Origin: a virus
Length of the DNA stretch: 32,625 nucleotides
Direction: 5' to 3' (one strand)
IMG/VR virus record: IMGVR_UViG_3300020410_000040
Span: 1 to 32,625 of that record
Below, one piece after another: positions 1 through 32,625 of the stretch. The position numbers and the translations under genes were made by a program. Each line of letters begins with the position of its first letter. Position 1 is the first letter of the stretch. The notes under the pieces are model-generated. The model was not told where the DNA came from and made no database searches. It saw only the letters and a list, made by a program, of their open reading frames with translations.

Positions 1-355
1 TCCAATTACTTTCTGCTATTGCAGAGTTCATTTTCTTGAATTTAGATAATCTTGTTCGTCCCATGTTGAACATCATATTAACCAAGATTTGCTGGACCTC
101 GTCTGGTAATTCTCCAAAGCTGCTTTCTCCGTATAAAGCATTACACTCTCCGATGGCAATTTCAAGGTCTCTGTCAAAACACGCCCTGACTCTTTCTTCG
201 TCAATTGGAGTTCCAACTGGCCTTCCGAATTCCTCATCACTTTCGAGGATAAGGTGACCGACGCCAAAGGTGGGATAACCGAGGTGGTCATTATAGATTT
301 CATACACGACTCCTTCGTCTATTTTTAGTTGTTCGTAAACCGCTTGCTTATTCAA
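1..355 (-). CDS. e: T4-type lysozyme (endolysin), C-terminus beyond window
   Basis: Glycoside hydrolase family 24 muramidase that cuts the N-acetylmuramic acid/N-acetylglucosamine bond of peptidoglycan. I translated it by hand from the minus strand: a TTG start at 355 gives about 118 residues before the window edge. The T4 lysozyme signature is clear: LKIDEG holds the catalytic Glu (E14), and YNDHLGYPTFGVGHLI holds the Asp (D23) and Thr (T29) equivalent to T4 E11, D20 and T26. A later MMFNMG segment matches the T4 INMVFQMG helix. The TTG start is supported by an AGAGG ribosome site 8 bases upstream and by a stop codon directly before it in frame; no ATG fits. It starts 3 bases after the upstream gene ends, so it is probably co-transcribed. 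It could also be the lysozyme part of a larger protein; the 3' end is not visible. Confidence 0.85.
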   Translation of the reverse strand, partial: MNKQAVYEQLKIDEGVVYEIYNDHLGYPTFGVGHLILESDEEFGRPVGTPIDEERVRACFDRDLEIAIGECNALYGESSFGELPDEVQQILVNMMFNMGRTRLSKFKKMNSAIAESNW

Positions 356-358
356 TTA

Positions 359-1129
359 TTATACCTCTCTTTTTTGTTCTACTTCTTTTATGTTTACACC
401 TCTGCCTGTAAGTTTATATCCAAACTGTAATGCAGGGTCTATAAAACATAAAACGATAGTAACTCGTAAGCGTTCATATTTATTATTTGGATTATGTATA
501 TAACCGCCTTGTGCTTCTCCTTTTCTGTATATTAATGTGTCTGTTCCAGGAACTTCATGTTCTATCCAACCTGGCCACAATAACAAATCTCCTGTCTTTC
601 CATTTAAAACAACCTCAGAAGGTATCTTAGAAACACCTGGTGTAGAGGATATAATTAAACTATCTAAGGGAGATTTTAACTTCATAGGAGCATGTTCTTC
701 GTCTTTTTGAACATAGTAATTACCTATTACACAATGTTGCGCGTGATGATGATATTTTAAATGTTGTTTTTCATCACAAACCATCCACCAACCGTATATG
801 TGCCAATGTTCTTTCAATAAATCTATATAAGGATAGTGAGCTATAGACTCAAAGTATTTAACTGCTAAAGGTGTAATAATGGCTTTCATTTCGTCCCAAC
901 CATCTACACCTCTCATAGAGTCTTCACCTGTTTCAGAAACATGTTGTCCTTTTTCATTAAAGTAACTTAACTGTCTCCACCACTTAGCTCTTTCAGGTTC
1001 TTTTTCTAACCACCACTCTCGACTTTTGTATATGTCTATAATAGAGTCACGAAGTCTGTTTCTAAGCTCTAAAGGTAGAGGATCTTCTGTTACATGTTCT
1101 ATAGGTATTCCAAATAAATCTTTCTTCAT
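359..1129 (-). CDS. putative 2OG-Fe(II) oxygenase
   Basis: A 256-residue protein resembling the phage 2-oxoglutarate/Fe(II) dioxygenases of the prolyl-hydroxylase-like group. Visible features are a His cluster before an NYYV strand (HHHAQHCVIGNYYV, residues 127-140), a distal GDLLLWPGWIEHEV segment with H191, and a later arginine in RLRVTIVLCF (R222), the usual co-substrate anchor. Substrate unknown; T4-like marine phages often carry such genes. It lies between the gp32 terminator and the lysozyme. A TATAAATA late box lies only 6 bases before the ATG and there is no Shine-Dalgarno sequence, so its message may be leaderless. Family assignment is fairly secure; the exact iron ligands are inferred. 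Confidence 0.7.
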   Translation of the reverse strand: MKKDLFGIPIEHVTEDPLPLELRNRLRDSIIDIYKSREWWLEKEPERAKWWRQLSYFNEKGQHVSETGEDSMRGVDGWDEMKAIITPLAVKYFESIAHYPYIDLLKEHWHIYGWWMVCDEKQHLKYHHHAQHCVIGNYYVQKDEEHAPMKLKSPLDSLIISSTPGVSKIPSEVVLNGKTGDLLLWPGWIEHEVPGTDTLIYRKGEAQGGYIHNPNNKYERLRVTIVLCFIDPALQFGYKLTGRGVNIKEVEQKREV

Positions 1130-1135
1130 AAAATG

Positions 1136-1143
1136 TATTTATA
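1136..1143 (-). promoter_or_regulatory. T4-type late promoter box before the 2OG oxygenase gene
   Basis: Minus strand reads C-TATAAATA, a perfect T4 late -10 box, ending 6 bases before the ATG at 1129. T4 late transcription starts about 6 bases past the box, which puts the predicted start at or one base before the AUG. It lies directly downstream of the gp32 terminator. Confidence 0.6.
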
Positions 1144-1144
1144 G

Positions 1145-1172
1145 AAAAAAGAGCCGACTTTGTAGCCGGCTC
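1145..1172 (-). terminator. Rho-independent terminator of gene 32
   Basis: On the minus strand the arms GAGCCGGC and GTCGGCTC form an 8 bp stem with one mismatch around a six-base loop (TACAAA), followed by TTTTTT. It sits 20 bases after the gp32 stop codon and separates gp32 from the oxygenase gene. Confidence 0.85.
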
Positions 1173-1193
1173 CTAAAACGTTATACCGTTTTA

Positions 1194-2108
1194 TTACTCG
1201 TCAGCAAGACTTTTGAAATATGATAATGTATCATCTTCAGAAGAATCATCATCAATTGTTTTGCTGGATGCTTGGACGGATTTCACTTTATCCATAAATT
1301 GATCGTCTTCAGCATCACCGGTTGTCTGCGAGATTTGCTCAGCCGTTGCGACTTTAGCACCACCACTTAAAACCATATCAAGTTTAGATTTCAATTCTTC
1401 ATAAGTTTTGAACTCTCCCTCGCCAACTTTCTCTTGTAAAGAATGTTGTTGGTTCCAAATAGCTTCTATTCCCGCGTCATCATCAGATATAGCAGTAACG
1501 GCATCAAATTCACTTTTATCATAGTTTCTAAAGCCTTCTACTTGTCTGATCTTTAGTTTGAAGTTAGCACCTTCCCAGAAATCAAAAGGATTTACTGGAG
1601 TCTCATCTTCAAATTGTGGTTGCATAACATCTTTAATTTTATCAAAGATCTTTTTACCAAACTTGTAGAGGAACACTTTTCCTACTGCGTCTGGATTAGC
1701 AGAATCTTCTACTACCAAGATGTTAGCATAGTAATTGAGGCGTCTTTTTTGCTTACGCGCAATCTCTTTATTCGCCTCAACACCTGAATTCCATAGTTCA
1801 GAATTTAATTCTGACACAGGGTCTGGTTTGTTAAGCGTTGTAAGACTGTTTTCAATATACCATTTACCTGTAGGACCTTGAAATCCGTGATTCCAAATCC
1901 TAACCCATGGCATATCTTCGCCTTGTGGAGCAGGCAAGAATCTAATAACGGCGTAACCGTTACCTGCCTTGTCTACTGTTGGTTTCCATTCCCGATCATC
2001 GCCTTGTTTGAAGTTTGATGTGGGATTACTGATTTTCTCGACTTCCTTCATTAAGTTGTCGAAATTACCTCTTTGTTTTCTGAGGTCTGAAAGTGTATTA
2101 AACGACAT
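1194..2108 (-). CDS. 32: single-stranded DNA-binding protein gp32
   Basis: T4 gp32 homologue, 304 residues (T4: 301). It coats single-stranded DNA during replication, recombination and repair and contacts gp59. The N-terminus MSFNTLSDLRKQRGNFDNLM holds the basic cooperativity region. The OB-fold core follows (YAVIRFLPAP, GPTGKWYIENSLTT, KRRLNYYANILVV, NPFDFWEGANFKLKI), with an acidic tail ending DDSSEDDTLSYFKSLADE that would recruit partners. Unlike T4 gp32, the stretch after WNHGFQGPTGKWYIE has no cysteines, so the structural zinc site is missing, as in many cyanophage gp32 proteins. The start is supported by GGAG six bases upstream of ATG. It has its own late promoter, structured leader and terminator, so it is probably also made as a single-gene message. 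Confidence 0.95.
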   Translation of the reverse strand: MSFNTLSDLRKQRGNFDNLMKEVEKISNPTSNFKQGDDREWKPTVDKAGNGYAVIRFLPAPQGEDMPWVRIWNHGFQGPTGKWYIENSLTTLNKPDPVSELNSELWNSGVEANKEIARKQKRRLNYYANILVVEDSANPDAVGKVFLYKFGKKIFDKIKDVMQPQFEDETPVNPFDFWEGANFKLKIRQVEGFRNYDKSEFDAVTAISDDDAGIEAIWNQQHSLQEKVGEGEFKTYEELKSKLDMVLSGGAKVATAEQISQTTGDAEDDQFMDKVKSVQASSKTIDDDSSEDDTLSYFKSLADE

Positions 2109-2118
2109 ATATTTCTCC

Positions 2119-2171
2119 TGTATTGCGTTGTATTACGTTATATTATTTGTATTAGACAGAACCCTCTGTCT
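2119..2171 (-). promoter_or_regulatory. gp32 mRNA leader: 5' hairpin plus AAUACA repeats (candidate autoregulatory operator)
   Basis: Minus strand: AGACAGA, loop GGGT, TCTGTCT form a perfect 7 bp hairpin (2154-2171). A G-poor stretch follows, with AATACA at 2148-2153, 2129-2134 and 2119-2124; the last copy runs into GGAG and the ATG at 2108. T4 gp32 represses its own translation by nucleating at a 5' pseudoknot and spreading over an unstructured A/U-rich repeat region across the ribosome site. The same plan is visible here. I did not find a complement for a pseudoknot in the loop. Confidence 0.5.
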
Positions 2172-2774
2172 AGCAATTATATTTATAAGACTTTCATGTT
2201 TATCTGTCAGAGTTTTGGTATCCTTTTTTACAAATGGAGAATACTTAGATACCAATAAACATGTGTCGCCTAATATCATATCATCACTATAATCATCAAT
2301 GAAGTTCAATAGTCTATTCAAAATAACGACCGTTTCAATAGTTACTTGTTTACCAAGTAGCATCTTTAATATAAGAGGATGATCTCCTTGTGTTGCATCC
2401 AATATATTATCCTTTTCCATTCTAGTTTGAATGGCTAATAAATCTTGTTCAAAATTGTAGCTTAATTTTTCTCTTCTTGCTTTTGTTTGTTTGTAAACTT
2501 CTATTGCCTCAGCATCATATGGAAAGCCTCCAAATTTATCTCCTGTAGCAAAATTAAATACAATTATATTAATTAGTTCTTGTTTTTTATATTTCCTTGC
2601 AAGTTTGCCAAATATTAATTTCATATTTGTTTTAGCTTCAAACTTTTCTGCTGGCATGTTAGCTCTCATACCATGTTTCGTAATATCATATGTAGCACGT
2701 TGGAAATGCAATTTTATAGATAAGTAAATCTTATATGCTTCCAGTGCGTTCATATTCTTGCCAATAATATACAT
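2133..2774 (-). CDS. 59: gp59-like helicase loader
   Basis: T4 gp59 homologue, about 213 residues (T4: 217). It loads the gp41 replicative helicase onto gp32-coated forks and recombination intermediates. The similarity is visible in ALEAYKIYLSIKLHF (T4 SVYKLYLMIKQHM), the central GKLARKYKKQELINIIVFNF (T4 QKLSEKYKLKELALIFISNL), SYNFEQDL and TVVILNRLLNFIDDY (T4 TFILLDSFLNIID). The position next to gene 32 is also as in T4. The start is uncertain: ATG at 2774 (GGAG 13 bases upstream) or ATG at 2753 (MNALEAY), which matches the usual N-terminus better. Either overlaps the upstream methyltransferase gene. Its 3' end carries the late promoter and leader of gene 32. Confidence 0.85.
   Translation of the reverse strand: MYIIGKNMNALEAYKIYLSIKLHFQRATYDITKHGMRANMPAEKFEAKTNMKLIFGKLARKYKKQELINIIVFNFATGDKFGGFPYDAEAIEVYKQTKARREKLSYNFEQDLLAIQTRMEKDNILDATQGDHPLILKMLLGKQVTIETVVILNRLLNFIDDYSDDMILGDTCLLVSKYSPFVKKDTKTLTDKHESLINIIARQRVLSNTNNIT
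2180..2187 (-). promoter_or_regulatory. T4-type late promoter box for gene 32
   Basis: Minus strand TATAAATA inside the 3' end of gene 59, 72 bases before the gp32 ATG. The predicted start near 2174 would place the AGACAGA hairpin at the very 5' end of the message. Confidence 0.6.
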
Positions 2775-3321
2775 ATTTAGGCCATATCTCCTGTGTGTCT
2801 TTTTGTTTTATAAGTTTATAACCTTGACTTTCTAATATCTCTTGTAATGTGTTTGCCTTAAGTTTTTGCCAATACTTTATAGGATTATCATATAACATAC
2901 GACCTTGTCTACCTAAATTTACATCTTCGTATGTGTATTTCTCCAATCCATTTTCTTCTACTACTATATTAGAAATAATAATTTTATCTGGATTGCTTAA
3001 ATTAGTAATTTTTTCTAACAAGTCTAAAGGTGCAAGTAGATGATATAATACACCACAACATACTACAACATCTGCTGGCCTTCTTTGATCATAGAAATTT
3101 TCATAATTTTTACAAATAACTTCTGCACCTAATTCTTCTAATGCTTCTTTCATCAAAACATTAGGCTCTATACATCTATGATGGTTAGGTTTTTGTCTTT
3201 GTATTAGTTTTGTATGAAAACCAAATGCAGGACCTATTTCTATAACATTACTGCCTATAGGTATTCCAGAAAAGAATTCCTCATAAGTCCATTCACAATA
3301 CTTATCCCAATCTTCATCCAT
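2731..3321 (-). CDS. SAM-dependent methyltransferase (class I)
   Basis: A 196-residue Rossmann-fold methyltransferase. Motif I is VIEIGPAFGFHTKLI (residues 26-40). An acidic residue after strand 2 (CIEPN) binds the SAM ribose. DVVVCCGVLYHLLAPLDLLEKI (84-105) looks like motif IV and the following helix of small-molecule methyltransferases of the UbiE/TehB type. Substrate unknown. It sits between gp59 and gp33, which are neighbours in T4, so it is an inserted accessory gene. Its ATG overlaps the gp33 stop (TAATG), implying translational coupling. With the epimerase and oxygenase nearby it may modify a sugar or other small molecule. Confidence 0.75.
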   Translation of the reverse strand: MDEDWDKYCEWTYEEFFSGIPIGSNVIEIGPAFGFHTKLIQRQKPNHHRCIEPNVLMKEALEELGAEVICKNYENFYDQRRPADVVVCCGVLYHLLAPLDLLEKITNLSNPDKIIISNIVVEENGLEKYTYEDVNLGRQGRMLYDNPIKYWQKLKANTLQEILESQGYKLIKQKDTQEIWPKYVYYWQEYERTGSI

Positions 3322-3620
3322 TATAAAAGTTTCTCTGTCTTTCTTTTCTCTTTTAGAAGATTCATATCTAATGCTTCTTCTTTAATTTTTGCTTTTAAAT
3401 TTGCTGTTAAAAATTTACTAATAGACTCTATCTCTATTTCCTTTTTTATACAGTAATCACAAATCATATCCATACATGGTGTCTGTGCATTAAAAGCAGA
3501 TTTTTCAATAAACTGAGAAAACTCTGTAGAAGTATGAAACTCCTTTGTAACTAAAAATACGTCACTAACTTTTTCTTCAGTCATCTCTATTGTGTTGTCT
3601 ACTACCACTTTTGGCATCAT
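3321..3620 (-). CDS. 33: gp33-like late transcription co-activator
   Basis: T4 gp33 links host RNA polymerase (beta flap) to the sliding clamp gp45 for late transcription. This 99-residue protein has the family C-terminus: NLKAKIKEEALDMNLLKEKRK matches T4 IIEKIQSEAIDENLLRPS. It ends in a hydrophobic KLL like the clamp-binding tail of gp33. The preceding FIEK..PCMDMICDYCIKKEIEIESISKF region matches the helical polymerase-binding part. I chose ATG 3620 (MMPKVVV) because AGGAG lies 7 bases upstream; it overlaps the epimerase 3' end by 44 bases. The TATAAATA boxes found throughout the window agree with a gp33/gp55-type late system; gp55 and gp45 are not in this window. Confidence 0.8.
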   Translation of the reverse strand: MMPKVVVDNTIEMTEEKVSDVFLVTKEFHTSTEFSQFIEKSAFNAQTPCMDMICDYCIKKEIEIESISKFLTANLKAKIKEEALDMNLLKEKRKTEKLL

Positions 3621-4473
3621 TTTTATTCTCCTGCACCCATTGTTTAATATATTTGTGAACATCATTGTGGCACTCTATATAAGGAGCAGGGCAACAGGTG
3701 CGTTGTGCCTCTCCCTTACGATCAAATGTATGAACAACAGGATGCTTAAAACAATCTGCTATAGAACTAATTGTTTTAGGTTCACCCTTTCCAAAATGTG
3801 CAATTGAAGGCAGGTTAGGATCTATCATTAGTTCTAACAATCCTTGTATAACATCATGAACATGAGTAAAGTCTCTTTGCTTATCTCCTTTGCCATATAT
3901 TGTTAAAGGTTTGCCTGCTAGATAGTCTTGTTTAAACTTTCTAATAACCGTGCTATATTCTCCATAGTCTGCCTCTCCAGGACCATATACATTGTAAAAA
4001 TACATTAAAACATAATCTAATGAATATAGTTTTCTGTATAAATTTAGAGTTGTTTCACACATAATCTTGCTAAATGTATATGGATTTTCGTGTGACTCTG
4101 CGTATTGTGTGCTAGAACTTGTAGCAAAAAATAATTTACAATTAAATACTCTAGCCCAATCTGCTACAGCGCATGTTGTTGCTATATTGTTTGTAATAGT
4201 TTCTGTAGGATATTCTAAAGCTCTTCTAATCCTAGGACTATTTGCTAAATGAAATATAGCAGAGGGAGGTTCAATTCCATGATGATGTGGATTGAAATCT
4301 ACAACATCACATTTATGATATTCTATATTCTCCCTCTCTATATAATAACTGCCAGATCTATTATCGTCTACAACCGTTACAGCAAATCCTTGTTCAGATA
4401 ATTGCTCTACAAGATGTGAACCAATAAATCCACAACCTCCTGTAACAATAATATTAGGCATGTCTGTTAGCAT
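3577..4473 (-). CDS. NAD-dependent sugar epimerase/dehydratase
   Basis: Extended short-chain dehydrogenase of the nucleotide-sugar epimerase/dehydratase family, about 298 residues. The N-terminal Rossmann motif is IIVTGGCGFIGSHLVEQL (GxxGxxG), with VVDDNRSG after strand 2. The catalytic pair is YTFSK (YxxxK) preceded by the serine stretch TSSSTQ. YNVYGPGEADYG and DFTHVHDVIQGLLELM are family hallmarks. It probably converts a nucleotide-activated sugar for glycan modification. Start ATG 4473 or 4461 (MPNIIVTGG). A sigma70-type promoter ends 6 bases before ATG 4473 and no Shine-Dalgarno is seen, so a leaderless message starting at 4473 is likely. Confidence 0.85.
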   Translation of the reverse strand: MLTDMPNIIVTGGCGFIGSHLVEQLSEQGFAVTVVDDNRSGSYYIERENIEYHKCDVVDFNPHHHGIEPPSAIFHLANSPRIRRALEYPTETITNNIATTCAVADWARVFNCKLFFATSSSTQYAESHENPYTFSKIMCETTLNLYRKLYSLDYVLMYFYNVYGPGEADYGEYSTVIRKFKQDYLAGKPLTIYGKGDKQRDFTHVHDVIQGLLELMIDPNLPSIAHFGKGEPKTISSIADCFKHPVVHTFDRKGEAQRTCCPAPYIECHNDVHKYIKQWVQENKNDAKSGSRQHNRDD

Positions 4474-4479
4474 AATTGT

Positions 4480-4508
4480 ATGATACTTTATTAATAACTA
4501 TTAGTCAA
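4480..4508 (-). promoter_or_regulatory. sigma70-type promoter for the epimerase gene
   Basis: Minus strand TTGACT (4503-4508), 17 bp spacer, TATCAT (4480-4485), then six bases and ATG. The -35 overlaps the end of the SleB gene. The predicted start falls at the AUG. Confidence 0.55.
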
Positions 4509-4977
4509 CATCTTTATAGAAGATATGGTTGTCTACTTCTAAGGTTTGGACATAATAACTTGCCCAATAAGGTTCAACCTTTTTACTGTGATACCATAAG
4601 GCACCTTCAGTTATATCTTCTTTTGTCTTCCAACCGTATAGTATGTGTGCTAACACCAATATATCTTTCCAACAATCCTCGGTAGGTATATCAGGTTTGC
4701 CATCACAATACCAACTAAATTGGCAAGAGTGTAAATCTATTCTTCCACTAGGATAATATTCTGTTTGTTTCACGACACCACATATGGTATCAGGAAATCT
4801 ATTATCCTTTACTCTATTGAAAACTACGAGTGCTACTGCTACTTTACCTGCTGTAGATTCACTCCTAGCCTCCCAATAAATGTTTTCTGCTAAACAATGT
4901 ATTTCATCATCATTCGCTTCAACGTTTCCTACATAACCAAAAAATAATAATGGTAATGTTATCCATAACTTTCGCAT
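4501..4977 (-). CDS. exported SleB-type cell-wall hydrolase
   Basis: 158 residues, cell wall hydrolase SleB family (Hydrolase_2). Residues 1-21 form a signal peptide (MRKLWITLPLLFFGYVGNVEA), so the enzyme should reach the periplasm by the Sec route. AENIYWEARSES (30-41) carries the proposed catalytic Glu (E36), followed by GKVAVALVVFNRV, RFPDTICGVV, CQFSWYCDG and GALWYHSKKVEPYW, all typical of the family. It probably cleaves peptidoglycan at lysis. With the T4-type lysozyme at the window edge, the region encodes two different lytic enzymes. The start is supported by AGGGGGAA upstream of ATG 4977. Such genes are common in marine T4-like phages. Confidence 0.88.
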   Translation of the reverse strand: MRKLWITLPLLFFGYVGNVEANDDEIHCLAENIYWEARSESTAGKVAVALVVFNRVKDNRFPDTICGVVKQTEYYPSGRIDLHSCQFSWYCDGKPDIPTEDCWKDILVLAHILYGWKTKEDITEGALWYHSKKVEPYWASYYVQTLEVDNHIFYKDVD

Positions 4978-5003
4978 ATGGTTCCCCCTTTACTATTAAA
5001 AAA

Positions 5004-5168
5004 CTAAACTGCAGTAGGTCCTTCGCAACCAGCAAATTCCCAATCAGACTTTTGGACTTTTTTGTCCTTCTTTCTGTCGTAATCCTTTTTAGACTTATGT
5101 GCACCAGCACCACTCTTATTGCGCGAGTGCTTAGCCACAGGATTTCTTAACTTTAGTTTCTTTTTCAT
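5004..5168 (-). CDS. small basic conserved phage protein
   Basis: 54 residues, strongly basic, containing LRNPVAKHSRNKSGAGAHKSKK and then DYDRKKDKK. Short proteins of this form (RNPVAKH..NKSGAG.HK.KK) recur in many tailed phages; their function is unknown to me. The start is set at ATG 5168 because a near-perfect promoter (TTGAAA, 17 bp, TATAAT) occupies 5179-5207, so any upstream start would lie inside it. The predicted leader is only a few bases. It ends 26 bases before the SleB gene and is probably co-transcribed with it. Confidence 0.75.
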   Translation of the reverse strand: MKKKLKLRNPVAKHSRNKSGAGAHKSKKDYDRKKDKKVQKSDWEFAGCEGPTAV

Positions 5169-5178
5169 AATGTTATTT

Positions 5179-5207
5179 ATTATACTTTCTACAGGAGCTA
5201 TTTTCAA
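5179..5207 (-). promoter_or_regulatory. strong sigma70-type promoter
   Basis: Minus strand TTGAAA (5202-5207), exactly 17 bp, TATAAT (5179-5184), ending 10 bases before ATG 5168. It likely drives the small basic gene and the SleB hydrolase. Confidence 0.65.
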
Positions 5208-5249
5208 GAATCATTATACCAAACTAAAAGTTTTAAAAATTTATTTTTT

Positions 5250-5257
5250 TATAAATA
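5250..5257 (+). promoter_or_regulatory. T4-type late promoter box, plus strand
   Basis: A perfect TATAAATA preceded by a T-run, 62 bases before the first ORF of the small membrane-protein cassette. It faces away from the minus-strand promoter at 5179-5207. Confidence 0.65.
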
Positions 5258-5319
5258 GTTTTGTAACATAGATATCATTTATGTTATGTTATAAGTAATT
5301 TTAATAAAGGAGAGGTTTC

Positions 5320-5499
5320 ATGACCACAGCTACTTTCGGCAGAGTAGCGAAGCACATGAAAACCAACATTGATAGACTAAGAGAAGATGAACATGTATGT
5401 CTCTTCTGCGATGCGGTTCAATTAGTAGCGATTATGTCCGCTCCGTTACTACTGCCCTATTTTATAATTGTCTGGACACCAGGCGTAGGAGGTTTTTAA
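5320..5499 (+). CDS. small membrane protein, micro-operon ORF 1
   Basis: 59 residues. The hydrophilic N-terminal half (MTTATFGRVAKHMKTNIDRL...) precedes a CxxC-like pair (CLFC, 27-30) and one transmembrane segment at about 33-52 (VQLVAIMSAPLLLPYFIIVW). Ribosome site GGAGAGG lies 6-8 bases before ATG. It is the first of four overlapping small ORFs behind a late promoter; its stop overlaps the next start (TAATG). No family recognised. A holin-like or membrane-regulator role is possible, given the nearby SleB hydrolase and lysozyme, but is inference. Confidence 0.7.
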   Translation: MTTATFGRVAKHMKTNIDRLREDEHVCLFCDAVQLVAIMSAPLLLPYFIIVWTPGVGGF

Positions 5500-5597
5500 T
5501 GTATAAATTAGAAACCGAAGAGCTCAAAACCATAGCAATTACATTTACAGTATCAGGTGCTATTATTAGCATTCCGTTTATACTCATGGTGATGTAA
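5499..5597 (+). CDS. 32-aa membrane protein, micro-operon ORF 2
   Basis: Short ORF, MYKLETEELKTIAITFTVSG then AIISIPFILMVM: a charged head followed by one transmembrane segment (about 11-32). It is preceded by GGAGG inside the end of ORF 1 and joined to both neighbours by TAATG overlaps, which argues for real coupled translation. No family recognised. Confidence 0.6.
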   Translation: MYKLETEELKTIAITFTVSGAIISIPFILMVM

Positions 5598-5677
5598 TGG
5601 AAGAGTTTCAAGACAAATTAGAAGTATTTTGCTTATGGACTATTTTTCTAGTAAGCATTGGAGCAATTGTCCAATGA
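5597..5677 (+). CDS. 26-aa membrane peptide, micro-operon ORF 3
   Basis: MEEFQDKLEVF followed by CLWTIFLVSIGAIVQ: an acidic head and one transmembrane segment. It starts on the stop of ORF 2 (TAATG) and ends in an ATGA overlap with ORF 4. No separate strong ribosome site, consistent with reinitiation. Confidence 0.5.
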   Translation: MEEFQDKLEVFCLWTIFLVSIGAIVQ

Positions 5678-5763
5678 CACTTTGGTATAAACTAGCTCTT
5701 GCAGCTTTAATAATACCTTGGGAAATACCTGTAATGATAGCCATAGCAACATTTTTTATCTAG
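5674..5763 (+). CDS. 29-aa membrane peptide, micro-operon ORF 4
   Basis: MTLWYKLALAALIIPWEIPV followed by MIAIATFFI: almost entirely hydrophobic with a central Pro-Trp-Glu kink. It starts in an ATGA overlap with ORF 3 and stops 3 bases before a terminator-like hairpin. No family recognised. Confidence 0.5.
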   Translation: MTLWYKLALAALIIPWEIPVMIAIATFFI

Positions 5764-5766
5764 AGG

Positions 5767-5793
5767 ACAAGCGTCTTAGTTGGCGCTTGTTTT
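5767..5793 (+). terminator. terminator of the plus-strand micro-operon
   Basis: ACAAGCG and CGCTTGT form a perfect 7 bp stem around a 10-base loop, followed by TTT. It overlaps the last codons of the convergent exonuclease gene. Confidence 0.55.
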
Positions 5794-6456
5794 CAAATAT
5801 TCCTCATAAACATCTCTTGCTTCTAGTAATTGAGGAACAAAGTCATCACGTTTTTCTACATGAATCATAGGACCGTCGTCTTCTTGTGTAATCAAGACGA
5901 CTGTTTGATCTACAGGGATACCTGTTCTTTCTTCAAACATAATGGCATAAGCAGAACACTGCATAAAATAATTATAACAATGTGATCTAACTTTACGTTT
6001 CTTAGATGTTTTAAAATCTATTACAGAAAGTCTACCATCATATTCTGCTATACAGTCTGCCTGGCCTGCTAGTCTTAAATGATCTGAATATAGTTTGGTT
6101 TCTATACCTCGGATATTATCTATTTTAGATAACATCTCTACCATTACAGAATACATTTCTTCGTTCAGAGGATTTAATGTTTTTCTACCCTCTTCTTCTT
6201 TCAGCACTTCGTTGTGTAAACGATATTCAACTAGCTTGTGTATTGATGTGCCTCGAGCTGCTGATTGTCTTGATATCTTATCAGCCTCTTTAGCACCTAC
6301 ACGTTTACGCCAGGCATTTATAAATGGTTTGTTCTTGTGTGCAAGAATAGTTGTAACAGACGGATATAAATTGCCGTCTGGTGTTTCATACATTCTACTG
6401 GTAGATGTATTAACTTGTTTTAGTTTTTCAAAATCTACAAAGTCGTGATTAAACAT
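5776..6456 (-). CDS. PD-(D/E)XK exonuclease (RecB/Cas4/MGME1-like)
   Basis: 226 residues, a RecB-type nuclease fold. Visible motifs are ARGTSIHKLVE (H73), E119 in RGIETKLYS, GQADCIAEYD (D134), VIDFKTSKK (D147, K149) and the QxxxY motif QCSAY (Q166, Y170). Together these are the metal-binding and catalytic set of RecB-like, Cas4-like and mitochondrial MGME1-like single-strand exonucleases. Related exonucleases are common in T4-like marine phages and probably act in recombination or host DNA breakdown. I chose ATG 6456 (MFNHDFV) because it forms a TAATG overlap with the preceding small ORF; a longer TTG-started version runs through that ORF in another frame and is unlikely. Confidence 0.85.
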   Translation of the reverse strand: MFNHDFVDFEKLKQVNTSTSRMYETPDGNLYPSVTTILAHKNKPFINAWRKRVGAKEADKISRQSAARGTSIHKLVEYRLHNEVLKEEEGRKTLNPLNEEMYSVMVEMLSKIDNIRGIETKLYSDHLRLAGQADCIAEYDGRLSVIDFKTSKKRKVRSHCYNYFMQCSAYAIMFEERTGIPVDQTVVLITQEDDGPMIHVEKRDDFVPQLLEARDVYEEYLKTSAN

Positions 6457-6608
6457 TATAATATTATGTTCAGTATGATTGTGGTTGCTATTGTAATAAC
6501 ATATAGCCCCCAAATTAGTTTTTCTAATCTATCAAAACTCTCATCTCTTTCGTCAAAGCGTTTGTTGATATCATAGTTAATTCTTTGAAGTATATCTTCG
6601 TCTTTCAT
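6456..6608 (-). CDS. 50-aa tail-anchored membrane protein
   Basis: A 50-residue ORF: a charged helical N-terminal part (MKDEDILQRINYDINKRFDE, then RDESFDRLEKL) followed by a C-terminal transmembrane segment (about 32-50, LIWGLYVITIATTIILNIIL). It overlaps the previous gene (ATG inside TAAATG) and the exonuclease (TAATG), so all three should be translationally coupled. Function unknown. A tail-anchored protein paired with a nuclease could place the enzyme at the membrane, but that is speculation. Confidence 0.6.
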   Translation of the reverse strand: MKDEDILQRINYDINKRFDERDESFDRLEKLIWGLYVITIATTIILNIIL

Positions 6609-6949
6609 TTACCTATATCCTTAATATTGTTCTTGCCTATAACCTGATAAGCACCTTTGTTGTATGCAGGCGCAACAGTATAACCTGAGGATATCTTAAG
6701 TTTTTCTTGTTGCCACTTTATATCTACACCTGTGCCTTTGCCTGTGCCCTTCATAGAGGGGCTAGCAGAAGGTATTTTATCTGTAGTATTTCTAATCTGT
6801 GTTTCTTTTTTCTGTAGCTCAGATGCTGAGATAGAACGAACAGGATTAGAAGTCCTTTTCTTAGATGTAGGATTATTTTTCTTGTATGCCTTACGCTTAC
6901 GACCATTCATATCGTAACGTAGGGAACCTGAATAATTCATAAATGCCAT
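6605..6949 (-). CDS. conserved phage hypothetical protein
   Basis: 114 residues starting MAFMNYSGSLRYDMNGRKRK, basic and low in hydrophobics, probably largely disordered in the middle (KKNNPTSKKRTSNP). Proteins with this N-terminus (MNY.G.LRYDMNGR.RK) occur in T4-like marine phages; role unknown to me. ATG 6949 is chosen because GGAG lies 7 bases before it. It is the first gene behind the promoter at 6973-7001 and starts the transcript leading to the exonuclease. Confidence 0.7.
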   Translation of the reverse strand: MAFMNYSGSLRYDMNGRKRKAYKKNNPTSKKRTSNPVRSISASELQKKETQIRNTTDKIPSASPSMKGTGKGTGVDIKWQQEKLKISSGYTVAPAYNKGAYQVIGKNNIKDIGK

Positions 6950-6972
6950 AGTCACTCTCCTATTGTTTCTAT

Positions 6973-7001
6973 ATTATGCACTCTACACAACCTTTTGTCA
7001 A
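6973..7001 (-). promoter_or_regulatory. phage sigma70-type promoter, conserved-spacer family (B)
   Basis: TTGACA (6996-7001), 17 bp spacer with GGT at positions 4-6 and GTG at its end, CATAAT (6973-6978). Drives the 114-aa gene, the 50-aa gene and the exonuclease. Confidence 0.8.
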
Positions 7002-7002
7002 C

Positions 7003-7290
7003 CTAAAATTTATCCAGATTAACACCACGAGTATTGAAAGTTCCTTTGGTCCTTCCTTCTCTATAATCAAATGGAACAGATACTGCATAAGGGTCGTGTA
7101 GTCCATTACCTACCCATTCTCCTGTATTGTAAACAGTAGAAGGATTGACATGGTCCATATATCTATCAACCCACATATCGTTTTTCTCGCACCATGTTTC
7201 TATTTCTTCATAGGTGCCATAAACGAGCCTGCCCATTTTATATTCACTACCATCTGCATGGAGGACTCTAGCTATTTCTACTCCTGTCAT
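7003..7290 (-). CDS. hypothetical protein, 95 aa
   Basis: Starts MTGVEIARVLHADGSEYKMG; contains aromatic and acidic stretches (YEEIETWCEKNDMWVDRYMDH). No family recognised. The start at 7290 forms an ATGA overlap with the upstream 65-aa gene, so it is the distal gene of the ligase operon. Its stop lies next to the -35 of promoter B. It resembles small phage proteins of unknown function. Confidence 0.65.
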   Translation of the reverse strand: MTGVEIARVLHADGSEYKMGRLVYGTYEEIETWCEKNDMWVDRYMDHVNPSTVYNTGEWVGNGLHDPYAVSVPFDYREGRTKGTFNTRGVNLDKF

Positions 7291-7484
7291 CGTATCCAGC
7301 ACTTATACCCTGTGCATTTATCTAAGTCTTCTCCACAATGGATACAGAAGCCGTCTGCTTTAGCTTGTGCTTCTTCCTCTTCCATCATTACAGATTCACA
7401 ATGTGCATCTATTGCAGCTTGTTCCATCTCGTCGAGTCCTTCTTTGGCAAACTCACTCCAAGTTCCATAATTTTTATCAGTCAT
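7287..7484 (-). CDS. small zinc-ribbon-like protein, 65 aa
   Basis: An acidic helical N-terminal part (EFAKEGLDEMEQAAIDAHCE) is followed by FCIHCGEDLDKCTGYKCW, whose two CxxC-like pairs could bind zinc. Function unknown. The ATG overlaps the ligase stop (8 bases), and its own stop overlaps the next start, so it is translated as part of the ligase operon. Confidence 0.65.
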   Translation of the reverse strand: MTDKNYGTWSEFAKEGLDEMEQAAIDAHCESVMMEEEEAQAKADGFCIHCGEDLDKCTGYKCWIR

Positions 7485-8607
7485 TACGTTCTCCTATACC
7501 CCAATCAATTACAACAGGGAACCTAGGTATATTGTCTGGGGAACGTTCAAAATACCTACAAGTAACCCATGTTGGTTTCACTTCTTGTTCTAGTAGTGCC
7601 TTAAGTGTTTCTTGATTACCTCTAACACCACTCTTGAATGTATTAGTGCCGTCTGTAAGAACAAAGTGTTTAGCATACCCTGCCCAATTACCAGAACCTT
7701 CTAATACTTCTATAACATCAAACTCTTCTGTAATGAACTCTTTTCTTTTCAGTAAGTTCTTACTTCTTTTGTTTTCATATGGTTGATTGTTTCTAACCAT
7801 CTGTCCTTCGTAACCTTGTTCTGTCCATACAGAATACATTTCGTCTAGTTCTGTTTGACTGTTACAATATACAGTTTCTACAAATTGAAGAGGTTGTCTA
7901 TAATCTAGATTACCTATAACATCTTCTAAATGTAGATTGCCGTCTTCAAAGGAACAACCTTCCCATTCAGGACCTGTAATATCATATATGTGATATTGAA
8001 CAAGTTTGGCACATTCTTCTGCCTCTGCTTGTGTAGGTTTTACTTTTCTAACAAGACTTGTAATCTTGTTGAAGTCATCTCTTAGTTCGTGATTGTAAAG
8101 TTCACCATCTAAAATATCTGTAGGATTTTTCTCGAAGTAATCCTTAAGAGCATTGTGTATGTGATTGCAAGTTGTAATCTCTTTACCTGCTCTTGTAAAC
8201 AAACCATCTTTTCTGGCAATACATCTAATACCATCTAACTTTGGCTGACATATCATATCTAAAGCCATTTTTTGGCCTTCATTTAGTTTTGAATAGTCAT
8301 GTGCTAGTTGTGGCTTGAACTTGTCATAAGTATCAACAAGGTTGATATCTTCAAAGTATTCTTTTTCTGCTTTCTTGTCCCACATAGCCTTAGCTTCTTT
8401 TTGTGCTTGTTCAGCATCTGTAGTAGCATTTGCTTTGCCTGTGTTCTTGCCTACAGCATCTTTCCAGCCACTTGTAACTAGATTGCCGTCTTTTATACCT
8501 GCAATAGTTCTAGTAGCGTTCATTACGCCATTGGAATATTCTACTGTGAGCTCACGAATGTTTCCATTCGTGTCTCTTTTGTAAAGTGTTGGTAACCTAA
8601 ATATCAT
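7477..8607 (-). CDS. ATP-dependent DNA ligase
   Basis: 376 residues. It seals nicks during phage replication and recombination. Nucleotidyltransferase motif I is CQPKLDGIRC with the adenylated lysine K123, motif III is DILDGELYNH (E169), motif IV is YEGQMVRN (E267) and motif V is LLKRKEF (K287). An OB-fold-like C-terminus follows (EFDVIEVLEGSGNWAGYAKHFVL). An N-terminal segment of about 80 residues (MIFRLPTLYKRDTNGNIREL...) resembles the WGR-like extension seen on some phage ligases. It is a compact type, not the 487-residue T4 gp30 form. The start overlaps the upstream stop (TAATG). Transcribed from promoter A at 8996-9024. Confidence 0.9.
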   Translation of the reverse strand: MIFRLPTLYKRDTNGNIRELTVEYSNGVMNATRTIAGIKDGNLVTSGWKDAVGKNTGKANATTDAEQAQKEAKAMWDKKAEKEYFEDINLVDTYDKFKPQLAHDYSKLNEGQKMALDMICQPKLDGIRCIARKDGLFTRAGKEITTCNHIHNALKDYFEKNPTDILDGELYNHELRDDFNKITSLVRKVKPTQAEAEECAKLVQYHIYDITGPEWEGCSFEDGNLHLEDVIGNLDYRQPLQFVETVYCNSQTELDEMYSVWTEQGYEGQMVRNNQPYENKRSKNLLKRKEFITEEFDVIEVLEGSGNWAGYAKHFVLTDGTNTFKSGVRGNQETLKALLEQEVKPTWVTCRYFERSPDNIPRFPVVIDWGIGERND

Positions 8608-8960
8608 TATACAAAGCTCCCATCTCTTTTACCACCAGCGCAGTAACCAGACATATAACCAGGACCGTAAACAGTTCTTCTGTCTATGTCATAACCTTTG
8701 TATAAGTTACCTCTTGGTGAATTAAGAGCTGGAGCATTCCATCCTGCTGCCTTAAGAACATCACCTTCCATGAATCTTTCATGTGTTAAGTTGATGAAAC
8801 CCCAAACGCTTTGTTGTGGGTTCTGGATAATAATTTTTACAAATTTACGACCTGCTTTGTAAGTAACAGAGTAATCTGTAAGACTTGGGAAATCTGCAAA
8901 GTGTTGTTTTTCAATATCTTTACAAAGTTTCTCGATTTTTTCTTTTAGTTTATTTTCCAT
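8607..8960 (-). CDS. conserved phage hypothetical protein, 117 aa
   Basis: Contains VKIIIQNPQQSVWGFI, FMEGDVLKAAGWNAPALNSPRGNLYKG and YGPGYMSGYC. The GDxLKAAGW.APA.N..RGN pattern recurs in small hypothetical proteins of many phages; no biochemical role known to me. ATG 8960 has GAGG upstream. First gene behind promoter A and coupled to the ligase by a TAATG overlap. Confidence 0.75.
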   Translation of the reverse strand: MENKLKEKIEKLCKDIEKQHFADFPSLTDYSVTYKAGRKFVKIIIQNPQQSVWGFINLTHERFMEGDVLKAAGWNAPALNSPRGNLYKGYDIDRRTVYGPGYMSGYCAGGKRDGSFV

Positions 8961-8995
8961 AATTTTTAGTCCTCACTTTTTTAAATTATGTGTAT

Positions 8996-9024
8996 ATTAT
9001 GCACTCTTGAGGACCAAATGTCAA
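8996..9024 (-). promoter_or_regulatory. phage sigma70-type promoter, conserved-spacer family (A)
   Basis: TTGACA (9019-9024), 17 bp spacer with GGT at 4-6 and GTG at its end, CATAAT (8996-9001). Drives the 117-aa gene, ligase, 65-aa and 95-aa genes. Confidence 0.85.
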
Positions 9025-9067
9025 GCATTTTGTGCAAAAGATTTGAGTTGTAAGTGCTTGATTTTAC

Positions 9068-9382
9068 TTATGTTGTGGATATTGGACCAAGTTTTTTCCT
9101 TGCTTTTTTAACAATATTACGTTTTTTAACTGACAAAGCGTCTTTTTTGCCGTGTGTTTCTGCTAATGCACTGTGAGGATTGGCTTCAGATACTTTAGAT
9201 AATACCTCGTTGAAGCCTGCTGGAGGTTTTGTTCTATCTCCTGTGCCACCTATAAGTGCAGCACTTGTAATTACACCTTTTAGATTAGGATTTTCTTCTA
9301 GATATTCGTCTCTATCTTTTATAGACATAAACTTTTCAAATTGTTCACCTGTTTTGGTGTCTTCAAATACATAAGTTGGCAT
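9068..9382 (-). CDS. conserved T4-like phage protein (MPTYVF N-terminus), 104 aa
   Basis: Starts MPTYVFEDTKTGEQFEKFMS then IKDRDEYLEENPNLK, the same opening as a conserved small protein of T4-like cyanophages related to the N-terminus of FmdB-type proteins, but without the Cys pairs of the FmdB zinc ribbon. The C-terminus is very basic (KKRNIVKKARKKLG). Start ATG 9382 overlaps the previous stop (TGATG). It is the last gene of the long operon that begins at 18325. Function unknown. Confidence 0.7.
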   Translation of the reverse strand: MPTYVFEDTKTGEQFEKFMSIKDRDEYLEENPNLKGVITSAALIGGTGDRTKPPAGFNEVLSKVSEANPHSALAETHGKKDALSVKKRNIVKKARKKLGPISTT

Positions 9383-9672
9383 CAATGTTTTACTGCTGGT
9401 ATAGCAATCTCCTCCATATTATCAATTATCTTCATCAGTATTTTCTTTGCTACTGTAGATAACAATTCACTATTATATGCCCTTAACATACACTCTTTGA
9501 TGTATAAAGGGTCTAATTGTTTTAACATAGCTCTGTCATATTTCTTATATGAAAAACCATAAACATTTAAACATAATAAAGCCAAGTCTATTTCTTTTTC
9601 ATTATAGAAAGACATTCTGTAACCTTGTATCACCTTAGGCTCCTGTGTTGGAAATTTTATTACATTGTCCAT
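9382..9672 (-). CDS. hypothetical protein, 96 aa
   Basis: Starts MDNVIKFPTQEPKVIQGYRM; mostly helical with a FSYKKYDRAMLKQLDPLYIKE segment. No family recognised. ATG 9672 is preferred over an upstream ATG at 9690 because a TATAAGTA late-like box ends 5 bases before it and would lie inside the longer version. No clear Shine-Dalgarno. It follows the 445-aa radical SAM gene by 18 bases and overlaps the next gene. Confidence 0.6.
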   Translation of the reverse strand: MDNVIKFPTQEPKVIQGYRMSFYNEKEIDLALLCLNVYGFSYKKYDRAMLKQLDPLYIKECMLRAYNSELLSTVAKKILMKIIDNMEEIAIPAVKH

Positions 9673-9677
9673 ATTAC

Positions 9678-9685
9678 TACTTATA
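9678..9685 (-). promoter_or_regulatory. late-promoter-like box before the 96-aa gene
   Basis: Minus strand TATAAGTA, one change from TATAAATA, ending 5 bases before ATG 9672. Predicts a transcript starting at the AUG. Confidence 0.35.
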
Positions 9686-9690
9686 AGCAA

Positions 9691-11028
9691 TTAATTATCT
9701 ACAGGGACAATAGGTATTGTATTTTTAACACTATATGCCTCTGTAGGTTCCGTAACATATTTATTCAATATTGGCTCATATTCTGGGACAACGGTAAACA
9801 AGTCTTCCTTTCTAAACTTGTCTAATGCTATGTTTTTAGACAAAAAGTATTTGAACGTTTCCTCATCTACTCCTGGTTGCCTCATATAATTTATGAAACC
9901 ATCTATATCATCTTTATACATACCCCAATCTCTTACATTACCTTTGTCATCGTATAACCATCTATGTTCTATAAATTCTTTTAATTCTGGAGGAGCATAT
10001 CGTAATGTCATCCATTCAGGAAAGTAAACTAAATTGTTCCATATTTTAAATGCTGGGAAAGCATGTTTAACTAACTCATGTATTCTAGTAAGCTCTAAAG
10101 CATTTACCCAACTTAATGTAAATGAAACTTGAACAGAAAATTGAATGTTTTTATGGTTATCATAAAATATACCATCTCTATATGATTCTTCTGTATAGTG
10201 TTGTCCTCTATATTCTCTAACCAAGTCATGATACTTTCTCATGTTTTCATATACTTTATCCCACTTGCCTAATTTTCTCATATAGTTGTATGGTTCGTTC
10301 ATTCCATCAATACTCAAACCTATACCTACACGTTTAAAATTTTCTGCCCAATATCTAACTTTGTCTTCTAAAAATATATTAGCATTTGTAGACATGTCTA
10401 ATACTATATCTTTTGCATAACCTAGTTGTATAAGTTCATCAAACATTTGATGCCATTGTTTAATATACATAGGCTCACCACCTACTACTTCTAGTCTTTT
10501 TAAAGTTTTATACCAATTGAATCTATCCTTCCATAAAACACCTTCTTCATCTCCTGCTTGTTTGTGAGGCATAGGATAGCCATTGTCTACATGATACTTC
10601 TCATGTTCTAATTGCCATTGAGAACTGTGACTAGGTGTGCATGAACGACATTTTAAATTACAGCTGTTACTAAGAATTAATTGGAAGTCATAAGGTGTGG
10701 TGGGTTCGTCTTCCCAATGTAATTCTGTTCTTAAATCTGGGAATACATATTCGTTAAATATATTTCTTTTACTCTGCCTACCATGTTTTTCATCTTCCCA
10801 ACAAGTTGCACATTCATCAGGACGTTCTCCTTTTCTAAATTTGTCCCTTACATTTTTCATATAATCACTAGCAAATAAATCTTTTAATGAATGTTCTTGG
10901 ACATACATGTCTTTACCATCATTGTCTTTTATAGTATCTCTATATAAACAACAAGGGCGAACGGTTCCGTCAGGATTATTACTAACTCCTGCCCAAGGCA
11001 TGTAACATAAACTTTTAGGCTTTTTCAC
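9691..11028 (-). CDS. radical SAM protein 4 (twitch type)
   Basis: 445 residues. The radical SAM cluster motif is NSCNLKCRSCTPSHSSQW (C123, C127, C130), followed by a GGEP motif (EVVGGEPMYIKQW) for SAM binding. The N-terminus has further cysteines in the pattern C8..PW, C26-C27 and C73xxC76W, suggesting an auxiliary Fe-S cluster placed before the radical SAM core rather than after it as in SPASM proteins. GTG start at 11028 with AAGGAAAG upstream; overlaps the previous gene by 14 bases. It is the most divergent of the four tandem paralogues. Substrate unknown. Similar radical SAM genes occur in marine T4-like phages without assigned function. Confidence 0.85.
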   Translation of the reverse strand: MKKPKSLCYMPWAGVSNNPDGTVRPCCLYRDTIKDNDGKDMYVQEHSLKDLFASDYMKNVRDKFRKGERPDECATCWEDEKHGRQSKRNIFNEYVFPDLRTELHWEDEPTTPYDFQLILSNSCNLKCRSCTPSHSSQWQLEHEKYHVDNGYPMPHKQAGDEEGVLWKDRFNWYKTLKRLEVVGGEPMYIKQWHQMFDELIQLGYAKDIVLDMSTNANIFLEDKVRYWAENFKRVGIGLSIDGMNEPYNYMRKLGKWDKVYENMRKYHDLVREYRGQHYTEESYRDGIFYDNHKNIQFSVQVSFTLSWVNALELTRIHELVKHAFPAFKIWNNLVYFPEWMTLRYAPPELKEFIEHRWLYDDKGNVRDWGMYKDDIDGFINYMRQPGVDEETFKYFLSKNIALDKFRKEDLFTVVPEYEPILNKYVTEPTEAYSVKNTIPIVPVDN

Positions 11029-12481
11029 AATCTTTCCTTACTGAGTTTATCCAATGTCTATAACGTGGGTCTAGTTTTTCATATAGAGCTTGTTTGTTTC
11101 TTCTTATAAGATATTGATCTAAAAATTTTATCATATCTTTATGCACGTCAATTTGTTGGTGCATCATATCCTGCCACTTTGATTGTCTTAAGAAGTTTAC
11201 ATGATTTTTTATTATTCCCTTTGTATTAGTATCCTGAAGATGTGTTAAAGAAGGTAGTAGTTCTTCTATTTCGTCTGCAAGTTCTTCTCTATAATGTAGA
11301 GGTATAAGTTGAACTTGATGAAACTGTGGGTGGAATACTCTGTTAGAATTTATATGTATTCTATGATTGCCATAATCTTTTCTTAATATGTTTATTCTTT
11401 TTAAATAATCTATATAAGACCATACTGACATATTGTTTATTGCAGTTGTAATAGTTAAACTTATCTCACTTGTTTCTAAAACTTTTCTTATGTTGTCTTG
11501 CCATATACCTCTAACAAAACCATCTCTTGTAAACTCTGCTTGGTCCATATTGCTTTCTGCGCTTGTATGTATTTCAACAATTCTATTATATTTACTTCCA
11601 AGCTTGTGTCTTTTAAGGCCTTTTTCCATATCATAATTATCTCCTGTGCCTTTCCACAAAAATTTAGATGACTCTATAAATCTTTCTACTTGTCCTTTGT
11701 GGTGTATCATATTGGAGTTTACTATTAAAGAACCTTCATAAGTTTTTTGTTCATGTATCATATCCATAAACTCCCAGAATTTTATATGTAGTAAAGGCTC
11801 TCCTCCTGTAAAACGTATAACTTTTAAATGCCCTTGTAATGTTGGCCACCAATCAAAAAATGCTTGTATATAAGGATTGTCTTCTTCTTTATATAATTGT
11901 TGTTTCCAATCTTTATTGAATCTATCATTTGTCTTTAGTTCATATGAACCATGTTTTTTAATATCATTAGCCCACGTTGTGCTAAACTTTGGTTCACAAT
12001 AAGAACATGCTAAATTACATGTTCTGTCAAATGCTATTTCTAATTTTTGAGGAATAGGATGATCTGTTTTTCTAGATGTAGCAATTAAGTTTGTGTCATC
12101 TTCTGGCAGTTGTCCATCTAGATAACCTTTAGATTTATATACTCTATCACTTATAACACCCATATCCTCAGCATTCCAACAATACCTACAACCTTCAGGT
12201 TTTTCTCCTTTACGCATTTTATTACGTTCATGTATCTTTTCAGGTGTGTTATGTAATGAACCTGGAGCCTTTGGGTCAAGTTGTATTTTATGTGTAGGAT
12301 TATGATGACAGCTTGCAGTATGTCCTATGTATAACCACATAGTTGCTTCATACCATTTTGCAAGACAATAAGAATCAGATACAGGGTCTAGAAATTCCTT
12401 TTTAAAATCTTCAGGAGTTTTATTTAAAAGTTTTTGCTTGTCGGCAATATACTTATTTAATCTAGAATGTTTTATTGCCAC
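11015..12481 (-). CDS. radical SAM protein 3 (twitch type)
   Basis: 488 residues. Core motif DRTCNLACSYCEPKFSTTW (C155, C159, C162) and RFTGGEPLLHIKFW. N-terminal module YCLAKWYEATMWL..TASCHHNPTHKI..KPEGCRYCW with C39, C58, C98 and C101 as likely auxiliary cluster ligands. GTG start with AGAGGAAT upstream; overlaps the previous gene by 20 bases. Closely paralogous to radical SAM 1 and 2 (shared C.AKW, SCHHPP, LHNT and C.YCW...SDR blocks). Substrate unknown. Confidence 0.88.
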   Translation of the reverse strand: MAIKHSRLNKYIADKQKLLNKTPEDFKKEFLDPVSDSYCLAKWYEATMWLYIGHTASCHHNPTHKIQLDPKAPGSLHNTPEKIHERNKMRKGEKPEGCRYCWNAEDMGVISDRVYKSKGYLDGQLPEDDTNLIATSRKTDHPIPQKLEIAFDRTCNLACSYCEPKFSTTWANDIKKHGSYELKTNDRFNKDWKQQLYKEEDNPYIQAFFDWWPTLQGHLKVIRFTGGEPLLHIKFWEFMDMIHEQKTYEGSLIVNSNMIHHKGQVERFIESSKFLWKGTGDNYDMEKGLKRHKLGSKYNRIVEIHTSAESNMDQAEFTRDGFVRGIWQDNIRKVLETSEISLTITTAINNMSVWSYIDYLKRINILRKDYGNHRIHINSNRVFHPQFHQVQLIPLHYREELADEIEELLPSLTHLQDTNTKGIIKNHVNFLRQSKWQDMMHQQIDVHKDMIKFLDQYLIRRNKQALYEKLDPRYRHWINSVRKDCEKA

Positions 12482-14009
12482 TTTTTAATTCCTCTGAAAT
12501 GTATCCACCTCCTTTCTTAAATTCATCTAGTTCTGCACCTGACTGATATTTATCAAGAACTTCTAGTTCATCTGAATTTTCAAGGATTTGAGTCACTGTA
12601 GGTATAATTAAAGAAGTGTCAATGCTGTCATAAAAATTTATAAAGTCCTGAGGGAATGTGTCCCTAAAACTTTTACCTCTTCGTATATCATACTGATAAT
12701 AAAATTGTTTGAAGTCGTTATATAACTTCGGTGTCTCTGCTGTCATTTGATGTGGTGTTTTTACAATATCTAAATAATCAATTAATCTTTCTACTTGAGA
12801 TATTTCCCAATCATTTACTAGAGGTTTACCATTAGGATCTTTATCTGTCCAACGGTTCTTGACAACAGGTTCTAACCATGCCTCTAGTTTTTCTTTGTAA
12901 TGTGTTTTCATTTCCTCAGGCAATATAGCTGCTGCTTGGAAACTAGGAAATCTTAATATGTTTAATGATATTGTTAGGTATTGTGTTCCGTATTGTCTTT
13001 TTATATCTAAAGACTCTGTTAGAAACTCTGTAAGACTGCCTAAGCATAGACTATTAATTGTCCCCATACAAATTATTTGATTAATGTTTCCTTCTGTAAT
13101 TAATCGTATAACATTTTCTTTCCATTGTTTGTAGTCCATGCCATCTCTAATATATTCAGAATGAGGACCTACAGATTCGTTACTTGTATAGATGTCTAAG
13201 TGAGGAACATAATGACTCATTTCAATTAGTTTATCTAATAGTTTTTTCTTAGGAACAAGATTAGAGTTTATAGCATATCTTAATCTTGATGCTTTATCAG
13301 GATTGTCTTTGAACCAATCAAATAGTTTCCATACACCTGCTGCCATTAGTGGCTCGCCACCTGTTATTCTTATTTCTTCTAAACTGTATTGTAAGTCTGT
13401 TTCCCACCATTTCCAAAAAGCTTGTATGTATGGATTTTCTTCTTGTGTTTTAGCTGCGTCCTTAGCATGATCTGCTGCTGTAACATAATGTCCTCTACCA
13501 TCACTTTGTATATTCTTGTAACCCCCATACTTTTTAATATCTTTTACCCACGTGGAACTAAAAGAAGGATTACAATAAGAGCATGAGAAATTACATGTTC
13601 TATCAAAACTTATTTCTAATGTTTTAAGTGTAACGTCCTCATCGCCATTCATTGCCGCTGCTTTTAAATTATCTTCATTGGAAAATGTTTTTGTTTTCAT
13701 AACTCTATCTGAGATATGATCTTTACCCATGTCTTCTATTTTCCAACAATACTCACATTCATTAGGACGAACACCGTTAAGCATCATCTTACGCATTTCT
13801 TTTTTGTGTTTTGTATTGTGTATGGCAGACGGATTAGTTTTTATTTCTTCTAAGTCTATAGGATGCGAAGGTGGGTGGTGACAGCTTGTAGTCTGCCCAT
13901 GTCCTAACCATATTGTAGCGTTATACCACTTTGCACCACAATAGGTAGGACCTATTTGATCTATAAAATTAAATTTATAGTCGTGTATAATACTTTTGCC
14001 TTTAGCCAT
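12462..14009 (-). CDS. radical SAM protein 2 (twitch type)
   Basis: 515 residues. Core motif DRTCNFSCSYCNPSFSSTW (C139, C143, C146) and RITGGEPLMAAGVW. N-terminal C24, C43 (TSCHHPPSHPI), C85 and C88 (CEYCWKIEDMG). A C-terminal tail of about 50 residues beyond the paralogues is acidic, then Gly-rich. ATG 14009 overlaps the preceding gene by 8 bases. Like its neighbours it keeps the SDRVMKTK block between the auxiliary module and the core. Substrate unknown. Confidence 0.88.
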   Translation of the reverse strand: MAKGKSIIHDYKFNFIDQIGPTYCGAKWYNATIWLGHGQTTSCHHPPSHPIDLEEIKTNPSAIHNTKHKKEMRKMMLNGVRPNECEYCWKIEDMGKDHISDRVMKTKTFSNEDNLKAAAMNGDEDVTLKTLEISFDRTCNFSCSYCNPSFSSTWVKDIKKYGGYKNIQSDGRGHYVTAADHAKDAAKTQEENPYIQAFWKWWETDLQYSLEEIRITGGEPLMAAGVWKLFDWFKDNPDKASRLRYAINSNLVPKKKLLDKLIEMSHYVPHLDIYTSNESVGPHSEYIRDGMDYKQWKENVIRLITEGNINQIICMGTINSLCLGSLTEFLTESLDIKRQYGTQYLTISLNILRFPSFQAAAILPEEMKTHYKEKLEAWLEPVVKNRWTDKDPNGKPLVNDWEISQVERLIDYLDIVKTPHQMTAETPKLYNDFKQFYYQYDIRRGKSFRDTFPQDFINFYDSIDTSLIIPTVTQILENSDELEVLDKYQSGAELDEFKKGGGYISEELKSGNKTF

Positions 14010-15459
14010 TTATATTCTCACATTCATCTATAAAGTCCTTAAACTCTGGAAAGGACTCTCGTAAATTTGTTCCTTGTCTTCTATCTTTTTCTTTGAAGTA
14101 TTCTATAAAGTTTACTTTCGCAGATTTATCTAATGCAGGTTCAAAAGGTTCTATAGCCCAGTCGTATAATCTCCTGAGCTTATCTATTTCATAATCCTTA
14201 AAACCTTTAAACCTATTAGATTGTGTTTCTTTATTTTGTTCCATAAACACAATACACTCTAACAAAGGCTCTAACATTTCTGGAGTAGCCAATTTAAGAC
14301 TCATCCATTTAGGGTCATGTAACATAGGCGTATCAAACCATATTAACTGCCTATCTGTATTTATTTCGTTACGAAGTTGGTGTATATTCTCCATATACTC
14401 TACAACACCAGGTAATGAAAATATATTCATTGTAGCAATGAATGTTAAACTGTGCATTTCATTTTGTGTTAGATATGTTCTAATATTCTTTTCTAATGTA
14501 GGGAAATGTAATCCTGATCTAATATATTCTGCTTGATGTCCCCATGAATCTAAACTACAAAATAACATAAAATGATCTATTGCTTTTTTGTCTGTAATAT
14601 CTTTTAGATCTGTCATAAAGTTATCCCACAATTCTTGTTTAGGAGGATTGCAGTTACTTGTAATACTTAATTGTAATTTAGGAGAAGGATTGTTCTTTAC
14701 ATAATCAAAGATCTTAAATGTGTTTTTATCCATTAGAGGTTCGCCACCTGTCATACGAAATGTTTGTAGTTCAGGATAACACTCAGGAAAATATTCCCAG
14801 AACGCTTCTAGATAAGGATTGTCAGGTCTATTGTTAGGCATCATGCCATCTCTTTCCATCCAAGATGTATCGTTGTGATGTCCTGTAGGTAATTTATATG
14901 CACCATGTTTTCTTATTTCTTTGTGCCATTCTGTAGACAAGTGAGGACTACAATAGGTGCATTTAAAATTACATGCCTGATTAAAATTAACTTCCATGTA
15001 TTTAGGTTTAGGATTACCTGTATGTCCGTGTTCTAATGCCTCAGCAATAATGCCTTCTTGGTTGACATCAAAACTTCTGTAAGGTCTGTCTGATACATTG
15101 CCTTGATCTTCTATATCCCAACAAAAAGAACATTCAGGAGGCCTTTCTCCTTTCAACATCATTAGTCGTTGTTTCTTTTTGTGTTCTGTATTGTGTAAAG
15201 CATGAGCATTCTTTTCTAACTCTGCCATTGGTATTCTGTGAACAGGAGGGTGATAACAGGATTGTGTTCTGCCTGTAGGTATATGTATGCTTACGTTGAA
15301 CCACTTTGCAAGACAAAAAGAAGGCGAAACTTTATTTAAAGCATCTCCCATTTCCTTGGTGTCGTTAAAATAAACTGATTTGTATGCGCCTTCTAAATCT
15401 GCCTTAACTTCATCACCACGAATATCTTCATGTAGTTCTAGTATGTTTATCTTTTCCAT
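14002..15459 (-). CDS. radical SAM protein 1 (twitch type)
   Basis: 485 residues. Core motif NQACNFKCTYCSPHLSTEWH (C163, C167, C170) and RMTGGEPLMDKNTF (TGGEP, 237-241). N-terminal auxiliary-cluster candidates C49, C68 (QSCYHPPVHRI), C110 and C113 (CSFCWDIEDQG). It starts 3 bases after the methyltransferase-like gene ends. First of four tandem paralogues in transcription order, so probably the start of the enzyme series. Substrate unknown. Confidence 0.88.
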   Translation of the reverse strand: MEKINILELHEDIRGDEVKADLEGAYKSVYFNDTKEMGDALNKVSPSFCLAKWFNVSIHIPTGRTQSCYHPPVHRIPMAELEKNAHALHNTEHKKKQRLMMLKGERPPECSFCWDIEDQGNVSDRPYRSFDVNQEGIIAEALEHGHTGNPKPKYMEVNFNQACNFKCTYCSPHLSTEWHKEIRKHGAYKLPTGHHNDTSWMERDGMMPNNRPDNPYLEAFWEYFPECYPELQTFRMTGGEPLMDKNTFKIFDYVKNNPSPKLQLSITSNCNPPKQELWDNFMTDLKDITDKKAIDHFMLFCSLDSWGHQAEYIRSGLHFPTLEKNIRTYLTQNEMHSLTFIATMNIFSLPGVVEYMENIHQLRNEINTDRQLIWFDTPMLHDPKWMSLKLATPEMLEPLLECIVFMEQNKETQSNRFKGFKDYEIDKLRRLYDWAIEPFEPALDKSAKVNFIEYFKEKDRRQGTNLRESFPEFKDFIDECENING

Positions 15460-15462
15460 TTA

Positions 15463-16077
15463 TCACTTTTTACCAATCCCCATAAACCTTTTGTAATATG
15501 TGGGCTTGTCTTCTTTCATATTCCAAGGACCTTCATAAGTGACTTCATCTAAATAATTAAAGTTGTGGTCCATCTTATTAATGGATGCAAACATATTTAA
15601 ATCTTCACAGGCTCTAACATGATCTTTATGAGTGTAATCGTTATTACCTTGTATAATATAATAAGTTCCTTCTGGAATCTTTTCAAACCACTTGTCATAT
15701 ACTTCCTGACTTATGTGTTCTGTAATTGTATTTATTACTAAATCAGGAGGGTTGTTTGAGCCATCTAAATGTGTATTGTAATCATAATCAGATAAACAAC
15801 CTTGCCAGACAGGATAATTTTTCTCACACCAGTCTAAATATTTTCTCTCTTTGTCAACGCATACAGTTACAGGTATTCTTAACATGTCTGCTAAGACACC
15901 ATACCAACAACCAAATATAACGCATGAATGAGGTAAATCCATGTATGTTTGAAACTCTAATTTATCTGCTATCCAAGACTTACTTTTTATCTGACTAGGC
16001 CAAAAAGCTTCTATTGCGTCATCATGTGTTCTTACCAACTCCATCCAATGTGTTAGTTGTGTTTCTCCAAATCTCAT
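15463..16077 (-). CDS. SAM methyltransferase-like protein
   Basis: 204 residues. SCVIFGCWYGVLADML is a Rossmann motif-I-like segment, VCVDKERKYLDWCEKN fits the acidic SAM-ribose contact after strand 2, DLVINTITEHIS fits motif IV and WFEKIPEGTYYIIQGNND fits motif VI. Motif I is not the classic GxGxG (FGCWYG), so it may be a divergent methyltransferase or an inactive relative. ATGA overlap with the upstream GNAT gene and 3 bases from radical SAM 1, so it should be made in step with both. Confidence 0.65.
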   Translation of the reverse strand: MRFGETQLTHWMELVRTHDDAIEAFWPSQIKSKSWIADKLEFQTYMDLPHSCVIFGCWYGVLADMLRIPVTVCVDKERKYLDWCEKNYPVWQGCLSDYDYNTHLDGSNNPPDLVINTITEHISQEVYDKWFEKIPEGTYYIIQGNNDYTHKDHVRACEDLNMFASINKMDHNFNYLDEVTYEGPWNMKEDKPTYYKRFMGIGKK

Positions 16078-16652
16078 ACCATTCCTTTTTTAGGTTGCCA
16101 ATTAAATCCTTCTTCTGTTAGATCAATCCAATAAACATTTTGTAAATAGTGAGGTGCTAAAGGATCTACCATAAACATAAACCTTTCATCATATATAATA
16201 TTTTTCCAAAAAGTTTCTTCGTATGTATTGTTCCATAATTTCTCTGACTGTATTGTCTTTCGTTTGCCTTGATACGCATTATTTAGTGCTACATTACCAG
16301 GCTCTAAACTCCACCACATAACCTTAAAGCCCATTTCTTTGGCTCGTTTCATAAGTTGAGGTAACAGCACAAAACCTAGTTGATTGTTTCTAAACTCTTT
16401 TAGTATGTGATAACGACAAGCTCTTACAGCAATATCTTCATCTCCTGTATAATGACTAGGTTCTAAGTGTGCAATACCTGCAGGGCGTCCGTCCCATAGT
16501 ATAACCATGGTGTCTCCTGGTGTATTGTGTGGGTGGTATTTGTTATCGAAGGTTTCTCCGTTACCTTCTTCGTATGCTTGATTGATAATAATATCAATAC
16601 AGCCTAACAATCCTCTGTCTACTAATTGTTCTTTGTTGTAAATCTTATACAT
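16074..16652 (-). CDS. GNAT-like acetyltransferase
   Basis: 192 residues. TMVILWDGRPAGIAHLEP resembles the central GNAT strands, and RYHILKEFRNNQLGFVLLPQLMKRAKEMGFKVMWWSLEPGNVALNNAY fits the acetyl-CoA-binding helix and the C-terminal Asn-rich motif, with the usual Q/RxxGxG/A loop replaced by NNQLGF. Substrate unknown. It overlaps the hydroxylase gene upstream by 31 bases and the methyltransferase-like gene downstream by an ATGA. The assignment rests on fold-level pattern only. Confidence 0.55.
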   Translation of the reverse strand: MYKIYNKEQLVDRGLLGCIDIIINQAYEEGNGETFDNKYHPHNTPGDTMVILWDGRPAGIAHLEPSHYTGDEDIAVRACRYHILKEFRNNQLGFVLLPQLMKRAKEMGFKVMWWSLEPGNVALNNAYQGKRKTIQSEKLWNNTYEETFWKNIIYDERFMFMVDPLAPHYLQNVYWIDLTEEGFNWQPKKGMV

Positions 16653-17293
16653 TCAAAATCTCGTTGTCCTGCAACGCTCCCCATTAAATAATGTCTTAAA
16701 TCATTGCCTTTATGATAAACGGCATGTTGATATCCTATATTAAGAAAGTAACACTTTTTCATTTCCATTTCAACTACTTTATGCTCTCCATTATACCAAA
16801 AATGATTTTCAACACCTTTGTTGCCTGAGATAGGAATGATAAAACGCATAGCGTATGTAGTATTGTAATCTATGTGAGGTGGGACAACGCCCCCGGGAAA
16901 CATACGAGAGAAACGAACCCGTATCAGTTTATCTTGGAACGCGCTGTTTAAATGTGATTGCAATTTTGAACCTTTATAAAAATCAACGGGTTCGTTCCAA
17001 TTATGCTCATCCATTGAATACGGAATGCGCCTTGATAGTTTCTGTTTCGTTGAATAACTATCCGCACTATTTAGTTTTTCTGTTTTTTTGCACTCTGTTA
17101 AATGAAAGTGCTGAACATCTTTGTATGTATCATTAGCAATATTATTACTTGCTACTGCCAAACCCTTGTGTGCTGTTATGTTATCTTGCCACTTGTCATA
17201 GTGTTCCCATAGAAAATCTTCTATAAGGTTGTAATCTAAATCTATTGGAATTTGAGATATTGCTGGATAGTTTCTTTTGTTATACTTTAACAT
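16622..17293 (-). CDS. Asp/Asn beta-hydroxylase-like 2OG oxygenase
   Basis: 223 residues. The C-terminal half has the double-stranded beta-helix signature: RVRFSRMFPGGVVPPHIDYN (H140, D142), MRFIIPISGNKGVENHFWYNGE, CYFLNIGYQHAVYH (H190) and DLRHYLMG (R200). The HxD..H..R set fits the aspartyl/asparaginyl beta-hydroxylase group of 2-oxoglutarate Fe(II) dioxygenases. It may act on an amino-acid side chain or a small molecule. ATG 17293 is chosen because it overlaps the desaturase stop; a TTG three codons earlier is possible. Confidence 0.7.
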   Translation of the reverse strand: MLKYNKRNYPAISQIPIDLDYNLIEDFLWEHYDKWQDNITAHKGLAVASNNIANDTYKDVQHFHLTECKKTEKLNSADSYSTKQKLSRRIPYSMDEHNWNEPVDFYKGSKLQSHLNSAFQDKLIRVRFSRMFPGGVVPPHIDYNTTYAMRFIIPISGNKGVENHFWYNGEHKVVEMEMKKCYFLNIGYQHAVYHKGNDLRHYLMGSVAGQRDFECIRFTTKNN

Positions 17294-18023
17294 CTCGATC
17301 AATCATTCTAATAAGTTGTCCACCTATGTCTAATGGATGCCACACTACTTGACGATTGCCTTTTTCATGATGAACGTCATGAAAGCCTTCTCCAAGTGTA
17401 ATTAAACCTACCCACAAATCACTATGTGCTTCTTTGCCTCTGTGAGAATATGTAAATACCAATGAACCTATAAGTTTAGCAAAACCTGCTGGTATAAGCC
17501 AGGCATATAATAGACTATAAGGGTCTATAATAAAAAGTAATAAAGCCCAGACTAATATAACCTGCCAGTAATATCTAACTTGCGCTCTATGTAACTTTGA
17601 CCTTAATAGGTGCTTTGCAAATTTAAAATTTATATCTATCAATACTTGACCAAAGTATGCTAACATAAAACCACGATAGTGAGGGCTGTGTGGGTCTTTA
17701 GGTGTGTCTGCATACTTGTGATGTTCCCTATGATTTGCTACCCATGTTATAGCAGGACCTACCATCATTATATGTGCAAAGAATAATAACAAGTATTCTA
17801 TTGGTTTAGGACAATTAAAAGAATTATGAGAGTATAATCTGTGATACCCCATTGTAATACCTAACATGATACCACAATACATACCAAATGCTATTGTTGC
17901 TGTAACAGGTGTCCATGGAAAGAAGAATAAGGACGCAAGAGCCGACACTTGCGCCACAACCTGTCCTACAATTAATGTCAGAGGTGCCCAAGACTTATTT
18001 TGTTTGAATATTGCTTTTCTCAT
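17280..18023 (-). CDS. fatty-acid desaturase (membrane, three His boxes)
   Basis: 247 residues, acyl desaturase family. All three histidine boxes that hold the di-iron centre are present: HRLYSH (61-66), HREHH (98-102) and HDVHH (215-219), with transmembrane segments at about 15-60, 75-95 and 152-190. It would introduce a double bond into an acyl chain in the host inner membrane, changing lipids or making an unsaturated product. Desaturase genes are known in some cyanophages. It overlaps its neighbours by ATGA (upstream) and 14 bases (downstream). Being late and co-transcribed with radical SAM and hydroxylase genes, it may act in one pathway with them. Confidence 0.88.
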   Translation of the reverse strand: MRKAIFKQNKSWAPLTLIVGQVVAQVSALASLFFFPWTPVTATIAFGMYCGIMLGITMGYHRLYSHNSFNCPKPIEYLLLFFAHIMMVGPAITWVANHREHHKYADTPKDPHSPHYRGFMLAYFGQVLIDINFKFAKHLLRSKLHRAQVRYYWQVILVWALLLFIIDPYSLLYAWLIPAGFAKLIGSLVFTYSHRGKEAHSDLWVGLITLGEGFHDVHHEKGNRQVVWHPLDIGGQLIRMIDRDVKV

Positions 18024-18325
18024 TGATCTTTTCTATAATTTCTAAATCTACGAACAGACCCATCATAAAAAAGCATTTTCCACCAAGGTGTATCACGTCG
18101 CATTCGCGGTATCGTGTATTCATATGCCTCTCCTTCTGGTGATACCCATATGACATGATAACCTGCCCAACGTTTGGACGGATACCATACTGCTTTCCCA
18201 CCTTTAGTTATTAGTTTTTCTAATGTCCAAAAATAGCAGTTGTTTTTCTTAGTAAAGAGCCGGACCGGCCAACTCCAGAAAAATATCACCATAAGAAAGA
18301 ATGTCAATGCTAATCTCGCCTTCAC
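18020..18325 (-). CDS. small membrane-anchored protein, 101 aa
   Basis: An N-terminal hydrophobic anchor or signal (MKARLALTFFLMVIFFWSWPV) is followed by a soluble basic domain rich in Trp, Tyr and Arg (WYPSKRWAGYHVIWVSPEGE). No family recognised. GTG start at 18325 with AAGGA 8 bases upstream. First gene of the long operon, about 20 bases downstream of the expected late transcription start; its stop overlaps the desaturase start (ATGA). Confidence 0.65.
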   Translation of the reverse strand: MKARLALTFFLMVIFFWSWPVRLFTKKNNCYFWTLEKLITKGGKAVWYPSKRWAGYHVIWVSPEGEAYEYTIPRMRRDTPWWKMLFYDGSVRRFRNYRKDQ

Positions 18326-18348
18326 TCATCTGTTCCTTCTATATCTGA

Positions 18349-18356
18349 TATTTATA
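18349..18356 (-). promoter_or_regulatory. T4-type late promoter of the desaturase/radical SAM operon
   Basis: Minus strand TATAAATA, 23 bases before the GTG at 18325, with AAGGA in the short leader. It is the only clear promoter found before the 9.3 kb gene series. Confidence 0.7.
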
Positions 18357-18452
18357 AGCGCTTACATAGTAGCCCTTAATATCCATCTCATAGAGATTTA
18401 TAATGAAATTTAGACAGATTTGTGTTTATTGGTATTCAAACTGACCTTATCT

Positions 18453-18460
18453 TATAAATA
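18453..18460 (+). promoter_or_regulatory. T4-type late promoter of the exported-protein operon
   Basis: Plus strand TATAAATA about 93 bases before the ATG at 18554. With the minus-strand late box at 18349-18356 it forms a divergent late promoter region; I see no gene in 18326-18553. Confidence 0.7.
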
Positions 18461-18553
18461 ACAGGAACAATTTAAATAAACTTACAATATGGATTCATTA
18501 TTATTTTTCTGATTTGAACAGTCTAGTTTTAGGCGATTTAACAGGAAGGAATA

Positions 18554-19849
18554 ATGAAATTACAGAATTTAGCACTCTTAGGACTAGGTGCTTTACTATT
18601 AACTCTACCGGCTCAGGCCAACTCTAACCAGACGGGCACTTGTCAAGCTGGTTCTCAATATTGTGAGTCTGTCAATACAAACACGACGACTACCAATACT
18701 AACACGAATACGAACACGAATACTAACACGAACACCAATACAAATACCAATAACAATACGAATGTGAATACGAACACGAATACTAATACCTCGACAAATA
18801 CGAATACCAATACAAACAATAACACGACTGTTTACACAGGAACGAATACGAACACGAATAACAACAATAATACAAACGTGAACACTTCAACCTCTACGAA
18901 CACGAATAACAATAACAACAACACAACCTATAACGGAACGTCTACAAATACCAACAACAATAATAACAATACAAATTATACAGGTAATACGACTTCCAAC
19001 AATACAAACACTAATAACAATACGAATAATACTACTATTAATAGCACAAGTAATAATACAAATACTAATAACAACAATAGTAATATTAATCAAACTGTTA
19101 ATTCTACAAGTAATAATACGAATACAAACAATAATAACAACAATACGACTTCTAATAATACAAATAATAACTACAATGAGTCTAAATCAGACAGTAATGT
19201 AACTTCTAACAACACGAATACAAATAATAACACTAATAACAACACCAATAAGAACTATAACGAAACTAATCAGAAGATTACACAAGAGATAAAAAGTCCT
19301 CCACCTAGTGCTATTGCACCTAGTATTGGAGCTAGTTTCTCTCAAGACCTTTGCACCACAGGTGTAAGTGGAGCAGTTCAAACTCAATTGTTTGGTGTAG
19401 CAGCAGGTAAATCAGTAACAGATAAAAACTGTGAAAGAATAAAACTTTCTAAAACTGTATATGATATGGGAATGAAAGTAGCAGCTGTGTCGTTAATGTG
19501 TCAAGACGAAAGAGTGTTTGCAGCAATGGAAATGGCTGGAACACCATGTCCTTATATGGGTAAAATTGGAGCCGAGGCAGCAGAAGCTTGGGACATCAAC
19601 CCACAAGAAAGACCAGACTATGAAGCTTACATGGAACGTTTAGATAACCAAGCAGTAAGACAAAAACAATTAGTTAAACTAGAAGAAGCTATTGAAGATG
19701 ATAGAAAAGTAAAATTTGTAGCAGCTTGTAAAAAGACAAGACACTTATCAGGTGAACACAAAGGTATTAAAAAGTCAGGAAGGACTTGTAGGATAGAATG
19801 GGCAAACTTACAGAAAAACGAAGAGATTATAGAAGCATTAGAAGAGTAG
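18554..19849 (+). CDS. exported Asn/Thr-repeat phage protein
   Basis: 431 residues. A signal peptide (1-22, ending LLTLPAQA) is followed by a short Cys-containing segment, then about 200 residues made almost only of Asn and Thr (NTNT, NNNT) with scattered Ser, Gly and Tyr, then a compact C-terminal domain (from about 255). That domain holds CTTGVSGAVQTQLFGVAAGK, NCERIKLSKTVYDMGMKVAAVSLMCQ and GTPCPYMGKIGAEA. The C-terminal pattern recurs next to nidogen-like proteins in marine phages. Ribosome site GGAAGGA. Possibly a virion or envelope protein; function unknown. Confidence 0.75.
   Translation: MKLQNLALLGLGALLLTLPAQANSNQTGTCQAGSQYCESVNTNTTTTNTNTNTNTNTNTNTNTNTNNNTNVNTNTNTNTSTNTNTNTNNNTTVYTGTNTNTNNNNNTNVNTSTSTNTNNNNNNTTYNGTSTNTNNNNNNTNYTGNTTSNNTNTNNNTNNTTINSTSNNTNTNNNNSNINQTVNSTSNNTNTNNNNNNTTSNNTNNNYNESKSDSNVTSNNTNTNNNTNNNTNKNYNETNQKITQEIKSPPPSAIAPSIGASFSQDLCTTGVSGAVQTQLFGVAAGKSVTDKNCERIKLSKTVYDMGMKVAAVSLMCQDERVFAAMEMAGTPCPYMGKIGAEAAEAWDINPQERPDYEAYMERLDNQAVRQKQLVKLEEAIEDDRKVKFVAACKKTRHLSGEHKGIKKSGRTCRIEWANLQKNEEIIEALEE
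18671..19260 (+). repeat. Asn-Thr codon repeat tract
   Basis: About 590 bases of alternating ACN and AAY codons inside the exported protein. Early copies vary synonymously (ACG, ACC, ACA; AAT, AAC), so the tract is conserved for protein composition rather than as an exact DNA repeat. Confidence 0.9.
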
Positions 19850-22461
19850 TTTTAGGATTATTTCTTTTATTCACTACACCTGTTTTCGCAGACAGTTTTA
19901 ACGAAGATTGCTCTAACAATCAAAACTGCTTTAACCAAGATGATTATATCTACGAAAGTGGACAACCTCTTATAGACTTATATAATCAAGCAGGCACAAC
20001 AAATCTAAATGCTGGTGACGACCAATGGTCATCATCAGTAACATTAGGCAATACTTGGAATCGTTGGGGAAAGAGTTGGAACAAAGCAAGAATGTCTACC
20101 AATGGTTGTTTAAACTTTGTAGGTAGATCTGACGGAGCAAACTCTAGTAACTGTAACGACTACACACCACAATCATTACCTTATAGAAACTATACACTAT
20201 ATCCTTTCTGGACAGATCTAATTAGAGGACAATCTAATGTCTCAGGTTGTAACAATACTTGGTGTTCTTCTAAAATGTTATTTAAAGCATTTGATGACTA
20301 TGTAGTCTTTGGTTGGTATTACATGAAAGAATATAATAGAAGTTCTAGTAATAGTTTCGAGGTTATATTGTGGAACAACGATACATATGATTACAGATAT
20401 AGAGAACTAGACATACAAAATCATGATGTATTAATAGGTGAGCAAGGTGCTAATAACGAATTAAAAACATATCTATTCTATAATGATGGACAAGATCGTT
20501 ACAATACATTAGACGCTTTCCTAGCAGGTTATGGCGGACCTGATATAGAAAACGGGGGTTCGTTGTATAGTGAGGGACTTACATTTGAACAACAATGTCA
20601 GGCAGATCCATTATTCAATTCACAATGCACAGGTTACGACGCAGCATATTTTACTCAACAATGTAACGCAGATGCTTTATATGACGATCAATGTCCTGGC
20701 TATGCTGATGCTTACTTTACTCAACAATGTGATTTAGATGCATTGTATGATGAAAACTGTTCAGGTTATGCAGTAGCATACTTTGATTTACAATGTAATT
20801 TAGACCCATTGTATGATGAACAATGTCCAGGTTATTGGCAAGAATTAGCATTCCAAGAATCATTAGAAGGCGATGAAGATATGACGAATGATGATGGTAT
20901 GTATTCTGATGAAGAACTAGACATGTATGGTTATGATGAAGACTTTGAAGCTATGCAACAAGGTTATGGCTCAGAAGAAGAACTATATGGTTATGAAGAC
21001 TTCTCACAAGGAGATATGGGAGATGAGTTTGTTGAAGTCTTTATGTTAGATGAAGAACTGTTCACTAACGAAATGGATGGTTTGTATGGAGAAGGTTGGC
21101 AAGAGTTTACTGACGAAGAATGGTATGAAATAGATGTAGAAGAGTTTGGACAAGAACAAGTAGATGATTGGTATGGAGAAGACGTAGAGTTTAATGATGA
21201 TGGTATGATAGAATGGGAAATGCCTGAAGAACAATATATGCCAGATGATTTAGTAGCACAATTAGACCCAACAGAAATATTTGAACTAGACCAAGGTGGT
21301 GTAGTTATATTTACTGAAGAAGAGTGGACACCCAATGAGGAAGAAGAAATATTCCTTAGATCAGAAGATATAGAACTTACAGAAGAAGAGTTCATGGATA
21401 TCATAGAAGATATAGAAACAGTAGAAGAGTTACAGGAGTTTATAGGCGAGATAGTTATAGAGGAAACTGTAGAAATAGAAGAACTTGTTAATGATGAGGC
21501 ATTAGAAGAACTAATTAACGAAGAAGAATTACAAGAACTTGTAGAAGATGAGCCAGAACTTATAGAAGAACCTGAAGAAGTTATAGAGGAAACAGAAGAA
21601 GTTGTAGAAGAAGAGTCAAGTCCTAGTAGTTCTGGTCCTAGTAGAGGTTCAATGGTAGTAGCAAAACTTAAGAAAGAGTTAGGTTCAGTTGCTAGTAGTT
21701 CAGTTCAAGTCGACGATGGTTCAGGTTCCGCACAGGGCGGAGATTCTGGAAGTTCACAAGGCTCTTATTCAGGCTCTTCTAGTGGAAACATAAGTAGTGG
21801 TGGACAATCAGCATCCAGCTCTACAGGTTCAACATTCATACAAGAACAAGTAGAACAAACAACAGGACAAGTAAGTATTGATGTTGAAGTTTCAGATGTA
21901 GTAGATGCTGGACCAGCAGTTAGTGCGTTTGAAGTAGCAGAACAACAACAAGAAGACACATCACAACAAGAGATGACATTTGATAGTGGTTCAGATAGCT
22001 TTGGAGGAGGCGACATGGACTTTAGTAACAGATTTGACGATGCTTTATCAACAGGACAAAGTATTGGACAGTTTTTATCTAATGAAGCACCAGACTTTGG
22101 TAAGTTTGACGTTGCACCGCCTAGTGTTCAAGAATCTAGAACAACAAAGGCAGTAGAGTCATTAGCAGACAGACTAGGCAAAGAAAATGCACAAGAGCAA
22201 TTACAAGCACAGTTTGAAGCTAACCAAGAAGCTGGTGGTTTTGAAGATCAAACTATAGCAGTAGCTGTAATAGGTTACAATCCAGATATTCAACAGTATC
22301 TAGGTAAAGATCAATTACAAGATCAGAAAAATTGGTATCAAGTAAAAGCATTATATACAGATGCTAAGATTGACGATAACAAGTTTAACTTCTATATGAT
22401 GGCTGGTAAAACAGAAAAGAAACTTAAAGAAATGATAGATTCACAATACAACAAGGAGTAA
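19798..22461 (+). CDS. large exported protein with nidogen-like domain, Cys repeats and acidic region
   Basis: 887 residues. A basic N-region and signal peptide end at about residue 31 (FTTPVFA). Next comes a nidogen-like (NIDO) domain at about 60-220 with STNGCLNF, YPFWTDL, YVVFGWYYM and SFEVILWNNDTYDYRYRELDI. Four 22-residue Cys repeats follow (262-349). Then come a long Glu/Asp-rich region (about 358-608), a Ser/Gly-rich linker and a conserved end with AVAVIGYNPDIQQYLG and KIDDNKFNFYMMAG. ATG 19798 overlaps the previous gene by 52 bases; no later start keeps the signal peptide. Probably a late adhesive or envelope-associated virion protein. Confidence 0.75.
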   Translation: MGKLTEKRRDYRSIRRVVLGLFLLFTTPVFADSFNEDCSNNQNCFNQDDYIYESGQPLIDLYNQAGTTNLNAGDDQWSSSVTLGNTWNRWGKSWNKARMSTNGCLNFVGRSDGANSSNCNDYTPQSLPYRNYTLYPFWTDLIRGQSNVSGCNNTWCSSKMLFKAFDDYVVFGWYYMKEYNRSSSNSFEVILWNNDTYDYRYRELDIQNHDVLIGEQGANNELKTYLFYNDGQDRYNTLDAFLAGYGGPDIENGGSLYSEGLTFEQQCQADPLFNSQCTGYDAAYFTQQCNADALYDDQCPGYADAYFTQQCDLDALYDENCSGYAVAYFDLQCNLDPLYDEQCPGYWQELAFQESLEGDEDMTNDDGMYSDEELDMYGYDEDFEAMQQGYGSEEELYGYEDFSQGDMGDEFVEVFMLDEELFTNEMDGLYGEGWQEFTDEEWYEIDVEEFGQEQVDDWYGEDVEFNDDGMIEWEMPEEQYMPDDLVAQLDPTEIFELDQGGVVIFTEEEWTPNEEEEIFLRSEDIELTEEEFMDIIEDIETVEELQEFIGEIVIEETVEIEELVNDEALEELINEEELQELVEDEPELIEEPEEVIEETEEVVEEESSPSSSGPSRGSMVVAKLKKELGSVASSSVQVDDGSGSAQGGDSGSSQGSYSGSSSGNISSGGQSASSSTGSTFIQEQVEQTTGQVSIDVEVSDVVDAGPAVSAFEVAEQQQEDTSQQEMTFDSGSDSFGGGDMDFSNRFDDALSTGQSIGQFLSNEAPDFGKFDVAPPSVQESRTTKAVESLADRLGKENAQEQLQAQFEANQEAGGFEDQTIAVAVIGYNPDIQQYLGKDQLQDQKNWYQVKALYTDAKIDDNKFNFYMMAGKTEKKLKEMIDSQYNKE
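20581..20844 (+). repeat. four 22-residue Cys repeats (66 bp unit)
   Basis: Protein repeat of the form YFxxQCxxDxLYDxQCxGYxxA, four copies in phase, two Cys per copy. The regular spacing suggests disulphide-bonded small loops in an exported protein. Confidence 0.85.
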
Positions 22462-22464
22462 GAA

Positions 22465-22917
22465 ATGGCAGAAGTAGAATATAAGGGGATAAAGATAGGA
22501 GGCAGTAAGCTCCTACTAATACTTCCTTTACTAGGAACCCTAATAGGTGGCCTATGGGGAGGTTTTGAACTCTATAATCGTCTATTGATCGCAGAAAAGA
22601 AGCTAAATAATCTAAATCCAGCGGCCATACAAGCCGAGGTAGCACGTTTAGAATCCATGTATGATGTATTGGAGGGTTCAATGAGAGCAGACATAGATCT
22701 AGCTCTTAAAGAAGCTGAAGAAGCTCGAGACTATGCAAGAGATATAGATAAGACTTCCGCCGATACTAATAGAGACATTCGTAAGGACATGTATGCCATG
22801 GAACAAGAAATGCAAAAGCGTTTTAGAGAAATGGATGCAGACATTCGCGATAATAAGGCTGAATTAGAAGACAAAATTCAAACTGTATTAGAAAACCCAC
22901 TTAACGACGTAGAATAG
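22465..22917 (+). CDS. membrane-anchored coiled-coil protein, 150 aa
   Basis: One transmembrane segment (about 15-35, LLLILPLLGTLIGGLWGGFEL) is followed by a long charged helical region with heptad character (about 38-140). It starts 3 bases after the nidogen-like gene with AAGGAG upstream, and ends at a strong terminator. Probably works with the two exported proteins; similar short anchored coiled-coil genes follow nidogen-like genes in marine phages. No specific function known. Confidence 0.75.
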   Translation: MAEVEYKGIKIGGSKLLLILPLLGTLIGGLWGGFELYNRLLIAEKKLNNLNPAAIQAEVARLESMYDVLEGSMRADIDLALKEAEEARDYARDIDKTSADTNRDIRKDMYAMEQEMQKRFREMDADIRDNKAELEDKIQTVLENPLNDVE

Positions 22918-22922
22918 TCAAA

Positions 22923-22949
22923 AAAAGGGGCTAAAAACTAGCCCCTTTT
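22923..22949 (+). terminator. strong bidirectional terminator
   Basis: AAAAGGGGCTA / TAGCCCCTTTT perfect 11 bp stem with loop AAAAC. The U-run works for the plus operon, and the mirror A-run works for the convergent minus gene ending at 22958. Confidence 0.9.
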
Positions 22950-22957
22950 CTATGCTC

Positions 22958-23116
22958 TTATTTAGACCAAGTTATGCCACGGTATATGCCATGTTGCATA
23001 CCGTTGGACTCTGCCTTAATAGGACCATGTTTTACACCACGGTAGATACCACCACGAGCTTTTCTAGCTTCTTTGATAAGTGATTCTTTGGTGTATGTTA
23101 TGCCTCTATAAGTCAT
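22958..23116 (-). CDS. small YRG-repeat protein, 52 aa
   Basis: MTYRGITYTKESLIKEARKA, then RGGIYRGVKHGP, then a MQHGIYRGITW ending. Three YRG(I/V) units recall the YRG motif of the DUF4278 family known from cyanobacteria and their phages; function unknown. GGAGG lies 5-6 bases before ATG 23116. It ends at the shared terminator. Upstream, 23117-23292 has no gene but has small hairpins. Confidence 0.7.
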   Translation of the reverse strand: MTYRGITYTKESLIKEARKARGGIYRGVKHGPIKAESNGMQHGIYRGITWSK

Positions 23117-23292
23117 CTCATCCTCCTTACGTTTTACTGTTAAAAGAATGCGTTCCTTCGACTTTCGGTCTCGTTCGGCTGACTGCCTACTAGCTTACCC
23201 TCTGAATAGAGGAGGTTTTCAGGTCTACTTCCGTTCACTGCTACATTTAGAGTGAATGAACGATTGTATTGTAATAGTTGCCTATTACTGTT
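23117..23292. other. non-coding leader with small hairpins
   Basis: I see no ORF here. CCTCT-GAAT-AGAGG forms a hairpin near 23199-23212 and TTCACT/AGTGAA pairs across 23234-23256. It could be a structured leader of the YRG gene. No tRNA fold was found. Confidence 0.35.
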
Positions 23293-23517
23293 TTATTTAT
23301 GTATTTTAGTATTTACAGTTAATGGATTGGGTTCCCCGTCCTCTGGCCAGCCATTAAACAGATCTCCTTGTTTCATTAGCTCCAAATCCTTTACATTAAA
23401 AGTAATTGCTTTCTCGTCTAGAGGATTATTATCTACTTTAACGGTTACAGGTTCTTCAGGTAGTTTACCGTCAAGTTCCTCTCCTCTCCAAAAATTACTT
23501 AAATCATATACGCCCAT
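23293..23517 (-). CDS. hypothetical protein, 74 aa
   Basis: Starts MGVYDLSNFWRGEELDGKLP; acidic, soluble, with beta-like stretches (EPVTVKVDNN, KAITFNVKDLEL). No family recognised. AAGGA lies 6 bases before ATG 23517. It follows the small membrane genes on the same strand by 53 bases. Confidence 0.7.
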   Translation of the reverse strand: MGVYDLSNFWRGEELDGKLPEEPVTVKVDNNPLDEKAITFNVKDLELMKQGDLFNGWPEDGEPNPLTVNTKIHK

Positions 23518-23570
23518 TTTAGTTCCTTTCTCGGTTTAGAATAACGAAGTTTACGACGAAGTCAGATAGT

Positions 23571-23729
23571 TTAGCCCCAGAATCTATAAGGGTCGCCAAG
23601 CCCATATAGCCCACACCATATATTTAGCACAAGCCAGTATAACGGTTCGTAGGCTACGACTGCGAAGACCACGAAAGTTAATAAGGATAGTGCAGGATTA
23701 GCTGCTACAAAATTTTTAAATTTATCCAT
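23571..23729 (-). CDS. small membrane protein, 52 aa
   Basis: MDKFKNFVAANPALSLLTFV then VFAVVAYEPLYWLVLNIWCG: one or two transmembrane segments and a short aromatic C-terminus. GGAG lies 7 bases before ATG 23729. Overlaps the upstream 30-aa ORF by 8 bases, so probably coupled. Function unknown. Confidence 0.65.
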   Translation of the reverse strand: MDKFKNFVAANPALSLLTFVVFAVVAYEPLYWLVLNIWCGLYGLGDPYRFWG

Positions 23730-23814
23730 ATATCTGCTCCAAAATGAAAATCCCTAAAAATACGAACCACATGACGTATAAGGGACTAAAGTTAATATGA
23801 AAGTTTTTATTCAT
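23722..23814 (-). CDS. small membrane peptide, about 30 aa
   Basis: MNKNFHINFSPLYVMWFVFL then GIFILEQIYG, one transmembrane segment. An ATG two codons earlier (23820) is equally possible. Its stop overlaps the next gene's start region. A 12-codon ORF (23811-23849) ends in an ATGA overlap with this start and may couple it to the 94-aa gene. Confidence 0.5.
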   Translation of the reverse strand: MNKNFHINFSPLYVMWFVFLGIFILEQIYG

Positions 23815-23841
23815 AGCCATTGCCACCAAGGATTAAAGTCT

Positions 23842-24126
23842 TTAAACATAGTTAGCCCACTTAGAAGGTCTAATCCACTTAACACCATCCCAGATACATG
23901 AAGGGTCATTACCACATTCACAAAGTTCTGGAAGATACAAATAATCTATTTTGTCAATATTAGCATAATTACTCGTATCTATTGTAGTAGGTATGTAATA
24001 GTTAGGACCATCCATATAATAATGATACGGTAATTGTGCAGGTGGATAGAATATAGGCAATATCATTAAGCCTAATAATACTATAGCTGCTGTAATCCAA
24101 GCCAATCTAATCATAAATCTTTTCAT
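23842..24126 (-). CDS. membrane-anchored protein, 94 aa
   Basis: An N-terminal signal-anchor (MKRFMIRLAWITAAIVLLGL then MILPIFY) is followed by a Tyr/Pro-rich region and a small C-terminal segment with CECGNDPSC. Function unknown. AGGAG stands 4 bases before ATG 24126. First gene behind two promoter signals (a sigma70-type site at 24145-24173 and a late box at 24134-24141). Leads a run of very small membrane genes. Confidence 0.7.
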   Translation of the reverse strand: MKRFMIRLAWITAAIVLLGLMILPIFYPPAQLPYHYYMDGPNYYIPTTIDTSNYANIDKIDYLYLPELCECGNDPSCIWDGVKWIRPSKWANYV

Positions 24127-24133
24127 ATACTCC

Positions 24134-24141
24134 TATTTATA
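24134..24141 (-). promoter_or_regulatory. T4-type late promoter box
   Basis: Minus strand TATAAATA directly followed by GGAG, ending 7 bases before ATG 24126. It overlaps the transcription start of the sigma70-type promoter just upstream. Confidence 0.45.
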
Positions 24142-24144
24142 CAC

Positions 24145-24173
24145 ATGATACATTATAACGATGCTTATGTAAA
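24145..24173 (-). promoter_or_regulatory. sigma70-type promoter
   Basis: Minus strand TTTACA (24168-24173), 17 bp, TATCAT (24145-24150). The predicted start near 24138 leaves a short leader with AGGAG. It lacks the GGT spacer motif of the main family. Confidence 0.5.
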
Positions 24174-24491
24174 GACTGTATAGGACCATTTATCGGAGCT
24201 TGGCCATATGGTCTGGATTTTTCTGGTTTTTCAAAATTTTCCGTTTTTTCGCCTTTTTTGCGTCGAGATTTTCTGAGGATTTTTCTGTATATAGCGCCTT
24301 TCTCTATACTCTCTTATATAGCGAACTTTTTTTGACTTTTACAGCTCCCAGGATTTTTTCAGAAAGGATTCTTGACAGAAAAATGTATTGGGCTATATGC
24401 CTCCCTATACCGACCCTACCCAAATATTTTCCATAGCTCAACCATGGCGAAGGCGAGCATCTTGCCCGCCTCCTACTTCAAGCGCTGCTAT
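24174..24491. other. non-coding region with phased T-tracts
   Basis: No convincing gene. Seven T-runs of 4-6 bases lie at 24218-24284, most about 8-11 bp apart, as in intrinsically curved DNA. TATATAGCG occurs twice (24288-24296, 24315-24323). Near the right end GGCGAGC/GCCCGCC (24453-24471 area) can form a hairpin after the minus gene ending at 24492, without a clear U-run. Confidence 0.45.
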
Positions 24492-25034
24492 CTAGCCAGC
24501 TAACTCTTCTAGCTCATCTGCTGCTATCTCTATAGCATCTGTTCGCTTTTCATTACGCTTGCCCATATAGACTATGTCTGTATTTCTAGCAAACTCACTT
24601 AGAGGCCTATTCTCTACTGAAAAGACTATACGCTTAGACTTATAGTAATCTGTAGATCTGCTATCTAGACTAAACTGATATTCTCCGTGAATATATCCGT
24701 ATAGCCATTGATTCATTAGATCTTTATGTAGACCTACCTTATTCTCTAACTCTTCTAAAGGCATAGTTAGAATTGCTACGATATCAGCTACCTTATACTG
24801 GAAGGACTGGAGCTTACTATCTCGACTCCCTCCATAAGCATTGTCACTAAGATATGTGAATTGAAAGTGATACTCGTTCTTAACGATGTTCTCACACGCC
24901 TTTTTCACATCTGTATAAGATGCTGCTACTATAATATCCCACAGTTTTAAGCTAAATGGCTTTTCAAATGTAGTGAAGTGCTCGGGTATGCCGTATTTAC
25001 CCTCTTCTTTAGCGGCTTTATAGAATTTATCCAT
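24492..25034 (-). CDS. hypothetical protein, 180 aa
   Basis: Starts MDKFYKAAKEEGKYGIPEHF; mixed helical protein with no family I recognise. Segments include YHFQFTYLSDNAYGGSRDSK and IVFSVENRPLSEFARN, and an acidic C-terminal helix (IEIAADELEELAG). The start overlaps the upstream stop (TAATG), so it is the distal gene of the operon from promoter C (25911). Confidence 0.7.
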   Translation of the reverse strand: MDKFYKAAKEEGKYGIPEHFTTFEKPFSLKLWDIIVAASYTDVKKACENIVKNEYHFQFTYLSDNAYGGSRDSKLQSFQYKVADIVAILTMPLEELENKVGLHKDLMNQWLYGYIHGEYQFSLDSRSTDYYKSKRIVFSVENRPLSEFARNTDIVYMGKRNEKRTDAIEIAADELEELAG

Positions 25035-25423
25035 TAACTAACCTCCTTTAATCGATAATTACTCCAAAATTCGTTAGGATTATCTCCTGTATATTCCATT
25101 CTAGCCTGGAGAGCTATCTGGAAGTTCTTGTATTTGTATAGTTCTAACCACGGTGCATCACGCATTTCGCCTTGATTACAATCATAAGAGTAGGTGCCAT
25201 TACATGTATCTTCACCATTCTCATAATCGCCGTCCATGCAGCTATTGCCTGCACATTCAGGACATATACCATGCGCTACCATCTCTAGTGCGCCATATAT
25301 ACGACTACCATCGTAATTGTCTAGTTCTGACATAAGAGGTTCTATTTCTTCCTCATATTCACTTGGCAAGAAACCACCGTCTCTTGCCTTACTGAAATCT
25401 AAATGTAAATCTTCAAATCTCAT
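25034..25423 (-). CDS. Cys-containing hypothetical protein, 129 aa
   Basis: Starts MRFEDLHLDFSKARDGGFLP. A central ICPECAGNSCMDGDYENGED followed by C and C forms a possible zinc ribbon (CxxC...C...C). No family recognised. Joined to both neighbours by TAATG overlaps. Confidence 0.7.
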   Translation of the reverse strand: MRFEDLHLDFSKARDGGFLPSEYEEEIEPLMSELDNYDGSRIYGALEMVAHGICPECAGNSCMDGDYENGEDTCNGTYSYDCNQGEMRDAPWLELYKYKNFQIALQARMEYTGDNPNEFWSNYRLKEVS

Positions 25424-25521
25424 TACTTAACTCCAAAATCCTTTTTGACATCCTCTAAGGACTCTGTGCTTAAAAGCACGAGTCCGAAGATTAGCATTCC
25501 TACTGTAAACAAGATTTCCAT
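25423..25521 (-). CDS. 32-aa membrane peptide
   Basis: MEILFTVGMLIFGLVLLSTE then SLEDVKKDFGVK: an N-terminal transmembrane segment and a charged tail. Its ATG directly follows the stop of the 118-aa gene, and its own stop overlaps the next start (TAATG). The tight coupling supports real translation. Function unknown. Confidence 0.6.
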   Translation of the reverse strand: MEILFTVGMLIFGLVLLSTESLEDVKKDFGVK

Positions 25522-25878
25522 TTACGCCACCTCCACGTCTAAGTGACATGCATTGGTGTATTGCATACCTTGTTCTGAGAAGTCGAAGTATTTGACGAAA
25601 TCTGTAAGTCCTGCTGCCTTAGCAACATTCTCACAAAATTTGGTGTCTGAGTAAACTTCCCAACCCTCATATTCAGGATGGAAAATAAGTCCTTCAGTAA
25701 TTGTAAAGTCTTCTGAACCGTCATCGTTGAAATATTTTGTTTCGATGATTTGAACAGTTGACACGAATATAGAGCTAGGCACATTCACGCCGTCTCTATC
25801 CCAGATGCTGTCTCCAGCAGTTTTAACAACCTGGTTTAAACCAACTTGTTTTAGTATAGTTTCTTTTTTATCTACCAT
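25522..25878 (-). CDS. hypothetical protein, 118 aa
   Basis: Starts MVDKKETILKQVGLNQVVKT. Contains IFVSTVQIIETKYFNDDG and LIFHPEYEGWEVYSDTKF. No family recognised. GGAGG upstream of ATG 25878; first gene behind promoter C. Confidence 0.7.
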   Translation of the reverse strand: MVDKKETILKQVGLNQVVKTAGDSIWDRDGVNVPSSIFVSTVQIIETKYFNDDGSEDFTITEGLIFHPEYEGWEVYSDTKFCENVAKAAGLTDFVKYFDFSEQGMQYTNACHLDVEVA

Positions 25879-25910
25879 TATTTGGACCTCCTTTTTAACA
25901 GTATGTCTAT

Positions 25911-25939
25911 ATTATGCCCTCTAAAGGACCAAATGTCAA
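25911..25939 (-). promoter_or_regulatory. phage sigma70-type promoter, conserved-spacer family (C)
   Basis: TTGACA (25934-25939), 17 bp spacer with GGT at 4-6 and GGG at its end, CATAAT (25911-25916). Spacer start TTTGGTCCT is identical to promoter A. Confidence 0.85.
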
Positions 25940-25952
25940 GCGATTTTGAGGG

Positions 25953-26132
25953 TTATTTTTTCTCCTCCCAACCCTCGTCTATTAACTCCTGTTTAGTTGT
26001 TTGTGTAAACCACTCTATAAACATATAGTCTGTTAATTTCCAAACAGTATTATCACACAAAGTAATTTCAGCTACTTTAGTGTCGCTTACTAATACTTCT
26101 CCCTTTTTTATTATTTTATATTGTTTTGTCAT
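25953..26132 (-). CDS. small hypothetical protein, 59 aa
   Basis: MTKQYKIIKKGEVLVSDTKV then AEITLCDNTVWKLTDYMFIE and a charged tail. Beta-like N-terminus, no family recognised. GGAGG lies 6 bases before ATG 26132. It follows the 125-aa gene by 12 bases on the same strand. Confidence 0.7.
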   Translation of the reverse strand: MTKQYKIIKKGEVLVSDTKVAEITLCDNTVWKLTDYMFIEWFTQTTKQELIDEGWEEKK

Positions 26133-26144
26133 TCTGTTCCTCCC

Positions 26145-26522
26145 TTATGTAAAACTGTCCGCTAACACGTTTTTTAAACATTGTGTATATGTAATGTCAT
26201 TATTGTAAAAAGTGCCGTCAGCCTTTTCCTCGTTTATGTCGCTATACATGTAATTAATGCAACAATTAATACATTCAGCCTCACTTGTAAATACACATAA
26301 ACTCGCTGCGTTACAAAGTAAGTCGTCTCCGCTACTAAACATGTAATAGTTTTGTCCGCTAATACCTCTTACCTCGTAAGTTTTATCGCGTGCAACTGCC
26401 TCTAACAATTCCTGTATGTTTACAGTCACACGTTCATAACTGTAACTGTCCTCAATATACAAATCCATCGCAAGTTCCCCTGCCTCGTGTTTCGCTACTA
26501 TTTGTTCAATTGTTTTATACAT
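26145..26522 (-). CDS. hypothetical protein, 125 aa
   Basis: Starts MYKTIEQIVAKHEAGELAMD. Contains SYERVTVNIQELLEAV, a GQNYYMFSSGDDLL strand and a Cys-rich segment (CINCCINYMY). No family recognised. ATG 26522 is chosen for GGGAG upstream and the 8-base overlap with the previous gene; a longer version starts inside that gene. Confidence 0.65.
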   Translation of the reverse strand: MYKTIEQIVAKHEAGELAMDLYIEDSYSYERVTVNIQELLEAVARDKTYEVRGISGQNYYMFSSGDDLLCNAASLCVFTSEAECINCCINYMYSDINEEKADGTFYNNDITYTQCLKNVLADSFT

Positions 26523-26709
26523 TAAAGTTTTCTCCCTCAAGTAATACTGTCATTGCCTCGTGTAGTAAATCGTCAAACTGTTCCTTGTTTAAGTCGTTTA
26601 ATACACCCTCTGCTATAAAGTTTAACAGTTCAAGTTTATAGTTTGTGTTATTAACTACAATCTCATTCTCGTTCATGTAGTCTACTATTTCTTGTGTTAC
26701 TTCTCTCAT
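26515..26709 (-). CDS. hypothetical protein, 64 aa
   Basis: MREVTQEIVDYMNENEIVVN then a helical acidic part (EQFDDLLHEAMTVLL). No family recognised. First gene behind promoter G; no strong ribosome site is visible before ATG 26709. Confidence 0.65.
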   Translation of the reverse strand: MREVTQEIVDYMNENEIVVNNTNYKLELLNFIAEGVLNDLNKEQFDDLLHEAMTVLLEGENFNV

Positions 26710-26744
26710 ATTTTTTACACTTTTAGTTAATTAATTTAAAAACA

Positions 26745-26773
26745 ATTATGCACTATTACTAACTAAATTACAA
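26745..26773 (-). promoter_or_regulatory. phage sigma70-type promoter, variant of conserved-spacer family (G)
   Basis: TTGTAA (26768-26773), 17 bp spacer with AGT at 4-6 and GTG at its end, CATAAT (26745-26750). Divergent from promoter F; the 26774-26848 gap between them is A/T-rich. Confidence 0.6.
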
Positions 26774-26848
26774 GTGTTTTTTTAAGTTTTTTTATATTAT
26801 TTTGTTATTTAAAAACATTTGTTAGAAGGAAATATTATAAAAAAGGAC

Positions 26849-26877
26849 TTGACATTTGGTTCGTTTGAGTCCATCAT
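26849..26877 (+). promoter_or_regulatory. phage sigma70-type promoter, conserved-spacer family (F), plus strand
   Basis: TTGACA (26849-26854), 17 bp spacer starting TTTGGT, CATCAT (26872-26877). The only plus-strand member with a good -10. Confidence 0.75.
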
Positions 26878-26910
26878 AGTAGACAGTTAATTAAAAAGTG
26901 AGGATTTTTT

Positions 26911-27123
26911 ATGTTAAGAATGGCAAATGAAACACACGGTTCTCCATATGATCGGGGTTCAGCCGACAGTTGGTATAACCGTCCTCGTAAGCCACATTTC
27001 TATCCACATGGCACCTACAATGGTGAGGCTGTTACTGAATACGAAATGACTAATGAGGAAATTAGTGCATATCATCAAGGATATGACGACAATGAAGCAT
27101 CAGGAGGTAAGAAGGAGTGGTAA
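26911..27123 (+). CDS. conserved small phage protein, 70 aa
   Basis: Contains ETHGSPYDRGSADSWYNR, PHGTYNGEAVTEYEMT and a C-terminal YHQGYDDNEASGGKKEW. The pattern HGSPYDRGSADS...P.G.YNG...E....AY..GY..NE resembles a short conserved protein found in diverse tailed phages; function unknown. GAGG lies 7 bases before ATG 26911. It is the single gene behind promoter F and ends in a long inverted repeat. Confidence 0.8.
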   Translation: MLRMANETHGSPYDRGSADSWYNRPRKPHFYPHGTYNGEAVTEYEMTNEEISAYHQGYDDNEASGGKKEW

Positions 27124-27139
27124 AATCCTTCCTCCTGAT
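27099..27139 (+). terminator. long inverted repeat at the end of the 70-aa gene
   Basis: ATCAGGAGG (27099-27107) and AAGGA (27112-27116) pair with TCCTT (27126-27130) and CCTCCTGAT (27131-27139): 14 bp with a 4-base bulge and a 9-base loop that spans the stop codon. There is no U-run, so it may be a processing or stability element rather than a simple terminator. Confidence 0.45.
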
Positions 27140-27254
27140 TCTAACCTTGGGGGCTGGGCAGGACCTCGCCATGCCCCCTGCAGGTCATGGTTACCACACC
27201 AGGCACCAGGCCCAAATCAATGACTTAGGGGCGACACTTCAGGTAGGACCTCAG

Positions 27255-27422
27255 CCCCTTGTAAAGAAATATTTTGACCCTGCCCCTCAGAGGACCCTGG
27301 GAGACCCTTGTAAAGAAATATTTAGGGTCTGAGTAGTCAGCACCCGCACCAGCCCCTTGTAAAGGTTTATTTTGCCCCTGGTGGTAGTTTATTCCGCACC
27401 AGTCCCTTGTATAGAAATATTT
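27255..27422 (+). repeat. four iterons of CCCTTGTAAAGAAATATTT with 49-50 bp period
   Basis: Copies begin at 27255, 27304, 27353 and 27403. Copies 1 and 2 share CCCTTGTAAAGAAATATTT exactly, copy 4 has one change and copy 3 keeps CCCTTGTAAAG then TTTATTTT. Units 2 and 3 also share CGCACCAG at their ends. Confidence 0.85.
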
Positions 27423-27423
27423 A

Positions 27424-27447
27424 GGGGGTGGGGTGGGTGGTGGTGGG
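27424..27447 (+). other. canonical G-quadruplex motif
   Basis: G5-T-G4-T-G3-(7 bases)-G3 on the plus strand, directly after the fourth iteron. Loops 1, 1 and 7 fit the standard G3+N1-7 rule. Confidence 0.7.
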
Positions 27448-27594
27448 CATACCGGTGGCTCGTGGTGGTGGTGCCCTGCGCATGGTGGTGGTGGGTCAGT
27501 GGTGGTAAAATCCAGCCACCAGGAGGTCCTCTGGTGGCCGGTGGTTAGTGGTGGTTGTTGGCTCTTGTGACTCTACGCCACCTCAAGGGTCCCG

Positions 27595-27828
27595 CTAACC
27601 GTGTGGTCCAGGGCGATTCATTGCGTCCTGGAAGAAGTCCTCTGCCATTAGATCTATTAGGGCATCTCTGGCCTTATCTTGATCTTCTAGAGGACCAGCT
27701 AAAAACTGTGTGCCCTTACCTCTCTGTAGTAGCTGTCTGCTAACTGCTGAGAATGCCATCTTTGAAACCTTGCTGACTGCTTCGTCTATCGCTTGGTCTA
27801 CTATCATGTCATTTACTGGGTGGCTCAT
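27595..27828 (-). CDS. hypothetical protein, 77 aa
   Basis: MSHPVNDMIVDQAIDEAVSK then a helical stretch, FLAGPLEDQDKARDALIDLM and a short Pro/Gly tail. Predicted all-helical; no family recognised. ATG 27828 lies downstream of promoter D with only a weak ribosome site (GGATAG). Confidence 0.6.
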   Translation of the reverse strand: MSHPVNDMIVDQAIDEAVSKVSKMAFSAVSRQLLQRGKGTQFLAGPLEDQDKARDALIDLMAEDFFQDAMNRPGPHG

Positions 27829-27860
27829 TTTTTCTATCCGTTCTTTTAGTTTATGTGTAT

Positions 27861-27889
27861 ATTATGCACTCTGTCGAACCTAATGTCAA
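27861..27889 (-). promoter_or_regulatory. phage sigma70-type promoter, conserved-spacer family (D)
   Basis: TTGACA (27884-27889), 17 bp spacer with GGT at 4-6 and GTG at its end, CATAAT (27861-27866), then ATACACATA as in promoter A. Confidence 0.85.
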
Positions 27890-28106
27890 GCGATTTCCTG
27901 AAAGATTTGTGAAAGATTTAGGGCGCCTCAGGGCTTGACTTTTGGTCGGCCTTTGGTTACCTCCACGTAGATTCTACGGTTTTACCAATACCCTATTCAA
28001 GTATAGAATGTGTGTAATTGTGTGTAGAAGTGTGTGTAAATAGACTATTGACCCTGGGCTATGCGTATCTGTGTGTAATTACGCTCCTGCGTTAGTATTC
28101 TCTGTA
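27890..28106. other. non-coding region with TGTGTGTAA repeats and a promoter remnant
   Basis: No gene seen. TTGACT-TTTGGT at 27935-27946 (plus) matches the promoter family without a -10. CGTAG-ATT-CTACG (27966-27978) is a small palindrome. TGTGTGTAA or near copies occur at 28009, 28019, 28031 and 28070, with a shorter one at 28113. Confidence 0.5.
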
Positions 28107-28223
28107 TTATTCTGTGTAATCTCTCTTAGGACTCTCTAATCTCTCTATTAAAGCTCTCTGATACTCGTATAACCCTTCCTTACATGTGAATATAGCTCTT
28201 ATGTGTTTAAGTATCTCTTTCAT
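28107..28223 (-). CDS. possible small protein, 38 aa
   Basis: MKEILKHIRAIFTCKEGLYE then YQRALIERLESPKRDYTE. It starts 2 bases after the stop of the 68-aa gene. Charged helical composition looks coding, but there is no good ribosome site. Function unknown. Confidence 0.45.
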   Translation of the reverse strand: MKEILKHIRAIFTCKEGLYEYQRALIERLESPKRDYTE

Positions 28224-28224
28224 G

Positions 28225-28431
28225 TTAAGGATTTAATACTCCTAATACATAGTTCTCTGCTACATTCTCTGCCCATATCTCTGAATGCTCGTAACATGTG
28301 ATTTTATCTACTCTCAGCCCGTTGTTGGCCAATACTACATAGAATCCTTGTTTGTTCTCCTTGACAACCGCCGTTCGGCTCTCATATTCATCGGTTCCAT
28401 GGTATGTGTGATATAGTTTGTCATCTGCCAT
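28225..28431 (-). CDS. hypothetical protein, 68 aa
   Basis: MADDKLYHTYHGTDEYESRT, then a beta-like GFYVVLANNGLRVDKIT and a helical end. No family recognised. GGAG lies 9 bases before ATG 28431. Direct repeats at 28468-28510 lie just upstream and may control it. Confidence 0.65.
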   Translation of the reverse strand: MADDKLYHTYHGTDEYESRTAVVKENKQGFYVVLANNGLRVDKITCYEHSEIWAENVAENYVLGVLNP

Positions 28432-28467
28432 TATAATTTCTCCGTCATCCGCGTGCTTACTTCGTAA

Positions 28468-28510
28468 TCTTATCGTTAAACTCTGATCGTTAGAGTAATG
28501 ATCTGATCGT
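28468..28510. repeat. TCTGATCGT direct repeats upstream of the 68-aa gene
   Basis: TCTGATCGT at 28482-28490 and 28502-28510, exactly 20 bp apart, with a near copy TCTTATCGT at 28468-28476. Spacing of two helical turns suggests a protein-binding site. Confidence 0.5.
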
Positions 28511-28557
28511 AATATTATTTATCGCCTAAGTAATTAGTTATCTTATAAGTGGTGTTC

Positions 28558-29118
28558 TTATATGGTCTCTAGTTGCCCACGCATAATTAAGTCACGCCAT
28601 TGTGAAACTTTTAGTTCCATCTTGTTATCTAATATATTATAATAAGCGTCTAATTCATCCTCTAGCCCAATCAACCTAGCATCAAATGTTGGTGTTGCTG
28701 GTTGCTCGTATTCAAAGATATAATTGTGTAGCTTATCATATCGTATGTAAAAATCAAACTGTCCACCCTTGGCCAATGCTAAATGAGGAGCCAAATGTGT
28801 ATGGTAAAACATGTTTTCTCTTTTTACGTTCACTTCATGTATAGACATTCCATGGAGCCAAGCTGCATGTCTGTGCTGGTCGTTAGGATGTCGTAATACT
28901 AGAATGTGTTCTCTATCTGTGTAAACATTAGTAAGTCCTGCCCAATGATGTGGCTTGACGTAGCCCAATGTCGTTCGTGTTCCTGTCTGTCTGAAAAACT
29001 CTTTGAATACTCTGGTGCCAATAGGACCATGACTGTAAATTGTGAGATTGCTGGTCTCTAAATAGGTTGGTAATACCTCGGTGTCGTTATATCTTTCTGG
29101 AGTTGTTTTTGGTTTCAT
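28558..29118 (-). CDS. sulfotransferase-like protein (tentative)
   Basis: 186 residues. SHGPIGTRVFKEFF resembles a P-loop-like PAPS 5'-phosphosulfate segment, and ILVLRHPNDQHRHAAWL resembles the RxPxxR 3'-phosphate motif of sulfotransferases. FDFYIRYDKLHNYI fits the following strand and helix. If correct it would transfer a sulfate group to a glycan or metabolite. The key lysine of the classical motif is not seen, so function is uncertain. ATG 29118 overlaps the upstream gene by 32 bases. Confidence 0.4.
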   Translation of the reverse strand: MKPKTTPERYNDTEVLPTYLETSNLTIYSHGPIGTRVFKEFFRQTGTRTTLGYVKPHHWAGLTNVYTDREHILVLRHPNDQHRHAAWLHGMSIHEVNVKRENMFYHTHLAPHLALAKGGQFDFYIRYDKLHNYIFEYEQPATPTFDARLIGLEDELDAYYNILDNKMELKVSQWRDLIMRGQLETI

Positions 29119-29347
29119 TTTCTACTCTATCTGCTATTTTGTTTAGCACCTTATCCATTTGTTCTAAATGATCTACAAATTCTATCTTATCACCAAAGAA
29201 ATGCATCGTTGTATAGCCTGCTCTGTTGCGTTTGCTCTTTACATAATCTACCATAGCTCCTGAGCCTTCACGCCAACCTATACGATAAGATGTGTATGCT
29301 AATCCTACACCACAAATTATAAAAATTAAATATTCTAATTCAGTCAT
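29087..29347 (-). CDS. small membrane protein, 86 aa
   Basis: MTELEYLIFIICGVGLAYTS is an N-terminal transmembrane segment, followed by a basic region and a helical C-terminus (FVDHLEQMDKVLNKIADRVE). Function unknown. ATG 29347 is set by the TAATG overlap with the radical SAM gene; a start 5 codons earlier lies inside that gene. Confidence 0.65.
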   Translation of the reverse strand: MTELEYLIFIICGVGLAYTSYRIGWREGSGAMVDYVKSKRNRAGYTTMHFFGDKIEFVDHLEQMDKVLNKIADRVENETKNNSRKI

Positions 29348-30996
29348 TATTTTCTCTCCCAATTGATCTTTTTATGTTTGTATTCTTCTATTATGCTTAA
29401 ATGTAAATCTATTTGTTTCTTGCCTAATGGTTCTATCTCTGAAAATGTCTTGCACATGTCGTCAATATCATATCGTCCGCCTGTCAAATATCTGTGATAA
29501 AAGAACACACCAGGAGCTAACTTGCCTGGTAGTTGTGGGTCGCCTGCAACCTCATCAAATACTTTCCAAGCATCCCAGACATTCATTGTGCTGTGTTTCC
29601 AGTTTGCCACACCAGGACTATTGATATAAAACTTTACAATCTCCTGTAGCTCTGGTCTAATGTCATCATAATTTACACCCATTTCCTCAGGCGTAACTCG
29701 TGAGAATGGACTGCCCTCGTCCCATACTGTTCTATCAAATATACTAGGATTAGTAGCAAGTCTAAACATCTCGCCATCAGATATCATTAGTGGTATAAAT
29801 CCATAAGCATGACCAGGAAACTTATCAAATATCCAATCCCTTGCTTCTAAAAATGTATCTCTAGTTTCATATGGCAAACCTATAATCATTGATATTGTAG
29901 CTCTGTAATTACCTCGCTCTCTAAACCAATCCTGTGCTTTCAACATGCCTTCTTTTAGTTTGTCAGGACTCATGCCTTTGCCTATATATTTAGCTGCTTC
30001 ATGATTAAAAGATTCTATACCATAAAAGTGAGACCAAAAGCCCATGTCACTCATGTCTTGCCAAGTGTCTTCCCAATTTACCAATAGATCAGGCCTAGCA
30101 TAACCTGATAGTTGTATCTTACATTCAGGAAACTCTTCCTGTATTCTCTTCACAACACGAGCACATTTTGCTAGTTTAGATTTACTATCGTTAATCGTTT
30201 CATCGCCTACTGTATAATGTTGAATACCCCATTTCACATAGTTCTCTCTTAGTTCATTATAAAGATTCTCCTCACATCGAGACATATCTCCTTTAACTCC
30301 TAATACAGAGAATGAACAGAACTTACATTGAAACTTACACCCACGACCTAATTCTACAGTTACTACCTCGTCAGGCCTCATGAAGTCTCTTTCCTCATAA
30401 CTAACATTGGCATTAGGCATTGGCCATGCTGGAAAGTCTGTTCTACATTCAACGACTTGTCTGTCTGCTCCCCAATAATTTCGTGTCTTAATCTTAGGGT
30501 CAGCTCCTGGAACTCCTGTAAGCCAATTCAAAAACTCTAACAAACCATATTCTGCAAAACTACTGAAATAATAATCTACAGGATATCCTAATATTGCTGA
30601 TAAATTTTGTGCTCCTGCTACCCACACGAGCTGAGGATATCTCTCTCGTAAGAAATGCACATTGTTCTGCATTGTTTTAAAGTGTTCTTGGTTCTTTAAA
30701 CTAGAACCAGCTGCTGGAAACATAGCAGATATACCTACAAATTTTGTATCCTTTGTAACTCGTGAGTCAAAGAAATCTGTAAGTTCTTCTCGTGACCACG
30801 TAGGCCAGAAGTCTAATACTTCTACGTCCCAATTATTCTGTCTTAAAAATGTGGCGATACGATGTCCGCCTGCTGATCTTTTTATGCCTGGCCAATAGTC
30901 AGGCTTATCCTTTTCGTCTTGTGATGTTAAATAGTTTCTTGTTTCTGATGTATCCTCACGTTCAAGCATACCACCTAATATAATGCCGTGGTTCAT
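29347..30996 (-). CDS. radical SAM protein with B12-binding-like N-terminus
   Basis: 549 residues. The N-terminal 160 residues look like a cobalamin-binding-type Rossmann domain (SAGGHRIATFLRQNNWDVEVLDF, KFVGISAMF), but the DxHxxG cobalamin motif is not evident. The radical SAM motif is GRGCKFQCKFCSFSVLG (C220, C224, C227), followed by YTVGDETINDSKSK and ISMIIGLPYET, as in the B12-type Elp3/MiaB-like superfamily. Not a close relative of the four tandem radical SAM proteins at 9691-15459. Substrate unknown. Followed by the small membrane and sulfotransferase-like genes in one coupled series. Confidence 0.8.
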   Translation of the reverse strand: MNHGIILGGMLEREDTSETRNYLTSQDEKDKPDYWPGIKRSAGGHRIATFLRQNNWDVEVLDFWPTWSREELTDFFDSRVTKDTKFVGISAMFPAAGSSLKNQEHFKTMQNNVHFLRERYPQLVWVAGAQNLSAILGYPVDYYFSSFAEYGLLEFLNWLTGVPGADPKIKTRNYWGADRQVVECRTDFPAWPMPNANVSYEERDFMRPDEVVTVELGRGCKFQCKFCSFSVLGVKGDMSRCEENLYNELRENYVKWGIQHYTVGDETINDSKSKLAKCARVVKRIQEEFPECKIQLSGYARPDLLVNWEDTWQDMSDMGFWSHFYGIESFNHEAAKYIGKGMSPDKLKEGMLKAQDWFRERGNYRATISMIIGLPYETRDTFLEARDWIFDKFPGHAYGFIPLMISDGEMFRLATNPSIFDRTVWDEGSPFSRVTPEEMGVNYDDIRPELQEIVKFYINSPGVANWKHSTMNVWDAWKVFDEVAGDPQLPGKLAPGVFFYHRYLTGGRYDIDDMCKTFSEIEPLGKKQIDLHLSIIEEYKHKKINWERK

Positions 30997-31314
30997 TTAT
31001 CCGCCTGTGAGATATACGAAAAGATTCCTCAGTAAGAACAGTAACCCGACGCCATTAAGCATAACCAACGCTCTGTCTTTCCACACTATTGATACCCATA
31101 GCCATAAGCCAATACCTATGATAGAGAAACATAGATCATATATTTGTAAACCTTCTAGGCCTCTCATGGACAGCGCTGCTAATATGAATATAGATGCAAT
31201 CCATTTTACATACCAATCAACAGTATATTTAGGAGTAGCAGACTTCTGAATTCTTTTAGAATTCTCTAGCTCTTCCTGTGTAAAATTGTTATCAGGTTTC
31301 TTTATTAATGGCAT
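30997..31314 (-). CDS. small integral membrane protein, 105 aa
   Basis: A soluble N-terminal 30 residues, then YVKWIASIFILAALSM, YDLCFSIIGIGLWLWVSIVW and LVMLNGVGLLFLLRNLFVYL: three predicted transmembrane segments. The WYVKWIAS...W.DRALV.LN pattern resembles a small membrane family (possibly DUF6552) seen in marine bacteria and phages; I cannot confirm it here. Adjacent to the radical SAM gene and overlapping the HAD gene by 23 bases. Confidence 0.65.
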   Translation of the reverse strand: MPLIKKPDNNFTQEELENSKRIQKSATPKYTVDWYVKWIASIFILAALSMRGLEGLQIYDLCFSIIGIGLWLWVSIVWKDRALVMLNGVGLLFLLRNLFVYLTGG

Positions 31315-31885
31315 ATTTGTAAATCTCTTCCCAATTTTTAACTATCTTTATAGCACCATCATAGTTCATGTTGTGTCCATGTTCCATAATAATTGAATCG
31401 TATTTTAGTTTAGCACCAACTTGTGCATTAACTATTTTGTCTTCAACCCAAATGCTATATCTGTATTTATGTGCCAAGTCAGTTAGTATATCATCTTTGT
31501 CTGCACCACAATCTAAGTAATGGAACTCTATAAATGTGCCATTACCAAATAGTTTGTTAAGATTACATGTTCTTAACTTCTGTGCTGATGGGTCATTTGA
31601 TAAGCTCGTTACTGCTACAAATCTATACCCATGCTTTTCAGCTAGTTTCTTTATGTAATATTGTGCATCTCTCAAGGGAGGTAAAAAGCCTACACTTGCT
31701 GACTCGTTGAAAGTCCTTACAAGTTGTTTAGCCTGATCTATTGTTATTTCATATTGTTTGTAAACACTATAAACATCTTTATACTTTAGTTCATGTCCAT
31801 GTGCTTGCATCCAAGTATGAAAACCATATTCCCAGTCTAAACATACTCCATCACAATCTGTTAGTATTATTTTATCTTTTATCAT
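31292..31885 (-). CDS. HAD-family hydrolase, 5'-nucleotidase-like
   Basis: 197 residues. MIKDKIILTDCDGVCLDWEY carries the HAD nucleophile motif DxDG (D10, D12); VAVTSLS is motif II; a lysine-containing segment (KLRTCNLNKLFG) and WVEDKIVNA fit motifs III and IV. Resembles phage deoxyribonucleotidases that trim nucleotides, but other phosphatases are possible. ATG 31885 lies exactly 6 bases after the -10 of promoter E, so the message should be leaderless; no Shine-Dalgarno is present. Confidence 0.75.
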   Translation of the reverse strand: MIKDKIILTDCDGVCLDWEYGFHTWMQAHGHELKYKDVYSVYKQYEITIDQAKQLVRTFNESASVGFLPPLRDAQYYIKKLAEKHGYRFVAVTSLSNDPSAQKLRTCNLNKLFGNGTFIEFHYLDCGADKDDILTDLAHKYRYSIWVEDKIVNAQVGAKLKYDSIIMEHGHNMNYDGAIKIVKNWEEIYKYAINKET

Positions 31886-31891
31886 ACTCGT

Positions 31892-31920
31892 ATTATGCAC
31901 TATTTACAACCTCGTGTCAA
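31892..31920 (-). promoter_or_regulatory. phage sigma70-type promoter, conserved-spacer family (E)
   Basis: TTGACA (31915-31920), 17 bp spacer with GGT at 4-6 and GTG at its end, CATAAT (31892-31897). The -35 and spacer lie on the last codons and stop of the upstream metallopeptidase gene. Confidence 0.8.
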
Positions 31921-32365
31921 TAGAAATAACGTCTTTGATGCGCCTTTTTAGCCGTTTCTTAATAAAGCCATGAGTCAGAGGTTTCTGTAGTTTCCAAGCT
32001 TCTATCTCCCACGGCTCGTTTCGTCTATCAGTATGTCGTTGTCCATACCAAAAATGTGTTAGGTTCTTTTCTGTTAGTTGTTTCCTTACAGTTTGTTTTA
32101 CATGCACCATTTCATGTGCAACTGTGAGTAGAAAGTCATAGAGTTTTTGTGTCTTTTCTACTTCAATCGTAAAAGCATTATCACCATCATCTTGGCAATA
32201 ACCTACTACGTTGTCTTTGCTAGGAATGTTCTTGAGTTGTATATCTATCCATAGTGTTCTATGTCTAGGTAGCATTTCATCTATACAATATTCTGTAAGT
32301 TCATATGCTAGTTTTCTTTGTTGTGCTAAACCACCTGATATGTCAATGACATTTGCTGGGTGCAT
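31904..32365 (-). CDS. HExxH metallopeptidase-like protein
   Basis: 153 residues. TVAHEMVHVKQ holds the zinc motif HExxH (H84, E85, H88), with a possible third ligand in EPWEIEAW about 32 residues later. Resembles small SprT-like or wss-type metalloprotease domains found in phages. No signal peptide. GGAG lies upstream of ATG 32365. Target protein unknown. Confidence 0.7.
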   Translation of the reverse strand: MHPANVIDISGGLAQQRKLAYELTEYCIDEMLPRHRTLWIDIQLKNIPSKDNVVGYCQDDGDNAFTIEVEKTQKLYDFLLTVAHEMVHVKQTVRKQLTEKNLTHFWYGQRHTDRRNEPWEIEAWKLQKPLTHGFIKKRLKRRIKDVISIDTRL

Positions 32366-32380
32366 AATATAGTCTCCTCA

Positions 32381-32620
32381 CTATCTACCGTCTTCCCCGT
32401 ATCTGCCTCTTTCTCTGTTACCATCACCGTTAAGTTCTGTTAGATCTTGCTGCTTAACTTTGAAGTCTCTTTCATATATCTCAGCTTCAAATGCTGGAAT
32501 CAATTTGTCTGCCATATGATCGTCTACCAACAATTTAGATAGCAGTGCTAGTTCTTGACCATTTAGTCTTTTAATCTTTTCTGCTATTGCGTGTGGTGAT
32601 GCTTTATTACCTAATGCCAT
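32381..32620 (-). CDS. hypothetical protein, 79 aa
   Basis: MALGNKASPHAIAEKIKRLN then a helical stretch (ELALLSKLLVDDHMADKLIP) and a Gly/Arg/Glu-rich tail. No family recognised. Complete: ATG at 32620 and stop at 32381. Its promoter would lie outside the window. Confidence 0.6.
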   Translation of the reverse strand: MALGNKASPHAIAEKIKRLNGQELALLSKLLVDDHMADKLIPAFEAEIYERDFKVKQQDLTELNGDGNRERGRYGEDGR

Positions 32621-32625
32621 TATGC

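Follow-up and report, generated by a model that had tools for sequence, protein, structure and literature searches.

A virus genome stretch of 32,625 nucleotides (IMG/VR record IMGVR_UViG_3300020410_000040; hereafter, the window) carries an operon which may serve to remodel an LPS-like surface glycolipid or polysaccharide late in infection, a reading to which we assign a probability of about 0.45. In 5' to 3' order, a membrane protein is followed by a desaturase, an AspH-family oxygenase, a GNAT, a methyltransferase, four radical-SAM enzymes of the N_Twi_rSAM type and two small genes. The first-pass annotation had offered a virion protein, a host lipid or glycan, or a diffusible molecule as the target; it is a glycan or glycolipid that genomic context supports best. 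We agree with it that the operon does not serve nucleotide supply and that no named phage pathway fits.

Organisation of the operon

From 18325 to 9068 the minus strand is tiled by 11 ORFs (Table 1), the largest gap between neighbours being 3 bases, which bears out the earlier description of eleven compact genes of several chemistries. Neighbouring genes overlap by 4 (h18020/DESAT), 23 (DESAT/AspH), 31 (AspH/GNAT) and 4 bases (GNAT/MT); the 3-base gap, the only one in the operon, separates MT from rSAM4, and the overlaps then continue with 8 (rSAM4/rSAM3), 20 (rSAM3/rSAM2) and 14 bases (rSAM2/rSAM1). rSAM1 abuts h9382 with no gap, and h9382 overlaps the FmdB-like gene by 4 bases. These last two genes, which had been counted with the rest as one operon, probably lie outside the enzyme set, since each has its own TATAAATA in a 170-kb relative, G001, and h9382 persists in relatives lacking DESAT. 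Thus, the enzyme operon proper comprises nine genes, at about 9691-18325. Gene pairs between the window and its sister phage L006 gave dN/dS values of ~0.06-0.27 (dS being near saturation), which indicates that the operon genes are under purifying selection, as judged by sequence comparison.

Neither the operon of the window nor that of any relative was seen to contain a scaffold-making gene (NRPS, PKS, ligase or precursor), and a pre-existing polymer or lipid is therefore the likely substrate. No glycosyltransferase lies within the operon of the window itself, which speaks against a surface glycolipid.

Table 1. Features of the operon and its flanks in the window
Feature	Position	Strand	Match or remark
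FmdB-like zinc-ribbon regulator	9068..9385	-	phrog_385 transcriptional regulator, E=9e-18
h9382, conserved small gene	9382..9690	-	also in relatives without DESAT
rSAM1, N_Twi_rSAM enzyme with N-terminal Pfam SPASM	9691..11028	-	NF033640, 281 bits
rSAM2, N_Twi_rSAM enzyme	11015..12481	-	NF033640, 230 bits
rSAM3, N_Twi_rSAM enzyme	12462..14009	-	NF033640, 305 bits
rSAM4, N_Twi_rSAM enzyme	14002..15459	-	NF033640, 305 bits
MT (family f16), class-I methyltransferase-like, directly 5' of rSAM array	15463..16077	-	
GNAT-family N-acyltransferase	16074..16652	-	PF00583
AspH-family 2OG-Fe(II) oxygenase	16622..17302	-	PF05118
DESAT, integral-membrane acyl desaturase	17280..18023	-	PF00487
h18020, first gene; 101 aa, single N-terminal hydrophobic segment	18020..18325	-	
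TATAAATA, putative late promoter of operon	18349..18356	-	exact match, kept in relatives
ATGGATATTAAGG, element 5' of late promoter	18374..18386	-	in the window and several relatives
TATAAATA, putative late promoter of divergent gene	18453..18460	+	TATAAATA 5' of gene in 8/9 phages checked
NT-rich secreted protein, divergent neighbour	18554..19849	+	signal peptide, long Asn/Thr repeat

The late promoter

TATAAATA occurs six times in the window against 5.5 expected, so it is not over-represented and carries little weight by itself. All the same, the motif is kept upstream of the operon in close relatives although the flanking DNA has changed, and lies 16-37 bases 5' of the first gene wherever that gene could be placed. 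L091 carries CATAAATA at this position in place of TATAAATA, and the divergent L094 has GATAAATA at -10. ATGGATATTAAGG is present in one copy in the window and one in G001. Of the 47 TATAAATA sites in G001, 23 lie 5-60 bases 5' of an ORF of 100 aa or more on the same strand, as against a mean of 2.2 and a maximum of 7 in 300 trials of random placement. Sigma-70-like sites are at chance level. ORFs preceded by the motif in G001 include those for tail sheath gp18, tube gp19, scaffold gp22, capsid gp23 and IscU, and the late assignment made at first pass therefore holds. The operon promoter is thus of a T4-type late class common to structural genes.

The desaturase module

h18020 shows 64-88% identity among close relatives, and a homologue (46%) adjoins DESAT-AspH in a phage free of radical-SAM genes, L093. 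DESAT matches the FA_desaturase family above the Pfam cut-off (E=2.5e-12) and acyl-CoA desaturase 1 by phmmer (4ymk, E=4.8e-14), has four hydrophobic segments, and its His boxes HRLYSH, HREHH and HDVHH are invariant among aligned homologues. The acyl-CoA desaturase matches favour a surface glycolipid as the target.

The oxygenase matches Asp_Arg_Hydrox (E=4.1e-8; 33.7 bits against a cut-off of 22.6), and H143-x-D145, H193 and R203, corresponding to the HxD...H motif and the 2OG-binding Arg, are invariant in 10 orthologues. phmmer found no solved structure for it, and a profile search returned one non-significant proline hydroxylase. Its AF2 model (pLDDT 81.9) has as Foldseek neighbours the nucleoside-antibiotic hydroxylase 7v4m (the nearest), human AspH and proline hydroxylases, with no lipid hydroxylase among the top hits; that these act on amino acids, peptides or nucleosides counts against a glycolipid. 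GNAT (E=6e-7) was aligned with four phage homologues.

The methyltransferase and the radical-SAM array

MT has no Pfam, PHROG or NCBIfam match in the window protein; its earlier naming as a methyltransferase stands insofar as it looks, by eye, like a class-I enzyme, and lacks a curated family behind it. It recurs 5' of radical-SAM arrays in L006-L009, L011, L012 and other loci.

All four radical-SAM proteins exceed the N_Twi_rSAM cut-off (170 bits), scoring 230-305 bits over their full length. The CxxxCxxC motif (C139, C143, C146) and the N-terminal auxiliary-cluster cysteines (C24, C43, C85, C88) are intact in all four and conserved in at least 77 of 78 alignment rows. In rSAM1, SPASM spans residues 8-77 and Radical_SAM 118-269. 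The AF2 model of rSAM3 (pLDDT 89.7) gave SuiB, BlsE and anSME as top Foldseek hits at low TM-scores. Of these, SuiB and anSME are peptide enzymes whereas BlsE is a sugar-nucleoside enzyme, a mixture which tells against a glycan substrate; phmmer found no solved structure for rSAM3. Against named phages, tblastn returned nothing for rSAM3 or rSAM4 and 22-24% matches only, mostly in Vibrio phages, for rSAM1, whilst PHROGs gave weak radical-SAM names only. An antiviral role as prokaryotic viperin (pVip) was considered and rejected, as NF038283 reached no more than 35 bits (cut-off 180), compared with 281 for N_Twi_rSAM, and PADLOC gave only weak, partial pVip hits. Among operon proteins (ORFs of at least 60 aa), no PqqD-like or other RiPP family matched above cut-off.

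The chemistry resembles natural-product tailoring, with 7v4m nearest to the AspH model and BlsE among the radical-SAM hits, and carbamoyltransferase and SGNH-like genes occur in relatives; the operon could on these grounds make or modify a small diffusible molecule or cofactor. We consider this rather improbable, given that none of the relatives' operons was seen to hold a scaffold synthase and that late expression leaves little time for a product to accumulate.

Distribution among phages

The question whether the set travels together, raised at first pass, can be answered from 12 further contigs (~10 distinct phages) in which it does so as a unit, and from a cultured SAR11 phage, Pelagibacter phage Mosig EXVC030M (MT647606), in which DESAT, AspH, GNAT and MT homologues co-occur at 25-34% identity (GNAT 34%, E=1e-28; MT, Mosig_00090, 25%, E=3e-8). 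The order h18020-DESAT-AspH-GNAT-MT-rSAM is kept in the ~10 distinct phages while the radical-SAM genes turn over. Comparison of loci nevertheless shows that the operon behaves as two recombining modules rather than as a single pathway: h18020-DESAT-AspH-GNAT and MT-rSAM array, each found without the other. Most of 79 radical-SAM loci have arrays without the desaturase set; DESAT-AspH occurs without an array in L092, L093, L106, L110 and others; and L007/L008, which lack DESAT, have an array nearer to that of the window than is the array of L102, where DESAT is present. Such independent recombination weakens the single-pathway reading and also counts against a common surface-glycolipid target.

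That the modules occur and recombine apart would suit functionally unrelated auxiliary genes under a shared late promoter, with the desaturase acting on membrane fluidity and the array serving some other end; Roitman et al. 2018, cited in PMC11480375, are said to have described phage lipid desaturases on their own. The full gene order kept in ~10 distinct phages despite radical-SAM turnover, and the renewed meeting of the four homologues in Mosig, make this quite improbable.

The phage arrays co-occur with UDP-sugar dehydrogenase (22 loci), NeuB (12), carbamoyltransferase (34) and DegT aminotransferase families, and these sugar genes favour surface glycolipid remodelling. Likewise, among sister phages of the window, L101 has a UDP-sugar dehydrogenase inside the operon, L006 and G001 a carbamoyltransferase, and L096 and L102 a 4Fe-4S ferredoxin. 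In one viral collection, a single radical-SAM query matched 489 related stretches, at no more than 20 matches per contig. A genome scan by AspH alignment yielded one contig; its genes are 96-100% identical to those of L092/L093, so that it is phage sequence binned with a bacterium.

Arrays also adjoin putative tail-fibre genes, which most of those in L013-L084 follow in a fixed order. In Mosig the AspH-GNAT-MT-desaturase run adjoins tail-fibre genes and is co-directional with them. Together with a promoter class shared with gp18, gp19, gp22 and gp23, this would fit enzymes that decorate the phage's own virion, glycosylating or otherwise modifying, say, its tail fibres or adhesins post-translationally and late. 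It is nevertheless doubtful, as the operon does not lie beside tail fibres in the lineage of the window, no virion protein suggests itself as the substrate of a membrane acyl desaturase, and host-directed genes, too, sit in phage tail-fibre islands. In G001, the gp18, gp19, gp22 and gp23 genes are ~60 kb from the operon.

The NT-rich gene is the divergent neighbour in operon-bearing relatives whose upstream region is covered. The C-terminal domain of its product is common to SAR11 and Roseobacter phages. Its own late promoter, and a repeat that is long in operon-bearing phages but far shorter in Mosig and HTVC202P, would be in keeping with this secreted protein being the substrate, its Asn/Thr repeats hyper-modified by AspH, GNAT, MT and the radical-SAM enzymes before export. 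However, homologues also occur in small pelagiphages and in HTVC202P, around whose copy no such operon was seen, and common descent might be enough to account for the linkage; we rate this substrate as quite improbable. A curli/CsgG role for the divergent proteins was discarded, since CsgG is absent from the window and from its nearest relatives.

Glycan context in bacteria

Sampling of bacteria was confined to Pseudomonadota, in which N_Twi_rSAM is rare (3/398 genomes, one of these from phage contigs). In G368, four tandem N_Twi_rSAM genes accompany Wzm, WbsX, a TylF methyltransferase, RmlC and RmlD in an O-antigen cluster, and one of the four joins ABC_tran, Wzt_C, SPASM and Radical_SAM in a single protein. 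This fusion of a Wzt O-antigen exporter to N_Twi_rSAM links the enzyme family to O-antigen assembly and favours a surface glycolipid as the target. The cluster (L148) resembles the operon in its tandem N_Twi_rSAM genes and methyltransferases, but is bacterial, has O-antigen export machinery and showed no desaturase, AspH or GNAT. Elsewhere, N_Twi_rSAM lies near GT2 and a nucleotide-sugar epimerase-like gene (G400) or is fused to an FkbM methyltransferase (G700), and GT2-type genes are nearby in G700 and G963. PqqD or HprK-like genes, found in 2/4 bacterial contexts, can mean peptide substrates and weigh against a glycan.

Comparison with known marine phages

Radical-SAM arrays, desaturase, AspH and glycan genes have already been reported in T4-like marine phages (PMC7029224, PMC5332604). 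In pelagimyophages, the host-recognition cluster is a variable island of radical-SAM genes, glycosyltransferases, UDP-sugar enzymes and tail fibres; AspH is core, and a freshwater group has a stearoyl-CoA desaturase (PMC7029224). The same study proposed that the pelagimyophage glycosyltransferases modify the host O-chain, a proposal that favours surface glycolipid remodelling. The window, too, comes from a T4-like marine phage with radical-SAM genes and AspH. However, the pelagimyophage cluster is flanked by VrlC and gp14 and includes tail fibres, whereas the operon, judged by neighbouring genes, sits elsewhere, between DNA ligase/gp33-gp59-gp32 and the NT-rich gene. No tail fibre was seen there, and a desaturase module is coupled to the radical-SAM array in fixed order. 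The Mosig island (54.7-69 kb) also has MoaA-like radical-SAM and carbamoyltransferase genes, but its gene order differs and its radical-SAM genes, as far as compared, differ in type from the N_Twi arrays.

Some T4-like environmental genomes are rich in Fe-S genes, among them TARA_ERS488813_N000010 with 12 radical-SAM genes (PMC5332604). Such genomes share IscU and an A-type carrier with G001, where iscU stands behind a late promoter with the carrier beside it, both adjoining the capsid gene; that account, in its accessible part, gives no operon structure, late promoter, glycan or N_Twi_rSAM link. The literature also holds a SAR86 IscU; clues to the host come only through neighbours, as with the SAR11 and Roseobacter phage homologues of the NT-rich protein.

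Proposed role

From these contexts we infer a shared target of the two modules, an LPS-like glycolipid or polysaccharide in the envelope of the infected cell. h18020, the desaturase, AspH and GNAT would modify its acyl or aminoacyl part, whilst MT and the four distinct N_Twi_rSAM enzymes would introduce radical-based changes on sugar residues (for instance dehydrogenation, epimerisation or deoxygenation). The phage might benefit by keeping its progeny from re-adsorbing to debris and by shutting out rival phages.

A further suggestion, which we hold to be unlikely, is that an oxygen-sensitive radical-SAM pathway acts late and gives a host glycolipid, or else the phage's own NT-rich protein, a surface modification of a chemically new kind. 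Relatives have their own Fe-S assembly genes (IscU, A-type carrier) and a ferredoxin. If true, four radical enzymes would work in order on a single polymer, and no counterpart of such a viral tailoring pathway is known from cells.

Radical-SAM genes are common in ocean T4-like phages and so far unexplained. The Wzt link, together with the conserved late-type promoter, makes their function testable, be it with a SAR11 phage already in culture or with a laboratory strain that expresses the operon.

Gene content of the operon

The window, a virus record of 32,625 bases from IMG/VR, carries genes of T4 type, encoding a gp32-like single-strand binding protein, a gp59-like helicase loader, a gp33-like late regulator, an exonuclease and DNA ligase. 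The first-pass annotation described an operon of eleven ORFs without a real gap, and this was borne out, the largest gap in the tiled strand being 3 bases. In order of transcription, the genes encode h18020, which has a single hydrophobic segment, an acyl desaturase, an Asp/Asn-hydroxylase-family 2OG oxygenase (AspH), a GNAT protein, a methyltransferase-like protein, four radical-SAM proteins (rSAM1-4), a small conserved protein and an FmdB-like regulator. All four radical-SAM proteins belong to the NCBIfam family N_Twi_rSAM (230-305 bits; membership threshold, 170 bits), and an alignment spanning 78 relatives in the family, diverging down to 17% identity, shows that all four have retained the three radical-SAM cysteines plus the four that belong to an N-terminal auxiliary cluster. 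The desaturase, which matches mammalian acyl-CoA desaturases, has three invariant His boxes, and AspH retains HxD...H and Arg. dN/dS against a phage relative (L006) is ~0.06-0.27, with dS near saturation. Judged by these motifs and ratios, the genes look like working genes. Phage lipid desaturases were reportedly described by Roitman et al. in 2018, as cited in PMC11480375.

Coordinates of the operon and of other features discussed
Feature	Source	Position	Remarks
Operon	window	18325-9068 (-)	eleven ORFs
TATAAATA	window	18349-18356	late promoter motif
ATGGATATTAAGG	window	18374-18386	conserved
Asn/Thr-rich secreted protein	window	18554-19849 (+)	signal peptide, long Asn/Thr repeat
Second gene of three-gene set	window	19798-22461	
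Third gene of three-gene set	window	22465-22917	
Further radical-SAM protein, other type	window	29347-30996	549 aa; three relatives in G001
IscU and A-type Fe-S carrier genes	G001 (L120)	89867-90594 (9867-10594)	directly 3' of major capsid gene
Wzt-radical-SAM fusion	L148 (G368)	8579-11101	single protein
Family f13 protein	L078	15004-16110	~370 aa

Conservation of the gene set

The set does travel together: it recurs in 12 more contigs (~10 distinct phages) in the order h18020-desaturase-AspH-GNAT-(variable)-methyltransferase-radical-SAM array, but it is separable, its modules also being found apart. The desaturase set is absent from most of 79 radical-SAM loci, and several phages (L092, L093, L106, L110) have desaturase-AspH without the array. 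Two loci without the desaturase (L007, L008) have the four radical-SAM genes in the window's order (rSAM4 67%, rSAM3 64%), while in L102 these proteins are only 34-42% identical to the window's, yet the desaturase is 69% and AspH 80% identical. The operon is two modules recombining beneath a single late promoter, not one indivisible set. That these modules, found both together and apart, are unrelated passengers is very improbable. Relatives have gained a UDP-sugar dehydrogenase (L101), a carbamoyltransferase (L006, G001) or a ferredoxin (L096, L102). In the cultured SAR11 phage Mosig, four of the enzymes (desaturase, AspH, GNAT and methyltransferase) have homologues that occur together at 25-34% identity. 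They lie next to tail fibres, in the company of carbamoyltransferase genes and radical-SAM genes of MoaA-like type.

An Asn/Thr-rich secreted protein is encoded divergently from the operon in every set-bearing contig that includes the upstream region; it could be the enzymes' substrate, though the odds are heavily against this. Its C-terminal domain is conserved, contains Cys and is common to SAR11 and Roseobacter phages. The three-gene set to which it belongs is also present in Mosig and in podophage HTVC202P, where it directly precedes the terminase gene.

Promoter class

TATAAATA is not enriched by count within the window; its placement is what stands out. In close relatives whose first operon gene could be placed, it or a one-base variant lies 16-37 bases 5' of that gene, in DNA that is otherwise altered. 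G001 is a 170-kb phage relative that also carries the operon; of its 47 copies, 23 immediately precede an ORF (2.2 expected), and the genes behind them include those for the tail sheath and tube, the scaffold, the major capsid protein and IscU. The operon is therefore under the same class of promoter as capsid and tail genes. By inference from established T4 biology, these promoters would fire late. The operon's enzymes might decorate the virion, which we consider unlikely. iscU has its own late promoter in G001, and the A-type Fe-S carrier gene adjoins it. In several relatives the late promoter is preceded, at a distance of ~20 bases, by ATGGATATTAAGG, which could be the start of a tiny leader ORF (MDIK...) or a DNA element.

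Radical-SAM family context

Phage arrays are common (489 related stretches with one query) and large (up to 20 matches on a single contig). Most lie downstream of putative tail-fibre genes, accompanied by UDP-sugar dehydrogenase, NeuB, carbamoyltransferase and DegT aminotransferase families. Family f13, often adjoining arrays and carbamoyltransferase (16 loci), had no match in a Pfam search. On phage-like contigs in a Rhodobacteraceae bin (L138, L139), N_Twi_rSAM is paired, by eye, with PP-loop ATPase-like, nitroreductase-like and f16-type methyltransferase-like genes.

Only 3 of 398 Pseudomonadota genomes had a match, one of them (G016) on phage-looking contigs. The other two are telling. G368 has four copies within an O-antigen cluster, one of them a single protein (ABC_tran, Wzt_C, SPASM, Radical_SAM) in which the O-antigen exporter ATPase Wzt is fused to N_Twi_rSAM. 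The copy in G400 has a GT2 gene and one resembling an epimerase in its vicinity. Sampling was then extended: in G700 the enzyme is fused to an FkbM methyltransferase, and both G700 and G963 have GT2-type genes nearby, but also PqqD/HprK-like genes, a possible sign of peptide substrates. The weight of genomic context favours sugars over peptides, without settling the matter. The structural models do not decide it: the predicted rSAM3 (pLDDT 89.7) is nearest to SuiB, BlsE and anSME, all at low TM-scores, and the predicted AspH (pLDDT 81.9) to a nucleoside-antibiotic hydroxylase, human AspH and proline hydroxylases. A small molecule as the operon's product is decidedly unlikely.

Possible function of the operon

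The operon combines tailoring enzymes with a membrane desaturase, lacks any enzyme that would build a scaffold, and has late timing. Together these features suggest that it remodels a glycolipid already present on the infected cell's surface, a tentative reading to which we give a probability of about 0.45. The h18020-to-GNAT module would make acyl or aminoacyl changes, and the methyltransferase and four radical-SAM enzymes sugar changes. The likely gain for the phage would be reduced re-adsorption and superinfection; a similar gain has been suggested for the glycosyltransferases of pelagimyophages (PMC7029224).

T4-like marine genomes rich in radical-SAM and Fe-S genes have been published (PMC5332604). 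Pelagimyophage islands hold radical-SAM cassettes, glycosyltransferases and a core AspH (PMC7029224); in contrast, the window's ordered late operon stands outside the tail-fibre island. In open-licence full texts, no prior description was found of such an operon, of a late promoter shared by operon and iscU, or of the Wzt-radical-SAM fusion. This fusion hints at the substrate of the N_Twi_rSAM family.
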